64,000 nucleotides of DNA, taken from positions 1 through 64,000 of the forward strand of contig NZ_CP089469.1 in the NCBI RefSeq assembly GCF_021233435.1. The letters are read 5' to 3'. This DNA is from Halobacterium noricense (GTDB lineage: Archaea; Halobacteriota; Halobacteria; Halobacteriales; Halobacteriaceae). A program made the position numbers and the translations under genes. Positions 1 through 64,000 of this stretch are shown here, piece after piece (the first letter of the stretch is position 1; every line of letters starts with the position of its first letter). The notes under the pieces were generated by a model. That model saw only the letters and a program-made list of their open reading frames with translations. It did not search any database and was not told the DNA's origin.

Positions 1-47
1 AAACGACCAAAACGAACGAAACGAACATAACGAGAAAAACGAAGATA
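1..47 (+). repeat. Five tandem 9-bp AACGA units upstream of parA1
   Basis: AACGA begins at positions 2, 11, 20, 29 and 38, an exact 9-bp period, with one extra copy at 15. The array ends directly at the parA start codon and may continue to the left of the window. The same period and core recur inside the downstream partner gene. By analogy with the iterated sites bound by ribbon-helix-helix partition proteins, this is probably a centromere (parS-like) and autoregulatory operator. That role is inferred. Confidence 0.7.
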
Positions 48-866
48 ATGACTGACACCAATACCGCACGAATCACGGTAGCGAACCAGAAGGGAGGCGC
101 GGGGAAGACTACCGACGTCATTCATACTGGCGGCGCACTCTCTGCGCGAGGCCACGACGTCCTCCTGGTCGATATCGACTACCACGGAGGGCTCACCTGC
201 TCGCTTGGCTACAACGATCTGTACTACGACACCGACCGCACAACGCTGTTCGACGTCCTCGACTTCGACCAGATGGAGTCGGTGAACGACATCATCGTCG
301 AGCACGAGGAATTCGACATCCTTCCCGCCAGCGAGAAACTCGCGAACAACAAGAACATCCAGACGCTGCTTGAGGCGCCGAAGAGTCGCGAGCGGTTGGA
401 GATGACTCTCGACGAACTCGAGAAGGACTACGACTACATCATTGTCGACACGCCGCCATCCCTGAACGTCCTCACCGACAACGCCCTCGTCGCAACCGGC
501 AACGTCGTTATCCCCGTCATTCCCGAGAAGCTCAACGCCAACAGCCTCCAGATTTTCGCAAAGCAACTGAGTTCCCTCGAACAGGCGTACGGAGACATCA
601 ACCGGCTCGCCATCGTCTGTAACCGTGTCGAGCAGAACGCCGAGCACCGTGACACTATCGAGGAGATCAAGTCGGCGTACTCCCTCCCGGTGTTCGAGAT
701 CCCGAAGCGGACCGACCTCTCTCAGTCGATTGGCGAGGGTGTGTCCGTCTTCGGCTTCGGCAAGGAGAACCAGCGCGTCGAGGATGCACGCGACCTGTTC
801 AACGAGATCGCCGACCTGTTCGATGAGACGTTTGAGAAGACCGCACCTGAGGAGGTGGAAGCATGA
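48..866 (+). CDS. parA: ParA-family partition ATPase (locus 1)
   Basis: A deviant-Walker P-loop ATPase that would segregate the replicon. The N-terminus has the ParA signature NQKGGAGKTT (about residues 13-22) with the signature lysine. The second motif (Walker A') is DIDYHGG where DxDPQGN is usual. The Walker B-like segment is YIIVDTPPS. The length of 272 aa is normal for plasmid ParA/Soj proteins. It overlaps the partner gene by 4 bp (ATGA), so the two are translationally coupled. The start directly abuts the AACGA array, which suggests autoregulation. It differs in sequence from the second ParA at 40489, so the two loci are probably separate incompatibility systems. Confidence 0.93.
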   Translation: MTDTNTARITVANQKGGAGKTTDVIHTGGALSARGHDVLLVDIDYHGGLTCSLGYNDLYYDTDRTTLFDVLDFDQMESVNDIIVEHEEFDILPASEKLANNKNIQTLLEAPKSRERLEMTLDELEKDYDYIIVDTPPSLNVLTDNALVATGNVVIPVIPEKLNANSLQIFAKQLSSLEQAYGDINRLAIVCNRVEQNAEHRDTIEEIKSAYSLPVFEIPKRTDLSQSIGEGVSVFGFGKENQRVEDARDLFNEIADLFDETFEKTAPEEVEA

Positions 867-1270
867 CCGACGGTTGGGGCGATGCATCCGGCATCGAGGG
901 CAACTACGAAGAGGAGGACGACGAGGCTGATTCCAGCGAAACGAGTGAGGTGAGTGAAACGGTGGAAACCAGTTCATCGACCGAAACGACCGAATCGACT
1001 TCAACGAAGGAAACGAACGAAACGAGCAAAACGAAGACGAACATCAAGGACGAATGGAATGGGCGGACGATCTACATTCCCGACGATGTCCTCGACGAGA
1101 TGGAGGATACCTACCTCGAGTCCCAGCTGAAGCTCCGCAAGGCGGGGCAGGACGAGTTCAAGAAGAACCGTCACTTCTACCCGCTACTCGTCCAGTTCGG
1201 TGTTGAGGCGCTCTCTGATGCGGATGCTGAGGAAATCCAGGCTCGGCTCTCGGAACTCGGCGACGAATGA
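863..1270 (+). CDS. ParA partner protein with repeats encoded in its linker (locus 1)
   Basis: A 135-aa acidic protein, probably the DNA-binding half of the partition pair. Residues about 20-60 are low-complexity Glu/Thr/Ser, made of tripeptides such as ETS, ETT, ETN and KTK that come from an underlying 9-bp DNA repeat. The C-terminal 80 residues (NIKDEWNGRTIYIPDD to HFYPLLVQFG) match the partner at 41252 and could fold as a strand followed by helices, like a ribbon-helix-helix domain. The family is not one I can name. The role rests on overlap with parA and on the repeat shared with the parA upstream region. Confidence 0.8.
   Translation: MTDGWGDASGIEGNYEEEDDEADSSETSEVSETVETSSSTETTESTSTKETNETSKTKTNIKDEWNGRTIYIPDDVLDEMEDTYLESQLKLRKAGQDEFKKNRHFYPLLVQFGVEALSDADAEEIQARLSELGDE
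940..1034 (+). repeat. 9-bp phased AACGA repeats inside the partner gene
   Basis: AACGA or one/two-mismatch forms occur every 9 bp: AACGA at 940, 985, 1003, 1012, 1021 and 1030; AACGG at 958; AACCA at 967; ATCGA at 976 and 994; a poorer match at 949. The period matches the array in front of parA. Nine base pairs is three codons, so it appears in the protein as an E-T-x repeat. Probably extra binding sites for the partition complex. Confidence 0.75.
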
Positions 1271-1297
1271 CCTTGCGCAGAGCGAGGCTCAGAATTT

Positions 1298-1320
1298 TGT
1301 ATAGCGATATACGATATACA
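1298..1320. promoter_or_regulatory. AT-rich imperfect palindrome after locus 1
   Basis: CGATATA occurs twice in tandem (1305 and 1312) inside an imperfect palindrome (TGTATA...TATACA) in the 273-bp gap between the partition operon and the integrase gene. It could be an operator or promoter. The gap shows nothing else of note. Confidence 0.3.
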
Positions 1321-1543
1321 TTCTACTGTATTACGGATTTCCGGTACTAAGAGACTCTAGACCTCCGAATTCTCCCGATGAGCCGAATACAACAAGTGGT
1401 CCTGATTATGCCCGTAATCACGACCACTTTGAAGTACCCCGGCGCCGTCGGTGAAGCACGAATGCTGCAACCGCCTCACGACGACGCTTCCCCCAGGGTA
1501 GAGGACCCGAGACCGGGGCTGCAGGACGGTGGAGGGCCGGTGA

Positions 1544-2776
1544 ATGCCTGACCGAGCGCTTTCGACGCCGCTCGACGACAGCTTCGAGCGCTACCTCCAA
1601 GACAAGGGGAAAGGCCGGGGCGGCGGCGGTGGGAACTATCGACGTAACGCTGCACGCGAGCTCGAACGGTTCGCCGAGTGGGCCGCCGGCGACCGCGGCG
1701 CCGACGACTGGACCGGGATCGTCCCCGACGACATCGACCGCGAGCCGACCTTCGACGATCTCGACGAACGCGTGTTCCGGGAGTACGCCCGGCATCTCGG
1801 TGGAGATCGGGGACTCAAGCAGAACACGGTACAAACCTATTACCGCTATATCTCTGCCTGGTGTGGGTGGTGTGTCAACGAAGGGTATCTCGAGGCGCAT
1901 TACGCGCAGCGGGCGAGTGCGATGGCACCGTTACCGGAGGACGACGGCCGCAAGCCCGGAGACCAACAGGCCTGGACGTCCGAACAGCGCCACGCCCTCA
2001 CCCGCCACGTCGACGAACGGGCCCGCGACGCCGTCGAGACGTACACGACACTCCCGGAGGGTACTGACCCCCTCGACAAGCAGCGAGCACGCTACGCGGC
2101 GCTGAAGGCGGCTCGTGACCGGGCGCTGGTGTTCGTCCTCGCGTACACCGCCGTCCGCGTCGGAGAACTCCTCCGCGATCCGAACGACCCGCGCCGGCGC
2201 GGCGTCCGTTGGGAGGACCTCTCCCTCGACGACGGGAGTATGGACGTCTACCGGAAGAAACAGCAATGGGACGCCGCGAGTCTCCCCGACCCGGTGATCT
2301 CGCCGCTACGGAGCTACCGCCAGCTGATGGACCCACCGACGGAGCGCTGGCCGGTGTTTCCCACGTTCGACCAGCGGACGCTCGCAGGGCTCGTCCAGGA
2401 TGATCTCGCCGACCGAGGAGAACATACGGAGGCAATCGCCGAACGCCGTGGGGAGTACGCTCGCGACCTCCTCCTGGCGCTCGATGAGGATATTCGGCCG
2501 CCGTCGATCACGACGGACGGCGCACGGTCGATTCTCCAACGCCTCTCTGAGGCCGCAGAGATCGATATCGACCATCCGAAACACGACTATCTCGCCCCGC
2601 ACGGTGGTCGGCGTGGGATGGGAGAAGTTCTCGTTCGAGCATTCGGATACACGGTTGCCGCCCGGTATCTCGACAATTCAGAGGAGATGGTGAGAGAGCG
2701 GTATTCACATATCGAGGCCGGAGAACTCGGTAATGTCGCTACTGAGGCGCTCGAGGAGATCGATAGTATACCGTAG
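1544..2776 (+). CDS. Tyrosine recombinase (XerD/phage-integrase type)
   Basis: A 410-aa site-specific recombinase that cuts and rejoins DNA through a phosphotyrosine. It has an N-terminal SAM-like core-binding region (about 30-140) and a C-terminal catalytic domain. The catalytic residues are visible: Arg in YTAVRVGELL, the H-x-x-R box as PHGGRRGMGE, and the nucleophile Tyr387 in RERYSHI. The protein is complete. A 5'-truncated, nearly identical copy lies at 49607-50761, so this gene has taken part in a duplication. It probably integrates, or resolves multimers of, the replicon. No attachment site could be identified. Confidence 0.92.
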   Translation: MPDRALSTPLDDSFERYLQDKGKGRGGGGGNYRRNAARELERFAEWAAGDRGADDWTGIVPDDIDREPTFDDLDERVFREYARHLGGDRGLKQNTVQTYYRYISAWCGWCVNEGYLEAHYAQRASAMAPLPEDDGRKPGDQQAWTSEQRHALTRHVDERARDAVETYTTLPEGTDPLDKQRARYAALKAARDRALVFVLAYTAVRVGELLRDPNDPRRRGVRWEDLSLDDGSMDVYRKKQQWDAASLPDPVISPLRSYRQLMDPPTERWPVFPTFDQRTLAGLVQDDLADRGEHTEAIAERRGEYARDLLLALDEDIRPPSITTDGARSILQRLSEAAEIDIDHPKHDYLAPHGGRRGMGEVLVRAFGYTVAARYLDNSEEMVRERYSHIEAGELGNVATEALEEIDSIP

Positions 2777-2812
2777 TAACATATTTCGAGTGTGAGGGGT
2801 AGACCGTCGCGT

Positions 2813-3466
2813 TCACACCGCGTCGACGGTGAACAGCGAGTCGTCGCTGAGGACGACCTGTACCCGGCGGTGCCAGGCGTCAGCAAAGGCCTCCCGTTGC
2901 TGGTCGCTTGCCGATCCGTCGAGAATCCCCTGGAGGTTCCCGATCGCGGGTCCACCGCCAGGAACATCGCTGACGTGGTAGGCCACTTCGACGGTCTCGT
3001 CCGTGTCGGTTCGCCGGAACCGGAACGTCGGGTCCGCCGTGTCCGGGTCGAACGCGTCGAAGCGCAGGAGGTCGCGGCGGCCGCCATAGCCGCCGGCGAG
3101 CCCGCTGAATCCGTCATCGCCGGTCGCGCCAGTCACGTACGAGATGATGCGGCTCATCACGCCGTACGCGGCATCGTCCTGCGGGCCGGCCGTCTGGACC
3201 TCGATTTCGCTCCGGACTGGATAGTCGTCGGGATACAGGGCGTCGAGCCCGAGCTGGACGATCCGATAGGCACCCGAGGCTGTCGGACAGGAGTGTCCGG
3301 CTTCTTTCACCGCGTCCCGGTAGGTGACGACGAACGGCTCGCCCGGTTCGAGGACGCCGAGGGCCTCCGCGACGGGGTCGCGGATTTCGATCGGGTCGGC
3401 GTCGTAGTCGACCTGCCAATTGGTTCTCGTCTGGGTCGTGTCAGTCGCAGTCGAATTCGATGTCAT
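2813..3466 (-). CDS. FmdE-like metal-binding protein
   Basis: A 217-aa protein whose core resembles the FmdE domain of formylmethanofuran dehydrogenase subunit E: GHSCPTASGAYR (about residues 57-68) followed by LYPDDYPVR and a GATGDDGFSG segment. Free-standing FmdE proteins bind metal, but their reactions are mostly unknown. It lies 28 bp downstream of a heavy-metal ATPase on the same strand, so a role in metal handling is likely. I see no membrane segments or export signal. The start was chosen for its Thr/Asn-rich beginning just after the ATPase stop. Confidence 0.65.
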   Translation of the reverse strand: MTSNSTATDTTQTRTNWQVDYDADPIEIRDPVAEALGVLEPGEPFVVTYRDAVKEAGHSCPTASGAYRIVQLGLDALYPDDYPVRSEIEVQTAGPQDDAAYGVMSRIISYVTGATGDDGFSGLAGGYGGRRDLLRFDAFDPDTADPTFRFRRTDTDETVEVAYHVSDVPGGGPAIGNLQGILDGSASDQQREAFADAWHRRVQVVLSDDSLFTVDAV

Positions 3467-3494
3467 GAGTTGTGGTTGTGATCGTGTCTCGTGG

Positions 3495-5414
3495 TCAGTA
3501 GCGGAGCAGTCGCATCCCGTTGAGGATGACGAGGAGGACGCTGGCCTCGTGGACCAGCATTCCCGACGCGAGGGTGACGTAGCTGGTGAGCACGCCCGCG
3601 AGGAGGACGGTCACGGTCAGCACCGCGAGCCCGACGTTCTCGAGGACGTTCCAGCGCGTCGCCTTGCTGAGTTTGACCGCGTACGGGATGCGTTCGAGGT
3701 CGTCGGCCATCAGCGCCATGTCCGCCGTCTCGATGGCGGTGTCCGTCCCGGCAGCGCCCATCGCGATGCCGACGTCGGCGGTCGCCAGCGACGGCGCGTC
3801 GTTGATGCCGTCGCCGACCATCGCGACGACGTGGCCGTCGGCCTGGTAGCCCTCGATGACGGACTGCTTGTCCTCGGGGAGGAGTTCGGCACGGTAGTCG
3901 TCGATGCCGACTTCCTCGGCAACGGCGGCGGCCGTCCGCTCGTTGTCGCCGGTGAGCATCACCGTCTCAATGCCGGCCTCCTGAAGCGCCGCGACGACCC
4001 CAGGAGCGGCCTCCCGGAGCTCGTCCCGCATCGCAATCGCGCCGATGACGTCCCCGTCCCGAACGACGTGGACGACTGTCTCGCCGCGCCCCTCACGCTC
4101 GCGGACGTAGTCGGCGACCCGACTGGGGACGTCGATGTCGCGGTCGTCCAGCAGTGCGCGGTTGCCGACAACAACTTCGTGGCCATCGGTATGGGTGATA
4201 ACGCCCTTCCCGGCGACCACGTCGAAATCGTCCGGATCGGGGATCGACTGGAGGCTGGCGTCCGTATCGTCCGCCTGGGCGACCGTCGTTCCGCCGTCCG
4301 TCGCGGCGGTCGGATCCTCGCGGGCCGCGTCGACGATGGCGTCAGCGAGGTGGTGTTCGCTCTTCTTCTCGGCGGTCGCCGCGAGTGAGAGGACCTCGTC
4401 ATCAGCAGCGCCGAACCCCTCAACATCGGCGACGGTGGTCTCGCCCTTCGTGAGGGTGCCGGTCTTGTCGAAGGCGACAAGGTCGATCTTGCCGGCGCGT
4501 TCGAGGTGTTCGCCACCCTTCATCAGCACGCCAGACCGAGCGGCGTTGCCGATGGCCGAGACGATGCTGACCGGTGGCCCGATGACCAGCGCGCCGGGAC
4601 AGCCGATGACCAACAGGGTCAGTGACAGGATCGCGTTCTGCGTGACGGCGTACGCACCGATAGCGAGCACGATGACGGCCGGCGTGTAATACTTCGCGAA
4701 CCGGTCGATGAGACTCTCCGTGGGCGACTGGGCCTCTTGGGCCTCCTCGACACGGCGGATGATCCGTTCGAGCGTCGTATCCGAGCCCGCACCCGTCGTT
4801 CGGATCTCCAGTGCGCCTTCTTGATTGACCGTCCCGGCGTAGACCTCGTCGCCGTCGGCCTTGTGGACGGGCGCGCTCTCGCCGGTGACTGGTGCTTGGT
4901 TGACGGCGCTCTCGCCGTCGACGACGTCACCGTCGACCGGAATCTTTCCGCCCGGCTTTACGACGACGACTTCGTCCTCTTCGACCTCGCGGGCGGGGAC
5001 TTCTTGGAGTTCCCCGTCGCGACGGACGGTCGCCGTGTCGGGCGTCATCTCCAGCAGCTCCTGGAGGGCAGTCCGGGTCTTCCGCATCGTCCGTCCCTCG
5101 AGGTAGCTGCCGAGGCTGAACAGGAAGACGACGGCGGCGGCCTCCCAGTACTCCCCGATGATGATGGCCCCGATGGCGGCTAGCGTCACCAGCGTCTTGA
5201 TGCCGAGCGTCCGGTTGGTGACCTCGTGGTAGGCGGTCTTGGCGATGTCGTAGCCACCCACGATCGTCGCGAGGATGAGGATGGCGGCGCTCGCCGTATT
5301 GAAACTCGTGAGGTAGCCCAGACTCCAGCCACCGCCGTAGAGCAGGCCACTCGTCGCCGTGACGATGGCCTTCCGGTGTTTCCGGTAGTACTGCGTGATC
5401 GATTGTTTGTTCAT
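3495..5414 (-). CDS. Heavy-metal P1B-type ATPase
   Basis: A 639-aa membrane pump that moves a metal ion across the cytoplasmic membrane using ATP. In order it shows paired N-terminal membrane helices, the actuator TGESAPV, the transmembrane metal motif, the phosphorylation site [10 protein letters not shown], an N-domain and the hinge GDGINDAP, then two final helices. The metal motif reads GCPGALVIGPP, so the usual second cysteine of CPC is glycine; substrate cannot be read from it. It has no HMA domain of its own: that domain is the separate gene 4 bp upstream. The start at 5414 (MNKQSITQ) is preferred because upstream codons overlap the HMA gene. Confidence 0.92.
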   Translation of the reverse strand: MNKQSITQYYRKHRKAIVTATSGLLYGGGWSLGYLTSFNTASAAILILATIVGGYDIAKTAYHEVTNRTLGIKTLVTLAAIGAIIIGEYWEAAAVVFLFSLGSYLEGRTMRKTRTALQELLEMTPDTATVRRDGELQEVPAREVEEDEVVVVKPGGKIPVDGDVVDGESAVNQAPVTGESAPVHKADGDEVYAGTVNQEGALEIRTTGAGSDTTLERIIRRVEEAQEAQSPTESLIDRFAKYYTPAVIVLAIGAYAVTQNAILSLTLLVIGCPGALVIGPPVSIVSAIGNAARSGVLMKGGEHLERAGKIDLVAFDKTGTLTKGETTVADVEGFGAADDEVLSLAATAEKKSEHHLADAIVDAAREDPTAATDGGTTVAQADDTDASLQSIPDPDDFDVVAGKGVITHTDGHEVVVGNRALLDDRDIDVPSRVADYVREREGRGETVVHVVRDGDVIGAIAMRDELREAAPGVVAALQEAGIETVMLTGDNERTAAAVAEEVGIDDYRAELLPEDKQSVIEGYQADGHVVAMVGDGINDAPSLATADVGIAMGAAGTDTAIETADMALMADDLERIPYAVKLSKATRWNVLENVGLAVLTVTVLLAGVLTSYVTLASGMLVHEASVLLVILNGMRLLRY

Positions 5415-5418
5415 GGTG

Positions 5419-5634
5419 TTAGGCGGGCTGGGGCGTGTACCCCTGGTTTTCGATGGTCTGTGCGAAGGCGTCGGGGTCAGCGACGTTGTCGTCGTACTCA
5501 ATCTCGACGCGGCCGGTCGCGTAGTGGACTTCGACGTGCTGGACGCCGTCGACGTTCGAGAGGGCGCGTTCGACGGTGCTCGCACAGGTCGGGCAGTCGA
5601 AGTCCATGACGCGGAACTGGGTTGTGTCGCTCAT
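5419..5634 (-). CDS. Free-standing HMA-domain metal chaperone
   Basis: A 71-aa single heavy-metal-associated domain that would carry a metal ion to the ATPase encoded 4 bp downstream. The metal loop is DFDCPTCAST (two Cys spaced CxxC), in place of the common GMTCxxC. The rest has the expected length and pattern (VERALSNVDGV...VEIEYDD). First gene of a three-gene unit (HMA, ATPase, FmdE-like). Splitting the HMA domain from the pump suggests the chaperone acts in trans. Confidence 0.88.
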   Translation of the reverse strand: MSDTTQFRVMDFDCPTCASTVERALSNVDGVQHVEVHYATGRVEIEYDDNVADPDAFAQTIENQGYTPQPA

Positions 5635-5816
5635 TACAGTTTGAGGTAGTGCCCGCACCCCAATAACTATTTTTTAGATGATATGTTTGAATGGGGGAAT
5701 AGATGATTTGAACGGTCAAACGGGTCGTCTAGGGCTTTCAGTATCACGAACCCAGCGAACCCAGTTCCAAGCAGCGTGCCGCTAGCTTTTCCCGCCTGCT
5801 CATACTCAGTTCTCGT
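5635..5816. promoter_or_regulatory. Divergent promoter region between metal pump and regulator
   Basis: This 182-bp gap separates the divergently transcribed HMA/ATPase unit and a wHTH regulator. It contains an A/T-rich TATA-like stretch (about 5662-5680) and two related boxes, GATGATATGTTTGAA and GATGATTTGAACG, followed by GGTCAAAC. The regulator at 5817 probably acts here. Confidence 0.45.
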
Positions 5817-6341
5817 ATGAGTAGTTCCGGCACCGACCACCGGCTTGCGGACATCGCGTTGCGAGACACGCGGGTTTCGGACGCCATTGACGAACCGATG
5901 CGGGCGATGATCCTCGATATTCTCTCGGAGGAGGCGCTAACGGCAACCGAGGTCCACAAACGTCTTGATGACCGCGGCGTTGACCGCACGGAGAACACGG
6001 TCCGCCATCACATCAACGAGTTACGAGATGCCGGTCTCGTCGATGTGGTCCGCTTTGAGGAGGGGCGCGGCGGGACGACGAAGTACTACCACGCAAATAC
6101 GATCGTCCTCTCGTACTCGCTTCCTGAGTCAGCGGATGACGCTGTCGAGGAGATGATTGAGGCCGTTCAGCCCCAGATTTGGGATGCACTCGGGACGCTC
6201 ACAGAAGACCACGAGGACGCGATAGCGGAGATCGTCGCAGATATGCAACCGTGTGAGCACTGTCAGACCCAGAAGTACGAAACCTACGTGCTCCTAACTG
6301 TCCTCCGCCGGGCGTTCGTTCGTGCGCACAGAGAGTCCTAA
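5817..6341 (+). CDS. ArsR-like winged-helix metal-responsive regulator
   Basis: A 174-aa DNA-binding protein. Residues about 20-95 form a winged helix (LTATEVHKRLDDRGVDRTENTVRHHINELRDAGLVDV). The C-terminus carries a CEHCQTQKYE motif, a likely metal or thiol sensor. It faces the metal ATPase operon across a shared 182-bp promoter gap, so it probably represses or activates that pump. Metal identity is unknown. Confidence 0.85.
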   Translation: MSSSGTDHRLADIALRDTRVSDAIDEPMRAMILDILSEEALTATEVHKRLDDRGVDRTENTVRHHINELRDAGLVDVVRFEEGRGGTTKYYHANTIVLSYSLPESADDAVEEMIEAVQPQIWDALGTLTEDHEDAIAEIVADMQPCEHCQTQKYETYVLLTVLRRAFVRAHRES

Positions 6342-6432
6342 GCGACAAAATCGGGATTGTTGGGCTCCATCAATAAGGCCACAACATGAAATAATCGGTC
6401 GCTGAAGGCTGTGCATGGATCAAGATTACCGA

Positions 6433-6654
6433 TCAGCAACAACTGGTGTCGTCGGGAGTCCACTCGCACGCATTCCCGGTAGTTAGGTTGTTCTCGTCGA
6501 TATATGCGGAGAGGCAGGCGTAGTTACAGAAATACGTTGGTGAGCCACAGCCGTTCTCGCAATCGCGGACGCAGATTGGATCATGGTCGAAGATCCGGGA
6601 GTCACAGTACGCACATGTCTCGTCTGTTTCGGGGGTTGAGACAGTCGTCGACAT
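6433..6654 (-). CDS. Small cysteine-rich zinc-finger protein
   Basis: A 73-aa protein with several Cys pairs: CAYC, CVRDCENGC, FCNYAC and a terminal CC. The FCNYACLSAYI segment resembles TRASH/MYM-type metal-binding treble clefs found next to metal-resistance genes. No membrane segment. Start at MSTTVSTP; the longer open frame upstream looks non-coding. It may sense or buffer a metal. Function unknown. Confidence 0.7.
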   Translation of the reverse strand: MSTTVSTPETDETCAYCDSRIFDHDPICVRDCENGCGSPTYFCNYACLSAYIDENNLTTGNACEWTPDDTSCC

Positions 6655-6798
6655 ACTTGTGCTGAGGTGCCCCTCATAGAAAACGCTTCTTTGGGCTGTG
6701 ATCAGTGAAGGAGTCTCGATCACCACCTCCTCCTCGAATTAGCAGCCTTCCCACCACCTTTTCGAACAGCGTTGAAAACAGTCACCTGTTACAAATCC

Positions 6799-7440
6799 TC
6801 AGGTTTCGGTTTGCGTCGTCCGTCGATATCCTTCGTACAAGGCCGGCAATCCAAGAGGAAGTGCGAGGAATCCAAACCCGAGAAGGGCATATCGGTCTCT
6901 ATCCTGGTGTCGCACGACGAGGAAGGTCGTGACGATGCCGAATAACGCAATGACGTATGCGGTGTTGCTCCAGAGCACGTTGTAGGTCGAACAGTACAGC
7001 CAGCAAACGAACGTGTAGGCTGGGGCGTTCCAGGTCGGTGGATGGAGTTTCGGCCAGAAGAACCGGCAGTACGTGGTCCAGCCCAGCATTGCCAGGGTCG
7101 GCAACCCGACGAGCCATACCGCTGCCCCACGGCTTCTGTCACCGTATCGCCGGTATCCGGCGAGGAAGAGTGCGGGAAAGCAGAAAACCCACAGGCAGAT
7201 GCCGATAGTGTAGGTCACTGGCCAGTGTTCGATGCGGGGCTGTGCAACCGGCAGCCGTACTGCCTCGGGCAGCGTCGCCCACGGGAACGAGGGGTCGGGA
7301 ACGGGGTTCGTGAGGAACGCTACCAGACAGAGGACTGTCCCGACAAGTAGTCCGTACAGTCCCAGCGTCGTGTATCGGACGAGCCACGGTGGAAGCTGCA
7401 GATGCGTTGACTCTTGACGGCGGTCGGAGAATCCGGTCAT
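6799..7440 (-). CDS. Polytopic membrane protein, unknown function
   Basis: A 213-aa integral membrane protein with about five hydrophobic helices, conserved Trp/Tyr/His in loops (WPVTYTIGI, FWPKLHPPTW) and a charged cytoplasmic tail. I do not recognise the family. Its stop and a SHOCT-domain gene start lie close together on the same strand, suggesting one unit. A decayed second copy lies at 50778-51400, again beside SHOCT genes and the integrase, so this block has been duplicated. Confidence 0.75.
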   Translation of the reverse strand: MTGFSDRRQESTHLQLPPWLVRYTTLGLYGLLVGTVLCLVAFLTNPVPDPSFPWATLPEAVRLPVAQPRIEHWPVTYTIGICLWVFCFPALFLAGYRRYGDRSRGAAVWLVGLPTLAMLGWTTYCRFFWPKLHPPTWNAPAYTFVCWLYCSTYNVLWSNTAYVIALFGIVTTFLVVRHQDRDRYALLGFGFLALPLGLPALYEGYRRTTQTET

Positions 7441-7463
7441 CGTTCAAGTTTACCGGGTGGAAA

Positions 7464-7835
7464 TCAGGTATCTCGTTCGAGTGCTTCGCGTCGCTGTTCG
7501 TATTCCTCGTCGGTCAGCTCTCCGCGGGCGTAGGCGAGCCGGAGCTCCTCGAGGGCTTGGTCTGAGCTACTCTCACTTCCCGTAATCGCGCGGTAGATGA
7601 GGTAGCCACCGCCGACGAGGGCGGCGAGGAACAGTAACTGCATCACGATGCCGACGATGAACATCCAGCCAGGCATCGTCCCGTCGCCCCACATATGACC
7701 GCCCCACGTACCACCCATCATCGGACCGAACCCCATCATTCCGAAGCCCATGAAGAACAACGGGACGATGAATACGGCGCCGATGATAACGAGAAGGAGC
7801 GTGACAAGTCGTGTGTCGTCTGAATTTGTCGGCAT
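7464..7835 (-). CDS. SHOCT-domain small membrane protein
   Basis: A 123-aa protein with two hydrophobic helices flanking a Met/Gly/His-rich loop (MMGFGPMMGG...HMWGDG) and a C-terminal SHOCT motif (LEELRLAYARGELTDEEYEQR). Met/His-rich loops can bind copper; this is inferred. SHOCT motifs occur at the ends of many otherwise unrelated proteins. Three other SHOCT proteins of the same plan lie at 10022, 51435 and 52621. Confidence 0.85.
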   Translation of the reverse strand: MPTNSDDTRLVTLLLVIIGAVFIVPLFFMGFGMMGFGPMMGGTWGGHMWGDGTMPGWMFIVGIVMQLLFLAALVGGGYLIYRAITGSESSSDQALEELRLAYARGELTDEEYEQRREALERDT

Positions 7836-8016
7836 ATTGTGATCCCTCCGTGAGTTTGGTTCTCAAGTATTACTACGTACTAACTATTCAATGCGGTTAT
7901 GCCTTCGACCTGCGTGCTTCTCCCACCGCTATTCTTTTGAATTCATACTTCCCACGGCTCTAACCCGAACTATCTGAAGGAAAACTGCAAAAGATGATCC
8001 GCACGATGAAACATCT

Positions 8017-9402
8017 ATGCAGGTGACGATGGTCGAGGGTATCTTCGAAGCCCTCCGAATCGGTGTCGGATTCCTCTGGACGGCGGCGTGGGCGATCATT
8101 ATGGGACTCACGATCACAAGTCTGGTCCAAGTCTACGTCTCCAAGGAGCGAATGGCACAGGTGCTGGGCGACGGTGATCTGAGCGGGCTCACCAAGGCGA
8201 CCGCGTTCGGGGCGGCAAGTAGCGGGTGCAGTTTCGGCGCCGTCGCCATCGGGAAGGGGCTGTTCAAGAAGGGGGCGCACGCGGTGAACTTTCTCGCGTT
8301 TATGTTCGCGTCGACGAATCTGATCGTCGAACTCGGGCTGATGATTCTGATTCTGCTCGGCTGGGAGTTCCTCTTGGCGGAACTGCTGGGCGGCCTCATC
8401 CTCATCGCCGTGATGGCCGTTCTCGTCCACCTCACACTGCCAGAGAACCTCTTCGACGAGGTCCGAGAGACGCTCAACGAGCGCGACCGCGAGTCCGGCG
8501 TCACCGAGGACCCGACCTGCGGGATGGAAGGCAAAGACGAGTACACCCTCACCACTGACGGCGGCGAGACGCTGGAGTTCTGTTCGGAGGGCTGTATGGA
8601 GACGTACCTGCAGGAGGCGTCCAGCCGCGGCGGGTGGCGTGACGAGTTGTTGTCGTGGGGTGGCTGGTACAAGGTCGGGAACCAGTACCGCAAGGAGTGG
8701 TCGATGATCTGGAAAGACGTTATCGCTGGCTTCCTCATCTCCGGGTTCGTCATCGTCTTCGTCCCCCAGTGGGTCTGGAACACGCTGTTCATCCAGGGTG
8801 ACGGCCTCCTCGTCACCGCCGAGAACGCGATTATGGGCGTCGCCATCGCCGTCATCAGCTTCGTTGGGAGCATGGGCAACGTTCCCTTTGCCGTCGCGCT
8901 TTGGGGCGGCGGCATCAGCTTCGCCGGCGTCATCGCGTTCGTCTACGCCGACCTCATCACAATCCCCGTCCTGAACGTCTACCGGAAGTACTACGGCTGG
9001 AAGGTCATGCTGTACATCCTCGGCGTCTTCTTCGTCACGATGGCGTTCACGGGCTTCCTCATGGAGTTGCTGTTCGACGCCTTCGGCATCGTCCCCGATT
9101 TAGCCGGTGGTGAGACGGCGACCGAACAGACATACTTCGAACTAAACTACACGTTCTACCTCAACCTCATCGCGTTCGCGCTTTCCGGATTCCTGCTGTA
9201 CGTCTATCGTCGTGGTCTCGGTGCGCCCGGCCAGTACCGCGACCCCGTCTGTGGGATGCGGACTGACGACAGCGAGCCATCGGCGACGTACGACGGCGAG
9301 ACGTACTACTTCTGCTCGCAAACCTGTAAGGAGACCTTCGGAGAGAACCCGGACGAATACGCCACCGGGCATCCGATGGTGATGGAGGGACACGACCACT
9401 AA
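8017..9402 (+). CDS. Permease with two YHS metal-binding domains
   Basis: A 461-aa membrane protein of the SO_0444/ArsP-like permease family. The two halves each carry the paired-helix core (GAASSGCSFGAVAIGKGLF; SFVGSMGNVPFAVALW). Two YHS domains are present, one in the central loop (DPTCGME...FCSEGCMETY) and one at the C-terminus (DPVCGMRT...YFCSQTCKETF), ending in HPMVMEGHDH. YHS domains bind metal ions, so this is probably a metal efflux permease with built-in metal capture. Another in-frame ATG at 8029 is possible. Confidence 0.85.
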   Translation: MQVTMVEGIFEALRIGVGFLWTAAWAIIMGLTITSLVQVYVSKERMAQVLGDGDLSGLTKATAFGAASSGCSFGAVAIGKGLFKKGAHAVNFLAFMFASTNLIVELGLMILILLGWEFLLAELLGGLILIAVMAVLVHLTLPENLFDEVRETLNERDRESGVTEDPTCGMEGKDEYTLTTDGGETLEFCSEGCMETYLQEASSRGGWRDELLSWGGWYKVGNQYRKEWSMIWKDVIAGFLISGFVIVFVPQWVWNTLFIQGDGLLVTAENAIMGVAIAVISFVGSMGNVPFAVALWGGGISFAGVIAFVYADLITIPVLNVYRKYYGWKVMLYILGVFFVTMAFTGFLMELLFDAFGIVPDLAGGETATEQTYFELNYTFYLNLIAFALSGFLLYVYRRGLGAPGQYRDPVCGMRTDDSEPSATYDGETYYFCSQTCKETFGENPDEYATGHPMVMEGHDH

Positions 9403-9557
9403 CGGACAGCTCATCGATGGTTCACAGTATCGATTGAGTACGTCAGTCGTGCTTGGACACATCTGCTGACGCGGCCTTACTGAACACGCTACCGTGACTC
9501 TTGAGCGCAGAGAATTGGAAGCCGAATTTATGATACCTGCCTTTGAATTCCGACTGA

Positions 9558-10007
9558 ATGTACGACCGAATTCTCCTGTCGACCGATGGAACTGTTGCGT
9601 CTGAAGATGCTGAAACGCACGCACTCGAGCTCGCAGCCGCTCACAACGCAGTCCTCCACGTGCTCTACGTCGTCGACGAGGATGTCGTGACTGCGTACAG
9701 CGGGGACGAGTACGTCGACGAGGCCGAAGGTCCCGAACACGGTCTCGAGGAACATGGCGAGGAGACGCTTTCCGAACTCCGACGTCGAGCCGCAGAAACC
9801 GATGTCGACGTCGAGACGGCAATGCAACATGGCCGCCCCGCTGAGACCATCGTGGACCACGCAGACGACTGTGACGCCGATCTCCTCGTGCTCGGTACCA
9901 AACGCCGGCCGGACGAATATCGTGCGTTACTCGGAAGTGTCACTGACCGCGTTCTCCGATTGACGACGCGTCCGGCAACCGTCGTGAAAACTGAAGTCAG
10001 CGAGTAG
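9558..10007 (+). CDS. UspA-family universal stress protein
   Basis: A 149-aa single UspA domain, cytoplasmic. It begins MYDRILLSTDGT and ends with a nucleotide-binding-like LGTKRR...LLGSVTDRVLRLTTRPATVV, where the ATP-binding form has GxxGx9GS. Acidic throughout. It stands alone between the permease and a convergent SHOCT gene. Probable role: stress survival or metal-stress response. Confidence 0.88.
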   Translation: MYDRILLSTDGTVASEDAETHALELAAAHNAVLHVLYVVDEDVVTAYSGDEYVDEAEGPEHGLEEHGEETLSELRRRAAETDVDVETAMQHGRPAETIVDHADDCDADLLVLGTKRRPDEYRALLGSVTDRVLRLTTRPATVVKTEVSE

Positions 10008-10021
10008 GGAACGATCGTCCG

Positions 10022-10417
10022 TTACCGTCCATCATCTGGTGTGAGACGGGCGCGACGGCGGTCGAACTCCTCGTCGTCGATCTCGCCACGGGCGTACCGC
10101 TCTTGGAGGACGGCGAGTGCGCTATCCTCAGCGGGGCCGTTCGATTGCGACCGCGTTCCCAGCCAGTAGATGAAACCGAGGGGGACGGCGACGAGGAGTG
10201 TCATCCACAGGAGACCGAACAGCATCATCCCCCAGCCCCAGCTACCCCATCCGGCCATGTGGCCGTCGTTCCACATCCCGTCGTGCCAGCCCCACATCAT
10301 TGCATCTGGGACAGTCGCGTGTGTTAGCGCCATTCCGGCGACGACGGCCAGAGCCAGCGCTCCGACGACGATGAGTCCCAGAGAACGAATCCCGCGTGCT
10401 TGAATTGGATTTTGCAT
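10022..10417 (-). CDS. SHOCT-domain membrane protein
   Basis: A 131-aa protein with two membrane helices, a Met/Trp/His-rich outer loop (MMWGWHDGMWNDGHMAGWG) that could bind copper, and a C-terminal SHOCT motif (LQERYARGEIDDEEFDRRRARL). It follows the DoxX gene by 28 bp on the same strand, so the two are probably co-transcribed. Confidence 0.82.
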   Translation of the reverse strand: MQNPIQARGIRSLGLIVVGALALAVVAGMALTHATVPDAMMWGWHDGMWNDGHMAGWGSWGWGMMLFGLLWMTLLVAVPLGFIYWLGTRSQSNGPAEDSALAVLQERYARGEIDDEEFDRRRARLTPDDGR

Positions 10418-10445
10418 TGTTGTACTCCCAAAGAACTCGGCGTGG

Positions 10446-11006
10446 TTAGCCGAGGATGTATTCGAGGGCGGGGTAGCGCTCGACGAGCGTCTCGCCGCCG
10501 ACGTCGTAGTTCTCGATGTACTGGTCGAGGCCCAGGATGCGGCCCGCAGCGAACGCGGCGACCGCGAGGAACACGAGCATGTACGCGAAGTCTCCGTTGA
10601 TGAATCCGTGGCCCATGTCCCAGTTCCCGAAGTAGAACATGAGCATCATCAGCGCGCCGAAGAACGCCGCGAGGCGGACGAACGCACCCACGAGGAGGCC
10701 GAGGCCGATGAACAGCTCGCCCCACGGGACGGCGACGTTCGCGAACTCGACGAACCACGGCGTACTACCCATCCACGCGAACATGCCCGCGAGCGGGTTG
10801 CCGTTCGTCGCGGCGACGTTCGAGAGGTAGCCGCCGGCGGCGAACTCGCCGGTGATCTTCGTGAACCCGGAGTAGGCGAACGCGTACCCCATCATGAGGC
10901 GGAGCGCGAGCACGAACCACGCGCTGAGGCTGTGGACTTTCCCGCCGACGGTCAGACCGCCGACTCTGCTCTCGAGCTGATTCATGCCGGAGTCGAGTGT
11001 GGACAT
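10446..11006 (-). CDS. DoxX-family membrane protein
   Basis: A 186-aa protein with four membrane helices. The first has the DoxX pattern (ALRLMMGYAFAYSGFTKI), and the conserved PWGELFIGLGLLVG segment follows. DoxX proteins act in thiosulfate:quinone oxidation or in redox stress complexes; which applies here cannot be read. It is divergent from the wHTH regulator at 11121 across 114 bp and may be under its control. Confidence 0.85.
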   Translation of the reverse strand: MSTLDSGMNQLESRVGGLTVGGKVHSLSAWFVLALRLMMGYAFAYSGFTKITGEFAAGGYLSNVAATNGNPLAGMFAWMGSTPWFVEFANVAVPWGELFIGLGLLVGAFVRLAAFFGALMMLMFYFGNWDMGHGFINGDFAYMLVFLAVAAFAAGRILGLDQYIENYDVGGETLVERYPALEYILG

Positions 11007-11120
11007 AGTTATTGCACCTTCAACTATCAGTACGGAGGCAGAGACGATATAACGGCGAGCCGGCGTTCTGGGTCAGAAAATCGGCGGGCTATATTACGCT
11101 CCTGTCGCGGGTAGAGACGT

Positions 11121-11471
11121 GTGACCGAGGAGTCCGACCCGTCGGAAATCTTCGCTACACTCGACGACGAGTACGCTCGCGACATCCTCGTGGCGACGAA
11201 GACCGACCGACTGTCTGCGAAGGAACTCAGCGAGGAATGTGACATGTCACGCCCGACCGTCTCGCGCCGTGTCACCCGCCTCGTCGAGCAGGGCCTCCTC
11301 GAGGAGTATACGCACGTCGACCCCGGGGGACGACACTACAGCGAGTATGAGGCGCGCCTCGAACGCATCGAAATCCTCCTGCAGGCGGAGGGCTTCGACG
11401 TCAACATCGACATCCGGCCTGACCCCGCCGACCGGATTACGACCATCTTCGAGGAAATGCGGGGAGACTGA
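11121..11471 (+). CDS. Winged-helix regulator (ArsR/MarR-like)
   Basis: A 116-aa DNA-binding protein with a GTG start. The wHTH is LSAKELSEECDMSRPTVSRRVTRLVEQGLLEEY, followed by a GGRHYSEY wing. It ends 3 bp before a small membrane-protein gene. The same regulator/membrane pair recurs at 57328/57044. It probably controls the divergent DoxX/SHOCT unit or its own operon. Confidence 0.85.
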   Translation: MTEESDPSEIFATLDDEYARDILVATKTDRLSAKELSEECDMSRPTVSRRVTRLVEQGLLEEYTHVDPGGRHYSEYEARLERIEILLQAEGFDVNIDIRPDPADRITTIFEEMRGD

Positions 11472-11474
11472 ATC

Positions 11475-11750
11475 ATGGACCACACGCTATTCGTCATCGG
11501 CAAACTGTTCACGACCGCGTTAGCACTGGTCATCGCATATCAGGCCTATCGCGGATACCAACGACATCACACGCAGTTACTCCTGTACGTCGCCGCCGGC
11601 TTCGCATTGGTCGGGCTTGGCGGCCTCCTTGAAGGCGTCCTCTTCGAACTCCTCCAGGTGTCGATCTTCGAAGCAGGATTCGTCGCAGCACTCGTCACCG
11701 CAGCCGGGATGCTGTCTATCCTCTACGCCCTGTATGCCCCGAATCCATAA
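11475..11750 (+). CDS. Small membrane protein paired with wHTH regulator
   Basis: A 91-aa protein with three hydrophobic helices, similar in plan to the protein at 57044 and resembling haloarchaeal DUF7521 proteins. It is 3 bp after the regulator stop, so the two are co-transcribed. The pairing suggests that the membrane protein modulates the regulator, for example by signalling or sequestration; this is inferred. Confidence 0.75.
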   Translation: MDHTLFVIGKLFTTALALVIAYQAYRGYQRHHTQLLLYVAAGFALVGLGGLLEGVLFELLQVSIFEAGFVAALVTAAGMLSILYALYAPNP

Positions 11751-11887
11751 GGATTCAGGACGCCCATTCGACAAGCGGCCTCTGCGCGTCGTGCCCGGTT
11801 CGAAGCCGCTACTGTTCGGACTCCCCTCGTTCTCGATAGTGTAGCGTCGCAGTGGGAGTTATATCCATATCGGTCGTACCATATCGT

Positions 11888-12283
11888 ATGATTCGAACAC
11901 TCGTCGGTGTCCTCGGCGCTATCTCAGCGCTGTTCCCGGACGAAATCGTCGAGCTCTTCGAGAAACTCGCGATTTCGAATCCAGACGAGGGAACAGTGAG
12001 AGGGTGGATACGTCCAGCAGTCCGGTCGGAGGGTGTTCTGATAGCTGCGCTTTCACTCTTTAACGGGCGAGCATACGCGTTGCTGATGAATCTTACCGGC
12101 GTGTTCGGTGCGATAGTCCTCTTATTTCCCGACCTGTATCAGAGATTTGCCACCGCGTTCCTGTACGAGCGTCCAGAGTCGATAGAATGGAACGAGCGAT
12201 TCCGCTTGGGCATTCGGGCTATCGGCGCACTCTATGTCTTTTTAGCGGCGAAGACGTACAGAGAGCGTCACAACGATACTTGA
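11888..12283 (+). CDS. Membrane-associated protein of unknown function
   Basis: A 131-aa protein with about three hydrophobic segments separated by charged stretches (FPDEIVELFEKLAI, LFPDLYQRFATAFLYERPESIEW). It looks like two repeats of a similar half (LGAISALFPDEIVELFEKLA / FGAIVLLFPDLYQRFATAFL), which suggests an internal duplication. Family not recognised. The ATG at 11888 is preferred over one 36 bp upstream. Confidence 0.65.
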   Translation: MIRTLVGVLGAISALFPDEIVELFEKLAISNPDEGTVRGWIRPAVRSEGVLIAALSLFNGRAYALLMNLTGVFGAIVLLFPDLYQRFATAFLYERPESIEWNERFRLGIRAIGALYVFLAAKTYRERHNDT

Positions 12284-12429
12284 GCCACCTCGCTATTGAC
12301 ACCTGGCGCATCCGATGTCTAGTTCGTTACGGCCGCAGGTATCACTTTGAATCTAAAGTTTGAGCCCCACGATATCAGTATGATCGAAGGGGAAATCCGC
12401 TAAAGAGAGGAGGCCGTGTGTATCCCTGT

Positions 12430-12627
12430 ATGACGACGACGATCATCGTGGAAGGCATGACGTGCGGTCACTGTGAGCAGACGGTCGAAGAGGCCCTCGA
12501 AGAGGTATCCGGCGTGACTGACGTGACCGTCGACAGGGAGAGCGAACAGGCGAGCGTCGATGGTGAGGCAAATGTCACAGCTCTCGTGGAGGCCGTCGAA
12601 GACGCAGGGTACACCGCTCACGCCTGA
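12430..12627 (+). CDS. copZ: CopZ-like HMA copper chaperone
   Basis: A 65-aa single HMA domain with the classic GMTCGHCEQTVEEAL motif for Cu(I) binding. It lies 147 bp before a CopB-like ATPase on the same strand and is probably its metal donor. The ATG at 12430 gives a normal-length domain; a GTG at 12418 would add four residues. Confidence 0.9.
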   Translation: MTTTIIVEGMTCGHCEQTVEEALEEVSGVTDVTVDRESEQASVDGEANVTALVEAVEDAGYTAHA

Positions 12628-12774
12628 GTATTGCGATCGGCGGATAGCATGGACCGCTTCGAGACGACGGCCATCCGTTGTCTTTGGAGTTTGCCTACGA
12701 TGGTCCTGCTGTACGGTTTCAGGGGGCGAAGATTCAGGAAGCCGGCGAATCCACCTCAATAGAGAACATGACCC

Positions 12775-15057
<2,283 letters not shown>

Positions 15058-15274
15058 AACGCTCCCGATTGCTCCGGAGCTTCTTTCAATTGAGTTCGGT
15101 TGGTGGACAGCAAATAGCGACATTGCGTAATTTCGGTGGGTATCGCTATGCGGTCACCGGTTCCACAGTTCCCAGCAGAGGGATAGGTAGTTCGGTATAA
15201 ACAGACGCTTTCGCCAATGGGCTACATAGCTGCTCCAGCATAGATTTATACCGCTAGGCGGATTTCTTTCCAGT

Positions 15275-15379
15275 ATGAGCCTCGAAGAGACGGTTGACTA
15301 CCTCGCCGAGGAACTCGACCTCGAGCGAAGTGAACACGTCCGTGAGGTCGGTCAGTCGGTCGCCGAGCTTCGAGACTGA
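15275..15379 (+). CDS. 34-aa acidic peptide
   Basis: A short open frame, MSLEETVDYLAEELDLERS..., with a clean ATG and a TATA-like TTTATA 30 bp upstream (about 15245). It ends exactly where the opposite-strand gene ends (15380). Composition is typical of haloarchaeal small proteins. Function unknown. Confidence 0.45.
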   Translation: MSLEETVDYLAEELDLERSEHVREVGQSVAELRD

Positions 15380-15788
15380 TCAGAACATTTCTCTGAAGTC
15401 CCGTTCGACGAGACCGTCCTCCAGATACGTGATGAACTCTTGTTTCGTTGGTCCTTGACGGTCGAGTAGATCGTCCCGCTCTGCTCGTTCGAGAACAGCC
15501 TGCGCGAAGTCTGTACAGTGGGATTCATGCTGCCCAGCGTACTTCGAGAGGGCCTCTCGCCAGTGCATATCCAGCTCGAACTCGGCTAATCGAATTTGGA
15601 TCCCGTCTTTCCGTTCGACGTCCAGGTCTTCGAGTTGCTTGAAACGGAGGTTGTTCCGGCGGACCGGCACGATCGAACAGGAAATCCGCTTCACAAATCT
15701 TGAGTCGCCGCTTGATGCCCGCATTGAGCGGAGTGACGACACGGTTGTTCCGCAGCTTTGCGTACGAATGGTCCACCTTAACCAACAC
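15380..15788 (-). pseudogene. Frameshifted hypothetical gene
   Basis: Two overlapping frames together make one protein. The first part (MLVKVDHSYAKLRNNRVVTPLNAG...LFDRAG) continues in the next frame (VPVRRNNLRFKQLEDL...GLVERDFREMF), with the shift at about 15660-15690. Both halves look coding. It could be a pseudogene or a sequencing error; a programmed shift is less likely. The GTG start lies inside the left arm of an inverted repeat (15778-15819). Family not recognised. Confidence 0.55.
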
Positions 15789-15819
15789 AATCGACGCATA
15801 GGGTGATCCTGTTGGTTAA
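15778..15819. repeat. 42-bp inverted repeat, TTAACCAACA family, copy 1
   Basis: Arms TTAACCAACA and TGTTGGTTAA, spacer 22 bp, between divergent genes at 15380-15788 and 15909. The left arm overlaps the start of the minus-strand gene. Confidence 0.85.
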
Positions 15820-15908
15820 CTGCGCCATCCAGTCAGAGAGCCGCAGGAGACGCATTTCAAGCAAGGACTGGGCCGAGAGATTTTCCCGCCATACGACCAA
15901 GGACTACC

Positions 15909-16901
15909 ATGCCCTTTACCGCGAGCTGGCGGACGCTCCTCGACGAGTGTGAGGAACTCGCCGCGGATGCGACACTCATCACGCCGTTGTCGGAGACGCG
16001 TTTCCGCCTCACCGACGTCCAAGAGCACCGCATCGTCATCGAGTTCATCGACGCAGGCGACTCCCAGCCGCTCCAACGCGAGCAGTTCGAAACGCTGGCC
16101 GAGCGCATTACTGACGCTGGCGGCACCTTCAACCTCCAGCGCCTACCCCCGGACGCAGACCCGTACGCGGCAGTACTCAGCTTGCATCCCCGCTACGAGA
16201 TCGACGATCGAACTGGGACGCTCACCGAAACCGACGAGCCGACGACGTCCCAGCTCATCACTGGGACGGCCACCCAACCCGCTGCCGACCAGGACGACGC
16301 CGCAGACCGTACGGAACCCGACCTCGACGTCTACGCCGATATGCTTCTCTTGATCGACGCGCTCGAACGCCACGATCCAACCGCACTCGAGGACTGTGAG
16401 ACGCCGGCGCTCATCAACATCTACACACTACTCTCGGACGTCCAGCGCAACGCCGGTGACCTCCGGCAGGACGTGCGTGAGGTACTCCTTGGACGGCTCC
16501 ACCACGACCAGCCGGTGCATGGTCAGTACGGGTCAGTCCAGCGGACGAGTCGCCGCAATCGCTCGCTGAAGGACGACGACGAGGTTCTGGCCGTCCTCGA
16601 GGACGCCGGCATTCCCCGCGAGCGGATTCTGGCCGTCGATCGCGAGAAGGTCGACGACGCCCTCGACGTGACCGAACTCTCCGAATCGGCGGTCTACGAG
16701 ATCGAGGAGAACGAGTACGTGCGCAAAGCCGACGTCGACGAGGAGCGCAAGGAAACCCGGCTGCAGGGACTGAAGGATCAGCTCGCGCTGAGCGATGATC
16801 CCGACGCCGAAGAGCTACGCCAGGAAGTAGACGATCTCGAACAGCGCATCGAGGAATTAACCGAGTTCAAACCCGGCACGGAAGTTGGGTCGCGATCATA
16901 G
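15909..16901 (+). CDS. Hypothetical acidic protein bracketed by inverted repeats
   Basis: A 330-aa cytoplasmic protein. The N-terminal 90 residues look globular (WRTLLDECEELAADATLITPL...IVIEFIDAG); a variable Thr/Asp linker follows, then a helical C-terminus with coiled-coil character (ETRLQGLKDQLALS...VDDLEQRIEELTEF). No catalytic motif seen. A 42-bp inverted repeat lies 90 bp before it and a 41-bp copy 33 bp after its stop, so it sits alone between two members of the family. Function unknown. Confidence 0.72.
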   Translation: MPFTASWRTLLDECEELAADATLITPLSETRFRLTDVQEHRIVIEFIDAGDSQPLQREQFETLAERITDAGGTFNLQRLPPDADPYAAVLSLHPRYEIDDRTGTLTETDEPTTSQLITGTATQPAADQDDAADRTEPDLDVYADMLLLIDALERHDPTALEDCETPALINIYTLLSDVQRNAGDLRQDVREVLLGRLHHDQPVHGQYGSVQRTSRRNRSLKDDDEVLAVLEDAGIPRERILAVDREKVDDALDVTELSESAVYEIEENEYVRKADVDEERKETRLQGLKDQLALSDDPDAEELRQEVDDLEQRIEELTEFKPGTEVGSRS

Positions 16902-16933
16902 CGACGGCGGCCGAATGGAGCTTCAGATAGATC

Positions 16934-16974
16934 TTAACCAACGCTAACACCTCATCCCCCACGCTGTTGGTTAA
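16934..16974. repeat. 41-bp inverted repeat, TTAACCAACA family, copy 2
   Basis: Arms TTAACCAACG (last base changed) and TGTTGGTTAA, spacer 21 bp, 33 bp after the stop of the 330-aa gene. Confidence 0.85.
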
Positions 16975-17059
16975 GAACACTCCACCATTTCCAGTAAACA
17001 CCCCCCTCGTGCCGAATGAAAAACAGGCTGTCTGCGGGCGAATTTGTTTTGCATTCCGA

Positions 17060-17100
17060 TTAACCAACAACGGTGTTTCCGACCGGTGAATGTTGGTTAA
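17060..17100. repeat. 41-bp inverted repeat, TTAACCAACA family, copy 3
   Basis: Arms TTAACCAACA and TGTTGGTTAA, spacer 21 bp. It marks the left edge of a GC-rich gene-free stretch. Confidence 0.85.
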
Positions 17101-17741
17101 CAGCGGTCGCGTACCCCGTCGACGATTCGCACTATCGAACATCAGCTCGACGGATACCAGTAATGAAAGCCCTCGGCCGCTCGGCATCCCGCGACCACAG
17201 CTGCGCGCCTCGCTTCGCTCGGTGCTTGCAGGGTCGGGGGACGACCGAGACGGCCTCGCCCTTTCTGAGTCCGCCAGGACGCCGGTCGTGCCACCGAGCG
17301 TCGAGTCCGGTTGGTCAGGTGGTTCGTAACGGCACGCCCCGCTCGCCGCTGCCGCCCTCCGCGTCGCTCGCGACCGACCATTCCGGGCGTGCGGGCGCTC
17401 TCCGCACCGCGAGCGCCCGTTCCGGGCTAAAATGAATGTGCCCTCGACGCCAGCGCTTCACCCGTTCGGGTCCTGCGGACCTCGGCGAAGCCGACCGCGA
17501 CGGACGTAGTTGCGTCGCGGCGAACGGGGAATGCGCTGGCCGCTCGCTCCGGGCGGGTCGGCGCGCGGTGCTGGATGATCGTCCGCCTCGGGCGCGCTCT
17601 CGCTCGCGCCCAAGGGCGCTCACGAAGGCGCGAGCGAGAGCGCGCAGACGAGTCTGTCGGTCGTAGTCGTTGAGAAATCCGCGATGTAGTAGCATCGCGG
17701 TGTCGGGCGCGTGAGCGCCTTCAGGTTCGGTGTAAGAACCA
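17101..17741. other. GC-rich gene-free region with strong hairpins
   Basis: About 640 bp with no convincing gene, though very GC-rich DNA leaves long open frames. It contains a perfect 19-bp inverted repeat (17592-17610 with 17627-17645; core GCTCGCGCC / GGCGCGAGC, 16-bp loop) and several shorter hairpins. The same hairpin core recurs at 28206-28234. It may encode a structured RNA or be a long leader of the TFB-like gene. Confidence 0.4.
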
Positions 17742-18815
17742 ATGTCAAGTACGAGCTTTGTACGGTATGAATCTTCGGTCGAACAGGCAGCCGAGAACAA
17801 CGAGGCGTCCGAGGAGTCGGTCGTTGAGCGTGCACCGAGCAGGCGGTCGGCATGTCCCGAGTGCGACGGACGGGTCGTCAGTGAAAATCAGGAATCGTAC
17901 TGTATGAAATGCGGTCTTGTGGTCTCCGCGGAGCACGTTGATCGCCAGCCGATGCTTCGTGTGCATGGCCCCTCGGACGATAGCGGGCCTGCTGAGTGGA
18001 GTTGTGAGTCGATCAACCCACTCCGGGTCGACAAAGGCCTCCATACGACGTTCTTCCTCGGCAGCGATGGATACGGAAATTCGCTGTCGAGCGAGCAGAT
18101 GGATAAGTTCGAGCGGTTGCGGCAGCGGCACAAGCGCTTCCAAATGGATGACAAGCGCGCGATTCGGCTCAACGAGGGCTATCGCGATATCGAGTCGATC
18201 ACCGGCAATTTGGCACTCCCCGGGTTCGTCGCCGAAGATGCCGGACTGTTCCTGAAGCAGGCGGCCGACGCGCGGCTTCCCGGCGGCCGGATGTCCTGGG
18301 AAGCACTCGCCGGTGGAGCAGTGCTCCTCGCAGCGACCGAGGCGGGATTCCCCCGGTCGTGTGACGAGGTCGTGCAGTATACGAAGTCCTCGTATGAGCG
18401 AGTGAGCGCGGCAGCGCGGAAGTTGCGGTGCGAGCTCGGTCTGGATGTGCCCCCGGCGCGAGAGGGGGTCGTCGACGATGTGCTCATCGCGCTCGACGAC
18501 AGTCTCGACGTGCAGACGTGTCTGGAGCTGCGGGAACTCAGTGACCACTTCCTGGCGATCGCCGACGAGAAACCGGTTGGGCCGGGGACGTCACGCCTGA
18601 CGATGGGGGCGGCGGCCGTCTATGCGGCGGATCGGCTCACTGACGGGAAGGTCGTCACCCAAGCGCAGGTGGCTGAAGCAGCAAGCACTGTCGTCGACAC
18701 CTCGAAAAGTCGAGTCAGCCGGTACTCGCAGGCGTTGCACGACGCCTACGTGGACAAGCACGGAAGCGACGATCCGGGCGCAGTCCTCGAACGCGGCCGC
18801 GTCCGACTGCGGTAA
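17742..18815 (+). CDS. TFB-like transcription initiation factor
   Basis: A 357-aa protein resembling archaeal TFB (TFIIB), which recruits RNA polymerase to TATA/BRE promoters. A zinc ribbon (CPECDGRVVSENQESYC, then CGLV) is at about residues 38-60, followed by two cyclin-like helical repeats (about 150-330) with TFB-like segments (AGGAVLLAATEAGFPRSCDEV; AAVYAADRLTDGKVVTQAQVAEAA). The linker is Ser/Glu-rich. It may alter promoter choice for the replicon. Confidence 0.83.
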   Translation: MSSTSFVRYESSVEQAAENNEASEESVVERAPSRRSACPECDGRVVSENQESYCMKCGLVVSAEHVDRQPMLRVHGPSDDSGPAEWSCESINPLRVDKGLHTTFFLGSDGYGNSLSSEQMDKFERLRQRHKRFQMDDKRAIRLNEGYRDIESITGNLALPGFVAEDAGLFLKQAADARLPGGRMSWEALAGGAVLLAATEAGFPRSCDEVVQYTKSSYERVSAAARKLRCELGLDVPPAREGVVDDVLIALDDSLDVQTCLELRELSDHFLAIADEKPVGPGTSRLTMGAAAVYAADRLTDGKVVTQAQVAEAASTVVDTSKSRVSRYSQALHDAYVDKHGSDDPGAVLERGRVRLR

Positions 18816-18830
18816 CGAGCTCTCAAGGCC

Positions 18831-18841
18831 CTCTTTTTTTT
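18831..18841 (+). terminator. T-run terminator after TFB-like gene
   Basis: A run of eight T residues (18834-18841) 18 bp after the stop codon, the usual form of archaeal intrinsic terminators. Confidence 0.6.
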
Positions 18842-18853
18842 ATCGTGACCACC

Positions 18854-18925
18854 GCCCGGTAACGCCCCGCCTCCCCACCCACCGCTCCCGGCCTCCCTCC
18901 GGTCAGCCGGCAGCCACAACCGACA
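18854..18925 (+). repeat. 72-bp GC-rich dispersed repeat, copy A
   Basis: Begins GCCCGGTAACG and ends CCGGCAGCCACAACCGACA. Over 80 % identical by eye to 22360-22431, and its right two-thirds match 23121-23174. All copies are intergenic and in the same orientation. Role unknown. Confidence 0.7.
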
Positions 18926-19065
18926 CTATAGACAGGTGATCATACAAGTGAAACTAATCGCTCAATATAGGGCAATTCCGTTTCTCCGCCCATTTCTTCG
19001 TTGATCTATGGAACGGTCAGACCCACTCTCGACCTAGACGATACACGTCTCGACTCAACAGAGCG

Positions 19066-19638
19066 TCAGGGCAGCAGCGATCGTTCCTCGACGGTGATGG
19101 TGGCTTCAGGATAGAACTCAGTCCACTCCTCGGCGTTCCCCACCCGGTAGAAGAGTGGTACCTCCTCGAAATACCCCCGAAGTGTGTACGTACCGGAACT
19201 ATAGAAACGATTGCCGTGAATCTCGTACTGGTTCGTGACTGACTGGCCAGCGTCAAGTGGGCGGACGATCGGTACGTTGTCGGTCTGGATACCGTTCGCC
19301 GTCACCTCGACCCGATCGGTCTCTCCATACTGGTCCGAGCGGAGCAGAATTTTCCCTCGACCACGCTCGCCCGACCGTGCCAGCGCAAGCAGACCCAGCG
19401 GCCAGACACCAGTATTCCGGATACTGATATCCTCGTCATCATCGTTTCGAAGCGTCACGTCGAGCCGAGCCGGACTGTCAACCGTCGCGGCAGCATCCAC
19501 AAGGTCCAGGTCGAGCGCCAGCGGCCCCGCCGGGTCGGCGACGGAGACATCGGTGACAGTGTACTCGGTGTTCCCCATACAGCCCGCGAGCCCGGTCATC
19601 GACACGGTCGCCACCCCGAGGAAGTGACGGCGTTTCAT
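19066..19638 (-). CDS. Tat-type lipoprotein of ABC operon
   Basis: A 190-aa secreted protein with a signal MKRRHFLGVATVSMTGLAGC whose LAGC lipobox would anchor it to the outer face of the membrane. The rest is a beta-rich domain with no motif I recognise. It overlaps the ABC ATPase gene by 4 bp, so it is part of that transporter operon and may be an accessory. Confidence 0.78.
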   Translation of the reverse strand: MKRRHFLGVATVSMTGLAGCMGNTEYTVTDVSVADPAGPLALDLDLVDAAATVDSPARLDVTLRNDDDEDISIRNTGVWPLGLLALARSGERGRGKILLRSDQYGETDRVEVTANGIQTDNVPIVRPLDAGQSVTNQYEIHGNRFYSSGTYTLRGYFEEVPLFYRVGNAEEWTEFYPEATITVEERSLLP

Positions 19639-20384
19639 TGCTCCACCTCCCCAGTACGGATCGAGTCCTCGGTGAGTTCGACGAAGATGTCCTCTACCGT
19701 TGCGTCGGCCTGGAGTCCGAGTCGGCCCCGGACGTCGGTCAGCGCTCCTTCGTCGACGAGGTGTCCCTGGTGGAGGATACCGATGCGATCACAGACCAGT
19801 TCGACCTGCCCAAGGACGTGACTGGAGAAAAACACCGTCGCCCCGCGCTCTGATTCGGCCTTGACGACGTCCCGAACCAACGCCACGCCGTGAGGATCGA
19901 GCCCGGTGAACGGTTCGTCGAGGATCAAGAGGTCCGGGTCGCCGACGAGGCTCATCGCAAGCGCGAGGCGCTGTTCCATCCCTTGGGAGAACTCGCCCGC
20001 TGGCTGGTCGACGGCGTCGGTGAGGCCAACCCGTTCGAGCAGTGTCGGTGGGTCGTCGTCAGTGCCCTTGGTGTCGATCACCAGTTGGAGGTGGCGTCGG
20101 GCAGAGAGGTCGTCGTAGATATCGAATCGATCGGGGAGGATGCCAACCCGCTGGTGGCAGGCGACGACCTCGTCCCAGGGGTCGTGCCCGAGGACCTGCG
20201 CCGTTCCCTCGGTCGGCTTGATGTAGTTCATCAGCAGGTTGATCGTCGTCGACTTGCCGGCACCGTTGGGGCCGAGAAAACCATACACTTCGCCTTGCTC
20301 GACGGTCAGATCGAGCGCATCGAGAGCGACGGTGCCGTCGTAGTGCTTCGTCAGACCGCTGGTTTCGATGGCTGGCGTCGTCAC
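19635..20384 (-). CDS. ABC transporter ATP-binding protein
   Basis: A 249-aa nucleotide-binding subunit. Walker A GPNGAGKST (about 38-46), signature FSQGMEQRLALA, Walker B LLILDEPF, and the switch His in FFSSH. Similar to the NosF/CcmA-type ATPases that drive ABC-2 exporters. It overlaps by 4 bp both the permease upstream and the lipoprotein downstream. Confidence 0.95.
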   Translation of the reverse strand: MTTPAIETSGLTKHYDGTVALDALDLTVEQGEVYGFLGPNGAGKSTTINLLMNYIKPTEGTAQVLGHDPWDEVVACHQRVGILPDRFDIYDDLSARRHLQLVIDTKGTDDDPPTLLERVGLTDAVDQPAGEFSQGMEQRLALAMSLVGDPDLLILDEPFTGLDPHGVALVRDVVKAESERGATVFFSSHVLGQVELVCDRIGILHQGHLVDEGALTDVRGRLGLQADATVEDIFVELTEDSIRTGEVEQ

Positions 20385-21280
20385 ACCAGATCACCCCGTT
20401 CAAAGCGATAGCGGGCAAGTCCCAGCGGCACGACGAGCCACAGCAATAAGACGACGAGTCCCAATATTTCGTGTAGATAGACGGGGATCGGTTTTGTCTC
20501 GAATGCTGCCTCAACGACGTACGCGTTGACGGCTGTGGGGGTATGGAGCTTGGTGATCACGCCAGTGTAGCCCGCGCCCGAGTTCCCGACCTCGAGGATC
20601 CAGTTCGTGAGGACACGGTATGCTCTATCTGGTGAGATTCTGAGGAGTGCGAACAGCAAGCCGTCGGCCGGTGCATTGGTCGGCGTGGCTGCGAGTCCGG
20701 TTAGGTTGCTGTAGGTCATCCCTGCAACTGTCTTCCAGAGGACCGTCAACACGAGGTAGACGACGCCGAAGATCACACCGGTCGCACGGACTGTACTCGT
20801 TGTCACCGCCGAGACTGCTGTCGCGATCGAGACGAGAACAACGACGTACAGGAGCATCGCAAGGAAGACAGCCAGAAACAGGAGCGGCGAAAAGAGGCCG
20901 AACCGGGCGACTCCGATCAGACCCAGCACGAGTGCGGCCGCCGTAACGGGAATCGCGATCCCCGCACTTCGGCCGAGGATTTTGCCGACGAGGATGTCGG
21001 TTCGCGTGAGCGGCAATCCGAGGACGAACTTCAGACTCCCCGACGTCCGCTCGCCGACGATCGACCGGTAACTCAACAGGAGGACGCCCAGTGGGAGCAA
21101 AAATGTGCTCGCGACTTGGACGAACCCGACTGTCATATCTGGTCCGAGGTAGTCCCAGCCGACGTAGCTCGGTCGGTATCCCCAGAGGACGAGGAGGATC
21201 GCCAGCGCCCACGGACCTTTGGAGGTGAGGATCGTGCGGGCTTCCTTGCGTGCGAGCGGGAACCATCGCGGGCGGGCCAT
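20381..21280 (-). CDS. ABC-2 type permease
   Basis: A 299-aa membrane subunit with about six helices, a NosY-like architecture (FPLARKEARTILTSKGPWALAI at the N-terminus, GERTSGSLKFVLGLPLTRTDILVGKIL in the first loop). First gene of a three-gene operon with the ATPase and lipoprotein. Substrate unknown. Confidence 0.9.
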   Translation of the reverse strand: MARPRWFPLARKEARTILTSKGPWALAILLVLWGYRPSYVGWDYLGPDMTVGFVQVASTFLLPLGVLLLSYRSIVGERTSGSLKFVLGLPLTRTDILVGKILGRSAGIAIPVTAAALVLGLIGVARFGLFSPLLFLAVFLAMLLYVVVLVSIATAVSAVTTSTVRATGVIFGVVYLVLTVLWKTVAGMTYSNLTGLAATPTNAPADGLLFALLRISPDRAYRVLTNWILEVGNSGAGYTGVITKLHTPTAVNAYVVEAAFETKPIPVYLHEILGLVVLLLWLVVPLGLARYRFERGDLV

Positions 21281-21454
21281 ATGCGCCCCTCTGTAACACG
21301 AGCCAATAGTAGTGTCCGTTTAGTGCGCCCACCGCCCGGTACCGCCCCGACCGCCCCACCCACCTCCACGGTCCGGGCGTGCACTGCGTGCCGGGCTTTC
21401 GCCGCCGAGTTGTTCGACCACCTCCACATCGCGGCGAATGTGGACCGGAGTGGC

Positions 21455-22291
21455 TCACTCAGGTTCTCGGCGTGACTCGGCGACCGGATATGCATGGCCG
21501 TGGAATCCAACCGTCGTTGCCACTCGCACACGAGTGGTTTCGCCCGGTTCGACATTGGCGACGTGGAGTGTCTCGTTCGCTGGTGTGTACGCTCGATACA
21601 GCCCGTGAGCCTCTGGTTGCGGACCATGATCGTCGACCGTCACCGTGTATTCCTCGCCCGGCGCGAAGGGATGTTGCCAGCGTCTCCACCACTCTCTGCC
21701 GACCTCCAGCGCCATCGCAGTTGCGTTATTGCCCGCATGCACCAGCACTGCTACCCACCAGAGCCCTACCGCCCACAGATATAGACAAAGCAACCCACCG
21801 ACAAATACCGGTGCTGTCGCCCGACGGTAGCCGCGCGGATTCAGCGTATGGACGTACGCCCAGAGTACCGACCCACCGATCAACAGCGGGAGCCGATACC
21901 CGTCCAGTGTCAGCGCCAGCAGCAATGGACCACCCCGAAAGGTGAGTTCCTCGACCACCGGCGCGACTACAGCTGACCGGACCCCAAACCGTGCCTTCCG
22001 ACGCCACCACTCTCGCTCCCAGTCGAGCTGCTCCTTGAGATCCGTGACCGAGTACGTTTCCGTACCTTCCGTATCCTCCGTGTCGTCAGTGCGTTCGCGA
22101 TCGGGAAACTCGAACCAGCCGAGCGGATCGGTCCCTGTCACCCTGACGAGCCAGAATTTGCTTCGACGGATGATGCGGCCGAGGCCGATGCTCGCGACAG
22201 TGAGTACAACCCATGCCGCAACGATCGGTACCGGGTATACCACCCGCGTTCCCGTAATGGTCGGAACCGAGATGCCCGGTCCGAATGCCAT
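21455..22291 (-). CDS. CPBP-family intramembrane metalloprotease
   Basis: A 278-aa membrane protein with the CAAX-protease-like motifs EELTFRG (about 135-141), a later His (WAYVHTL) and HAGNN. These bind zinc in CPBP family members, which process peptides or mature bacteriocin-like products. The C-terminal 80 residues form a soluble beta-rich tail that is not part of the usual fold. The ABC operon lies downstream in the same direction, 175 bp away. Confidence 0.82.
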   Translation of the reverse strand: MAFGPGISVPTITGTRVVYPVPIVAAWVVLTVASIGLGRIIRRSKFWLVRVTGTDPLGWFEFPDRERTDDTEDTEGTETYSVTDLKEQLDWEREWWRRKARFGVRSAVVAPVVEELTFRGGPLLLALTLDGYRLPLLIGGSVLWAYVHTLNPRGYRRATAPVFVGGLLCLYLWAVGLWWVAVLVHAGNNATAMALEVGREWWRRWQHPFAPGEEYTVTVDDHGPQPEAHGLYRAYTPANETLHVANVEPGETTRVRVATTVGFHGHAYPVAESRREPE

Positions 22292-22359
22292 GTGCCAACA
22301 GCGAAAGCATGGCTGAAAAGCCCACCGAGGAAATCCCGTCTGTCCCCACGACGTCTACT

Positions 22360-22431
22360 GCCCGGTAACGGGCCACCTCCCCACCCTCCGCTCCCGGTCT
22401 CCCTCCGGTCGACCGGCAGCCACAACCGACA
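22360..22431 (+). repeat. 72-bp GC-rich dispersed repeat, copy B
   Basis: Matches copy A from GCCCGGTAACG to CCACAACCGACA with scattered differences. Lies in the 545-bp gap upstream of the CPBP gene, which also holds inverted-repeat copy 4. Confidence 0.7.
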
Positions 22432-22668
22432 GCACTGCAACGTCGAGTATTCACCCCTGGTTTCCGTCGTCCATTTCGTTTCCCTGTGAAAGTGAGATGT
22501 GCGTAGACGGCCGTCTCAAGCGGCTTATTGACGGTTTACATTCCGAATATGGGGTGTTCTTCGACAATCGGTGTATCTCGAGACTGGGCGTGGTTCGTTG
22601 GGGTTTCGCATTGACATCACCAGAAGCGTAACGCGGGATGAGGCGAAGATGCACGATTCAGAAACTGA

Positions 22669-22708
22669 TTAACCAACAGGACAGGCGATGTAGTTCTCTG
22701 TTGGTTAA
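22669..22708. repeat. 40-bp inverted repeat, TTAACCAACA family, copy 4
   Basis: Perfect 10-bp arms TTAACCAACA / TGTTGGTTAA with a 20-bp spacer, 128 bp before a small zinc-finger gene. The motif TTTCTTTATTCAG, which forms the termini of the element at 26839-27720, occurs 18 bp further on (22726-22738). Confidence 0.85.
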
Positions 22709-22836
22709 CTGTAGTGATAGCGCGATTTCTTTATTCAGTTTGGCGTCTGAAATCGGAACACCGAATCGCTACGTGGATGTGTGAGCTCAACAGTACGAAC
22801 AGATAGGTATACAACCTCAGAACTTGATCTACCGGT

Positions 22837-22971
22837 ATGGCATTTTGTGATTATTGTGACGACAAGGTCCCACCCGGCGAAGGATTAGATTCTCCCCGTA
22901 ACAGCGCCCACATATTCTGCAATAGAACGTGCATGAGAAGATATCAGGAACAGGAAAACGAAGGTGAGTGA
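22837..22971 (+). CDS. 44-aa zinc-finger-like protein
   Basis: A short gene encoding MAFCDYCDDKVPPG...HIFCNRTCMRRYQ. Two Cys pairs (CDYC and CNRTC) form a plausible treble-clef zinc site as in many small haloarchaeal proteins. No neighbour explains it. Function unknown. Confidence 0.6.
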   Translation: MAFCDYCDDKVPPGEGLDSPRNSAHIFCNRTCMRRYQEQENEGE

Positions 22972-23120
22972 AGAGGAAAACCGCCGAACCAATCTTATCA
23001 GATGAGTCGTTTATACCCTGAATCTATCACTCTATCCGTTATCGAATCCACGGTATGGGACTGTTCTCTGACACCCCCTTCTGGAGGACAGTTATTGCGA
23101 TCCTTGCCCGATGATCCCTC

Positions 23121-23174
23121 CACCGCCCCTCCCTCCGCTCCCGGCCTCCCTCCGGTCGGCCGGCAGCCACAACC
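23121..23174 (+). repeat. GC-rich dispersed repeat, copy C (partial)
   Basis: Matches the right part of copies A and B (CCGCTCCCGGCCTCCCTCCGG... to CAGCCACAACC) but lacks the left GCCCGGTAACG end. It is followed by a hairpin, CTGAAGGA / TCCTTCAG at 23188-23209, like the subterminal hairpins of IS200/IS605 elements. The 311-bp gap holds nothing else. Confidence 0.6.
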
Positions 23175-23282
23175 TCATTGACAACCCCTGAAGGAACGTC
23201 GTCCTTCAGCTGGGATCAACCGACCGAGGCCCAGATCATGGCAGGTTTCTGTTCCCCCAGTAGCGTGGAGGCACCGTAGCCA

Positions 23283-23927
23283 ATGGCAACAGACCCCTCG
23301 TTCAGACTCGAACTCGACACCGCAACCGCCCTTCGCGACTGGCTCCTCGATGCAAGCCATCGCGATACCACCGATACAGTCGTTGCTGAATCGCTCGCAG
23401 AACTCGCTGCTGGCATCAACGGGCAGCTCCACAGTCAGTCCGAGTACCTCGAAATCGGCGTGTCGACGACGAAATTCCCCCCGACGAACTCGTCTTCGAG
23501 CCCCGATGACCAGAGCGAGATGAGTGAAACCGCTGATCCGTCCGGCCAGGATACCGACGCAGCTGACTGTCCGGCTGAACGTGGCTCAGTCGATACGGAG
23601 CACACGGATCCGTCTCAGGTCTATGATGCCCTACCCAGCGATGCGTGGCACTCCCCGACTGGAGAGGATAGTACTTGCTCGGAGGGTTCGTCGACGTCGA
23701 CGACCGGTTACGAACAGACACCGACTGCTGGACGGAGCCGCAACCGCCCCGATACCGACGAGGACTCCGGCGCGTTCCAGTTCGTTACATCGTACGAATG
23801 CGGGGTGTGTGGGGCCGTTCAGGAGATGGAAACCTCACTGCAGGTCTGTGCATTCATCGACAACTGCGCGGCCTGCGGCGCGGTCGACGTCCGGTTCAGT
23901 GCAGTCGGAATCCCGGAACCAATGTAG
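23283..23927 (+). CDS. Hypothetical protein with C-terminal zinc ribbon
   Basis: A 214-aa acidic protein. The N-terminal 60 residues look helical (ALRDWLLDASHRDTTDTVV), the middle is a Ser/Thr/Asp-rich disordered linker, and the C-terminus has a zinc ribbon (CGVCGAVQEME...CAACGAVDV). Convergent with the VirD4-like gene. Not recognised; a nucleic-acid or protein adaptor role is possible. Confidence 0.65.
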   Translation: MATDPSFRLELDTATALRDWLLDASHRDTTDTVVAESLAELAAGINGQLHSQSEYLEIGVSTTKFPPTNSSSSPDDQSEMSETADPSGQDTDAADCPAERGSVDTEHTDPSQVYDALPSDAWHSPTGEDSTCSEGSSTSTTGYEQTPTAGRSRNRPDTDEDSGAFQFVTSYECGVCGAVQEMETSLQVCAFIDNCAACGAVDVRFSAVGIPEPM

Positions 23928-23949
23928 GGACGTTATCTTCTCGCTGCCG

Positions 23950-25692
23950 TCACTCTTTCGTCGCGCGTTCAAGCGCTCGCTCGAGCTGCGCTCGAATCGC
24001 TGTAAAGCGGGCGATCAGGCCGCGCATCCAACCGTCGGGGACGATGACGATCGCCTCGCCATCGTCGAGGCGTTCGAGGTCGCTTTCGGCGATCGGATGC
24101 GTTTCATCCTGGAGTTCCTGGCGGCCGACGGAGCGTCCGTCACGGTCATGTACGGGGACGGACCGGCGCTGTTCCTCACGGCCGATCTGTGACCGGGCGT
24201 ACTCGACGCTCGCTGCATCGCCGACCCGCATGATTACTGATTGGACGAGGCCGCTCAGTAGCGCATTCGCGCGGTCTTTCCCGTAGGCGTCGTGGAGCTG
24301 TGCGACCGACTGGACGCCGAGCAGGAGTTGGGTGTTCCGGCCCCGTCCCGCGTTGATCAGGTCACCGATCTTCCGGAGACTAGGAAGGCGCGCGAACTCG
24401 TCCAGGACGAAATACGTATCTTGGTCGTCAGCAAGCGCAAAGCGTGCTGCCCAGTCGATGAAGAATCGAAATGCGGGTTGGACCGCGTCACCCTCTGTGA
24501 TCGGGAAGTCCAAGAGCAACGTCCGCCCCTGTGGGTCCTGCATGTACTCGCGGATCGAGAACTCGCCCGCTTCAGCGAAGTCGCCGCGGAAGAGGTCAGC
24601 GATGATCTGCTGAAAGTTCGCGTAGACGCCTGCAGCCTGTCGTTCTGAATCCGGATCGATTGCCGAGGCCGCCGCAGTGAGATCCGAATGTTCGGTAAGC
24701 TGCTCGTGCATCTCTTGTTTATCGGTCGACTGGACAAACGCCACAAGATCCGCGTTCGTCGGCGTTGTGTCGTCCGCTTGGGCTTCCCGGTGGAGATACG
24801 TCACGACCGCAACGAACAGCTGGCGTGCGGCTGGACTGAAGAACTCAGATCCCTCCGTTTTAGGAAACAGTGCTCGGCCGATTTCGTCGATATCGCCCTC
24901 GCGTTCGATTTCGGCGAAGAGATTCCAGTGTGCGGTTGCGCCCGTCGACGAGAGGTAAATCAGGTCCTCGTGGTTGTGGTCGCGCTCGAGGATGTCCTGA
25001 TATTCGCCTTTGTAGTCGAAGACGACAAACGGATCGTCAGCCCCAGCCTGCATCTGATGGGAGAGATGTTTGATCGTCTCCGTCTTCCCCGCGCCCGTCT
25101 CCCCGAGGACGAGAATTGAACGGTCCTTCTGCAGTGGGAAAAACCGTGAGAGGCTCATGTGATCGCTCACAGCAGAGAGTCCCCGAAACGGCAGGACGTA
25201 GTTCCCGTCGCTGATGATTCTATAGAGTTCGCGTTCCGTGTCCCAGGTACGCAGTCGCTGGCCAGTATAGGCTGTAGCGCCGAGGATGCCGATGAAGCCG
25301 CCGACGCGGAGTAGCGTGAACTGCTCGACGAGCGGGAGGGCCATGCCGGTCAGATATCCCGCCTGATGGAGGATGAGCTCGGCCAGTTGTGCGAGCAGGA
25401 GGACGTGGAACGCCCAGAACAGTTTGAGGTGTGCTGGAAAGAGCAGGACAGTTCCGACTGCCCCGACCAGGTAGAACAGCGGGACGAGCCAGAGTGCGCG
25501 ACTGCGATGTAACCCTTCGAATTTGAGGGCAGTGAAATTCGCCCGCTCGAGGATGGCATACACCCAGGGAAACAGCAGCGCGGCCGCCATCACCGCCACG
25601 ATCTTGAAGAAGATCTCTACCTCGTCCTCTTGCCGGTAGTCCTCAGTTTGAGACTCGGAATCGGTACGTTTGCTCACGAGTTCACTCTCCAA
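23950..25692 (-). CDS. VirD4/TraD-like coupling ATPase, copy 1
   Basis: A 580-aa membrane-anchored motor of the type IV coupling-protein family. Three or four hydrophobic segments occur in residues 28-145. Walker A is LGETGAGKTET (about 196-206); the Walker B region is FVLDEFARLPSLRKIGDLI, followed by GRGRNTQLLLGVQSVAQL, both typical of VirD4/TraD. It would move DNA or protein through the membrane. Clearly related to the protein at 31163. No relaxase lies beside it; instead two small genes precede it. Confidence 0.85.
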   Translation of the reverse strand: MESELVSKRTDSESQTEDYRQEDEVEIFFKIVAVMAAALLFPWVYAILERANFTALKFEGLHRSRALWLVPLFYLVGAVGTVLLFPAHLKLFWAFHVLLLAQLAELILHQAGYLTGMALPLVEQFTLLRVGGFIGILGATAYTGQRLRTWDTERELYRIISDGNYVLPFRGLSAVSDHMSLSRFFPLQKDRSILVLGETGAGKTETIKHLSHQMQAGADDPFVVFDYKGEYQDILERDHNHEDLIYLSSTGATAHWNLFAEIEREGDIDEIGRALFPKTEGSEFFSPAARQLFVAVVTYLHREAQADDTTPTNADLVAFVQSTDKQEMHEQLTEHSDLTAAASAIDPDSERQAAGVYANFQQIIADLFRGDFAEAGEFSIREYMQDPQGRTLLLDFPITEGDAVQPAFRFFIDWAARFALADDQDTYFVLDEFARLPSLRKIGDLINAGRGRNTQLLLGVQSVAQLHDAYGKDRANALLSGLVQSVIMRVGDAASVEYARSQIGREEQRRSVPVHDRDGRSVGRQELQDETHPIAESDLERLDDGEAIVIVPDGWMRGLIARFTAIRAQLERALERATKE

Positions 25693-25873
25693 TTGTGCCG
25701 TTGACTAACTGAATGTGGAAGTGTCTTCTCCATCGGTCTGTGATGAGGGTATCAGTGGACTGGTCGCATCCCTGTTCGATGTGCAGTACACGGGTGCTGG
25801 CGTCGAACCGAATGCCGATGCGCCCGGGACGTCCGGCGGTATCTTCGATCCAATCGAGGAGCTCTAACTTCAT
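25682..25873 (-). CDS. 63-aa hypothetical, coupled to VirD4-like gene
   Basis: A small protein (MKLELLDWIEDTAGRPGRIGIRFDASTRVLHIEQG...) that overlaps the next gene start by 11 bp and is abutted by the upstream 120-aa gene. Its position suggests a shared operon with the coupling ATPase. Function unknown. Confidence 0.6.
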   Translation of the reverse strand: MKLELLDWIEDTAGRPGRIGIRFDASTRVLHIEQGCDQSTDTLITDRWRRHFHIQLVNGTIGE

Positions 25874-26236
25874 TCACCGCCAGCCGCCGTGCGCTTGGTG
25901 GTAGGTTTCGGCGTAGTGTCGCCAGTCCTCGCGCAGACGTTCCTCAGCATTCTCAGCATCAAAATCCGACGGGAGAGAGGTATCTTTCCCGCCTTCTTCG
26001 CTATAGAATCGGTCGATGTGTGGGCCGCCGTGCTTTCGATCGTCGATCCGGACGATGTGCTCATGTGAGGCGTCGGGTGCGTCCTCAGACGGCATCCAGT
26101 AGAACAACCAGACAGCGAAATCGGTCGTCACGGGGGCGGTCGCGGTGTCGACGGCGTCAGAGAGATCGACCGCAAGGCGAATCATCCGCCCTTTGTGTGT
26201 GCCGAGAGGGTAGGCGTAGTCATACGATTCAGACAT
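25874..26236 (-). CDS. Possible toxin of TumE/DUF7718 type
   Basis: A 120-aa soluble protein with a VRIDDRKHGGPHIDRFYSEEG segment, similar in pattern to small haloarchaeal proteins found beside HVO_A0114-type DNA-binding antitoxins. Such a DNA-binding gene is divergently placed 147 bp away. Toxin function is inferred from context and a weak motif. It is the first gene of the unit leading to the VirD4-like ATPase. Confidence 0.45.
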   Translation of the reverse strand: MSESYDYAYPLGTHKGRMIRLAVDLSDAVDTATAPVTTDFAVWLFYWMPSEDAPDASHEHIVRIDDRKHGGPHIDRFYSEEGGKDTSLPSDFDAENAEERLREDWRHYAETYHQAHGGWR

Positions 26237-26383
26237 ACTCGCTCATACCGATTTTCGAAGCCTAGCATAAAACGCTACCCAAGATACCACCCTCACTGGT
26301 GGATCAATCGGCCGTCCCCGCGAAATTCAGCAGAGGTTTTATGACTATTGACTTCTAATGCAACAGTAGAGAGGTTGATATAT

Positions 26384-26743
26384 GTGTCTGAAATAAGCCA
26401 TGCGGGAGACGAGACGGCTGACCGCGTTGCAGACAGGGCCGAGTTCAGCCGCACGCTCGCCCAGAGCGACTACGATAACGTGACTGTGCTCGCCCTCAGC
26501 GAGGCAGCGGACGTCCTCACAGACCGGCGACGGGAACTCATCGACGCGCTTCGCGTGGGCGAATACGAGTCTATCCGCGACCTCGCCCGAGAGGTCGGCC
26601 GTGACAAAGGTGCCGTCTCGCGGGACCTCGCCGTCCTCGCCGAGCACGGCGTCACGACGCTCGAGGAGAACGGCCGTGCAAAGCGCCCGGTCCTCCGGAC
26701 CGGCACGATCGTCGTCGAGCCGGTCGCCGTCACCCACGGCTGA
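26384..26743 (+). CDS. HVO_A0114-type wHTH DNA-binding protein (antitoxin-like)
   Basis: A 119-aa protein whose C-terminal half is a winged helix (ELIDALRVGEYESIRDLAREVGRDKGAVSRDLAVLAEHGV) ending in NGRAKRPVLRTGTIVVEP, as in HVO_A0114-family proteins. These often pair with TumE-like toxins. Divergent from the toxin-like gene at 25874. The GTG at 26384 is preferred; a TTG at 26348 would extend it by 12 residues. Confidence 0.72.
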   Translation: MSEISHAGDETADRVADRAEFSRTLAQSDYDNVTVLALSEAADVLTDRRRELIDALRVGEYESIRDLAREVGRDKGAVSRDLAVLAEHGVTTLEENGRAKRPVLRTGTIVVEPVAVTHG

Positions 26744-26980
26744 CGACGCTATCGCTGCGCACCACTAGCGCGTGCTGTTCTCAGCTGGCTCGCCAGCTAC
26801 CGACGCGGCTGTTTTTCACTCGAAACGCGGTGTGTTACCAGTAGTTGCCAATACGGTTTCTTTATTCAGTGGATAAGGTGAAACGCCCGGTAAGTACAGA
26901 GGAATTACTTATCACTACTACATCCTGCAAATGCTGGGCGACAATCTTTTTAATACAGGCGAGAAAATTGATAAGTTGAG

Positions 26981-27259
26981 ATGATTGGATTCGGTACAGG
27001 GATGCCTGTTGCTCACGTGATTGCTATCCTCGTTGGATACATTATTTCCGGGATGGCATTCTACATTTACAAACAGAGAAATGACCGCTCGATGATATTC
27101 CTTGGATTCGGACTTGCATCCCATTCTACTACATTTCTGCTACCATTAGTTTCAACTTATTGGATGGAAATCCCCGATTTATTACCTATCAACTATATTC
27201 TGCTATTTATTGGCTATGCACTCATAGGATATTTCCTAATACAGAAACAAAACGCGTAG
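26981..27259 (+). CDS. Low-GC small membrane protein
   Basis: A 92-aa protein with three membrane helices (VIAILVGYIISGMAFYIY; MIFLGFGLASHSTTFLLPL; ILLFIGYALIGYFLI). Its plan resembles the small proteins at 11475 and 57044, but its base composition is much lower in G/C than its neighbours, suggesting transfer. It lies within the inverted-repeat-bounded element. Function unknown. Confidence 0.7.
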   Translation: MIGFGTGMPVAHVIAILVGYIISGMAFYIYKQRNDRSMIFLGFGLASHSTTFLLPLVSTYWMEIPDLLPINYILLFIGYALIGYFLIQKQNA

Positions 27260-27411
27260 TCTATTCTCAGAAGAGTTAGTAAATATAAGAATGCCCATTT
27301 AGCGGTCGGTTGTCCCTCAGCGTGAACATGGATAGGGGAGATACCGATTGTTTGGCCCTACTGATGCAACCGCATCAACACTTATCCTCGAACGACTCAT
27401 AGATATCGTAT

Positions 27412-27645
27412 ATGGCCCTCAGTGTTTGGGAGGTGTTCCTCGCCTTATTCAGAGGAAGTGAGGAATCCAAAGAGAAATCCGGTGAAGAATCCGGTGAAGA
27501 GGAAGATGAGGGTCGCTTTGTTCCATCCCCGCTGGACTTGTCCGTCCGAATCGGTCACGGTGGGTCGGACAGCCAGCGGGTCCGGGAACTCGCCAAAATA
27601 AACAAACAAGCAGAAGAAATCGAGGAACAACGACGCGATAACTAA
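27412..27645 (+). CDS. 77-aa hypothetical acidic protein
   Basis: Begins with a hydrophobic stretch (MALSVWEVFLALFRG), then a Glu/Lys/Ser-rich linker and a helical end (VRELAKINKQAEEIEEQ). It may attach to the membrane through the N-terminus. Second gene in the inverted-repeat-bounded element. Function unknown. Confidence 0.5.
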   Translation: MALSVWEVFLALFRGSEESKEKSGEESGEEEDEGRFVPSPLDLSVRIGHGGSDSQRVRELAKINKQAEEIEEQRRDN

Positions 27646-27821
27646 GCAGCTCCACTTACCGATTCAGCCGCCTCAGTTCCAGCACTGCTCTGAATAAAGA
27701 AACCGCACTAGCAACAACTGTTACAGGTCGATACCGGGTGTCGGCCGTATCAACCAACACTGGAACCAGTGGTGTGTTCGGCGGCAGAAGGGCAGAGAAT
27801 CCGGAAAGGGATGCAAACGGA

Positions 27822-27863
27822 TTAACCAACAGAAACGCGGTATGACGCGTCAGTGTTGGTTAA
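27822..27863. repeat. 42-bp inverted repeat, TTAACCAACA family, copy 5
   Basis: Perfect arms TTAACCAACA / TGTTGGTTAA, spacer 22 bp. A near half-site (TCAACCAACA) occurs about 70 bp to its left. Confidence 0.85.
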
Positions 27864-28312
27864 TCGCTGACCGCGTGGACATCGTCGAGACGTCAGTCGA
27901 GAGCGTGCCTATTGCTGTCGGTCGCTCATCGAGCCCCGCTATTGCGCCGTACCGACCCAGCTGGGGCAGCGCGAGTTACTCAGGAACCTCGGTGTGTGCG
28001 TGTCGTCAGGCGCGGCCGCCCGCGGTCGCCGTGCTCGCTCGCGCGAATGGGTCGCGCGCCAGCGGGTATGCCCGTCGGTTCCTGCGCTCCAGTTGGTGCT
28101 CGGAACTGTCCTCACTCCGCTCCCGTTGGTCGCTCCGTTCGGCGACCGGGCATACTCCGCTGGACGGTCGCGTGGCTGCGGGCGTTGCGCCTTCCTCTGT
28201 GACCCGCTCGCGCCAGGGCACCCGAGGCGCGAGCGGTAGCCCGCAGTGTCGAGGTTCAGGTCGTCGGGAAGAGGATGAATGAAGACGCGGCGTTCGCCGC
28301 GCCTCGCACCTT
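27864..28312. other. GC-rich gene-free region with hairpins, second example
   Basis: About 450 bp without a convincing gene. It holds an 11-bp inverted repeat (28204-28214 with 28226-28236) sharing the GCTCGCGCC / GGCGCGAGC core with 17592-17645, and a larger imperfect one (CCAGCGGGTATGCCC near 28060 with GGGCATACTCCGCTGG near 28147). Like 17101-17741, it lies between an inverted-repeat copy and a zinc-binding gene. Confidence 0.4.
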
Positions 28313-28321
28313 GTGAGTGCA

Positions 28322-28717
28322 ATGTCGAGTAACAACGAGAGCGGTAAGAGCGTACTGGTACAGACCGAACTCAGCGAGTTCCGAACGACGATCCCACCGG
28401 TCGTCACCGATGGCGGCCATCGCATTGAGGATGCGCGGACGCAGCGGGCGTTGACCGAGGAGATGGACGTGTGGCTCTCGCAGGAAGGCGGCATCTATGG
28501 TGTCCAGAAGGGTGCAAGCGGCAGCATCTATGAGGTCGACGTCGTTTCAGAGACGTGCTCGTGCCCGGACTGGCAGACAGGCGAGCCAGACGGTGGGTGC
28601 AAACACCTCCGGCGGGTCGACATGGAGATTCGAGCCGGTCGAGTCCCGCGCCCAGATGGCCGACTCACCGAGAGTGCGGCGGTGATCGAACTGCCAGCTG
28701 AGGAGGTACGACGGTGA
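28322..28717 (+). CDS. SWIM zinc-finger protein
   Basis: A 131-aa protein with a SWIM motif, CSCPDWQTGEPDGGCKH (CxCxnCxH, about residues 77-93), a zinc-binding fold that contacts DNA or protein. The remainder is acidic without a catalytic domain. The stop overlaps the next gene's start, so both are made together. A GTG at 28313 could add three residues. Confidence 0.82.
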   Translation: MSSNNESGKSVLVQTELSEFRTTIPPVVTDGGHRIEDARTQRALTEEMDVWLSQEGGIYGVQKGASGSIYEVDVVSETCSCPDWQTGEPDGGCKHLRRVDMEIRAGRVPRPDGRLTESAAVIELPAEEVRR

Positions 28718-28905
28718 TGTTGGTCTGTGAGTGTGGGAGTCGGCGGCTAGAGTTGGAGCGTGCAAGCCAGAACGAAGCGGCGAACGGCTTCTTCGAGTTC
28801 TATCGCTGTGCGGTCTGTGGTCGAACGGGAAGCTACGAGGTCGACGATGTCGCCGGGATCGACTGGACGAACGGCTGTGTGACGACTGAGGAGCAGATGC
28901 CGTAG
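28714..28905 (+). CDS. Small zinc-ribbon protein coupled to SWIM gene
   Basis: A 63-aa protein with a CxC and a CxxC pair (CECGSRRLEL...CAVCGRTGSYEV) forming a probable zinc ribbon. It overlaps the SWIM gene stop (GTGA). Function unknown; the pair may act as one DNA-binding complex. Confidence 0.72.
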   Translation: MMLVCECGSRRLELERASQNEAANGFFEFYRCAVCGRTGSYEVDDVAGIDWTNGCVTTEEQMP

Positions 28906-29177
28906 CTGCGAATACCCGGCACTCGTTTTTCGTATCCCGAACCACCCCTCCACCTCCAGGTTCCGAGCGCTCACAGTCGTCGTGAGCGCTGGGCTTTCCC
29001 GATGGTTGTTTCGCGATTAGCTCCGGACACGACACCCACCGTTATCGATTTGTAACGAGGTCCTGTTCAGCCCCAGCTCCTCAACAGGAACCTCGTGTGT
29101 CTGTCCGGTCGAGCAACTGGTGGCCCGAGAATGCGAATCCGTGGATCGTCGACGAGTAGCGATGCATCGGCCCGTCG

Positions 29178-29399
29178 ATGACTGATTCGAGAAGTGGCTG
29201 TCTTGTTGTACGATCTGAAGGACTTGGTAGACGCTTCCGAGAAGAGTGGGGGGTTGACCGAGCTATGTGCGATGGAAATTCGGTGTGGCTCACCGCGTGG
29301 CAGGTTAAAACCCTGCTGGCACTTTTAGAGAAAGCGCCAGACAGCGCCGGAATATCTGTGCGCTGGTATGGAGATACTGTGCGGTGGTTTGGGGATTGA
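29178..29399 (+). CDS. Possible 73-aa small protein
   Basis: An open frame whose second half (VWLTAWQVKTLLALLEKAPDSAGISVRWYGD) looks protein-like; an internal ATG at 29265 could be the true start. No recognisable domain. Confidence 0.35.
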   Translation: MTDSRSGCLVVRSEGLGRRFREEWGVDRAMCDGNSVWLTAWQVKTLLALLEKAPDSAGISVRWYGDTVRWFGD

Positions 29400-29498
29400 T
29401 ATATTAGTGCCTCATGGAGGATCAGTGATTACACTCTCGTGACATTCAAAACCGAAATTTAAGCAAGAACTTTCGCCCCTCTCCAGCATAAATGTACT

Positions 29499-29810
29499 AT
29501 GGGTTCGATTCGAGATCTGGTCGAACGATTAGAACCAGGTGACAAAGTCCGGTGGTACGCGGAAACAGATAGTATTCAACGCGCCCCTTGTAGAGCGAAG
29601 AGAATTGATCTTAATCCAAGAACCGCTATCGTAGAGTTGGAGGGTTCTCGAGGTGGGGAATATAGAATCACGGTTCCTGACCAAGACAAACCTACCATCG
29701 CTTACATCCAACCAGGAGGCGATGAAGACGACTATGGGGAGCTGAAGTGGCTATCCGTAGTTGCTGGCGGTGATTTTCGCCACAATACCCTGTATAGCGA
29801 CGATTCCTGA
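29499..29810 (+). CDS. Hypothetical 103-aa protein
   Basis: A soluble protein that looks beta-rich (GDKVRWYAETDSIQRAPCRAKRIDLNPRTAIVELEG), possibly an OB or SH3-like barrel. Lower G/C than neighbours. No family recognised. It stands alone between gaps. Confidence 0.6.
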   Translation: MGSIRDLVERLEPGDKVRWYAETDSIQRAPCRAKRIDLNPRTAIVELEGSRGGEYRITVPDQDKPTIAYIQPGGDEDDYGELKWLSVVAGGDFRHNTLYSDDS

Positions 29811-29946
29811 AGAGAAACTACTCTGTGTAGATCCCCTTATCGATCCATCGATACACAGACAAATGGGTTTGTAAACTGTCCTCTTACATCCGACTAACTG
29901 GAAAAACGAGACCTATGTACGACGAGCAAAAAGTAAAGTACCGAGA

Positions 29947-30588
29947 ATGACGCAGTGTCCAGTCTGTGAGAGTGAGAAGGACTATCAACGGATCGGCCAA
30001 CATTGGTCGAACTCGACGTCGTGCGATTTCCCGTATCCAAGCGAGAGCGAGCGAGCGGTTTTCACTGGGCTCTGGTTAGCGGGCGCGACCGTCTCGGAGA
30101 CTGGCAACAATCCGCTGCTAGTGAAGACAACAAAATACAAGCAGGCGTTAGAGTGGATCGCTGAGGAGATCGGCATCTGGCACAGTACGATCAAGGAAGG
30201 GGCAGGCCGCGAGACGCTTACTGAAGTCGCTGGTGACCAGACGGAACACAAACACGAGAAATGGCGATGGACATCCGTCTCCTGTCCGTGGTTACAGCAC
30301 TTAGTTGATGCGTCTCTTACCAACGAATTCGTCGATTTCTCTCCACGAGCGGCTCGTATTTTTACCTCGTTTCGGGGTACGCTCAATAATAGCGGCTCTC
30401 TTGCACTGTGGTACCCGGACGGTTCTGCATTCGCGGATCTCCTCGCAGACCACGGTTTTAGCGTAACTACCAATGCATACGAGGGACGATCAGATCTGCT
30501 TTGGTTCAACCGACAAACATCAGTGGAGTATCTCGACTGGATTGACGGCCCGATACCACCGCTGGCGATGAAGTTCGAGAGTGGGTGA
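29947..30588 (+). CDS. Zinc-finger protein, possibly LAGLIDADG-like
   Basis: A 213-aa protein with an N-terminal zinc-finger pattern (CPVCESEKDYQRIGQHW...C). Later segments (VFTGLWLAGATVS; FADLLADHGFSVTTNAYEGRSDLLWF) resemble the paired halves of LAGLIDADG homing endonucleases found in haloarchaea, but acidic catalytic residues cannot be assigned. Either a homing-endonuclease relative or a DNA-binding protein. Confidence 0.5.
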   Translation: MTQCPVCESEKDYQRIGQHWSNSTSCDFPYPSESERAVFTGLWLAGATVSETGNNPLLVKTTKYKQALEWIAEEIGIWHSTIKEGAGRETLTEVAGDQTEHKHEKWRWTSVSCPWLQHLVDASLTNEFVDFSPRAARIFTSFRGTLNNSGSLALWYPDGSAFADLLADHGFSVTTNAYEGRSDLLWFNRQTSVEYLDWIDGPIPPLAMKFESG

Positions 30589-30762
30589 GGACAGAGATCA
30601 GCAGCTGTCGTTTGTGGGTAGAACGAACAGTGTGAGTGGTAGTCTATATTCCCTCACAGGGTATCACATAACAGTTCTCATACTGTGCTACAGTATCCGA
30701 CGAACGGTCAGTACAGGTGAAGCACCTATCGTTGAGTACAGTTACCCGGAACAGCCGACGTA

Positions 30763-31008
30763 TCACCGTCGAATGAATACGAGCCCAAGCAGAACCAATC
30801 CGATAGGGAGCATCACAGGCCCGAGCCCCATCGTACATTCCGACCCAGTCGTACAGTAACTGATGATGACGCCAGCGAAGCGTGTGACTTCAACACCGAA
30901 TAGCGAGAAGCCCTCACTCCCACAGTGGTCTGAACACGACTTAAAAAAGAGAGCCGGGCTCAAGAGGACAAGGAGTCCGCCTGTTAGGGCTAAGACGAGG
31001 TTTTTCAT
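30763..31008 (-). CDS. Small membrane protein
   Basis: An 81-aa protein with two hydrophobic helices (LALTGGLLVLLSPALFF; GPVMLPIGLVLLGLVFI) and four Cys in the loop, which could form disulfides. Start at MKNLVLAL; seven upstream codons are possible. It follows the coupling-ATPase gene on the same strand. Function unknown. Confidence 0.6.
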   Translation of the reverse strand: MKNLVLALTGGLLVLLSPALFFKSCSDHCGSEGFSLFGVEVTRFAGVIISYCTTGSECTMGLGPVMLPIGLVLLGLVFIRR

Positions 31009-31162
31009 CGGTACACAGTACAATGGCATACCATCCCATTAATGGTAATGTCGTACCGGTCAATTCGCAGTCGTACTAAACAGCTGATTCTGAGCAAACG
31101 TGCCGAAATTTACTGCTTTGTGACCCGTTCTTTGACATCCTGCTACATCTCGTTGATCTGAG

Positions 31163-32749
31163 TCAGTTTACAACCGTTTCTCGGTTCTGGCAGTCTCCAT
31201 TGACGCATTCGGAGTCCGTGACGACGTCGCCACAGTAAGGACACCGTTCGTCGATTGAATCAACTTCTCGTCCCTCGGTCGTGGAGCCAGTATCGGTGAT
31301 GTACTCAGCAACATCTTCATACAGGTCGATCTGCGCATCAACCCACCCGTCGTTTCGCACGATAATCCCCCATCCCGGTGCGAAATCCCCGAACTCGCCT
31401 TTGGCCATCGCGTGCTTCTCAACATCCTCAGTCGATGTTCCAGAAACCTCGCCATCGGCGTTATATTCAGGGATGTCCTGCTCTTCCCAGTACGTGCCAA
31501 CCCTGCTCCGTGCGAACGCGATACTCGAGGAGTCATTGAGCCGGAGAATGATCGTCGAGAGCAGTCCAGAAAGGAGTGCATCGCCCCCGTCGCGACCATA
31601 CCGATCATACAGCTGTGCAACTGACTGCAACGTGATGAGTGCCCGCGTGTCTTGCCCGGCCCCGACGTTCACGAGATCCCCGATGCGCCGTAGTGGTGGC
31701 AAGCGAGCAAACTCATCGAGAACAAAGTACGCGCTCTGATCGCCATCGTCGAGCGCAAACCGAATTGACCAGTCGATAGTAAACCGAATGAGTGGCTTCG
31801 TGGATTCGCCGAGCCGTTGCGGATAGTCGATGATCAAGACCTTGCCCTGTGGGTCGTCCATGTACTGGCGAATCGACCAGCTCCCTGCCTCGCAGAGATC
31901 GCCCTGGAACATATTTCGAACCTCCTTGCGGAACGACGCCATGACGCCCTGCGACTGTTCGGACGCGTCAGGGTCGATGTAGTCAGTGATCCCCTGGAGA
32001 TCAGGATGCTCCGAGAGCGTTTCAGCGAGTTCTTCGACCGTCGTTGATTCGATCCACGTTACGAGGTCCTCATTCGTGGGTGTGGTTCCATCAGGCGCGT
32101 CTCGCCGCATGACTTTGAGAACCGCAGCGAACAATTGACGTGAGGCATCGGCGAAGAAATCGGAGCCATCAGATGGAGCCGGGAATAGTTCTCTAGCGAG
32201 CTCTTCGCATTCCTGTTCAGATTCGACTTCCTCGAAGATATTCCACTGGACATCGGCTTTCCGACCTGAAAGGACAATGCGCTCATCTTCGTCGAGGTGA
32301 TCCTGGAAATCCGTTTTGTGGTCGTAGATGATGAACGGCGTTTGCTCATCGGTTTTGTCGCGTATCTGGTCCACGAGCAGTTTCGCCGCGTTGGTCTTCC
32401 CCGACCGAGTCGCCCCCAGAATCCCGATTGATCCCGTCACGTCGATGGGAATCATCCGCCGCAGTAGACGACCGCTCAAGTGGTCTGTCTCGTTGATGTG
32501 ATTGACTGGAAGCCCAACCTCAGAGTCGTCGAGCCGCTCCGACGAGAGCGTTAGCTGCGGTGGGCGATCTCCCCAGTACCGATAGAGAATGAACGGGCTT
32601 GCAAGAAATGCCAGCCCCCAGATTGAGAGAGGGATGACTGGGAATTCTGGAGTCGGGAGGTAGAAAAGCCAGACGAGGAGCAACAGAATCCACCCAACAA
32701 CGAACCACGCCGGACGAACGTAGTACTGGAACCGCTTCGTCAGACTCAT
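31163..32749 (-). CDS. VirD4/TraD-like coupling ATPase, copy 2
   Basis: A 528-aa motor with two N-terminal membrane helices (about 15-60), Walker A LGATRSGKTN (111-120), and YFVLDEFARLPPLRRIGDLVNVGAGQDTRALITLQSV, the VirD4/TraD Walker B region. A C-terminal zinc ribbon (CPYCGDVVTDSECVNGDC) is an addition that may bind a partner. It overlaps the relaxase-like gene by 4 bp, so it probably receives the relaxase-DNA complex. Confidence 0.85.
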   Translation of the reverse strand: MSLTKRFQYYVRPAWFVVGWILLLLVWLFYLPTPEFPVIPLSIWGLAFLASPFILYRYWGDRPPQLTLSSERLDDSEVGLPVNHINETDHLSGRLLRRMIPIDVTGSIGILGATRSGKTNAAKLLVDQIRDKTDEQTPFIIYDHKTDFQDHLDEDERIVLSGRKADVQWNIFEEVESEQECEELARELFPAPSDGSDFFADASRQLFAAVLKVMRRDAPDGTTPTNEDLVTWIESTTVEELAETLSEHPDLQGITDYIDPDASEQSQGVMASFRKEVRNMFQGDLCEAGSWSIRQYMDDPQGKVLIIDYPQRLGESTKPLIRFTIDWSIRFALDDGDQSAYFVLDEFARLPPLRRIGDLVNVGAGQDTRALITLQSVAQLYDRYGRDGGDALLSGLLSTIILRLNDSSSIAFARSRVGTYWEEQDIPEYNADGEVSGTSTEDVEKHAMAKGEFGDFAPGWGIIVRNDGWVDAQIDLYEDVAEYITDTGSTTEGREVDSIDERCPYCGDVVTDSECVNGDCQNRETVVN

Positions 32750-33291
32750 CGACTATGTCCCTGTCCACGGTCCTGCTCCTGCTCCTGGCTAATCTGCTCC
32801 TGTTCCTGCTCTTGGCCCACTGACTCGTCAAGGGCCTGGTCGAGGGCGTGCTCAACGCCCTGCTCCTGCTCAATTGAATGCTCGTGCGCTCGGTCACGAA
32901 TTTGGTCGAGATCCTCCCTGTCGATCCAGAGCGGGTCGCCAGGCTGGTCAGCGCGCCCAGTCGCGACCACGTGCGCGTGAGGACGGTCACCACCATCGCG
33001 ATGGACGGCATAGCCCCAGTCAACACCCTCGCGACTACCGATGGTCTCACGGATGGTTTGCCGTGTCGCGCGCCCGATTTCCTTGTTATCGAGCTGTTCC
33101 GCATTCTCGGGCGAGATGATGAGATGGCGACTCATCCCATTCTCCTCGGAACGGTCGAGCAGATGCTGCTGCTCGCTCTCATCCATTTCCTGGCCCGTTC
33201 GGTCGCGCAGGTTCTCTTCCTCGTGCTCGATGTAGCGCATCAGCGCCCCCGTGTCTCGGCGCTTAAAATCAGAGTCGATGACCGTTGTCAT
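32746..33291 (-). CDS. Relaxase-like HUH nuclease
   Basis: A 181-aa protein with relaxase hallmarks: a Tyr near the N-terminus (Tyr20 in LMRYIEHEE), the second motif MSRHLIISPE (53-62), and the metal-binding triad His97, His105 and His107 in AVHRDGGDRPHAHVV. This matches the HxDx...PHxH motif of MOB relaxases, which nick DNA at oriT. The C-terminus is Glu/Gln-rich and low-complexity. It overlaps the coupling ATPase and the RHH-like gene by 4 bp each. Small for a relaxase, with no helicase or primase domain. Confidence 0.72.
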   Translation of the reverse strand: MTTVIDSDFKRRDTGALMRYIEHEEENLRDRTGQEMDESEQQHLLDRSEENGMSRHLIISPENAEQLDNKEIGRATRQTIRETIGSREGVDWGYAVHRDGGDRPHAHVVATGRADQPGDPLWIDREDLDQIRDRAHEHSIEQEQGVEHALDQALDESVGQEQEQEQISQEQEQDRGQGHSR

Positions 33292-33761
33292 TGGTTGCCC
33301 TCACGTAGTGCTTCGAAATCGAGTCCACTGCCGTCCTGATCAGAGTCATCTTCAGCAGTTGCGCTCTGGTCGTCATCCCCGCCGCTAGCGAGATCGTCAA
33401 CGTCGTCCTCACGGAGTCGTCGCGCACCGGTTTGCAAGGCCTCTCGAATAGCCGCCTCGCCGTGTTGTTGCTTCACAAGTTCGAACGCAGCCACAGCATA
33501 GACGCCAGTCTTTGCATTCAAATCCTGTATCTCCCGGGCAGTGTCCTCCATGTCTGTGAGACCGTCATCGAGGAGGTCTTGCAGCCGTTCAGATGCGCGC
33601 GTTTCAGCAGAGACCGCACCCTCGCGTTCGCGACGAAGCCCCTCACGAACGAGTTCGAAAACGACGGTTGAACGAGTCGTGTCCTGGTCGTCGGCCAACT
33701 CGTCCAATTCGCGTAAGGTCTGTTCGTCGCTGTAGAAGGTAATTTCCTGATCACGCGCCAT
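33288..33761 (-). CDS. RHH-like mobilisation accessory protein
   Basis: A 157-aa protein, helical and acidic. The N-terminus (EITFYSDEQTLRELDELADDQDTTRSTVVFELVREGLRRE) fits a ribbon-helix-helix DNA-binding fold. The position directly upstream of, and overlapping, the relaxase gene is that of MobC/TraY-type accessory proteins that bind oriT. Start at MARDQEIT; the frame upstream overlaps the tnpB right end. Confidence 0.72.
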   Translation of the reverse strand: MARDQEITFYSDEQTLRELDELADDQDTTRSTVVFELVREGLRREREGAVSAETRASERLQDLLDDGLTDMEDTAREIQDLNAKTGVYAVAAFELVKQQHGEAAIREALQTGARRLREDDVDDLASGGDDDQSATAEDDSDQDGSGLDFEALREGNQ

Positions 33762-33839
33762 GGGAATCTCCCCCGTTTTCACAGGCATCTGTTTTGTGGG
33801 ACACCGACGGGATACTGTCTTTCCAGTCTCGTTCAGTGC

Positions 33840-33990
33840 GTCAACTGCCCCGCGCACGGTGGCGCAGGGCTTGTCAGTGAACTCGGCCTCTCCCGACAGT
33901 TAGTCGGACGGGACGAATCCCCGATTCGGCGTCACTGTTCCTGACTTCAGGGCGAGTTGACTGTCGCCCGTCCGCCGCGACGACTGTAGG
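33840..33990 (-). ncRNA. Probable omega-RNA at the tnpB 3' end (element 1)
   Basis: TnpB proteins use a guide RNA transcribed across the 3' end of tnpB and the element right end. The expected terminal hairpin is visible at 33847-33870; the guide would be the sequence just beyond it. Extent is approximate. Confidence 0.4.
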
Positions 33991-35126
33991 CCGCGACGGA
34001 CGTACCGCCATCCAACATTTTTCGCTCCAACATAGTCCGCATTCGCTGTCGCACCACACTTCTCGCACTCGAACTCCGCCTGCCTGACGCGATTGCCTTC
34101 GCTAGTGTGTCCACACTCGGGACACCGCCGACTCGTGTTCTCCGGATCAACGTACTCAACACTGATGCCTTCCGCGTCAGCCTTGTACTCCACGAGGTCA
34201 ACGAGCTGGCGGTGCGCCCACTGGTGGAACTCTTTCACCGGCGGCGCACGTTCCCTGATGTGTCTCAGGTTCTCAACCGCGATGTACTCGCAGTTATGCT
34301 CCAGTGCTTCCTCGATGATGTCGTTGGCCACGCGGTGGAGGACGTCTCGAACGTATCGGGATTCCCTACCGCTCATCTGCTGAATCGTCCGATGTGCGGA
34401 TTGTGTACCAGTCTGTTGGAGGTTGCCACGTATCCGCTCGAATTCCCGATGGCGGTGTCGAAGTTCCCTGCCGGACGCGAAGTACGCCGTACTGGTGGTG
34501 GCGATGTTGACGATACCGAGGTCAACGCCGAGAACTGTCCTGTCCTCGTCGTCGCCCTGTTGTTCGACCTGTTTCTCGGGCTTCGGTTTGCGAAAGCCGA
34601 GATGCAGGTAGTAGTCGCCATCACGCCGAGAAAGCGTGGATTCGGTGACCTCCCAGTCCTCATCGTTGAGGTACTGGTGTTGGTAGCCATCTTCGTCGTC
34701 AGGCAACGCAAGATCACACCGAATACGGTCGTCAACCGTTGCGAGTGAGACTGTTCCGTCGTCGAATATCGTCATCGTCCGGGTGTCGTATTTCACTGTC
34801 TCGGCGGTGAACTCCGGACGTGATGTCTTGTACTCCTCGTCCAGTTCTTTGATTTCTTCGACGCCGGAGAGTGCGGCTGCGGCTTGGTGGGTGGCGAGGA
34901 TTGCGTGCTGACTCCCGAGACGCGTTTCCTCTCGCACATCGCCGTAGGCGAGGTCTTGGAGGTACGTCTTCCGCGTTTCACCGTGTTCCCATCCGATCTG
35001 GCTGCTGGTGTTGCAGGCAGTTTGCCACTCGTTGATAGTGGCATCAAGCAGTTGCTTCTGCTCGTGGGTGAGGATGGGGCGAGTGATTGCGGTGCGTCTC
35101 AGGTAGTCGTCTGCCACGAGTTTCAA
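33900..35126 (-). CDS. tnpB: TnpB RNA-guided endonuclease, element 1
   Basis: A 408-aa protein of the IS1341-type TnpB family, ancestor of Cas12. The RuvC catalytic residues are present: Asp202 in LGVDLGIVN, Glu285 in IAVENLRH, and Asp364 in ANADYVGAKN. The zinc finger is CPECGHTSEG...CEKCG (335-357). All active-site positions are intact, so it may still cut DNA. It sits next to the mobilisation cassette. Confidence 0.92.
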   Translation of the reverse strand: MKLVADDYLRRTAITRPILTHEQKQLLDATINEWQTACNTSSQIGWEHGETRKTYLQDLAYGDVREETRLGSQHAILATHQAAAALSGVEEIKELDEEYKTSRPEFTAETVKYDTRTMTIFDDGTVSLATVDDRIRCDLALPDDEDGYQHQYLNDEDWEVTESTLSRRDGDYYLHLGFRKPKPEKQVEQQGDDEDRTVLGVDLGIVNIATTSTAYFASGRELRHRHREFERIRGNLQQTGTQSAHRTIQQMSGRESRYVRDVLHRVANDIIEEALEHNCEYIAVENLRHIRERAPPVKEFHQWAHRQLVDLVEYKADAEGISVEYVDPENTSRRCPECGHTSEGNRVRQAEFECEKCGATANADYVGAKNVGWRYVRRGLQSSRRTGDSQLALKSGTVTPNRGFVPSD

Positions 35127-35230
35127 TAGAGAGTAAAGGTACTTAATAGTTGGTAGGTTTGTGGCAGCGGGCGTCGGCTTCCACCCCGCCCACGGTGGGG
35201 CGGGGAATCCGCCTTGCTACCTAGTTTGAG

Positions 35231-35244
35231 AGGGTGTCATAGAA
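35231..35244. repeat. 14-bp inverted repeat, left member
   Basis: AGGGTGTCATAGAA, paired with its exact reverse complement at 35702-35715. The pair bounds a 485-bp segment with one small membrane gene; possibly a MITE-like unit. Confidence 0.5.
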
Positions 35245-35324
35245 CGGCTCTCACACAACCTATGTGAGTACCCTGATTCGATAAGTACAGGTGAACTACT
35301 TACCGCTGGTTCTATCGACCCGGC

Positions 35325-35585
35325 TCAGAATATGTCGATAACAGCACCAAGGGCAAAACCGATCCCCAATGCGAGCGTTGAGTAAAGGGCTTGTTTACTG
35401 GTAGCACGAAAAATACCGGAAAGCATTATTCCGATTGAGCAACCGAAGAGAAGGCCGTGAACTGCTGTCTCATCACTTCCGACCGGCCCTGATGGTGCCA
35501 TGACTTCAACGAGAATTATGCCCATGAAGCCGAGTAGAAAGAGGGCTCCATCTCGTCGTATGTTCCGTTCCTGCCGCTCAATCAT
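35325..35585 (-). CDS. Small membrane protein
   Basis: An 86-aa protein with about three hydrophobic helices (FLLGFMGIILVEVMAP; GLLFGCSIGIMLSGIF; LALGIGFALGAVIDIF). Enclosed by the 14-bp inverted repeats. Lower G/C than its neighbours. Function unknown. Confidence 0.6.
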   Translation of the reverse strand: MIERQERNIRRDGALFLLGFMGIILVEVMAPSGPVGSDETAVHGLLFGCSIGIMLSGIFRATSKQALYSTLALGIGFALGAVIDIF

Positions 35586-35701
35586 ACGTCACTGTTGGGA
35601 GAATACTTGAATAGTCTTTGTCACTCGTATTGTTAAGTTCGCAGACCTACTTATCGGCCAATTCACCGTAGAAGTGGATGTAATCAACACTATGAGAAGA
35701 C

Positions 35702-35715
35702 TTCTATGACACCCT
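35702..35715. repeat. 14-bp inverted repeat, right member
   Basis: TTCTATGACACCCT, exact complement of 35231-35244. Between here and the next inverted repeat is a GC-rich stretch with hairpins (GGGACCC...GGGTCCC; GCCCCCG...CGGGGGC). Confidence 0.5.
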
Positions 35716-35903
35716 TACAGAGGCTTAACAGCCACCACAAGCGAGGCGACCGAAGGATGGGACCCTCACACGGGTCCCGACTGACGGAGCCGAGCGCACG
35801 CCCCCGAGCGGAGCGACGGGGGCATTCGTGATGCGGTAGCGGTTCAATGCGCACTCGTAGATCTCATCGTCTTTCCAGCCATGATCGGCCCGAGACAGCT
35901 ATC

Positions 35904-35945
35904 TTAACCAACACTCGGCGGCAAATGAGAACTCGTGTTGGTTAA
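35904..35945. repeat. 42-bp inverted repeat, TTAACCAACA family, copy 6
   Basis: Perfect arms TTAACCAACA / TGTTGGTTAA, spacer 22 bp, 184 bp upstream of the orc1/cdc6 gene. Confidence 0.85.
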
Positions 35946-36129
35946 TACGTCTCAGAAAATCTGAGGACGCTATTCAGCAACTGACACCCGCCGTTAGCCG
36001 TTACAACCTGCAAACGGTGGATAGACGGATTTGTGCAGTAGATGGGTATTTCGAGTGTACAGTGCCAGGACTGGCAATTTAGATTCAGCATACACAACGA
36101 CTTTTACCCTCGGGTGAAATGTCCGACTC

Positions 36130-37626
36130 ATGACCCGGCCGCAGAAGGATAGCACTCCAGACCAAGCGGAAATCACTGACGACAGTGCAATACCCGATGT
36201 AGACGGCGAATCTGGTGCTGACAGTGAGACTGCTACGGAATCAGATTATGGATCTGCCGAGACTGACCCTGATTCGGACACAGAAGAGGGGAGCAGTACT
36301 AGCGGATTGAATGAGACGATTCGGGATCGCGTCGAGAGCCAACTGAACGAGAAGGATTCGACGACGTCAGTGTTTGCCAATAAGGACCTCGTTCACCCGG
36401 ATACGATCATTGACGCCAATCGCATCGTTGGTCGCGACGAGCAGCTAGATCGGATCATCGAACTACTCCTCCCCGCAGTGAAGGGAGGGCGGCAAGACAA
36501 TATTCTCCAATTCGGCCCCTCTGGAACGGGCAAATCCCTCATCATCAACGCGACTGCCGAGGAGGTCGCGACGCTCTGTGAGAATCGCGGTGTCGACTTC
36601 GGCGTCATTCGCATCAACTGCCAGCGGATCAGCTCCGAGGATAAAGCCGTCTACGCGATGCTGCAGGACGTGTCTGAGAAGACCGGTGCTGAGGTCGGCA
36701 TCAAAAAACAGGGAACGGCAACCTCAGACAAGTACGACCGCCTCTACGAGATCGTCAATGAACGCTTCGAGGCGATCCTATTCATCCTGGACGAGATCGA
36801 CTATCTCACCGGGAATAGCAACGACGACGAGCCGGATTACTCTCGACTGCTCTATCAACTCTCACGCGCTACCGCCGAGGGCGACATCGAAGGCCGGTCA
36901 GCAGTCGCTGCACTCACCAACGACACCCAGTTGATACAGAAATTGGATGGGCGGACAGCCAGTTCGTTCAATCCAGATAACGTCGTGTTCCCCGACTACG
37001 ACGCCACCCAGATTCGAGCCATCCTCGAGCATCGAGAAGATGCGTTCCGTGATGGCGTACTCTCCGGCGATGTGATACCGCTTGCCGCCGCGTTCGCTGC
37101 TCAAGACGAGGGTGACGCTCGGAAGGCAATCGACTTGCTCAGAAAGGCAGGTGAGATGGCCGACCGCGAAGGAAGCGGGACCGTCGAGGAGCGCCATGTT
37201 CGAACTGCACAGGGGAAACTCGACGTCGACCAAGCACAGAAGACGATCAACGGGCTCTCCGCGCAGAAAAAATACACTCTGTACGCCTTGACGTCGGTCG
37301 CTGTTCACGCGACTCGTTCACTCGATTCGATCCCCGGTCCAGTCGCCTATGAGGTCTACAGCTACGTGACCGAGAGCATCGATGCGGTCACGAAATCGGA
37401 CGATTCCTTCCGACGGTATGCAAAGGAATTAGCGTCGTACAACATCATCTCGAAGGATCGGAGCGGCCGCGGGCGCGGACGTGGTGTTCACAACGAGTAC
37501 GCCTTCGCTATCGATCCCGAGACTGTCGAAGAGACGATTGAGCGGGACAGCCGGATAACTGAGATCGAACAGGATTCCCTCCAGCTTGTCGTGGAATCCC
37601 AGCTCGACGAATTCAATAGCACGTGA
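36130..37626 (+). CDS. orc: Orc1/Cdc6 replication initiator
   Basis: A 498-aa AAA+ protein that binds the origin and loads the MCM helicase. The N-terminal 80 residues are acidic and low-complexity. Then Walker A GPSGTGKS (129-136), Walker B FILDEIDYL, the sensor-2-like GDARKAIDLLRKAGE, and a C-terminal winged helix. The stop TGA lies at the junction with the tnpB element right end, so the last residues may have been altered by that insertion. An origin-like region lies 1.6 kb away, beyond the insertion. Confidence 0.93.
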   Translation: MTRPQKDSTPDQAEITDDSAIPDVDGESGADSETATESDYGSAETDPDSDTEEGSSTSGLNETIRDRVESQLNEKDSTTSVFANKDLVHPDTIIDANRIVGRDEQLDRIIELLLPAVKGGRQDNILQFGPSGTGKSLIINATAEEVATLCENRGVDFGVIRINCQRISSEDKAVYAMLQDVSEKTGAEVGIKKQGTATSDKYDRLYEIVNERFEAILFILDEIDYLTGNSNDDEPDYSRLLYQLSRATAEGDIEGRSAVAALTNDTQLIQKLDGRTASSFNPDNVVFPDYDATQIRAILEHREDAFRDGVLSGDVIPLAAAFAAQDEGDARKAIDLLRKAGEMADREGSGTVEERHVRTAQGKLDVDQAQKTINGLSAQKKYTLYALTSVAVHATRSLDSIPGPVAYEVYSYVTESIDAVTKSDDSFRRYAKELASYNIISKDRSGRGRGRGVHNEYAFAIDPETVEETIERDSRITEIEQDSLQLVVESQLDEFNST

Positions 37627-37780
37627 CATCCTCTCCGCCGTAAACGGCGGGGCTTCCCACGACAGTGGGATTCCGGCTGTGCCGTAGGTTTCAGTCCGAG
37701 TAGGCCGCGAGCGTCATCTGCGAGTATTTCTCGCTCGTCTCCCGGTAGACTGTGGCGCTGTCACAGGCGCTCCCGTTCCG
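37624..37780 (-). ncRNA. Probable omega-RNA at the tnpB 3' end (element 2)
   Basis: The stem-loop at 37634-37650 and another (CCCACGACAGTGGG, 37655-37668) lie between the tnpB stop and the element end, as in TnpB guide RNAs. Extent is approximate. Confidence 0.45.
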
Positions 37781-38926
37781 AGGCGAGTCATCGCGTTCCG
37801 GTTCCCAAGGAACGCTCTCTCCCCACGGATCTACGCGACTGGCGATATTCGCCGCCGCGTTGATGTCTGCTTGGAACTCAGTTACGTGACAGTCGTCGTT
37901 CGTACACTCGAACTCCGCTTGTGAATTACGAGATCCAATGTGTCCGCATTCATGGCACGTCTGGCTTGTATAGCGCGGGTTCACGTACTCGACCGGGACA
38001 CCGGCCTCGGTGGCCTTATCTTCGACCCGGCCTTGAAGCCGAGCGAACGCCCATGCGTGAAGGCGTCGGTTCATGTACTCCCCGTAGTCCAAGTTCTCGC
38101 GGATGAAGGACAAGTCCTCCATCACAATCACGGGATCGTCGAACTGTCGGGCGTACTCGACGGCTTTTCGAGACGCCTTCTCGACGATATCTGTCAGCGC
38201 GTTCTGATAGTGGTTGAATCGTTCACCGATCCGCCACTCGGCAGCGTCGCGCTCTTGGAGCCGCCGGAGTGTCGTGAACATCTCTTTGCGAAGTGCTCGA
38301 GCACGACTGCCACTCTCGAGCATCGGCTTCGTCGGCGTGTTCCGCTTGAGGGCACAGCCCGTAATCAACGTAGATTCGCCGATATCGAACCCGATGTACG
38401 TCTCGTCACCGTCCATCTCGGGTTCTTCGACCGAGTACGTGACGGTAATGTGCAACACCCAGCTACTCCGGTTCTGCTGGAGCCGGATCTGTCCGGCCTT
38501 GGCACCCTCATTGAGGAGATCGTGCCACAACGATTCTTGCTCGGGGTTGATTCGCAGCGGAATCCAGAAGTTCGTCCCGTAGCCCGGCAGGGGCACGTTC
38601 CAGCAAATCTCGTGGTGGCGAGATTCATCGCGGTCGAACTTCGCGGCTTGATTTGTGAGCCGGATCGGGTGTTCGTCGTCTAACTCGCTGGCGTTGTACG
38701 TTTTTCGGAGCTTCGGGACGTAGCTGCACAGTGCAGCCTTCGCCTGGTAAGGCAGGTCGAACGGCGTTACTACGTCGGACACGCCGTTCATCGTATCCGC
38801 ACCGGAGTCGAACGCATCGTGCAACGCCTCGCGGTAGGTGGAGAGAAGGCGACGGAGACGCACCGCCTTCCCCTCCGTCGGTGGGGCAAGTGTCGCCTCG
38901 AGAGTTTTCGTCACCTCCCCTGCCAT
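37691..38926 (-). CDS. tnpB: TnpB RNA-guided endonuclease, element 2
   Basis: A 411-aa TnpB of a different subgroup from element 1. Active-site residues: Asp181 in IGFDIGES, Glu270 in VIVMEDLSF, Asp354 in FQADINAAAN. Zinc finger CHECGHIGS...CTNDDC (324-346). The C-terminal tail ends DSATVYRETSEKYSQMTLAAYSD, as in many haloarchaeal homologues. Start at MAGEVTKTLE; the open frame further upstream is non-coding. Confidence 0.92.
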   Translation of the reverse strand: MAGEVTKTLEATLAPPTEGKAVRLRRLLSTYREALHDAFDSGADTMNGVSDVVTPFDLPYQAKAALCSYVPKLRKTYNASELDDEHPIRLTNQAAKFDRDESRHHEICWNVPLPGYGTNFWIPLRINPEQESLWHDLLNEGAKAGQIRLQQNRSSWVLHITVTYSVEEPEMDGDETYIGFDIGESTLITGCALKRNTPTKPMLESGSRARALRKEMFTTLRRLQERDAAEWRIGERFNHYQNALTDIVEKASRKAVEYARQFDDPVIVMEDLSFIRENLDYGEYMNRRLHAWAFARLQGRVEDKATEAGVPVEYVNPRYTSQTCHECGHIGSRNSQAEFECTNDDCHVTEFQADINAAANIASRVDPWGESVPWEPERDDSPRNGSACDSATVYRETSEKYSQMTLAAYSD

Positions 38927-38980
38927 ACCACACGATACACATCCTACACACTTTTTGGTTCCGATGCTGTAGAACCGTCT

Positions 38981-39106
38981 GTGAACCGAAGAAACGTTAC
39001 AATCCGGGAAGAGCAAGACGAATGGATCCGGGAGAATCATATCAACCTGTCGAGCCTCGTCAGAGAGTGTATCGACGAACGTATGGAATCCAGTTCCGCC
39101 GATTAA
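38981..39106 (+). CDS. 41-aa RHH-like protein divergent from tnpB
   Basis: A GTG-started small protein, VNRRNVTIREEQDEWIRENH..SSLVRECIDERM, fitting a ribbon-helix-helix DNA-binding unit. Divergent from tnpB across 54 bp and inside the same element, so it is probably a regulator of tnpB. Confidence 0.6.
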   Translation: MNRRNVTIREEQDEWIRENHINLSSLVRECIDERMESSSAD

Positions 39107-39205
39107 CGGCGGTTGCGTAGTCGAGTGACGCGATTCACGCCTGCCCTTTGGGGCGAGATTCTTCACTGTTTAAAAGATGGGACTGGTCGAGGCGGTACGT
39201 AGCCA

Positions 39206-39506
39206 CCCCCCGTTTGCTGATTGTATACTGTGAGAGGCCCCATGTGCAGAATGTATTCTCTCGATCTGGGGTCCGAGCATCATCGACGAACGTCTGACAG
39301 ACGTCATCCCCCCATTTACTGATTGTATCTCGCTACACCAGAGGAAGTCGGAGGTGGTATCGGAGGCAAGAGAACGTTCCCGCATTGCTCATCGAGGAAA
39401 TATTCGATAGACCAGCCGTAACAGCCCAGATCGGCTGTTGAGAACTGAAATCTTCCCAAGCGAACAGTCGCAACCCACCCTCTCCCCCCATTTACTGATT
39501 GTATCT
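39206..39506 (+). repeat. ORB-like repeats R1-R3, forward
   Basis: Three copies of a 23-bp unit, six C followed by ATTTACTGATTGTATCT, at 39206-39228 (three differences), 39308-39330 and 39484-39506 (the last two identical). The C6 run reads as a G-string on the other strand. Confidence 0.8.
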
Positions 39507-39530
39507 CACCAAAAGGCGGGTGGGGGTTGA

Positions 39531-39826
39531 GAGGAGAATCACGACAAGAATATCTAAAACCAGGAAAATCGCGCTTATAGACTTTGAGATAGCTGATCTG
39601 GTGAATATCTGCAACTAGGTTTGTAGATAGAAGGTTTTATGCAAAGGGACTGGTAACAATATCCGTAATACAGTAAGAGCGTAATGGAAAGGAAGATATA
39701 ATTTCTATATGGAGAGGAATGGCTTCGGAACTGTTCTTCGTCTTTATCTCCTCTAAACGTCTTCTAACAGCTGATCTCGACATTTTGGTCATTCTCGATA
39801 TTAGGATGTCCCCCGGCCCTTTCTCA
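39531..39826. other. AT-rich candidate unwinding element
   Basis: A stretch visibly poorer in G/C than its surroundings, with runs such as GAATATCTAAAA and GATATAATTTCTATAT, between the oppositely oriented repeats. No credible gene. Confidence 0.5.
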
Positions 39827-39874
39827 AGATACATTCCGCAAATGGGGGGAGGGGGAGCAATACAATCAGCAAAG
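39827..39874 (-). repeat. ORB-like repeats R4-R5, reverse
   Basis: R4 (39827-39849) is AGATACATTCCGCAAAT then six G, the reverse complement of the R1-R3 unit with a few changes. R5 (39859-39874, AATACAATCAGCAAAG) keeps the core without the G-string. Confidence 0.7.
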
Positions 39875-39902
39875 CAGTCGCTATATTCTCTCCTGCTCAA
39901 CG

Positions 39903-39943
39903 TTACCCCACGCCAGCGATCTATGATTGAATGCGTGGGGTAA
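39903..39943. repeat. 41-bp inverted repeat, TTACCCCACG variant, copy A
   Basis: Arms TTACCCCACG / CGTGGGGTAA, spacer 21 bp, 36 bp past the stop of the gene at 39979. Same length and spacing as the TTAACCAACA family; the arms fit TTAMCCMACR. Confidence 0.8.
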
Positions 39944-39978
39944 CTACAGGGAGAACCACTCGAGGATATCTGGAGCAA

Positions 39979-40371
39979 TCAAGATTCTCGGTTCGCGTTC
40001 ACCGGTGCGATATACTCGTTTTTCCAGGAGTCGCCGTCACGCCATTGCCAGTAAAAGTAGTGATAGCCCGGCTTCGTCTCTTTGATCGTGATGTAGGCTC
40101 CACCAGCTGGGACATCATCGTAGTCTGCTGGATCAGTCGAGACGTCTCGTTCCTCGAGTTCGTTCTGTTTGGCTTCGCTGATCGATTCCTCTTCCTGTTT
40201 TTGGTCAGCCATACGCTCGCGTTCGGCGCGTTTCCAAGCCGCCAGCTTCGTGGCATACGTTGCAATCGCATCGAGTCGATCGGGCGACTGCTTGTCCAGT
40301 GGTTCGAGAATATAGTTCGGTAGCTCTGGCGCTTGCGGTTCTGTTGTGGGCGGCTCTGAAGATTCGTCCAT
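39979..40371 (-). CDS. Hypothetical protein bracketed by TTACCCCACG inverted repeats
   Basis: A 130-aa protein: Pro/Glu-rich N-terminus, an Arg/Glu/Lys-rich helix (LAAWKRAERERMADQKQEEESISEAKQ), and a C-terminal aromatic beta segment (GYHYFYWQWRDGDSWKNEYIAP) like the YxYWR...KYIG motif of small plasmid proteins. The start lies 3 bp from one inverted repeat and the stop 36 bp from the other. It may bind them. Function unknown. Confidence 0.65.
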   Translation of the reverse strand: MDESSEPPTTEPQAPELPNYILEPLDKQSPDRLDAIATYATKLAAWKRAERERMADQKQEEESISEAKQNELEERDVSTDPADYDDVPAGGAYITIKETKPGYHYFYWQWRDGDSWKNEYIAPVNANRES

Positions 40372-40373
40372 AG

Positions 40374-40413
40374 TTACCCCACGTCTCGCTTTGAGTATCA
40401 ATATGTGGGGTAA
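40374..40413. repeat. 40-bp inverted repeat, TTACCCCACG variant, copy B
   Basis: Arms TTACCCCACG / TGTGGGGTAA, spacer 20 bp, 3 bp upstream of the gene at 39979-40371, where it would cover the promoter. Confidence 0.8.
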
Positions 40414-40459
40414 CTCAGACGGCAAGAGACCGAAACGCGTCTGACGTAGTTATTTGAAG

Positions 40460-40477
40460 TCACAGAAAGCACAGAAC
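40460..40477 (+). repeat. 9-bp CACAGAA repeats upstream of parA2
   Basis: TCACAGAAA at 40460 followed by GCACAGAAC at 40469, an exact 9-bp step, ending 2 bp before the first possible parA start. The same 9-mer recurs in the partner gene. Confidence 0.7.
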
Positions 40478-40488
40478 GGATGGAAGCC

Positions 40489-41259
40489 ATGACTCGGAGA
40501 ATCGGGATCACGAATCAGAAGGGAGGTGTGAGTAAAACCACGAATACAATCAACGTCGCTGGCGGGCTCGCTGCCGATGGTGTAGACGTTCTCGCCGTCG
40601 ATATGGACCCTCAGGGATACCTCACGCATCGGCTTGGGTTCGAAGACGAGTACACTTCGGACCCACCGTCGCTATACGATGCGCTTCAGTCGCCCGCCGA
40701 CCACGACGTCGACGATCTCGTTGTCACTCACGAGGAGTTCGATCTCCTTCCGGCCAACATCGATATGTTCCATCTTGAGCAGGACCTCATCGCGAGCGGG
40801 ATGCGTCCCCGGCTGCGGTTGAAGACGGTCCTGGAGAACGCGACCGCGTGGGACGTCGTCCTTATCGATGCGCCGCCGTCGCTCGGCCCACTGAATGATA
40901 ACGTCGTTCTTGCCACCGAGGAACTGCTCGTCCCGGTCGAAGCCGACGAAAGTTCCCAGCTCGCGCTCAATCATCTACTCCGCCAGTTGGATACGCTCGA
41001 GGATAACTACGACACACACGTCGATGTCCTCGGTCTCATTGTTTCGAACGTGGCCTATCCGCTGGACAATGAACAGCAGGCGGCCATTGACTGGTTCAAC
41101 GAGCGTTTCGAAGGACGCGTCGGGGTGTGGACCGTTCGAAGCCGGGCAGCAATCAAGCGGGCAGTGAAAGACCAGGGTTCGGTGTTCGCCGAAGACGCCG
41201 AGGAAGTCGATATGACCGACGTGTATGCGCAGATAGCTGCGGAGGTGGCCGATGAGTGA
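40489..41259 (+). CDS. parA: ParA-family partition ATPase (locus 2)
   Basis: A 256-aa ATPase with NQKGGVSKTT (the usual GVGKTT has Ser in place of Gly), Walker A' DMDPQGYLT, and VVLIDAPPS. It probably partitions the replicon whose origin lies just upstream. It overlaps the partner gene by 8 bp. The start is taken at MTRRIGIT; an ATG at 40480 would add three residues. Confidence 0.93.
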   Translation: MTRRIGITNQKGGVSKTTNTINVAGGLAADGVDVLAVDMDPQGYLTHRLGFEDEYTSDPPSLYDALQSPADHDVDDLVVTHEEFDLLPANIDMFHLEQDLIASGMRPRLRLKTVLENATAWDVVLIDAPPSLGPLNDNVVLATEELLVPVEADESSQLALNHLLRQLDTLEDNYDTHVDVLGLIVSNVAYPLDNEQQAAIDWFNERFEGRVGVWTVRSRAAIKRAVKDQGSVFAEDAEEVDMTDVYAQIAAEVADE

Positions 41260-41635
41260 CGAAATCGACGAACGTCTGAGCCGTCGGTTTGACGACGACC
41301 AGGACGACGAGAACGAGACCATTTCTGAGAAGTCACAGAACGACATGAATTCTAGTCAATCAGGGGCCGAGAGGAAGTCACAGGCTTCACAGAGAGCACA
41401 GAACATCAAGAAGGAATGGAATGTGCGGAGTTTCTACCTCGATGACGGCCTCGATAGTAATCTCACGACGGCGTTCAAACGACTGGATCTCTCGCTTTCG
41501 GAGGCTGACGCCGAGGTCAATCTCAAGAAGACACGGCACTTCTACCCATTGATCGTCGAACTCGGTCTAGAACGCTTGGCGGAAATGGACGTCACAGAAG
41601 TCACAGAACGATTGGACGACGAAGATTCAGCATAG
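41252..41635 (+). CDS. ParA partner protein (locus 2)
   Basis: A 127-aa acidic protein, homologous to the partner at 863 over the C-terminal 80 residues (NIKKEWNVRSFYLDDGL...RHFYPLIVELGLERLAE). The N-terminal linker differs and follows its own DNA repeat. It probably binds the CACAGAA sites and stimulates ParA. A C-terminal fragment of a near-identical gene lies at 43644-43751. Confidence 0.8.
   Translation: MSDEIDERLSRRFDDDQDDENETISEKSQNDMNSSQSGAERKSQASQRAQNIKKEWNVRSFYLDDGLDSNLTTAFKRLDLSLSEADAEVNLKKTRHFYPLIVELGLERLAEMDVTEVTERLDDEDSA
41333..41404 (+). repeat. 9-bp phased CACAGA repeats inside partner gene 2, linker part
   Basis: TCACAGAAC at 41333, TCACAGGCT at 41378, TCACAGAGA at 41387 and GCACAGAAC at 41396; the intervals are all multiples of 9. 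Read in codon phase as Ser-Gln-x / Ala-Gln-x. Confidence 0.72.
41592..41609 (+). repeat. 9-bp CACAGAA repeats at the 3' end of partner gene 2
   Basis: TCACAGAAG at 41592 and TCACAGAAC at 41601. Here they are read as Val-Thr-Glu, a different codon phase from the copies in the linker, so the DNA, not the peptide, is conserved. Confidence 0.75.
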
Positions 41636-41702
41636 GCGATTTCGATTACTCTCCCACGACACTCTTATGTATGACTGGGACGAAGTAATGAATTGAGGGA
41701 GT

Positions 41703-42011
41703 ATGAGTAAAGCAGAGTCTGAAAAAGTAGTGTCTGTATCGTCGCGCGGCCAAGCGACCATTCCCAAAGAGTTCCGGGAGGAACTCGACATCGACACACC
41801 CGGCCGCGTGAAGTTCGTTCGCACCGAGGAGGGCGAAATCGTCGTCCGTCCCATCCACTCGGTCACAGACCTGCGTGGAGTCTTGGAAGGGAAAACCGAC
41901 GAGCAGGGTCGTTCAGCAGTCGAACGACTGCGGGAGGAACGCGAGCAGGACAAGGCTAGTGAAGAGGAGTTGCGGCAGCGCTACGCCAGTGATGACGAGG
42001 CCGACACATGA
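41703..42011 (+). CDS. AbrB/MazE-type antitoxin
   Basis: A 102-aa protein with a SpoVT/AbrB swapped-hairpin DNA-binding domain (VVSVSSRGQATIPKEFREELDI) followed by a helical tail that would block the toxin. It overlaps the PIN gene by 4 bp. Likely represses its own operon. Confidence 0.88.
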   Translation: MSKAESEKVVSVSSRGQATIPKEFREELDIDTPGRVKFVRTEEGEIVVRPIHSVTDLRGVLEGKTDEQGRSAVERLREEREQDKASEEELRQRYASDDEADT

Positions 42012-42436
42012 CAGAGGGGACTGACATTCCCGAGACGATTATCTTCGACGCCGAACCACTCATCGCCTATTTCTGCAACGAACCAGGGAGCGACACCGTC
42101 GAGACGTACGTCGACGCCGTCGAAGGCGCGGCCGATGGATACATCTCAGCGATCAACCTCGCCGAGGTCCACTACGTCGTGCGTGCAATCGACGGCGAGG
42201 AACGCGCTGATGCTGTCGTCGACGTCCTCGAGGAAAGCGGCATCCGTCGCGTCGATACCGAACAGACCTGGGCGTCAGCAGCCGACTTCAAATTCCGCTA
42301 CGCTCCAGCGCTCGGTGATGCCTTCGCGCTCGGGACTGCAGCACACGTCGACGGGATGCTCCTGGTCGGTGCCGACGACGACTACGACGACGTCACCGAC
42401 GTCCCAATCACTCGGTTCCGGACCGAACCGGCATAG
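42008..42436 (+). CDS. vapC: PIN-domain ribonuclease toxin (VapC-like)
   Basis: A 142-aa PIN-domain protein. The acidic metal-binding residues are visible: Asp in IIFDAEPLIA, Glu in INLAEVHY, Asp in ALGDAFALGTA, Asp in LVGADDDYD. VapC toxins cut tRNA or rRNA; the target here is unknown. Coupled to the AbrB-type antitoxin, a likely plasmid-stabilising module. Confidence 0.88.
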   Translation: MTEGTDIPETIIFDAEPLIAYFCNEPGSDTVETYVDAVEGAADGYISAINLAEVHYVVRAIDGEERADAVVDVLEESGIRRVDTEQTWASAADFKFRYAPALGDAFALGTAAHVDGMLLVGADDDYDDVTDVPITRFRTEPA

Positions 42437-42463
42437 ACCCTGGATCTCGTCCCATAGTGGCCG

Positions 42464-43339
42464 CTATGAGTGCTCCTCTGTCCGCTCTTCGAGAAACTCT
42501 CGCAGTTTCGATTCGAAAGACGGTGGAGTAGCCCCGAACGTTGACGCTGCAGATTCGACCACTTCGTCAGTCTCGGCTTCCTCTTGTATCGTTCCCAGTC
42601 CGTAGAGCACTGTGCGGACGACCTCACTGTAGAATTCCTCTTCGTCGTAGCAGAATTGACAGTCGTTTCGCCAGTAGTCGGGGACGAACTGCACACCGAG
42701 TGCCTGGTGTTTGGGACAGATTCCTTTGCGAACCTGCCCGATGTTTCGGAATTCGACCTCCCACGTTCCGTCAGGGGCGATCTCAACGACGAAGTACGCG
42801 CCGAGAAGCGCGTCTGCACCATGGTCTGCCGTTCGGTAGAGGAATGCGGTATTGAGAGCCTTGTTCTTGTAGCGACCGGTGTGTATATGACCAGAGAAGT
42901 ATGCCTTCCCCGCGAAGTGTTCCAGCAGTTCGGGGTGCCAGTAGTGATTCACGAGGATTGTCTCGTCTTCAACTAGTTCGGGATTCTGCGTGAATGTCTC
43001 TCCAGCAACGGTGATACTGTCATCTTCGGGGATGTACGTCCCTGGAAGGTCGTAGTCTTGGAACGGCTGTTCCGGGCCGATTGCCCCGTCCCGATTCCCC
43101 CAGATGTAGAGGAGCTCTCCCCGCTCGTGGAGCGTCTCGAAATACGGCGTGACCGCATCGAGCTGTTCCCGCCCCTCGTCGACGCCATCAAACCATGCGT
43201 TCGTGATATCGCCGACGTGAATTACGAAGTCGAATTCCTCGCCTTCAGTACCGTCGACGACCCGCTCCAGTGAGTCGACATCCCCGTGGTTGTCTCCCAT
43301 ACAAAGAAGTCGGAGCGTCTCATCATCGTTAGTCGTCAT
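42464..43339 (-). CDS. Calcineurin-like metallophosphoesterase
   Basis: A 291-aa enzyme with all five metallophosphoesterase motifs: MGDNHGD, HVGDITN, GNRDG, VNHYWH and SGHIHTGRY. A C-terminal zinc-binding region follows (CPKHQAL...CQFCYDEEEF). YfcE-like, but with added C-terminal domain. Start at MTTNDDE. Convergent with the VapBC-like pair. Substrate unknown. Confidence 0.85.
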   Translation of the reverse strand: MTTNDDETLRLLCMGDNHGDVDSLERVVDGTEGEEFDFVIHVGDITNAWFDGVDEGREQLDAVTPYFETLHERGELLYIWGNRDGAIGPEQPFQDYDLPGTYIPEDDSITVAGETFTQNPELVEDETILVNHYWHPELLEHFAGKAYFSGHIHTGRYKNKALNTAFLYRTADHGADALLGAYFVVEIAPDGTWEVEFRNIGQVRKGICPKHQALGVQFVPDYWRNDCQFCYDEEEFYSEVVRTVLYGLGTIQEEAETDEVVESAASTFGATPPSFESKLREFLEERTEEHS

Positions 43340-43476
43340 TAGTTGACTCCCCGTACTCACTCAGGTGTATAGAAGACCACGTTCACCGTCAAGGAGATAT
43401 CTCATAACAGTCTCTCACTGCTATTCTTGCTAGTCCTTCTCTCCTTAGTGCGAAGCCCCTCTCTGGTTCTTCTGCA

Positions 43477-43499
43477 AGATACATTCAGCAAATGGGGGG
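43477..43499 (-). repeat. Orphan ORB-like repeat R6
   Basis: AGATACATTCAGCAAAT followed by six G, an almost exact reverse copy of the origin repeats, 3.6 kb away from the others and next to gene fragments. Confidence 0.7.
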
Positions 43500-43506
43500 T
43501 GCGATA

Positions 43507-43587
43507 GATGCCAGCCGACTCCAGTACATCTTCATGCTGCGCCGCCTCGAGCTGGTGCAAAGCCTGGTGGATGAGCCGGCCAATTCC
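43507..43587 (+). pseudogene. Fragment of HVO_A0114-type antitoxin gene
   Basis: Encodes DASRLQYIFMLRRLELVQSLVDEPANS, the match of DTSRLQRVLTPRRLELVRSLMEEPAES in the gene at 43882. No start, no end: a remnant. It lies between R6 and a degenerate ORB-like sequence (CCCCATTTCACCGATT, 43586). Confidence 0.65.
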
Positions 43588-43643
43588 CCATTTCACCGAT
43601 TTTCGCTACGCGTGATCGGTGAACCACTTGCTGTGAACTCACG

Positions 43644-43751
43644 AAGATGTGCCACTTCTACCCGCTGATCGTCGAACTCGGCTTGGAACGCTTGGCGGGA
43701 ATGGAAGTCACAGAAGTCACAGAACGATTGGAAAGCAAGGATTTGGGATAA
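43644..43751 (+). pseudogene. C-terminal fragment of a ParA partner gene
   Basis: Encodes CHFYPLIVELGLERLAGMEVTEVTERLESKDLG, the end of the partner at 41252. Both 9-bp repeats (TCACAGAAG, TCACAGAAC) are kept. No functional protein is expected, but the fragment could still act as a weak partition site. Confidence 0.8.
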
Positions 43752-43881
43752 TTGCAGAGGGCGGATACCAGCGTTGTTCATTCACCACAACAACCCTCTA
43801 CCATACGCGCGTTGTCCTACATGGACAATACAGATGCCCCGATGTAGGCGTCAAAAATCCTCGAAGAGGTCGATCCCATCC

Positions 43882-44330
43882 ATGAGCAAGCATTCGCCTG
43901 ACCACCTGCACGAATCCCCGGCGGACGCCGAGTATTCCTCGACGCTCCGAATCACGTCGACGCCGTTCGAGGAGCACACGGAGAGTGTGCTGAACCGCGC
44001 TGAGCGCTGGGAGCAGGGCGAAGCGGTGCCCACGTCGTCAACTTCCAGGACACCAGCCGGCTCCAGCGCGTTCTCACGCCGCGCCGCCTGGAGCTGGTAC
44101 GGAGTCTGATGGAGGAGCCAGCCGAGAGCATCCGCGCCCTTACCGACCGCCTCGACCGGGACGTCCGTCAGGTTCACGACGACCTGCAGATCCTGAGCGA
44201 GTACCGTATCGTTCACTTCCGCGAAGCGGGCAGCGCGAAGCAGCCCCACGTTCCCTACGACACGGTGAAGATCGAGGTCGAACTCACTACGTCGGTCGGT
44301 GACACCTCAGAGTCGTCGACGTCCGCGTAG
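43882..44330 (+). pseudogene. Frameshifted HVO_A0114-type DNA-binding protein
   Basis: The first part (MSKHSPDHLHESPADAEYSS...RWEQGEAVP) and the rest (HVVNFQDTSRLQRVLTPRRLELV...KQPHVPYDTVKIEVELT) are in different frames; one base is missing near 44030. Rejoined, it is a full wHTH of this family. It is followed by a 50-aa partner-like gene. Antitoxin-like, probably inactive. Confidence 0.72.
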
Positions 44331-44372
44331 CCGTCCACAAGCTTATTCCACCCGAGCGCCGACATTTCATCA

Positions 44373-44525
44373 ATGAGTCGCCACTCTGCTGGCGATGACC
44401 GCAAGAGCGATGCCGAGGACGGGGGTCGTCCTGAGGTTCCCGAGGGCATTCTTCGCGGTATTGAGGACATCGCCGAAGGGAATACAGCGAGCAAAGAGGA
44501 TCTCGAGTCTGTCCTGAAGTACTGA
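44373..44525 (+). CDS. 50-aa hypothetical protein
   Basis: Encodes MSRHSAGDDRKSDAEDG...GILRGIEDIAEGNTASKEDLESVLKY. Acidic and helical, with a sensible ATG 42 bp past the antitoxin-like pseudogene. It may have been part of that toxin-antitoxin unit. Confidence 0.5.
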   Translation: MSRHSAGDDRKSDAEDGGRPEVPEGILRGIEDIAEGNTASKEDLESVLKY

Positions 44526-44744
44526 CTGACGTTTCCTGAGACAGAGATGAGCTACGTATCACTGTCGGCCGTCGGACGAAGAGACGAGGGTCATCTTTGC
44601 TGGTGAATCCGATTTCACTCACGAGGCCGTTCGGACTTAGCTCATTGTCGAACTCTACAAAGCGCTGTCCAACTCCTAACACACGTCATCGACACCCAGT
44701 TTGCGCTCGTATCGCCAGTCGAGCGATTCGTGGTACTGCTTTTA

Positions 44745-45261
44745 TACCGCTGAACAGGCGCAATACCACGGCCTTCAGGCCGTGGATACGCCCCGCCACT
44801 TCGGAGAGAACCCACGTTCGACAGCACTCTGAGTTTCGGGATACCGACGTTTAAGTGACAGGCACCCCTATTACTGGATAGGAATCGGTCGGAACGGAGC
44901 GGATTCCGAACCGTCCTTCGGAGGCGGCCTGTCCGCCCACGTAACGAGGCAGTATCCGAAAGAGCAGTCGGTGAACGCCACATCCTCGACGGGTGTGCCA
45001 ACGTGCCGACTGCTCAAAGCAAACCAGACGATACCCCCGACTCCGTTGACGCCTGCTGGCGTCCCCGTGGCCAAAACAACACGGGGACGCCAAACACGGT
45101 TGAGGATAGGGGTACCGGCGGGTTGGCACTGCCAGCAGTCCACCAGTCCGATATTGTGGGACTATCCGTGCCCGAAAGGCCTGGTAGTCCGGTGATTGGG
45201 CTGCGAACCTGAAACTCCCACCGCTCGGGATTCCTCCGCGTTTACGCGGAGGAGGATGTCA
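44745..45261 (+). mobile_element. tnpB-less IS200/IS605 relic
   Basis: Left hairpin CCACGGCCTTCAGGCCGTGG (44766-44785) and right hairpin CCTCCGCGTTTACGCGGAGG (45233-45252) ending GGATGTCA, like the right end of element 2. About 450 bp between contain no intact gene. Probably a deletion derivative. Confidence 0.6.
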
Positions 45262-45609
45262 ATCGGCTTCGTCGACATTGTTGAGCGCACTATTCAGTTC
45301 GAAGAGTTCCTGGACGACGTCACTCTTAGCGACTCGGTAGCGACGAGGCGACGTGTTTGGGACCTCCTCGACGATATCGGTCTCCAGTAGGAGATCGATG
45401 TAGTTGCTGACCGTCTGCCGAGTGACGCCGGCGTGATCGGCGAACTCCGTCTTGTTGAACTCCCGACCGGGAGGGAGGGTGAGGATGGCGTCAAGGAGGA
45501 TAGGGACGCTCTCGTGCTGAAAGAGATGGAGGACGCCGCTCGGGTTCTCAAGGCGAGCCTCCTTAGTGTCCTTCTCCTCCGCCGGGTGCTTCGGCGTTGA
45601 CTCGCTCAT
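45259..45609 (-). CDS. wHTH transcriptional regulator
   Basis: A 116-aa protein with a winged helix (EFNKTEFADHAGVTRQTVSNYIDLLLETDIVEEV) and an acidic tail. Its TGA stop coincides with the right end of the IS relic. Start at MSESTPKHP. Divergent from the 105-aa gene at 45704. Target unknown. Confidence 0.8.
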   Translation of the reverse strand: MSESTPKHPAEEKDTKEARLENPSGVLHLFQHESVPILLDAILTLPPGREFNKTEFADHAGVTRQTVSNYIDLLLETDIVEEVPNTSPRRYRVAKSDVVQELFELNSALNNVDEAD

Positions 45610-45703
45610 GTTTCTAGTGTGCCGGTCGGCGTACATAGTTGTTTGTTTTGGCGTAAACGCTCGTTAACGCACACTTATCAGAGAGGGGTGAAGATAGGGG
45701 AAT

Positions 45704-46021
45704 ATGCGCAAGCCATCGGTGAAATGCGCTCTCCTCGCGGCGATGATAGCTGAGCACCGGTGGGGGTCACCGATCGTCGAGGAGAATCTCCTCTCCATTT
45801 CCGCCATCGAGACGAACGACTATCCCACCGCGAGCAAGGTCTTCGATGAGCTCCGATCCGCTCTCTACATCATCAACCGGGGGAAGCGGGGCATCGAACT
45901 GAACAGTGGCGAATTCGGAGCGCTCGCTGACCGTCTCTATCACGAGTGCGGGTGGGAACCGTTCGAAATCAAGAGTCGGCTGAAGCACTACGAGGGGTGG
46001 GATAATCACGAGTGGGCGTAG
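45704..46021 (+). CDS. Hypothetical 105-aa protein
   Basis: A helical protein (VKCALLAAMIAEHRWGSPIVEENLLSI...ALADRLYHECGWEPFEIKSRLKHYEGW). Divergent from a wHTH regulator that may control it. No family recognised; small size and position suggest an effector of a toxin-antitoxin or regulatory pair, which is not proven. Confidence 0.6.
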   Translation: MRKPSVKCALLAAMIAEHRWGSPIVEENLLSISAIETNDYPTASKVFDELRSALYIINRGKRGIELNSGEFGALADRLYHECGWEPFEIKSRLKHYEGWDNHEWA

Positions 46022-46085
46022 TCCCGCGAGAGCGTATTCGACGAAGGAGACACTGTCTTCCGAGGAAAACGCCGTTCGAACCACA

Positions 46086-46346
46086 CTACTCGTCCGAGAG
46101 CCACGGCGGCGGGCCGTCTTCTCTGATTTCGGCGTCGATCCCGAGTTCCTCGAGGCACGCCTCGGGGTCATCGATCTCCTCGCCGCGACCGACGTGGCTA
46201 TCCAGAGCGTCGGCAAGTTGTCGGAGCGCCTCGGCTTCCGTGTCGCCAAAGGACGCCACCCCCGACTCGACGTGTCGCGCAGTCATGCGACCGTCGTTCT
46301 TGTGGATGAACTCGACGCCCGAGGGCGGGTCCGATACCGTCGCCAT
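46086..46346 (-). CDS. HicB-like antitoxin
   Basis: An 86-aa protein with the HicB-like core (HKNDGRMTARHVESGVASFGDTEAEALRQLADAL). HicB usually follows or precedes HicA, an RNA-targeting toxin. No HicA is intact here; ten codons like its N-terminus (VVRTAFSSED) appear just downstream (about 46050-46080). Start at MATVSDPP; GTG at 46352 also possible. Confidence 0.72.
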   Translation of the reverse strand: MATVSDPPSGVEFIHKNDGRMTARHVESGVASFGDTEAEALRQLADALDSHVGRGEEIDDPEACLEELGIDAEIREDGPPPWLSDE

Positions 46347-46397
46347 ACACACAGATACGCGCCGAGAGTGACGTAACCCTTCCCCTGCGCCACGGTC

Positions 46398-46439
46398 TTA
46401 ACCAACAGACACCGCCCTCTACCCCCGAGTGTTGGTTAA
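46398..46439. repeat. 42-bp inverted repeat, TTAACCAACA family, copy 7
   Basis: Perfect arms TTAACCAACA / TGTTGGTTAA, spacer 22 bp. The right arm overlaps the stop codon of the upstream gene (46436) and the repeat lies 52 bp before HicB. Confidence 0.85.
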
Positions 46440-46930
46440 CCGCTGAGCGCGAGCCCGCCAGCGACCGCCACACCGGCGACCACGACGCCGATCACAAGCA
46501 GGGCGTAGTTCGCTATTGGGTTCGCGGCCGTGACGACGTCGAGCGTGTACTTCTCGCCATGCACGGGCGCGAACGGCCGAACGCCAGTCGGTGTGAGCAC
46601 GTCAGCGAGGATATGCGCCACCACGGCGAGCGTCCCGACGACGGCGCCGAACAGGCCCGTTCCGAGCGCAGCGAGCACGCCACGGGACGTCCCCAGTAGT
46701 AGGCCACCGACACCGGCGACCGCGCCGACGGCGAGCGCGAACCACACGGTATGTGTCGGTCCTCGGTGTTTCACGCCGGGGATTCGTTGGTCGACATCAG
46801 GGAGCATGGCCCCGCCAACGACAACGGCACCACCGAGCACTCCGAGCGTGGTGTAGCCAAGCGCAGTCAGGATGAATACAACGGGGGCGTAGGCGACCAA
46901 CGCCGCGCCGTAGTGGCCTTTCTGGTGCAT
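46436..46930 (-). CDS. Membrane-bound metal-dependent hydrolase (YdjM/DUF457)
   Basis: A 164-aa membrane protein with about four helices and the family's metal-site residues: His in MHQKGHYGAAL, the PDVDQRIPGVKHRGPTHT segment, and HILADVLTPTGVRP. Related proteins (YdjM/LexA-regulated) have unknown substrates. Last gene of the integrase operon; it starts 4 bp from the previous stop. Confidence 0.85.
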   Translation of the reverse strand: MHQKGHYGAALVAYAPVVFILTALGYTTLGVLGGAVVVGGAMLPDVDQRIPGVKHRGPTHTVWFALAVGAVAGVGGLLLGTSRGVLAALGTGLFGAVVGTLAVVAHILADVLTPTGVRPFAPVHGEKYTLDVVTAANPIANYALLVIGVVVAGVAVAGGLALSG

Positions 46931-46933
46931 GGG

Positions 46934-47207
46934 TTAGTAGTCCCGAAGCCACTCCGGCCCGCCGTAGGCGTCGACGTAACACCGCCTGTGTGCCGGCTCG
47001 CCCCTCGGGTTCGGCACCGCCTTTTCTAACGGAACCGATTCCCCGCATAGGTCACACTCGGCCGTGTGGCCCGCTTGCCGGGCGTCCGGTGAGAGATTCT
47101 TTGTCTCGACATAGAGCTCTTGGAGCGCGCGTGGCGTCAGCCGAACGAGGACTTTCTCGCGGTCGTCCTCATCTCGCTGTTCCGGCGTGTACGTGAGCAC
47201 CCAATCT
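46934..47207 (-). pseudogene. Zinc-finger gene, 3' part, split by ISH3
   Basis: Encodes WVLTYTPEQRDEDDREKVLVRLTPRALQELY...CDLCGESV...HRRCYVDAYGG. Removing the IS and one 5-bp duplication joins it in frame to the part at 48607. GTG at 47200 could still start an 88-aa product. Confidence 0.85.
47203..47207. repeat. Target-site duplication, left (AATCT)
   Basis: AATCT directly before the element, repeated at 48607-48611. Confidence 0.85.
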
Positions 47208-48606
47208 CAGTACTTCACAAAGCCGGTTAGTTAGAACGTCTGCTTGCTGAGGATGTGTACTCCAACAAGCAAGCAGACGGTGAGATTCACGAGGACCAAC
47301 TTCTTAACTTTCTCGTCAACCGCCTTGACGAGGAAGTTCCAATCTCTTTAGCAAATAACGCTGAAATCGCTGCTGAGGACATCTATGAGGTCCTCGTCGG
47401 CGCTTGCGCCGACGGGACCTCTGTCTCTACGCTCTGTGCGTCGAGCCAGAATACACCCACTGCGAACACGATCCTCTACCATCTTCGGACGAAGTTCGAG
47501 CCGGAACGGCTCGAACGAGTCGCTAACACGCTCCTTCGGAAGGATATCGATGAACTGCTCCCCAAGCAGGTGGAGGTCTGCGCAGACCTCCACCTGCGAC
47601 CCTACTACGGTGACAAAGCCGACACAGACGGTCTCTATCACTCGGTAGCGAAGCGTGGAACCACCGCGTTCCACGCCTACGCCACACTCTACGCGCGTGT
47701 GACGAACAAACGCTACACGCTGGCGGTGCGCCGTCTCGAAGACGGCGACACCGCCAGCAGCGTCCTCGCTGAGTTCCTCGGTATTCTCGACGGCCTTGAC
47801 ACCGAGATCAAGGCCGTCTACCTTGATCGCGGATTCTACGACAGCAAGTGCCTCACGCTGCTTCAGACGCACGACTACGCGTACGTGATCCCAATCATCC
47901 GGTGGGGTGAGACGATTCAGCAAGAGCTCTCGGAAGGGTGGAGTCGTGTCATTCAGCACGATCTGACAGGGAAACTCGACGGCCACAGCTGGACCGTCGA
48001 GTTTCCCGTCTACATCGACTGTACGTACCTAAACGGGAAGTATGACGAGAACGGTGTGGCGCGTCACGGCTACGCCGCTGACGCGCCGTTCATCGACTCA
48101 CCACGCGACGCTCGATACCACTACACCAAGCGGTTCGGTATCGAGTCGAGCTATCGATTGTTTGAACAAGCGATAGCGACAACAACCACACGAGATCCAA
48201 CGGTACGGCTGCTGTACGTCGTGGTGAGTCTGCTATTACAGAACGTCTGGCGGTACCTTCACTACGAGTATGTGGCGACGCCCCGCCGAGGCGGGCGTCG
48301 CCTCTGGTGGTGGCCGTACAAGGAGTTCGTCAATATGGTTCGACGAGCTGCGTGGACGGCCCTCGCGGTGCGTCGGGCCGTCCCCGCGAATCGGCCACCT
48401 GACGACCGGTTCCACCGCTAACCACCGACCGAGCAAGCCAGCAAAGTGAGTGGCAACGCTGTCGCGTCGGCGGCTGACCGCCGCCGACAGCGACAGCTCT
48501 CCGTCGATCCGTCCGTAATCATCTCATCGAGACCATCAGTACAACCGCTTCGAGACAGAACTTAGGCCGCAGAAACAGCTAGCTGTGGATGCTTTGTGAG
48601 GTACTG
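47208..48606 (+). mobile_element. ISH3-family insertion sequence, copy 1
   Basis: A 1399-bp element. Left end CAGTACTTCACAAAGC and right end GCTTTGTGAGGTACTG are inverted repeats (one mismatch). AATCT is duplicated at both sides. One complete transposase gene. It interrupts a zinc-finger gene on the minus strand. Confidence 0.92.
47255..48421 (+). CDS. ISH3-family transposase
   Basis: A 388-aa DDE transposase of the haloarchaeal ISH3 family. Recognised by DLHLRPYYGD, KRGTTAFHAYATLY, RLEDGDTASSVLAEF, AVYLDRGFYD and KRFGIESSYR. Starts with GTG (position 47255) and appears complete. The second copy at 63088 is about 85-90 % similar by eye. Probably able to transpose. Confidence 0.93.
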   Translation: MYSNKQADGEIHEDQLLNFLVNRLDEEVPISLANNAEIAAEDIYEVLVGACADGTSVSTLCASSQNTPTANTILYHLRTKFEPERLERVANTLLRKDIDELLPKQVEVCADLHLRPYYGDKADTDGLYHSVAKRGTTAFHAYATLYARVTNKRYTLAVRRLEDGDTASSVLAEFLGILDGLDTEIKAVYLDRGFYDSKCLTLLQTHDYAYVIPIIRWGETIQQELSEGWSRVIQHDLTGKLDGHSWTVEFPVYIDCTYLNGKYDENGVARHGYAADAPFIDSPRDARYHYTKRFGIESSYRLFEQAIATTTTRDPTVRLLYVVVSLLLQNVWRYLHYEYVATPRRGGRRLWWWPYKEFVNMVRRAAWTALAVRRAVPANRPPDDRFHR

Positions 48607-48611
48607 AATCT
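48607..48611. repeat. Target-site duplication, right (AATCT)
   Basis: Second copy of the 5-bp target duplication. Confidence 0.85.
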
Positions 48612-48754
48612 TGGCCCGCTTCGCCGTCGCCGCCCGGTCCCAGCGAAATCGTCTGTGCGAGGTCGTCCGGAACGTAGTGCCACTCGTTATCCCTGAACCG
48701 CGGGTAGTTCCCCGCCGGTCGCGGGTTCTCGGGATCGACGTCGTCCTCGGTCAC
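48607..48754 (-). pseudogene. Zinc-finger gene, 5' part, split by ISH3
   Basis: Encodes MTEDDVDPENPRPAG...GDGEAGQD; the present frame then runs into the element until 48536. Rejoined with 46934-47207 it makes a protein of about 138 aa with a C-terminal CxxC...CY zinc site. Its start overlaps the integrase stop by 4 bp. Confidence 0.85.
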
Positions 48755-49356
48755 GCGAGCCCCGCCTCCTCGAAGGCGTCGTTGACGACCTCGGCCGTCG
48801 GGGCATTGAGATATGGTTCGATGGCCTGGAAGGAGTCCCAGCCACCGACAGCCATCACAACCCGGGGATTCATCTGTCGGTCGACGAGAAGGCGCTGAGC
48901 GAAGCGGCGGCGGAGATCGTGAGAACTCACGTACTGGTAGTCGTCGTCCCCGGTTTCGGCGGCCGCACGCTCGGCCGTGCGCTTCACGACGTCGCGGACG
49001 CCGCGCTCGGTGAGATCGATCAATAAATCGTCTGGCGCTATATCTTCGGCATTCTGATAGCGGTGAACGTCGCCCTCGACGTCCGCGGGGAGGTAGGCGT
49101 CACGGGGCTTCCCGCCGTTCCCGGTCGTGTCCTTGCCCTCCGGAACCCGGAGTCGATAGTGATCGCCGTCCGGTGTGCGTTTCACGTGCTCGGGGCGGAT
49201 CTGTGGAATTTCGAAGGCTCGGAGGCCGACGTAGCCACCGAGTTGGATGATGAGATCGTCGCGATGGTTCGCAGCGGCCCGCCGCAGCTCCTCGAGTTCG
49301 GCGTCGGTCATCCAGACCTTGTATTCGTCCTGCTTTGCGGTCGCTTCCAGTCGCAT
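48751..49356 (-). CDS. Short tyrosine recombinase
   Basis: A 201-aa integrase containing only the catalytic domain: Arg46 in YVGLRAFEIPQI, the H-x-x-R box in SSHDLRRRFAQ, and nucleophile Tyr182 in IEPYLNAP. The missing N-terminal arm-binding domain is normal for this haloarchaeal subgroup. It starts the operon of recombinase, zinc-finger protein and YdjM-like protein. No attachment site found. Confidence 0.85.
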   Translation of the reverse strand: MRLEATAKQDEYKVWMTDAELEELRRAAANHRDDLIIQLGGYVGLRAFEIPQIRPEHVKRTPDGDHYRLRVPEGKDTTGNGGKPRDAYLPADVEGDVHRYQNAEDIAPDDLLIDLTERGVRDVVKRTAERAAAETGDDDYQYVSSHDLRRRFAQRLLVDRQMNPRVVMAVGGWDSFQAIEPYLNAPTAEVVNDAFEEAGLA

Positions 49357-49606
49357 AGGAGCTTCTATAACAAGCTTACACTAAATATCTGTCGAGCATC
49401 AGAAACGGTGGTGTGTCATCCCCCGATTAGGCCGCTAGAGCGGAGAATAGCGGTATTCCAGTGACGACTTCTATGATAACCCGGAAGTCACTGAACGCCG
49501 TGAGGCATCAAATGACGAAAAGAAATGCCGCTATTACGGCCCGACAAGCGATCGTCTCGACTCATACTACGAGATTGACCTACCAACTCGTTCTCGGACA
49601 AGATGA

Positions 49607-50761
49607 CCTAGAGGCGGGAACTATCGACGAAACGCTGCACGCGAACTCGAGCGGTTCGTCGAGTGGGCCGCTGGCGAGCGCTGCGACGAGGACTGGACCG
49701 GGATCGTTCCCGAGGACGTCGACCGCGACCCGGCCTTCGAAGACCTCGACAAACGCGTCTTCCGTGAGTACGCCCGCCATCTCGCCGGCGACCTCGGGCT
49801 CAAACAGAACACGATCCAGACCTACTACGCCTACGTCTCGGCGTGGTGTGGCTGGTGCGTCAACGAGGGCTATCTCGAAGCGCACTACGCGCAGCGGGCG
49901 AGTGCGATGGCGCCGCTGCCGGAGGACGACGGCCGCAAGCCCGGCGACCAGCAGGCCTGGACGTCCGAACAGCGCCACGCCCTCACCCGCCACGTCGACG
50001 AACGGGCCCGCGATGCCGTCGAGGCGTACACGACACTCCCGGAGGATACTGACCCCCTCGACAAGCAGCGAGGGCGCTACGCGGCGCTGAAGGCGGCTCG
50101 TGACCGGGCTTTGGTGTTCGTCCTCGCGTACACCGCCGTCCGCGTCGGTGAACTTCTCCGGGACCCGAACGATCCGCGTCGACGTGGCGTCCGCTGGGAG
50201 GACCTCTCGCTTGACGAGGGGAGTATGGACGTCTACCGGAAGAAACAGCAGTGGGACGCCGCCAGTCTCCCCGACCCGGTGATCTCGCCGCTACGGAGCT
50301 ACCACCAGCTGATGAACCCGCCGACAGAGCGCTGGCCGGTGTTTCCGACGTTCGACCAACGGACGCTCGCGGGACTCGTCCCGGACGAGCTCGCCGACCG
50401 AGGGGAACGCCCAGAAGCAATTACTGAGCGGCGTGAGGAGTACGCTCGCGACCTGCTGCTGGCGCCTGATGAGGACATTCGGCCGCCGTCGATCACGACG
50501 GACGGCGCACGGTCGATTCTCCAGCGGCTTTCAGAGACCGCAGAGATTGACATCGACCATCCGAAACACGATTATCTTGCGCCGCACGGTGGTCGACGCG
50601 GGATGGGTGAGGTCCTCGTTCGAGCATTCGGGTACACGGTCGCAGCCCGGTATCTTGATAATTCGGAGGAGATGGTCCGTGAGCGGTACTCTCATATTGA
50701 GGCCGGCGAACTTGGTGATGTGGCGACAGAAGCACTCGACGAAATCGAACCACGGCCCTAG
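49607..50761 (+). pseudogene. 5'-truncated copy of the tyrosine recombinase
   Basis: Open from GGNYRRNAARELERF to the end, over 90 % identical to residues 29-410 of the enzyme at 1544. The first 28 codons and start are missing; the sequence upstream is unrelated and has a stop at 49604. All catalytic residues remain (AVRVGELL, PHGGRRG, RERYSHI). An internal ATG at 49907 could give a 284-aa product. Confidence 0.88.
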
Positions 50762-50777
50762 GGCAGAATAACTGAAG

Positions 50778-51400
50778 TCATCCCCCAGTCCTTGCTCGTC
50801 GCATTCCCTCGTAGAGGGCTGGGAGGCCGAGGGGGAGGGCCAGCATGCCGAACCCGATTAGCGCATACTTGGTTCCGCGTATACGCTGCAGTATCAGAAC
50901 CGTGACGACGGCGCCGAGAAGCACAATCAGGAACGCTGCGTTACTCCAAATAACGTCGTAGGTCGAACATTACAGCCAGCAAACGAACGTGTAGGCCGGG
51001 GCGTTCCAGGTCGGTGGATGGAGTTTCGGCCAGAAGAACCGGCAGTACGTGGTCCAGCCCAGCATCGCGACGGTCGGCAACCCGACGAGCCCCACCGCTG
51101 CCCCACGATTTCCGTCGCCGTATCGCCGGTATCCAGCGAGGAAGAGTGCGGGAAAGCAGAAAATCCACAGCCAGATCCCGATAGTGTAGGTTACTGGCCA
51201 GTGTCCGATACGGGGTTGCGTGACTGGTGCTCGAAGTGAAGCGGGCAAGGTTGCCCAGGGGAACGAGGGATCGGGGACAGGGTTCGTGAATAACGCGACG
51301 AGACAGAGGATTGTTCCGGCGAAAAGGCGTAAATGCCGGCCTTAGTGTACCGAATCAACCACGGAGGAAAGGGATCAGTCCGCTGGTGAGTCACCGACAT
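50778..51400 (-). pseudogene. Decayed copy of the 213-aa membrane protein
   Basis: Matches the gene at 6799 throughout but has a frameshift near 51330 (after AGIYAF) and a TAA after FVCWL (about 50971). It ends ALPLGLPALYEGMRR. Together with the neighbouring integrase and SHOCT genes it shows that the copper island was partly duplicated. Confidence 0.8.
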
Positions 51401-51434
51401 CGTCGGATACCGTCAAATTAGTTAGCGTCCTACT

Positions 51435-52169
51435 TCATCGATCCGACGTGAGCTGGTCGTGCCGGCGTTCGAATTCTTCCTCGTCGATTTCGCCCTGTGC
51501 GTACCGACGCTGGAGGGTATCCATCGCGGAATCCTGACTCTCGGGAGATTCATCACTTCTACCCAGTGCCCAGTAGAGGAGTCCACCAATCAGTCCCAGC
51601 ATTCCGAGTGCCCCGCCGATGAAGGGGACGCCGCCGCGACCGCCCCTCGATCCGCCCATCATGCCGCCGCCGGGACCCATCATGCCGCCATCGGTACTTC
51701 CGCTGCCCTCGACATCTGAGCCGACGGCGACGGCGCCGTTCTGGACTATCGTCTCGCTGTCGGGGACCTCGCCGTCCGGGATCGGGCTGTCTTCAGCTGG
51801 ACCGCCAGGGCTACCGACGACGATACGACCGACCATGCCGACCGTCTTGTGCGGGATACAGTAATAGTCGTACGTGCCGGGCGCCTCGAACGTGTACTCG
51901 AAGGCTCCCGACGAGATGGTTCCACTGTCGAATGCGCTGCCGTCGGCCGGAATCCGGTTCTCGTAGGCGGTCGCCGAGTGTGCTCCGGCCGCTATCTCGA
52001 AGCGGACGGTCGTGCCGGGTTCGACGTGGAGTCCGATCGGGTCGAAGTAGTTGTTGCCCATCTTCACGACGGGCGTCTCCTGTGCGGCGACTGGCTGGGT
52101 GAATCCCGCACTCGCGACTGTGCCGGCACCGAGCGCTCCTAGGAACTGGCGTCTACTGTAGTCTGTCAT
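51435..52169 (-). CDS. Halocyanin (blue-copper protein) fused to a SHOCT domain
   Basis: A 244-aa exported protein. A Tat signal (SRRQFLGALGAGTVASAGF) is followed by a plastocyanin-like domain with copper ligands His64 (AGAHSATAY), Cys104, His107 and Met112 (YYCIPHKTVGM). Then a Met/Gly-rich linker (GGMMGPGGGMMGGS), one membrane helix, and a C-terminal SHOCT motif (LQRRYAQGEIDEEEFERR). It would hold copper or pass electrons outside the membrane. Start at MTDYSRRQ. Confidence 0.88.
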   Translation of the reverse strand: MTDYSRRQFLGALGAGTVASAGFTQPVAAQETPVVKMGNNYFDPIGLHVEPGTTVRFEIAAGAHSATAYENRIPADGSAFDSGTISSGAFEYTFEAPGTYDYYCIPHKTVGMVGRIVVGSPGGPAEDSPIPDGEVPDSETIVQNGAVAVGSDVEGSGSTDGGMMGPGGGMMGGSRGGRGGVPFIGGALGMLGLIGGLLYWALGRSDESPESQDSAMDTLQRRYAQGEIDEEEFERRHDQLTSDR

Positions 52170-52212
52170 TGTAGCTGGTTGGCTTCTGTTATCCACGGAT
52201 GATGCTGGCGAG

Positions 52213-52497
52213 TCAGTTCGCGAGTCCGGGCGATTGCTGGCCGGCGCTCTCGATGGCTGCCTCCAGTTCGTCCTGGTCGGCGATGCCGATGAATTCGGCA
52301 GTTCTCTCCCCGTTCGCATACACAAGCGTCGTGGGCGTCTTTCGGACACCGTACTCCTCGGCCGTCTCCAGATCGGCCTGGATGTCGACCTCTCGGAACT
52401 CGACATCCGGATACGCGTCTTCGATGCCCTCGTTTTTCTCTCGCTGCGTTGCGCACGCTCCACAGGTCTCCTGCGTGAACAGGATAACTTCCGTCAT
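52213..52497 (-). CDS. Thioredoxin/glutaredoxin-like protein
   Basis: A 94-aa thioredoxin-fold protein with CGAC at residues 12-15 (TQETCGACATQ) and the cis-Pro TPTTLVY. Cytoplasmic. 43 bp upstream of the halocyanin gene, same strand; may serve in thiol exchange for metal proteins. Confidence 0.88.
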   Translation of the reverse strand: MTEVILFTQETCGACATQREKNEGIEDAYPDVEFREVDIQADLETAEEYGVRKTPTTLVYANGERTAEFIGIADQDELEAAIESAGQQSPGLAN

Positions 52498-52620
52498 AGT
52501 ATCTAGTATGGTCTTGTTCCTTTAGCGCATTTCTATTCACATCCGAAAGCTGTGACCCTCACAGCTTTCGGATTCCAAGGAGGTGGACGTGAGTAACGCC
52601 GGAGGTTGGTGGTTGGACCG

Positions 52621-52974
52621 TCACTCCGAGCGTTGGAGCTTGTTCCGACGCGCCTCGAACTCTTCCTCGGTGAGATCTCCGCGGGCGTATGCCATACGCA
52701 GCTCCTCCATCGCGGGATCCCGAGACGACTGCGATGCCGTCACCCGACGGAAGACGAGATATCCTCCACCGAGCAGGAGGAGGAGGAAGACCAGCTGGAC
52801 GAGCATCCCGACGAGTGGCCACCAGCCGCTGGTCGTCCCGTATCCACCCATCATTCCACCGTATCCCATCATCCCGCCGAATCCCATCCCCATCGTGAGC
52901 AAGGGGAGGACGATGATCGCCCCGAGGATGAGAAGGACGATGGTTGTGGTGTCGAGTTGGTTTGATGATGCCAT
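52621..52974 (-). CDS. SHOCT-domain membrane protein
   Basis: A 117-aa protein with two membrane helices, a Met/Gly/Tyr-rich loop (MGMGFGGMMGYGGMMGGYG) and the SHOCT motif (MEELRMAYARGDLTEEEFEARR). It closely resembles the protein at 7464. It starts 3 bp from the DUF302 gene end. Confidence 0.85.
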   Translation of the reverse strand: MASSNQLDTTTIVLLILGAIIVLPLLTMGMGFGGMMGYGGMMGGYGTTSGWWPLVGMLVQLVFLLLLLGGGYLVFRRVTASQSSRDPAMEELRMAYARGDLTEEEFEARRNKLQRSE

Positions 52975-52977
52975 GGC

Positions 52978-53226
52978 TCAGATTTCAGTCGATGATTCGA
53001 GTTCGTCCGCGACATTGGCGAGAACGCGTTCGAACCGGTCGTGGACCTCGTTCGCGATCGAGTCGAGCGCCTCGTTGTCGGCGATGCCGACGAGCTGTTG
53101 TGGGTCGACGGCACTCACCATGATCTCGCCGTCGTCGGTTTCGTAGACGATGACGTTACACGGGAGGAGTGCGCCGAGTTCGGTTTCTTCGGTCAGCCCT
53201 TCGTATGCCAGCGGGGGATTGCATGA
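52978..53226 (-). pseudogene. DUF302 gene lacking its 5' half
   Basis: Encodes the end of a DUF302 protein (CNPPLAYEGLTEETELGALLPCNVIVY...VDPQQLVGIADNEAL). The N-terminal half of the domain is absent; at about 53226 the DNA switches to a fragment of a cation transporter on the other strand. Confidence 0.75.
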
Positions 53227-53227
53227 A

Positions 53228-53590
53228 GTCACCGGCATCGGGATAATTGACCCGGTCACGGCGGCACTTATCGCCGGCGTTGTCCTGTGGTCGGCTGGGA
53301 AAGTCCTCCGTGGCAGCGGGGCTATCTTCTTCCTGAAAACACCGTTCGAACCTGAGGGCGTCCGAACCGACATGGAGGCCGTTGATGGCGTTGACCAGGT
53401 TGAGGACTGGCATGCGTGGCAGATTTGCAGTCAAATCACTATCGCCACCGCTCATGTCGAAACATCCGTTGAGACGATGACGGAGGCTGAAACCGTGACA
53501 CAGCAGATCACGGCGTCGATCACGCGACGGTTGAACTCTGTCCTGCGTACGATGATCGGCATACCCATCTCAACTCCCATGCTCACGAAG
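53228..53590 (+). pseudogene. Fragment of a cation diffusion facilitator
   Basis: Encodes VTGIGIIDPVTAALIAGVVLWSAGKVLR...GVDQVEDWHAWQICSQ...ATAHVE, the last helix and cytoplasmic domain of a CDF (zinc/cadmium efflux) protein. The N-terminal helices are missing and the end merges with a tnpB remnant. Confidence 0.65.
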
Positions 53591-53616
53591 TATGAGAACC
53601 TTCTGATGAATACAAT

Positions 53617-53810
53617 TGCAAGCGCGAAGGCACGCACTTCGTGGAGATTCAACCAGGTGGCACGACCAAAGAATGCACTCAGTGTGGCGTCGCAACCGGG
53701 AAACCGCTCGGGTGCGTGAACACTCCTGTCTCGCCTGTGGTTTCGAGGCAGACAGAGACGCAAATGCGGCGTGGAAACAGGAAGCATTTATTCAAGGAGG
53801 CGGCGAGTAG
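53617..53810 (+). pseudogene. TnpB C-terminal remnant
   Basis: Encodes THFVEIQPGGTTKECTQCGVATGKPL, then after a one-base deletion VREHSCLACGFEADRDANAAWK, the zinc finger and last RuvC motif of a TnpB unlike the two complete ones. Confidence 0.8.
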
Positions 53811-53821
53811 ATAGGGATAGT

Positions 53822-54847
53822 TCACGCGGTCGCGGTAGTCGTCAACTCCGCTGCACTGCGTAGCGTCTCGAGAAACTCCTCGGCGTCGAGCGCGGCCATG
53901 CTTCCAGTTCCGGCGGACGTGATCGCCTGGCGGTACCGGGGATCAGCGACGTCACCGGCAGCGAACACGCCATCAACGCTCGTCCGGGCCGTCGGTCGGC
54001 CGACATCGTCTGCCTGCGTGAAGATGTAGCCGCTTTCGTCTCGTTCGACGGCAGTCTCATCCAGGAACCGCGTGTTCGGCGTGTGGCCCACCGCGTAGAA
54101 CACGCCGCCAACATCGACGGTCTCCCGCTCGACGTCGACCCCGGACTCGGCCTTCTCCGTGGGGTAGCCATCGGGGTGGGAGACGAGCGTGGCACCGGTG
54201 ACGCCCTTCTCCTGGGAGCCGTGGATGGCTTCGAGTTCCGTGTTCCACCGGAACTGGACGTCGTCGTGGTCGCGAGCACGGTCGGCCATGATCTCGGACG
54301 CACGCAGTTCCTCGCGGCGGTGGACGACCGTCACGGAATCGGCGAACTTCGCGAGGAACAACGCCTCCTCCATGGCGCTGTCGCCGCCACCAATGACGAG
54401 GACGTCGTCGCCGCGGTGGAACGCGCCGTCACAGGTCGCACACGTCGAAAGCCCGGCCCCCATCAGTTCGTCTTCGTTCTCGGCGCCGACCCAGCGCGCG
54501 CTCGCACCGGTCGCGACGATCAGGGCGCGCGTGTGAATCGTGTCGCCGGTCGACAGCGATAGCTCCAGCGGCTGGCCGTCGAGGGCCGCGTCCTCGATGC
54601 GACCGTGTTCGAACTGAGCGCCGAACTGCTCAGCCTGCTCTTTGCCACGCTGGACGAGTTCCATGCCACCGACACCCTCAGGAAATCCGAGGTAGTTCTC
54701 GACGTCGGTCGTCAGCGTGAGCTGGCCGCCCGGCTCGTCGCCCTCGAGGACGAGGGGGTCGAGGTCGGCGCGGGCCGCGTAGACCGCTGCCGAGAGGCCG
54801 GCGATTCCCGAGCCGGCGATGACGAGGTCGTGTACGTCCGTGCTCAT
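53822..54847 (-). CDS. trxB: Thioredoxin reductase
   Basis: A 341-aa flavoprotein reducing thioredoxin. FAD site GSGIAGLSAA (12-21), redox pair CATC (136-139), NAD(P) site VIGGGDSAMEE, and FAD-binding VDGVFAAGDVAD. Full length. Starts next to a thioredoxin gene that ends at 54848; the pair forms a complete thioredoxin system. Confidence 0.95.
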   Translation of the reverse strand: MSTDVHDLVIAGSGIAGLSAAVYAARADLDPLVLEGDEPGGQLTLTTDVENYLGFPEGVGGMELVQRGKEQAEQFGAQFEHGRIEDAALDGQPLELSLSTGDTIHTRALIVATGASARWVGAENEDELMGAGLSTCATCDGAFHRGDDVLVIGGGDSAMEEALFLAKFADSVTVVHRREELRASEIMADRARDHDDVQFRWNTELEAIHGSQEKGVTGATLVSHPDGYPTEKAESGVDVERETVDVGGVFYAVGHTPNTRFLDETAVERDESGYIFTQADDVGRPTARTSVDGVFAAGDVADPRYRQAITSAGTGSMAALDAEEFLETLRSAAELTTTATA

Positions 54848-55210
54848 CTAGTTCGTGTAGGAGTCGACGAGCGTTCGGAGCTGGTCTTCGCCCTGGAGGC
54901 CGACGATCTCCTCGACCTGCTCGCCGTCGGCGAACAGGACGAGCGTCGGGACGCCGCGGACGCCGTAGGCGCCTGCGAGTTGCTGGTTCGCGTCGACGTC
55001 GACCTTCGCGACCGTCGCGGCGGTCTCGGCGGCGATAGTCTCGACGGTCGGCTCGAGCATCTGGCAGGGGCCACACCAGTCGGCGTAGAAGTCCGTCAGG
55101 ACGACATCGTGTTCGCTGACCACGGCATCGAGGTCGTCGGCGCTATCGACGTGAATCGGTTCGTTCGCAGGAGCGCTGCCTGCGTCGGTTGCAGTATCGG
55201 TTGCCATCAC
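54848..55210 (-). CDS. trxA: Thioredoxin
   Basis: A 120-aa thioredoxin with the active site DWCGPCQM and the cis-Pro in VRGVPTLVLF. An N-terminal Thr/Asp-rich extension of about 20 residues lies before the domain. Its stop abuts the reductase start, so the two are co-transcribed. Confidence 0.95.
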   Translation of the reverse strand: MMATDTATDAGSAPANEPIHVDSADDLDAVVSEHDVVLTDFYADWCGPCQMLEPTVETIAAETAATVAKVDVDANQQLAGAYGVRGVPTLVLFADGEQVEEIVGLQGEDQLRTLVDSYTN

Positions 55211-55425
55211 CTGTCCCTACGGACTGCCGACCATTAAGTCTTGCTCTATTTCCACAATACCCCACACAATTCAAAGAGCAGTCTGGGGCCATGAAGCAAG
55301 CAAGGCATAGAAACCGGCGTAACACCCACGTAAGCGCTAGAACCCGTCCTGCCGGGGCTCACACTCGCCCCTACAATTGTAGAGATAGTGAACGTGTGGG
55401 GCGGACAACCCATCGCACTTCGACG

Positions 55426-56544
55426 TCAGGTCCACTCCGGTTCGAGGGCGTCCAGCAGCCGCTCAACCTCAGTGTGAGTGTTGACCGCGTGGACCGACGC
55501 GCGGACGGCGTCTGGCGTCGGTAAGGCACGAACGACGATTCCCTCTGACGCGAGTCTATCGACCGTCGCTTCAGGATCAGCCACGTCGATCGTCACGAGT
55601 CCCGACTCGGGGTCCATCGGGCTGAGAAGCCGGTCGTGAGGGACGCCAACGGCCAGCTGACCGGCCAATTCCTGGATTCGGGCAGCGATACGGTTGACTC
55701 CAACTTCGTCGATCGCCTCGATAGCTTCCGCCAGGGCAACGTGTGGCGCCGGGTTCGCCGAGCCGACCTCGAATCGGCGGGCGCCAGCTGCGAACTCGTA
55801 GGGATCTGCAGTCGGCGTCTCGACGCTTCGGTACCCAACTGTGGTGGGGAGGAGGGAGTCAGCAGCTGTCCGGTCGACGTAGAGGAAGCCGCCGCCCCAC
55901 AGCCCCAGCAGCCACTTGTGACCGGCCGCCGCGACGGCGTCCGCACCCCACTCGCCGACATCGAGGGGAAGCTGTCCCGGCACCTGTACAGCGTCGACGA
56001 GCGCGAACGCGCCAGCCTCGTGAGCGATATCAACGAGATCGTTGACGGGCAACTGGGTGCCGTGCGTCCACGTTACCGCGCTGAAACAGGCCAGGCGCGC
56101 GTCCTCGACGGCCTCGGCGAAGGCGTCGAGATCGATACGGCCGTCCGATGTCTCGACGACGCGAACCTCGACGCCCTCCTGTTCTAGGCGTTGCCATGGG
56201 AGCGTCCCAGCCGGGTGTTCGAGGTCGGTTCGAACGACGGTGTCGCCGGGCTCCCAGTCGATGGCGGTCGCGACAGCGTTGATGCCCGCGGTCGTGCTCT
56301 CCGTGAGCGCGATCTCGTCGTCGTCCGCACCGACGAAGGTGGCGACGCGCTCCCGCACGCGGTCGTAGGCGTCGAACGCCACCTCGTAGGGATCGTTTTG
56401 CGTGCTCGTTTCGTACTCGTGTGACCGGACGAACTCGTCAGCAGCCTCGACGACGTACCGTGGGCTCGGCCCGTGGGCGCCGAAGTTCAGGTAGACGTCC
56501 TCGTGCAGGGCGGGCGTGTCGGCGCGAAGTTCTCTGGGGTTCAT
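55426..56544 (-). CDS. Class V aminotransferase / cysteine desulfurase-like
   Basis: A 372-aa PLP enzyme. The lysine is in AAGHKWLLGLWGGG, and the phosphate and ring contacts are STTAGINAV and LVDAVQVPG. It resembles SufS-like desulfurases and related enzymes, but the active-site Cys loop cannot be assigned, so the reaction remains open. Between two thioredoxin genes on the same strand. Confidence 0.85.
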   Translation of the reverse strand: MNPRELRADTPALHEDVYLNFGAHGPSPRYVVEAADEFVRSHEYETSTQNDPYEVAFDAYDRVRERVATFVGADDDEIALTESTTAGINAVATAIDWEPGDTVVRTDLEHPAGTLPWQRLEQEGVEVRVVETSDGRIDLDAFAEAVEDARLACFSAVTWTHGTQLPVNDLVDIAHEAGAFALVDAVQVPGQLPLDVGEWGADAVAAAGHKWLLGLWGGGFLYVDRTAADSLLPTTVGYRSVETPTADPYEFAAGARRFEVGSANPAPHVALAEAIEAIDEVGVNRIAARIQELAGQLAVGVPHDRLLSPMDPESGLVTIDVADPEATVDRLASEGIVVRALPTPDAVRASVHAVNTHTEVERLLDALEPEWT

Positions 56545-56559
56545 CTCGTTGTCGGTGAG

Positions 56560-56898
56560 TTAGTCGTGATATCGGGCGATCAGGTCGCGGAGGGTCTGTT
56601 CGTTCTGGCCGCCACGAAGCTGTTTCACCGGTTGTCCGTCGGCGAACAGGACGAACGTGGGCGTGCTCTGGGCACCGAACTCGATCGCCGTTTCGAGGTT
56701 CGACTCGATGTCGATCGTTAGGATCGTCGCCTCAGTGTCTTCGGCGAGCGCTTCGAGGACCGGCTTCATTCGTTTGCAGGTGCCACACCACTCCGTGTAG
56801 AACTCCACGAGCGCGACGCTACTGTCTTCGACGACCGTTTCGAGGTCGTCGTCACCAAGCGAAACCACGCGGTCCGTCTCCGCTGTCTGCGTTGCCAT
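56560..56898 (-). CDS. Thioredoxin-like protein
   Basis: A 112-aa thioredoxin-fold protein with CGTC (TEWCGTCKRMKP) and cis-Pro TPTFVLF. 15 bp upstream of the aminotransferase, so co-transcribed; it may keep its cysteines reduced. Confidence 0.92.
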   Translation of the reverse strand: MATQTAETDRVVSLGDDDLETVVEDSSVALVEFYTEWCGTCKRMKPVLEALAEDTEATILTIDIESNLETAIEFGAQSTPTFVLFADGQPVKQLRGGQNEQTLRDLIARYHD

Positions 56899-57043
56899 TA
56901 ACAGACTCTATGCATTAGATCGTTAATAGTCTTGGGCATACTATACAATATAGGCCGGGCATGTCTTTCGTCTCAGAGCTATTGAATGAGAGTAAAGCGA
57001 TGCGAGGGCCATCCGTGGATGCCACGAGCACACAATTGTCGGG

Positions 57044-57331
57044 TTAGATAGCCTCGTTATTCGAATCAGACATCACCGAACGTAATATCAGCACCATCCC
57101 AAATGAGACGAGTACTGCCTGTATGAGGGCCGCTGAGAACAGCGACGTTCCCAACACACTGTAGACGAGGCCTTCACAGATAGCTCCGATTCCTATGAAT
57201 ACGAAGCCGACAGAAACGTAGAGCATCGGATGGCTCTCACTCCGCTTGTATGCGTAGAAGGCGAGGTACGCGACCAGAAGGCTGAGAAACAGCGTAATCA
57301 GCTTGACGACGACGATTGACGGGCTGATCAT
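57044..57331 (-). CDS. Small membrane protein paired with wHTH regulator
   Basis: A 95-aa protein with three hydrophobic helices (LITLFLSLLVAYLAFYAY; YVSVGFVFIGIGAICEGLVY; ALIQAVLVSFGMVLIL). Same plan as 11475. Start at MISPSIVV overlaps the regulator stop (ATGA). Probably a DUF7521 relative. Confidence 0.75.
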   Translation of the reverse strand: MISPSIVVVKLITLFLSLLVAYLAFYAYKRSESHPMLYVSVGFVFIGIGAICEGLVYSVLGTSLFSAALIQAVLVSFGMVLILRSVMSDSNNEAI

Positions 57332-57687
57332 GTGCTCTCCCGGAAGTTCTCCCAAAGCGAAGCGAAATTATCGGCGAGTTCATCACGTGTTTCGACGGAG
57401 AGTTCGAACTCACCGTCGGCGATTGAAACGTGGAACGCCTCGACCGTCGTCTCGAACAGCTGTTTGTGCTCTCCACCGGAGCCGATCGTCGAATGGACGG
57501 CAATAAGATCATGGCTCCGTAATGTGGAGATGCGACGGTAAATGGTCGCCAGCGACGCGTCACAGACCTCGCTAAGATCCTTTGCCGTTCGTGGCTCCTC
57601 CTCAGCTGCAAGTAGAATCGTGCGTGAGTAGTCGTCCGCAAAGACTTCGAGGAGGGACGCGGACGGATTGCCCTCACGACTCTCCAT
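57328..57687 (-). CDS. Winged-helix regulator
   Basis: A 119-aa protein with a wHTH (RTAKDLSEVCDASLATIYRRISTLRSHDLIAV), a GSGGEHKQLFET wing, and a helical C-terminus. Coupled to the small membrane protein and divergent from the membrane gene at 57853, its probable target. Confidence 0.83.
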   Translation of the reverse strand: MESREGNPSASLLEVFADDYSRTILLAAEEEPRTAKDLSEVCDASLATIYRRISTLRSHDLIAVHSTIGSGGEHKQLFETTVEAFHVSIADGEFELSVETRDELADNFASLWENFREST

Positions 57688-57852
57688 ATCTCTGCATTGT
57701 GAGGAGGGCGTAAAGATTCGGTGGTTTCCCCGATTCTGGTTCGTAGGCTGAGATTTCCCCGTTCAGAGAGTCGTATTGTGGTACGAGGCTTTTTGCGAAT
57801 AGTGCAAACAGACAGCGTCCTTTACAGCCCAGCAACCCGAGCGATAGTACTG

Positions 57853-58296
57853 ATGAGACGGTTTCAGAGACGGCATCTCAAAGCGGCAGTCATCAGCGTC
57901 GGGTCGTTTGTGCTGTTCGGGGTCGTCACTGGATTGATTCCCAATCCGGTCTACGTTCGGATGGTTCCCCGAACGCTGTTGGATTATCTCTTTCTCGCTC
58001 TCACTGCTGGATTCCTGGGCTTCTACGTGTTACAGCGAACAACGGAGCAGCGTGACGACGAAAAGACTGCAACTGCGGGTGCTGTTCTCGGATTTCTAGC
58101 GTTTGGATGCCCGATCTGCAACGCGTTTTTGCTTGCCCTGTTTAGCAGTTCCGCGCTAATGACGTACTTCGACCCGCTCCGGCCGCTTCTGGGAGTCGTG
58201 AGTGTTGCGCTCTTCGCCGGGCTTCTGTACGTTCGCTCACAACGTCCGTGTGAGTCCTGTGAGGTAGAACCGAAGCAGACGACCACACATCAGTAG
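57853..58296 (+). CDS. Membrane protein with CPICN motif
   Basis: A 147-aa protein with about four helices and a conserved GCPICNAFLLALFSSSALMTYFDPLRP segment; two Cys in a helix could bind metal or react as thiols. It ends with CESC. A homologue, cut by ISH3, lies at 62725-63040. Start at MRRFQRRH. Function unknown. Confidence 0.78.
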   Translation: MRRFQRRHLKAAVISVGSFVLFGVVTGLIPNPVYVRMVPRTLLDYLFLALTAGFLGFYVLQRTTEQRDDEKTATAGAVLGFLAFGCPICNAFLLALFSSSALMTYFDPLRPLLGVVSVALFAGLLYVRSQRPCESCEVEPKQTTTHQ

Positions 58297-58305
58297 ACCA
58301 GTCAA

Positions 58306-58566
58306 ATGCCAGACACTCAAACAGAAACAACCGACGAGACGGGTTCACGGCGCCGCTGGTCACTGCTCGGACTCGGTGGCGCACTGAGTCTCTGTTGTCT
58401 CTTTGCCGCTCCGGCCGCGACAGGCGCTGCCGGAGCTACCGCTGCTGGTGGTGCAACGGCGGCCCTCGGAGGCGGACTCATCCGAATACTAGTGGCGGCA
58501 CTAACAGTTGGGGTTCTCGGCTTTGTATACCGATTTCGGTCAGACTCCAAATCCTGCGAAACGTGA
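58306..58566 (+). CDS. Small membrane protein with CC motif
   Basis: An 86-aa protein with two helices, the first containing SLCCLFAAPA, an Ala/Gly-rich turn and a final Cys. 9 bp after the CPICN gene. A second copy is at 62394, also paired with the CPICN gene. The CC in a helix resembles small mercury or metal transport proteins; inference only. Confidence 0.72.
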   Translation: MPDTQTETTDETGSRRRWSLLGLGGALSLCCLFAAPAATGAAGATAAGGATAALGGGLIRILVAALTVGVLGFVYRFRSDSKSCET

Positions 58567-58601
58567 GTCCTCTAGACGAGAATGAGTCACTACTGTCCGG
58601 T

Positions 58602-59534
58602 CTATCCGAACATCGCTCCGCCAGGGAGATACCCGAACGACCGGAGCGAATACCACGTCACGTAGACGCCGATCACGACGAAGGCCAGACTGCCAGCGTA
58701 GCGAGCGGACTGTCCGTATTTGCCAAGCGAGAGTGAACTCCCCGTAACGCGTGCGACAACACTGACACCGAGAATCAGCGTTCCCATGCCCGCTCCGAAT
58801 GAGCCAAACACGGCAAGTCCCTCGACCAGCCCTTCCGTTGTGAACGATGTGAGAATCATCCCCAGAAAGATCGGCAAATTACACGCTAAACTACCAACTC
58901 CGTACACGATACCGAACACAAAGAAGGCTGGTATCGTGGCTGAATCTCGCTCAGGGAGGCGAATCGACTGGAGCGGAGAGAGGTTGTAGAAGTACATGAT
59001 ACCGATACCGATCAAGAGCGGCCCGACGAGGAGCTCCATCGACACGAGATACGGTTCGATCCACTGACCGAGGAGAAGCACGGCACCGCCAATAAGCAGA
59101 TAGACGGTGACTACGCCGGCCGTAACGAACCCGCCGACGCGAAGCCCATCGATCACTGCGCGTCGGCCGAGTCCCAGTAGCATGAGAAGAGTGCCGACGA
59201 CGACAACGGCGACTGGGGGATAGTAACTCCCTGTTCCGAGTTTCGCGAGTGGAACGATCAACTCATAGCCGGGGAGCAAAACCCGAATACCGGCAACCGA
59301 CATGTAGAAGAGCGGAATCGCCCCGACGAGAAACACAAGAATGCCATTAACCAGGAATGCTATCCGGACAGGACCAGACGCATCCGATTGGTCTGCTCGC
59401 ACTGCATCTTCGCCTTGTGTATAAAAGTACGAGAGGTACGCAGGGAGGAGTCCAACACTACACGGAGCAAAGAACATCAAGACACCCGCAGCGTACGCCG
59501 CCACTAGTAGTGATGATGAAGCAAACAGTGCCAT
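58602..59534 (-). CDS. CcdA/DsbD-like membrane thiol-disulfide transporter
   Basis: A 310-aa membrane protein carrying reducing equivalents outwards. It has two half-repeats, each with a key Cys: FFAPCSVGLLPAYLSYF and GSLACNLPIFLGMI. About seven or eight helices, longer than minimal CcdA. Last gene of the three-gene operon with the DsbA-like protein. Confidence 0.88.
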   Translation of the reverse strand: MALFASSSLLVAAYAAGVLMFFAPCSVGLLPAYLSYFYTQGEDAVRADQSDASGPVRIAFLVNGILVFLVGAIPLFYMSVAGIRVLLPGYELIVPLAKLGTGSYYPPVAVVVVGTLLMLLGLGRRAVIDGLRVGGFVTAGVVTVYLLIGGAVLLLGQWIEPYLVSMELLVGPLLIGIGIMYFYNLSPLQSIRLPERDSATIPAFFVFGIVYGVGSLACNLPIFLGMILTSFTTEGLVEGLAVFGSFGAGMGTLILGVSVVARVTGSSLSLGKYGQSARYAGSLAFVVIGVYVTWYSLRSFGYLPGGAMFG

Positions 59535-59537
59535 CGG

Positions 59538-60086
59538 TCACTCCCCCTCCGTAGCTGAGTCGATCGTACAGTAGCGTGGGTCGCCAGCACGAGCGAGGTA
59601 CCCAATCAGAAGCGTGAGGCCACCAACACGGAGCAGGTTCCCGTGAAACGGCATCGCTGCTAACGCACCAGCGAACCCGATGAGGCCGAGAACACCTGCG
59701 CCACAGCTCGCACAGCCGGATGCGAGCAGACCGGGAATCGCACTCGACAACCCTCTGGACCCTGAGAGTCCGACCTGAGCTACTCGACCAGCTACGTTCG
59801 TGACCGCGACGCCAGTTAAGATTGCATACCCAACAATCAGCCCGAGGCCGATGGCTCCAATTGTCGCGTACGTGTTCGCAGTGAGCGCCACGAGTGCAGT
59901 ATCGAGATACCCGAGGTTGGCACCGAGCATCTGCATCGAGTACTCCGGGAACGAACTCAAAATTAGAAGGACGTAGGTTGCGACGGAGACCCCGACGAAC
60001 AAGAGCCCCCGCGTTGCAGATGTCAGCGGGTAGGCCAGCGCTGCTAGAAGCTGTTCGGTGTGATGTTCGAGTCGCAGTGTTGTCAT
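59538..60086 (-). CDS. Membrane protein with CASC motif
   Basis: A 182-aa protein of four or five helices with ASGCASCGAGVLG, a reactive Cys pair near a helix end. It overlaps the DsbA-like gene by 4 bp and starts 3 bp from CcdA. Likely a partner in the thiol relay; family not named with certainty. Confidence 0.75.
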   Translation of the reverse strand: MTTLRLEHHTEQLLAALAYPLTSATRGLLFVGVSVATYVLLILSSFPEYSMQMLGANLGYLDTALVALTANTYATIGAIGLGLIVGYAILTGVAVTNVAGRVAQVGLSGSRGLSSAIPGLLASGCASCGAGVLGLIGFAGALAAMPFHGNLLRVGGLTLLIGYLARAGDPRYCTIDSATEGE

Positions 60087-60826
60087 GCGTTCTGCACCCG
60101 TGAGATTGCTTCGTCGAATCGGTCGTATGGCTGTGCCCCGACGAGTTTGCCAGCGGTATCTACATCGCGATTGTAGAGAAGGAACGCAGGCGTCCCACGG
60201 ATCCCGAACTGTGCCGCCCGGCTCATATCCTTGTTAATCGACGCCTCAATCTCGCTTCGGTGGGTCTGCATACACGAATCGACAGCACTTGCATCGACAC
60301 CGTCGACGCCTTGAGTGATCTCCAGGAGATTTGCTTTCGACGCCCATCCCGAGTTCTTTGAGCCCTGCTTGTCAAAGAGCGTCGAATGCCACCGCCAATA
60401 CGCCTCGGGGGTGTCCTCTCTCACCTGCCGCCAGACACAGCGATCCATCACCGCCGCGGTCATCGACGTTTTGCCCATGTAGGGAAACTCGATGAAGACG
60501 ACCCGAACGGTGCCCGATTGGACGTGATTCCGGATTATCTTCGGAAGCGTATTCTGCTCGAAGCGGCGGCAGAAGGGGCACTGGTAGTCACTCCAGTAGT
60601 ACATATCGGTAGGGGCGTCTAATGGCCCCATTATCGGATGGCCCTGCAGGTCAATTTCAAACCCAGTCGTGTTGGAACTGGTGTGGAACGGGGCCGCAGT
60701 CGGAACTTTCGAATCCTGGCTTCCGTCTAGTTTCGAAGCTCCGTAGACGATGCTACCACCAGCGAGGACCGTTCCGATACCACCAAGAACCGCACGCCGT
60801 CGTGTGATCGGAGACGGAATATCCAT
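60083..60826 (-). CDS. DsbA-like exported thiol oxidoreductase
   Basis: A 247-aa protein with a Tat signal (TRRRAVLGGIGTVLAGGS), a thioredoxin fold with CPFC (YQCPFCRRFEQ), and cis-Pro GTPAFLLY. It would act on the outer face, with reducing power from CcdA. Start at MDIPSPI. Confidence 0.88.
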   Translation of the reverse strand: MDIPSPITRRRAVLGGIGTVLAGGSIVYGASKLDGSQDSKVPTAAPFHTSSNTTGFEIDLQGHPIMGPLDAPTDMYYWSDYQCPFCRRFEQNTLPKIIRNHVQSGTVRVVFIEFPYMGKTSMTAAVMDRCVWRQVREDTPEAYWRWHSTLFDKQGSKNSGWASKANLLEITQGVDGVDASAVDSCMQTHRSEIEASINKDMSRAAQFGIRGTPAFLLYNRDVDTAGKLVGAQPYDRFDEAISRVQNA

Positions 60827-61012
60827 ACCCGAATTGCGCCCTCGCCATATATGGCTGGAATGGCGATTTGCAGGGTCTGCAAAAATGCGCCCAGTGCGGA
60901 TAGTGGGCAGCACGCTACAAGGGATTGCAATTAGAAGAAGTCCACTCGGTTTTGAAGAACACCAGTTGGAGTCTCCCCTTTGAAGTAGTCAGTATAATGT
61001 ATCTATGGGCGG

Positions 61013-62263
61013 CTACTGATCTATCTGGAACTGCCACACTTTCGGAAGCTGTGCGTAGACGACCGCGTTGTCGACGAGCACGTCGACAGGGACGTACTCG
61101 TCGGGCGCGTGGACGGTGTCGGTTCCGAGCGCGAACTCAACGGTCGACACCCCCGCGTTTCGGAGGGTCTTGGCGTCCCCGCCGCCCGTGGCACTCCGCC
61201 GGAAGACACGCTCGCCCGTGACGTCCGCCGCCGTCGACGCGACAGCTTCGACGAGCGGACTGCCGGGAGGCTCGGCGGTCCCGACGCTCCACGAGACGTC
61301 GGCTATCGTGATACCCTCGCAGTCGGCAACACACTCCCGAATCCCCGCGAGCACGTCGGGCGTGTGGACACCCGCTGTCAGTCGCACGTCGATCTCGGCG
61401 CGAGCGGACTGTGGGACGGTGTTTATCGCGTCCCCGCCCTCGAGGATGCCGAGATTGATCGAGGGATACTGAAACAGATCTCGAGCGACGTCTTCGCCCA
61501 TCGACGGGCTGTAGTATTCGATGGACTCTTCGACGATCGGCTCCACGTCAGGGTCAATATCGAGGCGCTGGGTGCCGAACCGTTCGCGCACGGTCTCCAC
61601 GGCATTATAGAGTCGGTCAATTGCGTTGACGCCGAGTACTGGCCGGGAGCCATGGGCCCCCTCACCGCTGGCGTCGAGCGTCAGCCAGATGCTGCCCCGG
61701 TCCGCGATTGTGACGGAGTGGCGGCCTTCCTCACAGGTCGGCTCGCCAATCACGCACGCTTCCGCATCGAGCTCACCAGCGTCCAGTAACGCTGGCAAGC
61801 CGGCGTCACCACCTACTTCCTCGTCGCTCACGAACGCGAATTGGAGGTCGACAGGTGGCTCAGTGTCGGTGGCTGCGAAGGCCTGTATTACGAATAGCAT
61901 CGATGCCACAGCCCCCTTCATATCGGTCGCACCGCGACCGTAGACGCGCTCGTCGGTGCGCTCACCGAGCGGATCGTGGGACCAGGCATCGGCGTTGAAG
62001 GGCACCGTATCGAGGTGGCCATTATATAGCAGTGTGTGGTCAGACTCACCCGGTAGTCGAACGAGCAGATTCGGCTTTGCTGGATCGACTGCAAAACGCT
62101 CTACTTCGACCGGAAGCGGGTCGAGGAATTGTTCGATTCTGGTGACGATTTCGCTGGTGTCGCCGGGCGGGTTCGACGTCTCAACCGCGAGAAGGTCGAG
62201 GGCGAGCGCGACCAGTTCCTCTCGGTGGGCTCGCACGTATTCGGTAGGAGTGTCATTACTCAT
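61013..62263 (-). CDS. M20-family peptidase/deacylase (ArgE/DapE-like)
   Basis: A 416-aa zinc hydrolase. Metal and catalytic motifs: GHLDTVP, GRGATDMKG, VSDEEVGG, IGEPT, with a dimerisation domain (about 185-310) between. It may be an acetylornithine deacetylase or succinyl-diaminopimelate desuccinylase; the motifs do not decide. It appears to be a house-type gene amid mobile DNA. Confidence 0.88.
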   Translation of the reverse strand: MSNDTPTEYVRAHREELVALALDLLAVETSNPPGDTSEIVTRIEQFLDPLPVEVERFAVDPAKPNLLVRLPGESDHTLLYNGHLDTVPFNADAWSHDPLGERTDERVYGRGATDMKGAVASMLFVIQAFAATDTEPPVDLQFAFVSDEEVGGDAGLPALLDAGELDAEACVIGEPTCEEGRHSVTIADRGSIWLTLDASGEGAHGSRPVLGVNAIDRLYNAVETVRERFGTQRLDIDPDVEPIVEESIEYYSPSMGEDVARDLFQYPSINLGILEGGDAINTVPQSARAEIDVRLTAGVHTPDVLAGIRECVADCEGITIADVSWSVGTAEPPGSPLVEAVASTAADVTGERVFRRSATGGGDAKTLRNAGVSTVEFALGTDTVHAPDEYVPVDVLVDNAVVYAQLPKVWQFQIDQ

Positions 62264-62393
62264 TCAGGAGTGGGTTTGCTGTCGAGCGGTCCCGCCACCG
62301 AGAGCGGCGAGAGCCAGTGATGGCCAAGCGTCAGTGCAGAAGCCTGGTTTCCGTCCCGTATCCCGGCCGTTACCAAGTTCGCCACAAACGACG

Positions 62394-62657
62394 TCATGTT
62401 CGTATCGCGCAGCTTTGGTCGGGATCACCAGAAGAGTAAAGCCAATACAAGGCGCCAATCACGCCAGCTGTTAGCGCAGTCACGACGATTCTGATGAGCC
62501 CACCACCGAGTGCAGCCGCCGTTCCCCCGGCAGCCGCGGCGCCGGCCGCCGGCGCCGCGAAGAGACAGCAGAGACTCAACGCGCCGCCAACACCGAGTAG
62601 TCGCCACGGCGGTGTCGATGCATCCTCCGTACTCGCCTCCGCGTCCGAACCAGTCAT
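62394..62657 (-). CDS. Small membrane protein with CC motif, second copy
   Basis: An 87-aa homologue of the protein at 58306 (GGALSLCCLFAAPAAG; ALGGGLIRI). It follows the ISH3-interrupted CPICN gene in the same order. Confidence 0.72.
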   Translation of the reverse strand: MTGSDAEASTEDASTPPWRLLGVGGALSLCCLFAAPAAGAAAAGGTAAALGGGLIRIVVTALTAGVIGALYWLYSSGDPDQSCAIRT

Positions 62658-62724
62658 CGATTGGTCCCTCGTTTGCCTGATGGACCCAAGTGCGTTTGGG
62701 TTGTCGCGGCCGTCGCTCGCACTG

Positions 62725-63040
62725 TCAGCACACCTTGCAACGCCGGCGCTGGTAGACCAAGAGTGCGGTGAAGAACGCGACGCTCACGACACCGAGGATT
62801 GGGCGGAGCGGGTCGAAGTACGTCATGAGCGCCGACGAGCTGAACAGCGCGAGCAACACGGCGTTGCAGATCGGACAGCCGAACGCCAGAAAGCCGCCGA
62901 CGATTCCACCGGCGGCGAATCGATCGCCAATTGGCTCCTCGGCTAGCGAGCGCTGGTAGACGAACGCCCCGGCGAACGCCGCAGTCGCGACGAGGAACAG
63001 GTAGTCTGCTGGGGTCCGAGAGACCATCCGGACGTAGACT
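62725..63040 (-). pseudogene. CPICN membrane protein gene cut by ISH3
   Basis: Homologous to 57853 from VYVRMVSRTPADYLF to the end. The frame upstream of VYVRM is lost at the ISH3 end (63041), where a stop appears. ATG at 63027 might still give a 100-aa product. The N-terminal part should lie beyond the element, outside the window. Confidence 0.8.
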
Positions 63041-64000
63041 CAGTACATCACAAAGCCGCTTAGTTAGAACGTCTGCTTGCTGAAGGTGTGTCTACGACCC
63101 AGCAAGCAGACAGTGAGATTCACGAGGACCAGCTTCTTAACTTTCTCGTCAACACCCTTGAGGAGGAAGTTCCGCTTTCCTTAGCCAATAACGCTGAAAT
63201 CACTACTGAGGGCATCTATGAGGTCCTCGTCGGCGCTTGCGCCGACGGGACCTCTGTCTCTACGCTCTGTGCGTCGAGTCAGAACGGCCCCGCTGCCAAC
63301 ACGATCCTCTACCATCTCCGGACGAAGTTCGAGCCCAAACGGCTCGAACGAGTCGCTAACACGCTTCTTCGACGAGATATCGTCGAACTGCTTCCTGAGC
63401 AGGTGGAGGTCTGCGCAGACCTCCACCTGCGGCCCTACTACGGTGATGAAGACGACACGGAGAACCTCTATCACTCGGAAGCCAAGCGTGGAACCACCGC
63501 ATTCCACGCCTACGCCACACTCTACGCGCGTGTGAAGAACAAACGATATACGCTGGCGGTGCGCCGTCTCGAAGACGGCGACACCGCCAGCAGTGTCCTC
63601 GCTGAGTTTCTTGGTGTACTCGACGGCCTTGACGCCGATGTCAAGGCCGTCTACCTTGATCGCGGATTCTACGACAGCAAGTGTCTCACGCTGTTGCAGG
63701 CGCACAACTACGCCTACGTGGTCCCGATCATTCAGTGGGGGAAGACGATTCAGCAGGAACTTGCGGAAGGGTGGAGTCGCGTCATTCAACACGATCTGAC
63801 GGGGAAACTCGACGGTCACAGCTGGACCGTCGAGTTTCCCGTCTACATCGACTGTACGTACCTGAACGGACGGTACGACGACCACGGTGTGGCGCGTCAC
63901 GGCTACGCCGCTGACGCGCCGTTTATCGAGACACCACGCCAGGCTCGATACCATTACTCGAAACGCTTCGGTATCGAGTCAAGCTATCGCTTGTCCGAGC
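63041..64000 (+). mobile_element. ISH3-family insertion sequence, copy 2 (incomplete in window)
   Basis: Left end CAGTACATCACAAAGC, one mismatch from copy 1. The right end is beyond the window. The candidate left target duplication is AGACT (63036-63040). Confidence 0.9.
63088..64000 (+). CDS. ISH3-family transposase, partial
   Basis: Starts GTG at 63088 (STTQQADSEIHEDQLL) and remains open for 304 codons to the window end. The sequence follows copy 1 closely (VEVCADLHLRPYYGD, AVYLDRGFYDSKCLTLL, KRFGIESSYRLSE). It has SYRLSE where copy 1 has SYRLFE. Confidence 0.92.
   Translation, partial: MSTTQQADSEIHEDQLLNFLVNTLEEEVPLSLANNAEITTEGIYEVLVGACADGTSVSTLCASSQNGPAANTILYHLRTKFEPKRLERVANTLLRRDIVELLPEQVEVCADLHLRPYYGDEDDTENLYHSEAKRGTTAFHAYATLYARVKNKRYTLAVRRLEDGDTASSVLAEFLGVLDGLDADVKAVYLDRGFYDSKCLTLLQAHNYAYVVPIIQWGKTIQQELAEGWSRVIQHDLTGKLDGHSWTVEFPVYIDCTYLNGRYDDHGVARHGYAADAPFIETPRQARYHYSKRFGIESSYRLSE

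Follow-up and report, generated by a model that had tools for sequence, protein, structure and literature searches.

A three-gene haloarchaeal cassette as a probable plasmid MOB module with a predicted MOBP-like nick site

Relaxases are well known from bacteria, where those of the MOBP class (for example RP4 TraI, VirD2, R64 NikB and the alphaproteobacterial RlxS proteins) combine an HUH fold with an N-terminal Tyr motif and an HxD...PHAH motif, are accompanied by an RHH partner and a coupling protein (T4CP), and have a published nick consensus of (C/T)ATCCTG(C/T) (PMC3772185). Archaea have been described as lacking apparent relaxase homologues (PMC9905601, 2023), and the proteins that carry out the relaxase function in archaea were still called unknown in 2024, a gap that hinders the identification of mobilisable elements (PMC11389934). 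The conjugative plasmids of Sulfolobales and the Ced and Ted systems also move DNA in archaea with VirB4/VirD4-like ATPases, but have no recognisable relaxase (PMC9905601), unlike the haloarchaeal cassette described here. Among the closest known systems are the Haloarcula pNYT1-type plasmids, whose relaxase and T4CP belong to the same families and were annotated as 'relaxase' and 'TraD'; the relaxase was noted in 2019 as a rare trait among archaeal plasmids (PMC6333295). In 2021, a plasmidome survey of a lake biofilm, with a community described there as dominated by halobacteria, counted MOBP1 profile matches. Some homologues are already named 'relaxase' by NCBI, and MOB-suite typed one H. jeotgali plasmid as MOBP, while calling 20 of 21 homologue-bearing plasmids non-mobilizable. 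In the searchable literature, which leaves out most subscription journals and preprints, we found no study of the relaxase family or of its fold, of the RHH partner, or of a nick site (nic) in archaea.

The DNA analysed here (the window) covers the initial 64 kb of a contig of 368.6 kb from the 3.32-Mb, three-contig genome of Halobacterium noricense. Within it, three minus-strand genes encode an RHH protein, an HUH relaxase and a coupling ATPase of TrwB/VirD4 type, and both gene junctions are ATGA-type overlaps of 4 bp (Table 1). The relaxase gene is present in a single copy in the genome. TnpB elements are inserted close to the cassette. The cassette resembles the bacterial MOBP systems in the fold, motifs and partners listed above, its predicted nic is near the published consensus in sequence, and haloarchaeal relaxases give sequence matches to bacterial RlxS proteins. 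It differs in that the haloarchaeal relaxase is a nuclease domain alone, followed by a charged tail (about 170-260 aa, against 480-940 aa for the RlxS-type ORFs that we fetched), in that the T4CP gene follows immediately downstream in a short operon, and in that the core of nic is variable, C(T/C)TG. Relative to the pNYT1-type plasmids, which carry VirB4 and further upstream genes, the window cassette is minimal and its nic candidate is placed elsewhere.

Table 1. Positions of cassette genes and associated sequence features in the window
Feature	Position	Strand	Details
T4CP gene, TrwB/VirD4-like	31163-32749	-	528 aa
HUH relaxase gene	32746-33291	-	181 aa; Tyr20, His97, His105, His107
RHH gene	33288-33761	-	157 aa; ATG start, GGGGGAG upstream
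ACAG-N4-CTGT repeats	33776-33819	-	upstream of RHH gene; conserved in alignment with L077 and L033
Orc1/Cdc6 replication gene	36130-37626	+	part of shared element
Predicted nic, TTTTAACCTG↓CC	29299-29310	-	nick predicted between 29301 and 29300 (↓)
Second small hairpin	29301-29315		overlaps predicted nic
Hairpin CTGGCGCTTT-ctcta-AAAGTGCCAG	29316-29340	-	directly 5' of predicted nic
Two repeats, AAACCACCGCACAG and ATACCAGCGCACAG	29357-29390	-	21-bp spacing; diverged form of box AAATCGCAAGACG

By sequence, the window relaxase is a borderline member of the Pfam Relaxase family (PF03432): it scores 24.3 bits (E 4e-5) against a cut-off of 24.6, which it reaches in a genome search that includes neighbouring in-frame residues. 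Relatives from Halalkalicoccus, Natronococcus, Haloarcula and Halomarina exceed the cut-off. It is also related to the NCBIfam MobP1 subfamily (NF041450) without being a member, since its score (30.1 bits, E 3e-7) is far below the curated cut-off of 200 bits. Across 14 divergent haloarchaeal sequences, Tyr20, His97 and His105 never vary and the position of the third His has either His or Gln; the bacterial RlxS-type relaxases found in a genome scan have the Tyr and all three His residues. Sequence searches of the PDB returned only the NES relaxase (E 0.5) for the single window sequence and only chance lipocalins for the relaxase profile, and a scan of IMG/VR with the window relaxase found no relative. 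Our relaxase tree took in only four bacterial sequences, all of RlxS type.

An HUH relaxase fold for the middle protein is predicted by structural models, of which the better is that of a relative. The model of the window protein itself is of modest quality (pLDDT 71.6), and relaxases head its structural list, with Z scores of 7.2-7.3 to MobA and MobM. The Halalkalicoccus relative L067 gave a stronger model (pLDDT 85.9), whose best match is the minimal relaxase domain of R1162 MobA (2ns6; Z 11.7, 136 residues aligned at 17% identity; Foldseek E 3.5e-5, probability 1.00). It is followed by NES, TrwC, pCU1 TraI, F TraI and MobM; the first ten rows are relaxases, the eleventh is a viral Rep HUH domain, and unrelated rows fall below Z 6 except for one at 7.7. 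The MobA domain comes from a larger protein of a different MOB class, whose nic is also different.

The coupling protein has the features of a genuine TrwB/VirD4-type ATPase. It matches TrwB_AAD_bind (PF10412, 2e-36) and TraG-D_C (8e-12), has a Walker A motif (GATRSGKT) at residue 112 and a Cys-rich motif near its C-terminus, and carries two N-terminal hydrophobic segments by hydropathy (about residues 10-39 and 36-56), as expected of a membrane anchor. The RHH protein is harder to place. Eight of 12 RHH homologues match the Pfam NikA-like family (best 4e-6), named for the RHH protein that binds oriT in R64, whereas the window member shows only a weak match to RHH_1 (E 0.015). Its role as a relaxosome accessory protein is inferred from sequence, without DNA-binding data.

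Among 391 haloarchaeal genomes from 86 genera, 32 genomes in 12 genera carry the relaxase, and a phylum-wide sample searched with the relaxase profile gave matches in the window's order only. The gene order RHH-relaxase-T4CP recurs across about 50 haloarchaeal loci, although RHH detection in our 47-locus survey misses some Haloarcula loci at which a separate neighbourhood comparison finds one. In Haloarcula the relaxase usually lies behind VirB4 and two RHH genes, and these cassettes are likely to be conjugative and probably self-transmissible, transfer itself being inferred. Outside Haloarcula the cassette mostly consists of the three genes alone; a 16.7-kb plasmid of Halomarina and a small one of Haladaptatus are examples. 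One genome has the relaxase and T4CP fused in a single 690-aa ORF, and Halarchaeum has a truncated or displaced T4CP gene. No VirB4 gene was found in the 64-kb window, so that self-transmissibility, taken to require a cluster that includes VirB4 as well as channel genes, is not supported there. The genome has three VirB4 loci elsewhere, one of which, on the same contig, has a strong VirB6/TrbL match; the locus nearest to the cassette is on this contig (C2, about 260 kb), far off and of a divergent type. We infer that the window cassette, lacking channel genes, is a mobilisable form that would need a T4SS in trans.

An initial annotation, made from sequence alone, had read the locus as a mob module of an RHH-like protein, a small relaxase-like protein and a VirD4-like ATPase. 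The three ORFs, their 4-bp overlaps and their positions held exactly, as did the four residues named in the small protein, and the module reading is supported by the fold, the conserved residues, the family matches and the recurring gene order. Both checks that it proposed, on an HUH fold by structure prediction and on conservation of the Tyr and His residues, were passed, the latter with the exception of the third His. Its suggestion of a minimal haloarchaeal version held in part: the window form is minimal, but Haloarcula has versions with VirB4, and the cassette is not unique, some copies having already been annotated 'relaxase' or typed MOBP.

The cassette genes are under purifying selection, with dN/dS of 0.06-0.13 for the relaxase and RHH genes against diverged relatives (0.06-0.09 for RHH alone). 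Nearly identical copies of the cassette occur in three haloarchaeal families. For example, DNA identity with the copies in Haloarcula japonica and Halorussus halobius is 99.4-100% for the window relaxase and RHH genes (99.6-100% for H. japonica alone), the surrounding segment (31063-37622) is about 95-98.6% identical in these relatives, and its Orc1/Cdc6 gene about 97-98%. A further segment (39175-43791) is 96.5% identical in H. halobius. As a control, rpoB of the window genome is only 84% identical to that of H. japonica. The identity of the shared segment is far above this value, and the segment has therefore moved recently between families.

Comparison of cassette-flanking sequences revealed a motif, TTTA(A/T/C)C(T/C)TG↓(C/T)C, on the coding strand of the cassette, which is close to the bacterial MOBP nic consensus; the likeness is one of sequence, and cleavage is inferred. 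Its placement varies: it is upstream of the RHH gene in minimal cassettes, but downstream of T4CP in Haloarcula and some others (by 210-360 bp) and in the window clade (by 1.2-1.9 kb). A first ranking of motif sites was partly circular, and we replaced it with one in which the matrices were trained on other lineages only. In this leave-lineage-out ranking, the best site was cassette-adjacent and on the same strand at 40 of 47 loci, and the same was true of 18 of 19 held-out loci fetched afterwards. The 47 loci are related rather than independent, and represent 15 lineages. In L055, one of the seven misses, the plasmid is duplicated and the choice fell on an equally good copy next to the other cassette. 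No motif was found near the cassette in L037/L067, L043, L096 or L118.

A Gibbs search, run on the next 54 nt upstream with one sequence from each of 12 lineages, found a box, AAATCGCAAGACG, at -53/-54 from nic, with a good match in 10 of the 12 and an information content of 12.4 bits (shuffles, 8.2 +/- 0.2; maximum 8.7). The composite of this box, a spacer of about 31-41 nt and TTTAWCYTG↓CC occurs 23 times in the 391 genomes, 21 of them directly adjoining a cassette T4CP or RHH gene, and its reversed control does not occur. Because the pattern was derived partly from the same loci, the count measures specificity rather than discovery. The composite also gave 52 matches in 2.9 million viral contigs, which we take to be chance level.

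The exact oriT of the window is inferred. Its predicted nic lies 1.85 kb beyond the T4CP gene, and cleavage is expected, by inference from sequence, after ...CCTG. The window form, TAACCTG↓C, differs at a single position from TATCCTG↓C. The pattern TTTANCYTGYC at 29299-29309 (minus strand) is the sole copy on the 368.6-kb contig and one of four in the genome, and the predicted nic is conserved in all four members of the window clade examined. The hairpin 5' of it has perfect 11-bp arms in the relative L033, with single-stranded folding z scores of -3.1 in the window and -4.8 in L033. Neither a canonical box at -53 from the predicted nic nor a match to the composite pattern anywhere in the window genome was found; the two diverged repeats further upstream could possibly be RHH binding sites, for which there are no binding data. 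The site overlaps a 73-aa ORF (29178-29399, plus strand), which shows no conservation as a gene: in L077 it is interrupted by a stop codon, and L078 and L033 lack a matching start. On balance we favour this site as the window oriT, with only a modest margin of confidence.

Taken together, the three genes very likely form the MOB module of a haloarchaeal plasmid, with nicking, covalent linkage, partner binding, use of a helper channel and transfer all being inferred. In this model, the NikA-like RHH protein would bind oriT and its own promoter region, and the relaxase, using Tyr20 and a metal held by the three His residues, would nick one strand at the MOBP-like nic (in the window, CCTG↓CC on the minus strand) and remain on the 5' end. 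The TrwB/VirD4-like ATPase would then pass the relaxase-ssDNA to a transfer channel, a T4SS supplied in trans, for which the three VirB4 loci of the window genome are candidates.

Several points weigh against a MOB reading: there is no experiment, the PF03432 match is borderline, the MobP1 score is 30 against 200 bits, and the third His is sometimes Gln. One alternative is that the HUH protein initiates rolling-circle replication of the plasmid and is not a conjugative relaxase. The HUH fold is common to such initiators, the structural lists include a viral Rep domain (7kik), and the relative L055 also matches a Rep-like Pfam family (5e-4). However, the catalytic Tyr lies N-terminal to the His triad, which is the relaxase arrangement, and relaxases rank above Rep structurally; the gene is linked to T4CP at nearly all loci and to VirB4 in Haloarcula; the element has its own Orc1/Cdc6 gene for replication; and the linked motif resembles a MOBP nic. 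We consider this alternative very unlikely. It is also unlikely, though less firmly excluded, that the cassette works through a non-VirB channel, such as cell-fusion mating bridges or vesicles, with the T4CP as a stand-alone DNA pump. The window cassette lacks VirB4, minimal versions are common, and haloarchaea are known to mate by cytoplasmic bridges (PMC7749143, PMC7838353). Against this, related cassettes lie directly behind VirB4, and the window genome has its own VirB4 loci, including the one with the strong VirB6/TrbL match. Known T4CPs need a T4SS partner.

The module could instead have decayed, or no longer be used for transfer in the window strain, as the Halarchaeum T4CP genes and the TnpB insertions near the cassette might suggest. 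This too seems improbable, given that the window genes are intact with low dN/dS and that near-identical copies exist in three families. A last alternative concerns only the site and leaves the MOB reading unaffected: the window oriT may lie at 33762-33850, upstream of RHH, or at 35718-35945. In the minimal cassettes of other lineages nic is upstream of RHH, and both regions are conserved, with palindromic and strong inverted repeats, respectively. The initial annotation had likewise suggested an oriT with inverted repeats at 33760-33840; palindromic repeats are present there, but the nick site is not supported. Neither region has a nic motif, whereas the only contig copy, at 29299-29309, is kept in four clade members. 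The core pattern of the ACAG-N4-CTGT repeats occurs once in the genome, and these repeats are likely to be an RHH autoregulatory operator, again without binding data; 35718-35945 is better explained as a replication origin beside Cdc6. An oriT in either place remains possible but is the less favoured choice.

The finding is not categorically new, as some homologues were already labelled; what is new here is the cassette-linked nic motif and its upstream box. In a bolder reading, which we regard as likely, haloarchaea have a complete relaxase-based system of conjugation and mobilisation, with a recognisable oriT, a bacterial-type nic and movement of plasmids between families, in which minimal cassettes of the window type would be the counterpart of bacterial mobilisable plasmids. 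If this is true, the cassette would be a marker for predicting mobile haloarchaeal plasmids and might also provide an oriT tool for genetic work in haloarchaea. With a conserved candidate that has a structure, partners and a predicted cleavage site, the nicking of archaeal plasmids for transfer becomes directly testable.

The window holds a second ORF for a TrwB-type coupling protein, which is kept in Haloarcula japonica and has no relaxase adjoining it; it may be what is left of a different cassette. Across the window genome, a search for a second relaxase gave no match. VirB4 is found at three loci in that genome (C2:260k, C1:1260k and C3:38k; L063-L065), all belonging to a divergent type, and the locus on C2, the contig of the window, encodes a TrbL_3/VirB6 protein (9e-135) and a HerA-like ATPase of 1274 aa.

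The cassette of RHH, relaxase and coupling-protein genes takes unusual forms in relatives. In genome G073 (locus L038), relaxase and coupling protein are fused in a single ORF of 690 aa, with both Pfam domains present. The record of a 21,460 bp Haladaptatus plasmid (NZ_CP085343.1) reads as ~10.7 kb duplicated head-to-tail, with two cassettes, and H. jeotgali plasmid 2 carries a repeated segment of ~18.8 kb, each copy with a cassette. On a 16.7-kb Halomarina plasmid (NZ_CP100460.1) the cassette is found together with genes for a terminase and a phage minor head protein, and this plasmid could be a phage-plasmid.

The Orc1/Cdc6 gene of the window is flanked by two stand-alone TnpB-like ORFs, the first of which is missing at the equivalent position in Halarchaeum (L077). 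At the end of the gene lies a weak match to the Rfam HgcC RNA, which scores 26.7 bits and so falls short of the gathering threshold of 50. Next to the gene there is also a conserved, structured intergenic stretch with an inverted repeat and two GC-rich hairpins, and this stretch is likely to be a replication origin.

Coordinates of the features (window positions unless another record is named)
Feature	Position	Strand	Match
Second TrwB-type ORF	23950-25692	-	PF10412, 3e-45
First TnpB-like ORF	33900-35126	-	
Structured stretch	35718-35945		
GC-rich hairpin	35759-35778		
GC-rich hairpin	35800-35823		
Inverted repeat	35904-35945		
HgcC match	37610-37708	-	E 0.0066
Second TnpB-like ORF	37691-39166	-	
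Fused ORF	L038 9851-11920		
H. jeotgali plasmid 2 (L051)	NC_014299.1 154620-185039

Follow-up and report, generated by a model that had tools for sequence, protein, structure and literature searches.

A plasmid-borne haloarchaeal protein family with class-specific inverted repeats at its promoters and across its replicons

The first 64 kb of C2 (hereafter the window), a 369-kb replicon in the 3.3-Mb, three-contig genome of Halobacterium noricense, contain a gene for a 130-aa protein, denoted X here, that is bracketed by two inverted repeats and lies among replication and partition genes (Table 1). This arrangement raises the question of what the repeats are for and whether X is the protein that recognizes them. 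The pattern TTAMCCMACR matches 18 times in the window, compared to 0.32 matches in shuffled sequences, and these matches make up nine paired sites. Three of the four arms that flank X read TTACCCCACG and the fourth one (40404-40413) reads TTACCCCACA. The two repeats had been noticed in a previous sequence-only reading of this DNA, which placed them 3 bp before the start and 36 bp past the stop of the gene; the layout is as described but the measured distances are 2 and 35 bp, and the upstream repeat in its extended form, AGTTACCCCAC...GTGGGGTAACT, abuts the ATG. Genome-wide, sites with arms of this type (class B, TTACCCC) are limited to the two places that flank X and their copies in a near-identical 19.7-kb duplication (window 35720-55446, corresponding to C2 189803-209529, 154,083 bp apart) that contains orc1/cdc6, X and parA. 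The other type (class A, TTAACCAACR) is represented by 31 sites in this genome (C2, 21; C3, 3; chromosome, 7), compared to none for the reversed-pattern control. All seven chromosomal sites fall within 1,172-1,254 kb of C1, an 80-kb stretch that is probably an integrated plasmid because it carries its own orc1/cdc6 and X genes.

Table 1. Coordinates of the genes and repeats discussed in the text (window positions unless another locus is given)
Feature	Position	Strand	Remarks
9-bp direct repeats	1-63, 966-1055; 40456-40485, 41374-41421, 41588-41617, 43704-43742		
Class A site	15778..15819		intergenic
Class A site	16934..16974		32 bp past a stop codon
Class A site	17060..17100		intergenic
Class A site	22669..22708		intergenic
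Class A site	27822..27863		intergenic
TnpB-like gene	33900-35126	-	IS605 OrfB/Cas12f TNB domain
Class A site	35904..35945		between genes, 5' of orc1/cdc6; probable origin region
orc1/cdc6 replication initiator	36130..37626	+	adjoins X; Pfam Cdc6_lid 9.6e-25, Cdc6_C
TnpB-like gene	37691-39166	-	IS605 OrfB/Cas12f TNB domain
Class B inverted repeat, 41 bp	39903..39943		downstream of X
X, 130-aa protein, class B	39979..40371 (including stop)	-	N-terminal helices, acidic linker, C-terminal three-stranded beta-sheet
Class B inverted repeat, 40 bp	40374..40413		over the X promoter, between X and the divergent parA
parA, ParA ATPase	40492..41259	+	divergent from X; alternative upstream ATG at 40480; Pfam AAA_31 2.3e-35
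127-aa protein, presumed ParA partner	41252..41635	+	overlaps the parA stop; phrog_29165 2.2e-16
Class A site	46398..46439		over a stop codon; TTAA of the site gives the TAA
TGTAACA...TGTTACA repeat	L124 ~6233-6283		similar position in L075, L078 and L084

A family profile search detected relatives of X in 88 of 116 sampled Halobacteriales genomes. Their genes usually lie on plasmids and close to orc1/cdc6, and several genomes have many copies; those listed as giving no match are mostly single-contig assemblies. The spelling of the arms follows the class of the protein. Arms TTAACCAACA go with the C-terminal motif KEINDNRYYYWQWREGDKVRSKYKGPV in class A, TTACCCCACR with KETKPGYHYYYWQWRDGDSWKNEYIAPV in class B, CTAACCAACA with KTIDDREYYYLQWREGDKVKSQYVAPV in class D, and TTGTGCAACA with a cysteine-bearing DUF6788-type C-terminal motif in class E; the remaining classes are C (CTAACCCACA) and F/G (arms TTACCWAACA). 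Class A sites are present in 63 of the 65 genomes with a strong homologue and in 5 of the 28 with none, and class B sites in each of the 5 genomes that encode class B proteins and in 1 of the 111 others, although the genomes are related, so that these counts are not independent trials, and the Fisher values (6.8e-15 and 3.7e-8) ignore this relatedness. The two genomes that have a strong homologue and lack class A sites encode class B proteins and contain 6 and 2 class B sites, respectively. Used as predictions, class E arms taken from a few promoters yielded 2-35 sites in each of seven genomes that belong to one family and none in six others; class D arms were found in five genomes (14, 6, 16, 3 and 3 sites) and not in seven others, and class F/G arms in four (9, 5, 2 and 1 sites) and not in ten others. 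The reversed-pattern controls were 0 throughout, as was the shuffled-arm control. The sequence-only reading took the two arm types of the window for two specificities of one recognition system; this idea is supported and can be extended to at least five specificities, with the class of the arms following that of the protein. What that reading could not reveal is that sites of this kind are spread over entire plasmids and linked to the X family. Furthermore, the class D arms are unchanged whether or not the protein has the usual N-terminal LPxY segment (L023 versus L103 and L104), and this persistence despite a different N-terminus suggests that it is the C-terminal domain that reads the arms. 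Class A sites were also observed in 56 stretches of virus-classed contigs, which are fragments and encode no X in 30 of the 31 records tested; these contigs may be plasmid fragments or elements that use the X protein of a resident plasmid.

Upstream of nearly every plasmid-type homologue, an inverted repeat of 40-49 bp is located close to the start codon: in 34 of the 35 class A loci, mostly 10-17 bp from the start (including L077, counted as positive, for which one listing gave a chance repeat and another one a true class A site), in all 18 class B loci, mostly at 0 bp (one of these is a pseudogene with a weak repeat), in all 5 class E loci at 2-5 bp, in one class C and one class F locus, and within 120 bp in two of four class D loci; on C3, where the class D gene is a fusion, the distance is 1 bp. 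The sole class A exception is plasmid PHS2 of Halobacterium salinarum R1 (L222 7900-8010), where X is preceded by the right half-site only and inserted DNA seems to have taken the place of the left arm. Homologues that consistently lack repeats were not encountered except for a divergent, mostly chromosomal subfamily with the C-terminus SVTEIAGTEYYYYQWREGDEIRSETV, in which none of the seven loci has one. In a leaderless haloarchaeal gene, the TATA box lies in the region that is bracketed here by the arms of the X-promoter repeat, and in classes B to E the spacer of this repeat is AT-rich at the expected TATA position. Because the arms bracket that position in most classes, X likely represses its own gene, in agreement with the autoregulation proposed from the window. 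The mode of repression may differ in class A, considering that the start codon is mostly 10-17 bp away and that, in some loci, a clear TATA-like element is found further upstream of the site. Another inverted repeat, TGTAACA...TGTTACA, encloses a symmetric BRE-TATA-like element at four class A loci (L124, L075, L078 and L084), roughly 85-140 bp ahead of X, where X may share a bidirectional promoter with a divergent winged-helix gene. At five loci on different plasmids, the class A X gene is preceded by a further class A site at a distance of approximately 2.5-3.6 kb.

The other possibility raised for the window, namely that the 130-aa gene is a mobile cassette, would make the repeats recombination sites, similar to attC or pdif. 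Repeats on both flanks of the window gene, and the many sites directly past stop codons, would fit such a role. A comparable arrangement exists at C3:49777-51009 (L023, L051), where a class D domain forms the C-terminus of a longer protein and class D sites lie on both flanks. However, only the upstream repeat is general and most class B homologues have no other; the downstream class B copy is confined to a sub-lineage of Haloarcula, Halobacterium and Halorussus (five loci), with the same ParA/Orc context where this was read, and it is because of this confinement that the cassette idea is unsupported. Nor does the 19.7-kb duplication end at a repeat (an inverted repeat was looked for at its borders and none is there), the context around flanked genes is unchanged, and a non-exhaustive search found no recombinase tied to the sites. 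A cassette function is thus very improbable, and an upstream repeat of the homologue's own arm variant is what most plasmid-type members share. The spacers of the sites are more similar to each other than shuffled ones, in a set that includes orthologous sites, and we did not count this as evidence of mobility.

What kind of protein X might be was addressed by structure prediction and database searches. Window X has no match in Pfam or NCBIfam and no significant match among PHROGs, and a literature search outside subscription papers found no description of the repeats, the X protein or DUF6788. The AlphaFold2 model obtained with 30 relatives (pLDDT 90.4, pTM 0.65) consists of helices 19-26 and 30-62, a short helix, and strands 93-100, 103-112 and 115-123; the predicted order is accordingly a long helix followed by three strands, without a beta-alpha-alpha order. 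Judging from this model, X would dimerize via the long N-terminal helix. Structure searches with the whole model and with the C-terminal domain alone gave no solved structure above noise, and a profile search against solved structures gave chance matches only. The sheet of X resembles the arm-type DNA-binding domains of P4-like integrases (3jtz, 3rmp; 2.1-2.4 Å over 35 residues), but with a Z score of only 2.1, which is tied with unrelated folds and within noise, this likeness is a lead only; X also differs from these integrases in having no integrase catalytic domain. A link to DUF6788 (PF20586), a domain without assigned function, comes from class E, in which a relative of X scores 34.9 bits against a gathering cut-off of 27.2. 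At an E value of 0.01, 2 of the 32 aligned family members match DUF6788; window X gave no match up to E 0.1, and the scanned members of classes A, C and D gave none.

The anatomy of the sites is consistent with binding by such a dimer. Among 146 distinct class A sites, the spacers are 20-23 bp, mostly 21-22 bp, which puts the arm centres 31-32 bp, or three helical turns, apart; whole sites are 40-43 bp long, with the two 10-bp arms on one face of the DNA. The final base of the class A arm is A or G on each side independently (25 of the 146 sites are mixed), and the sixth base of the class F/G arm is A or T, again independently, with 10 of 17 sites mixed. Since a base change in one arm of a hairpin would have to be matched in the other, this independent variation makes the sites look like a pair of half-sites for protein and not like an RNA hairpin. 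A role of the repeats as RNA hairpins or terminators would draw on their enrichment directly past stop codons; yet sites also occur between divergent genes, pairing is not kept at the variable positions and the spelling is fixed rather than compensated, all of which leaves this explanation with hardly any weight.

On the five replicons or regions analysed, every scattered site is intergenic, with an overlap into a gene of 4 bp at most, compared to 28% gene-free placements expected. A gene 3' end is found no more than 50 bp away for 48% of the 42 scattered sites, compared to 9% of random intergenic positions, and a start no more than 100 bp away for 13 of the sites (31%), compared to 19% of the positions; both contrasts are overstated to some degree because the control included our own gene calls and long unannotated gaps. 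Some sites donate a stop codon through their TTAA. Site spacing along the replicons looks irregular, so a simple periodic organiser is not favoured. These placements bear on the possibility that X regulates transcription plasmid-wide, with the scattered sites serving as operators of a regulon to which the X gene itself would belong. The overlap of the repeat with the core promoter region at X itself and the excess of sites within 100 bp of a start agree with a regulon, but most scattered sites lie off promoters: those between tandem genes are mostly nearer to the 3' end of the upstream gene, several are between convergent genes, and 41 of the 42 keep a distance of 47 bp or more to the nearest start, the exception preceding a gene that ends in an X domain. 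On balance, a regulon seems unlikely.

A role in replication would be suggested by the neighborhood. The most common neighbor of X is Orc/Cdc6, within 5 kb in 26 of 37 loci, and class A sites are found at orc genes, both in the window (35904) and in the putative integrated plasmid, where the site at C1:1172648 is about 350 bp from the Orc gene at C1:1173045. Binding of X to its sites might titrate X or handcuff plasmid copies and so set copy number or incompatibility together with Orc1/Cdc6, and titration control is indeed known for an origin of Haloarcula hispanica (PMC3936714). The origin recognition boxes (ORB) of haloarchaea are likewise inverted repeats near orc1/cdc6, but they contain a G-string and are clustered in origins (PMC3528665, PMC3936714), whereas the X sites lack the ORB and G-string and are found all over the plasmids, in the present case across 369 kb; replication control by X is therefore quite improbable. 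In the window, two TnpB-like genes flank orc1/cdc6, one of them located between it and X.

ParA is near X in 9 of the 37 loci, and those X plasmids whose full sequence was read encode ParA as well. The pairing of parA with a following gene for the 127-aa protein is repeated for the parA at window 63-812 and for that of plasmid G002:C2, giving three cases. Both ParA operons of the window are flanked by, or contain, 9-bp direct repeats of two distinct sets (AAACGANNN; GAAGTCACA), which look like centromere iterons private to each ParA system. We considered X as a direct partner of ParA and think this unlikely, given that ParA is followed by the 127-aa gene with its own 9-bp repeats; because ParA has this partner gene and these repeats, X is probably a separate system.

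We propose, with a probability of roughly 0.5, that X is a plasmid-borne, site-specific DNA-binding dimer that represses its own gene and through its dispersed sites organises or segregates the plasmid. Two subunits joined through their N-terminal helices would place their C-terminal three-stranded beta-sheet domains on the two 10-bp arms, about three helical turns apart. At its own gene, X would occupy the site that brackets the core promoter and repress its own expression, and on the dispersed, mostly promoter-free sites it would mark and organise the replicon and contribute to stable inheritance by clustering or segregating copies. The different arm spellings would serve as separate specificities, allowing several such systems to coexist in one cell. 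Several observations count against an organising role. X replicons also encode ParA, in some cases together with a ParA partner gene and 9-bp repeats, so that ParA may already take care of segregation; class B has one to few sites per replicon, and many dispersed sites are therefore not a property of every class; the virus-classed contigs contain class A sites without X, though they are fragments; and the 13 scattered sites within 100 bp of a start leave room for regulation of neighboring genes. More broadly, and at somewhat less than even confidence, the family could be an order-wide, previously undescribed plasmid maintenance system of haloarchaea, separate from ParA/ParB and Orc1/Cdc6, in which a beta-sheet binder and a readable protein-to-site code give replicon lineages their identity and dispersed sites organise their inheritance. 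Little has been settled about how haloarchaea segregate their several large plasmids and minichromosomes and keep them apart. A small unannotated protein family is now paired with presumed target sites that can be read from sequence across most of the order, including the lab strains Halobacterium salinarum and Haloarcula marismortui, so that plasmid maintenance, incompatibility and protein-DNA recognition become directly testable in these archaea. DNA binding also becomes a likely role for at least those DUF6788 members that are related to X.

Among known systems, two are similar in design. SegB, of the SegAB system of Sulfolobales, binds palindromic sites directly before its own operon and at dozens of further positions on the chromosome (PMC12284271), and X resembles it in being archaeal and in having sites, to which it presumably binds, both at its own gene and scattered over the replicon. 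However, SegB is a ribbon-helix-helix protein that recognizes a 13-bp motif at chromosomal sites, 83% of which are intragenic, and is encoded in an operon with SegA (PMC12284271), whereas X is predicted to combine a helix with a three-stranded sheet and has 41-bp sites that are intergenic and plasmid-borne; moreover, the low frequency of ParA near X and the divergent window parA with its own partner differ from a SegA-type operon. KorB of the IncP-1 plasmid RK2 has about a dozen inverted-repeat O_B sites on the plasmid, 12 according to the title of a study cited in PMC11790492, and a joint role in repression and partition (PMC11790492). Like KorB, X is plasmid-encoded and has several inverted-repeat sites dispersed on its own replicon (one or few in class B), but KorB is a CTPase clamp of the ParB family and X a protein of 130 aa in which searches of Pfam, NCBIfam and PHROGs matched no ParB-type domain (HTH, CTPase). 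Thus, X is not a detectable relative of SegB or KorB, and the likeness is one of working principle, with a plasmid-encoded protein that, by analogy with these two, would use the same kind of site at its own promoter and across its replicon.

Follow-up and report, generated by a model that had tools for sequence, protein, structure and literature searches.

Lineage-specific 9-bp words before parA and inside the partner gene of a widespread candidate partition system in haloarchaea

Locus 2 of the window (the whole 64-kb stretch of DNA analyzed) is an operon in which parA is followed by a small, overlapping partner gene (table 1). The first product is a ParA/MinD-type ATPase of 259 aa if translated from the ATG at 40480, or of 256 aa if translated from the ATG at 40489; homologues favor the shorter form, and a relative is annotated from the second ATG. 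The partner has no sequence relative in Pfam, NCBIfam or PDB, a ParB domain was found by Pfam and NCBIfam searches neither in it nor in 71 of its relatives, and the two PHROGs that match it (29165 and 26668) are both of unknown function. In the full-length AlphaFold2 model (pLDDT 72.5) an N-terminal helix (residues 3-14) containing RLSRRF is followed by a disordered stretch (residues 20-47) and a helical C-terminal domain. The model of the core (pLDDT 88) consists of an extended stretch and then three helices, an order compatible with a ribbon-helix-helix protein, the DNA-binding fold of type Ib partners. Since the domain has neither a sequence match nor, with both models as queries (full length and core), a significant Foldseek match, this fold is not confirmed, and an hhalign profile comparison of the partner with a ribbon-helix-helix-like protein of the window gave no match.

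Table 1. Features of the two loci in the window, and repeat words of relative loci (W1, AACGA-type word of locus 1; W2, CACAGA-type word of locus 2; L numbers, relative loci).
Feature	Location	Strand	Remarks
Locus 1 words, AACGA at exact 9-bp spacing before parA1	1..43	+	
parA1, 272 aa	48..866	+	
Partner gene 1, 135 aa	863..1270	+	C-terminal domain homologous to that of the locus 2 partner
GTCTGAC element	40439..40445	+	50 nt 5' of the ParA ATG at 40489, directly before TATA-like TTATTT (40450-40455)
Locus 2 upstream word pair TCACAGAAA (40460) and GCACAGAAC (40469)	40460..40477	+	Candidate operator/centromere
parA, locus 2	40480..41259	+	Pfam AAA_31 2.3e-35; PHROG 164 ParA-like 5e-48
Partner gene, locus 2, 127 aa	41252..41635	+	8-nt overlap with the 3' end of parA; candidate centromere-binding protein
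Linker word TCACAGAAC	41333..41341	+	Ser-Gln-Asn
Three adjoining linker words TCACAGGCT (41378), TCACAGAGA (41387) and GCACAGAAC (41396)	41378..41404	+	
Tail words TCACAGAAG (41592) and TCACAGAAC (41601)	41592..41609	+	Val-Thr-Glu-Val-Thr-Glu; phase differs from the linker copies
3' relic of a related partner gene	43638..43752	+	87% identical to the partner tail; two tail words kept (43708-43725)
Word TCACAGAAC (W2)	L001-L003, L020, L021		
AACGA-type word	W1 and 14 other representatives		
Word GTTAAACAAGATAA	L006, L153		
Word CAGATAATCTGGATAAT	L179, L190		
Word GCATTGCA	L004, L008		
Word GGAACGCA/AAAGAACG	L148, L155 and others		
Word TTGGAGAGT	L191		
Word GTTTGGAC	L106, L168		
Word GTTTAGAC	L172		
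Word CTCAAAGAG	phiCh1		

The sequence-only reading had listed eight copies of a CACAGA 9-mer, two ahead of parA, four within the linker of the partner and two near the 3' end of the partner gene, and had stated that they are read in two codon phases. All eight positions are real, with the core CACAGA at 9-bp steps, the first of the three adjoining linker words being degenerate (CACAGG for CACAGA), and so are the two phases: the linker copies are read as TCA/GCA-CAG-x (Ser/Ala-Gln) and the tail copies as GTC-ACA-GAA (Val-Thr-Glu). The upstream pair sits between a TATA-like box and the parA start, a placement shared by the relatives L001-L003. Residues encoded by the linker words fall inside or adjoin the disordered stretch; those encoded by the tail words belong to the region of the last helix, and the partner tail is thus not unstructured. 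Each of the six free codons within the words (S, S, S, A, T, T) has A as its third base; they are the rare TCA, GCA and ACA, for which window codon usage gives a naive probability of 3.5e-6.

A single CACAGA is barely more frequent in the window than expected (42 against 32.1). The 9-bp tandem, with up to one mismatch allowed, has six matches against 0.31 expected, and 0 of 100 shuffles equaled it. Across the 3.3-Mb genome the exact tandem CACAGANNNCACAGA occurs eight times, with no occurrence on the reverse strand and none of a reversed-pattern control, and all eight belong to two identical copies of locus 2 and to partner-gene relics on one 368.6-kb contig. Chance as the origin of the locus 2 words is ruled out by the window shuffles together with this genome-wide count. 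Two of the words, those of the relic in table 1, had not been listed before, and the same applies to the second copy of locus 2, at about 194.5 kb on that contig: window positions 39417-44417 and G000:C2:193500-198500 are 100% identical, the locus and its flanks being thereby present twice over at least 5 kb. A search of the same genome for an extended GTCTGACGTA element was uninformative, as the pattern fails to match locus 2 itself.

Locus 1 opens the window and follows this layout with another word. Five copies of AACGA before parA1 are in register and one is off-register, and when the end of the contig (C2:368,310-368,639) is read ahead of its start, the array reaches about 290 nt upstream in clusters. 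The linker of partner 1 carries AACGA words as well (940-1034). Along 79 residues of their C-terminal parts the two partners are 37% identical, and in the ParAs of both loci the AAA_31 match begins at residue 6-9.

Relatives were gathered by a profile search with the partner in 391 class-level haloarchaeal genomes, 192 of which contain at least one. The profile also matched 65 loci in contigs of named genomes and 2 in contigs of viruses; among haloviruses, phiH and phiCh1 carry relatives and ChaoS9 a weak match. A parA gene lies directly upstream of 198 of the 212 partner matches whose loci were fetched, giving 198 parA-partner pairs, and after removal of near-copies 70 divergent representative loci were retained. 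This candidate partition system, with a partner family that is uncharacterised, is widespread, extending to about half of the sampled haloarchaeal genomes. Contigs with two partner genes occur elsewhere too (G367:C3, G383:C4, L102/L103 and L077/L079), some with identical scores, which indicates that duplicated partition loci on one replicon recur in other haloarchaea.

The family-wide comparison that the sequence-only reading had set beforehand as its refutation test was run on the representatives and came down on the side of that reading: the words before parA resemble the linker and tail of their own locus far more closely than they do ParA or the partners of other loci. Expressed as the percentage of a region covered by 8-mers shared, on either strand, with the 60 nt before parA, the match reaches 11.2% in linkers and 5.7% in tails, compared with 2.05% in the partner core, 0.9% in the partner N-terminus, 1.1% in ParA and 1.1-1.3% downstream. 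Swapping linkers between loci lowers the value from 11.2% to 2.8%. A value of 2.8% is likewise obtained for the region from -1500 to -61, in part owing to arrays, like the one at locus 1, that extend past 60 nt. The upstream region matches its own partner better than its own ParA (Wilcoxon p = 1e-8). With dinucleotide-shuffled upstream regions as the null, the match is significant at p <= 0.05 in 25 of 69 loci and at p <= 0.01 in 14, compared with three and none, respectively, for equal-length stretches of ParA; it is absent (p > 0.5) in 15 of the 69, mostly divergent ones. In 21 of 70 loci, shuffling the partner synonymously weakens the match with p <= 0.05 (our own tally of the result table), and both loci of the window are among the strongest. 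The dinucleotide test has little power on self-repetitive words such as AACGAAACGA; at locus 1 it gives p = 0.17, yet in the synonymous test the count is 0 of 200.

Periodicity is a further property common to the coding and noncoding parts. A 9-bp period is significant in 54 of 70 linkers and 35 of 70 upstream regions, against none of 70 ParA controls, and among periods of 4 to 15 it is the strongest in 56 linkers, 37 upstream regions and 12 ParA stretches (5.8 expected by chance). The partner linker of ChaoS9 (L220, 1271-1819) holds a long array whose 9-bp unit is GAAACGACT (AACGA-type), a word that is not found in the region before its parA.

Which word a locus carries depends on the lineage (table 1). 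When nine word classes, assigned by eye with 31 rows left out, are placed on a ParA tree built without the partner or the words, at least eight changes are required, each of them seen both upstream and inside the partner gene. Site and putative reader change together, and each lineage has its own word. The earlier proposal of one repeat per pair holds to the extent that the word is lineage-specific and changes jointly at both sites; it is not strict, as the loci that could be classified fall into about nine word groups and one genome, G341, combines two loci of the AACGA cluster, each on its own contig. Similarly, the idea that each pair has its own cognate repeat is borne out by the own-locus matching, with the reservation that in about one-fifth of the divergent loci no match is detectable. 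Between loci residing in the same genome, the own match amounts to 52 nt and the cross match to 27 nt, the latter equaling the between-genome background (27). In some pairs the non-cognate match exceeds the cognate one (the upstream regions of L147 on L185, L154 on L184 and L164 on L182); this, together with the two AACGA-cluster loci of G341, is why we do not claim a strict exclusion of equal words between co-resident loci.

The placement of the words relative to reading frame and strand is equally varied. In L106 the word lies on opposite strands of one gene, as CCGTCCAAACCGTCC in the linker (Lys-Pro-Ser) and as GGTTTGGACGGTTTGGAC in the tail (Gly-Leu-Asp-Gly-Leu-Asp), and L168 and L172 are arranged likewise; L007 and phiCh1 have their upstream words in the opposite orientation to those of the linker. 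Of the 50 loci in which an upstream 7-mer is repeated, 30 show it in at least two phase or orientation classes. The upstream-internal matches, the two phases, the strand reversals and the shuffle controls all bear out the DNA-level role that had been proposed for the word, and the selection acting on these words is selection on DNA.

How do these loci compare with known partition systems? Type Ib systems have a ParA of 192-308 aa and a partner of 46-131 aa (PMC3235114), the latter binding repeats that serve as both operator and centromere (PMC3235114, PMC5016525). The haloarchaeal ParAs of the window (256-259 and 272 aa) lie in this range, possess Walker motifs and are devoid of an N-terminal DNA-binding domain; of the partners, encoded directly downstream, that of 127 aa is in range and that of 135 aa slightly above it; and, at the level of sequence, repeats are found upstream, overlapping the promoter. 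Small ParA, small downstream partner and short tandem repeats overlapping the promoter are thus shared with TP228 ParFGH, pSM19035 delta-omega, pB171 and pMF1, and in pMF1 iterons are found inside other ORFs as well (PMC3235114). In contrast to type Ib, the haloarchaeal partner is a member of an uncharacterised family for which neither Pfam nor NCBIfam has a model, and the array continues in the linker and tail of the partner, in several phases and orientations and with lineage-specific words. SCP2 of Streptomyces (ParA-ParT-parS) resembles the haloarchaeal loci in that parS is located in the coding region for its centromere-binding protein, but its site is a single 18-bp inverted repeat, ParT is ParB-like, and the available part of the source reports no matching upstream array (PMC12260392). 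The SegAB system of Sulfolobales is similar in its archaeal ParA-like ATPase, the 3'-overlapping gene of an archaea-specific partner and the partner sites just upstream; SegB, however, is a ribbon-helix-helix protein with a conserved 13-bp palindrome distributed across the chromosome (PMC5120986, PMC12284271), whereas the haloarchaeal words are lineage-specific 9-bp direct repeats, W2 being confined to its locus. The SegB-type palindrome TCTAGA-S-TCTAGA is not matched by the upstream words of the loci inspected. Features of type Ia ParB/Spo0J, an N-terminal CTPase domain of ParB and a universal parS palindrome, are missing, given that no ParB domain was found and that the words are mostly nonpalindromic direct repeats. 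In Bacillus subtilis Soj/Spo0J a parS site also lies inside the spo0J coding sequence; that system differs in its 16-bp parS palindrome, which is universal and present in many copies on the chromosome, and in its protein of ParB/CTPase fold.

We consider it probable, on the strength of sizes, gene order and promoter-overlapping direct repeats, that these pairs form a type Ib-like partition system in which the repeats bound by the partner serve as operator and centromere, a part of which lies in the partner's own gene. ParA would be the small Walker ATPase of a plasmid-partition operon and the overlapping gene would encode the centromere-binding protein, whose Arg-rich N-terminal helix (RLSRRF) probably contacts ParA and whose C-terminal helical domain, beyond the disordered linker, may bind the tandem 9-bp words. 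Those that follow the TATA-like box and precede parA would then act as operator, in autorepression, and as centromere, whereas those of the linker and tail may offer further binding sites of the same centromere in places where the protein tolerates almost any sequence. In phiH1, the mapped start of transcript T7 precedes the parA homologue by 5 nt and is no more than about 30 nt away from the words. From the fit to type Ib we infer that the partner, as the reader of the arrays, represses the operon and, by coupling DNA to ParA, partitions the replicon. Lineage-specific words would keep co-resident replicons separate, and the specificity of reading may underlie incompatibility.

Other explanations of the words deserve attention. 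They could mark a replication or recombination site and be read by ParA, Orc1/Cdc6 or a host protein. Iterons can serve replication, and an orc1/cdc6 gene (36130-37626) is located 3 kb upstream of locus 2; yet the word changes with the parA-partner lineage, resides inside partner genes in many backgrounds and shows no tie to orc1, which makes this scenario quite improbable. Alternatively, the words might be operators only, bound by the partner or by some other regulator, the upstream ones repressing and the in-gene ones tightening control through looping or a roadblock, with the true centromere elsewhere. Their location between the TATA-like box and the start, with which the mapped phiH1 start agrees, favors such a role, but the tandem CACAGA word is found nowhere else in the genome, so that no separate array of it exists, and the clustered 9-bp repeats over about 290 nt upstream of locus 1 far exceed the needs of an operator. 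Given, in addition, that operator and centromere commonly overlap in type Ib (PMC3235114, PMC5016525), we regard this alternative as unlikely.

Could the words instead act in RNA or in protein? An RNA-level role, in which the partner recognizes the repeats of its own mRNA and controls translation, would agree with the sense orientation of the W2 linker and tail copies and with a phiH1 transcript that begins just before parA. It is hardly credible in view of the opposite strands taken by upstream and internal words in L007 and phiCh1, and by linker and tail words in L106, L168 and L172, and of locus 1 words that precede the start by more than 280 nt and probably do not form part of the transcript. 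As to protein, the linker could be simply a Ser/Thr/Gln-rich stretch of low complexity, its likeness to the upstream region resulting from coincidence or base composition. Nine base pairs do correspond to three residues, and acidic Ser/Thr-rich linkers are common in haloarchaea. Nevertheless, the noncoding upstream DNA has the same word with the same 9-bp period, neither synonymous nor dinucleotide shuffles reproduce the match, and one word occurs in two phases and two orientations with the rare codons TCA, GCA and ACA chosen; for W2 the shuffle and orientation results already contradict this account, which we judge very improbable overall.

Within the type Ib-like reading, which assigns the word a probable function in partition, the chances seem to us evenly balanced that the partner's own coding sequence is a major part of the centromere that its domain reads, in other words a self-templated centromere. 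If so, the DNA word would dictate residues of the linker and tail (Ser-Gln-Asn, Val-Thr-Glu, Lys-Pro-Ser, Gly-Leu-Asp, Glu-Arg-Met), and word and reader would diversify jointly, generating many mutually compatible partition identities among haloarchaeal plasmids and proviruses. One word set in different phases and on different strands of the same gene is a case of selection on a DNA site reshaping protein sequence. A full-text literature search, mainly of papers outside subscription journals, found almost no mechanistic publication on haloarchaeal plasmid partition and no account of a haloarchaeal system whose upstream words match those within the partner gene. Since a gene-internal parS is already known, the haloarchaeal arrays upstream and within the gene represent a variant on that theme. 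The survey provides a probable DNA site for many members of the family, together with a ready test of specificity and incompatibility.

A second conserved element accompanies the words. GTCTGAC is present in 37 of the 70 representative loci (0.4 expected), in 36 of these at 41-70 nt before the parA start and in most at 41-61 nt, and adjoins the TATA-like box regardless of which repeat word the locus carries; it is possibly a shared promoter or activator site.

The surroundings of locus 2 show additional features. Just before it, two inverted GTTACCCCAC(G) pairs (39902-39944 and 40372-40415) flank a small minus-strand ORF (39979-40425). Directly 3' of the operon are genes for an AbrB/MazE-type antitoxin and a PIN-domain toxin (41703-42436), which also follow the operon in pHSAL2 and, with a transposase gene between them, in pHTIA. 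The partner relic comes after this toxin-antitoxin pair and a phosphoesterase gene, and is found downstream in L045 and L046 as well.
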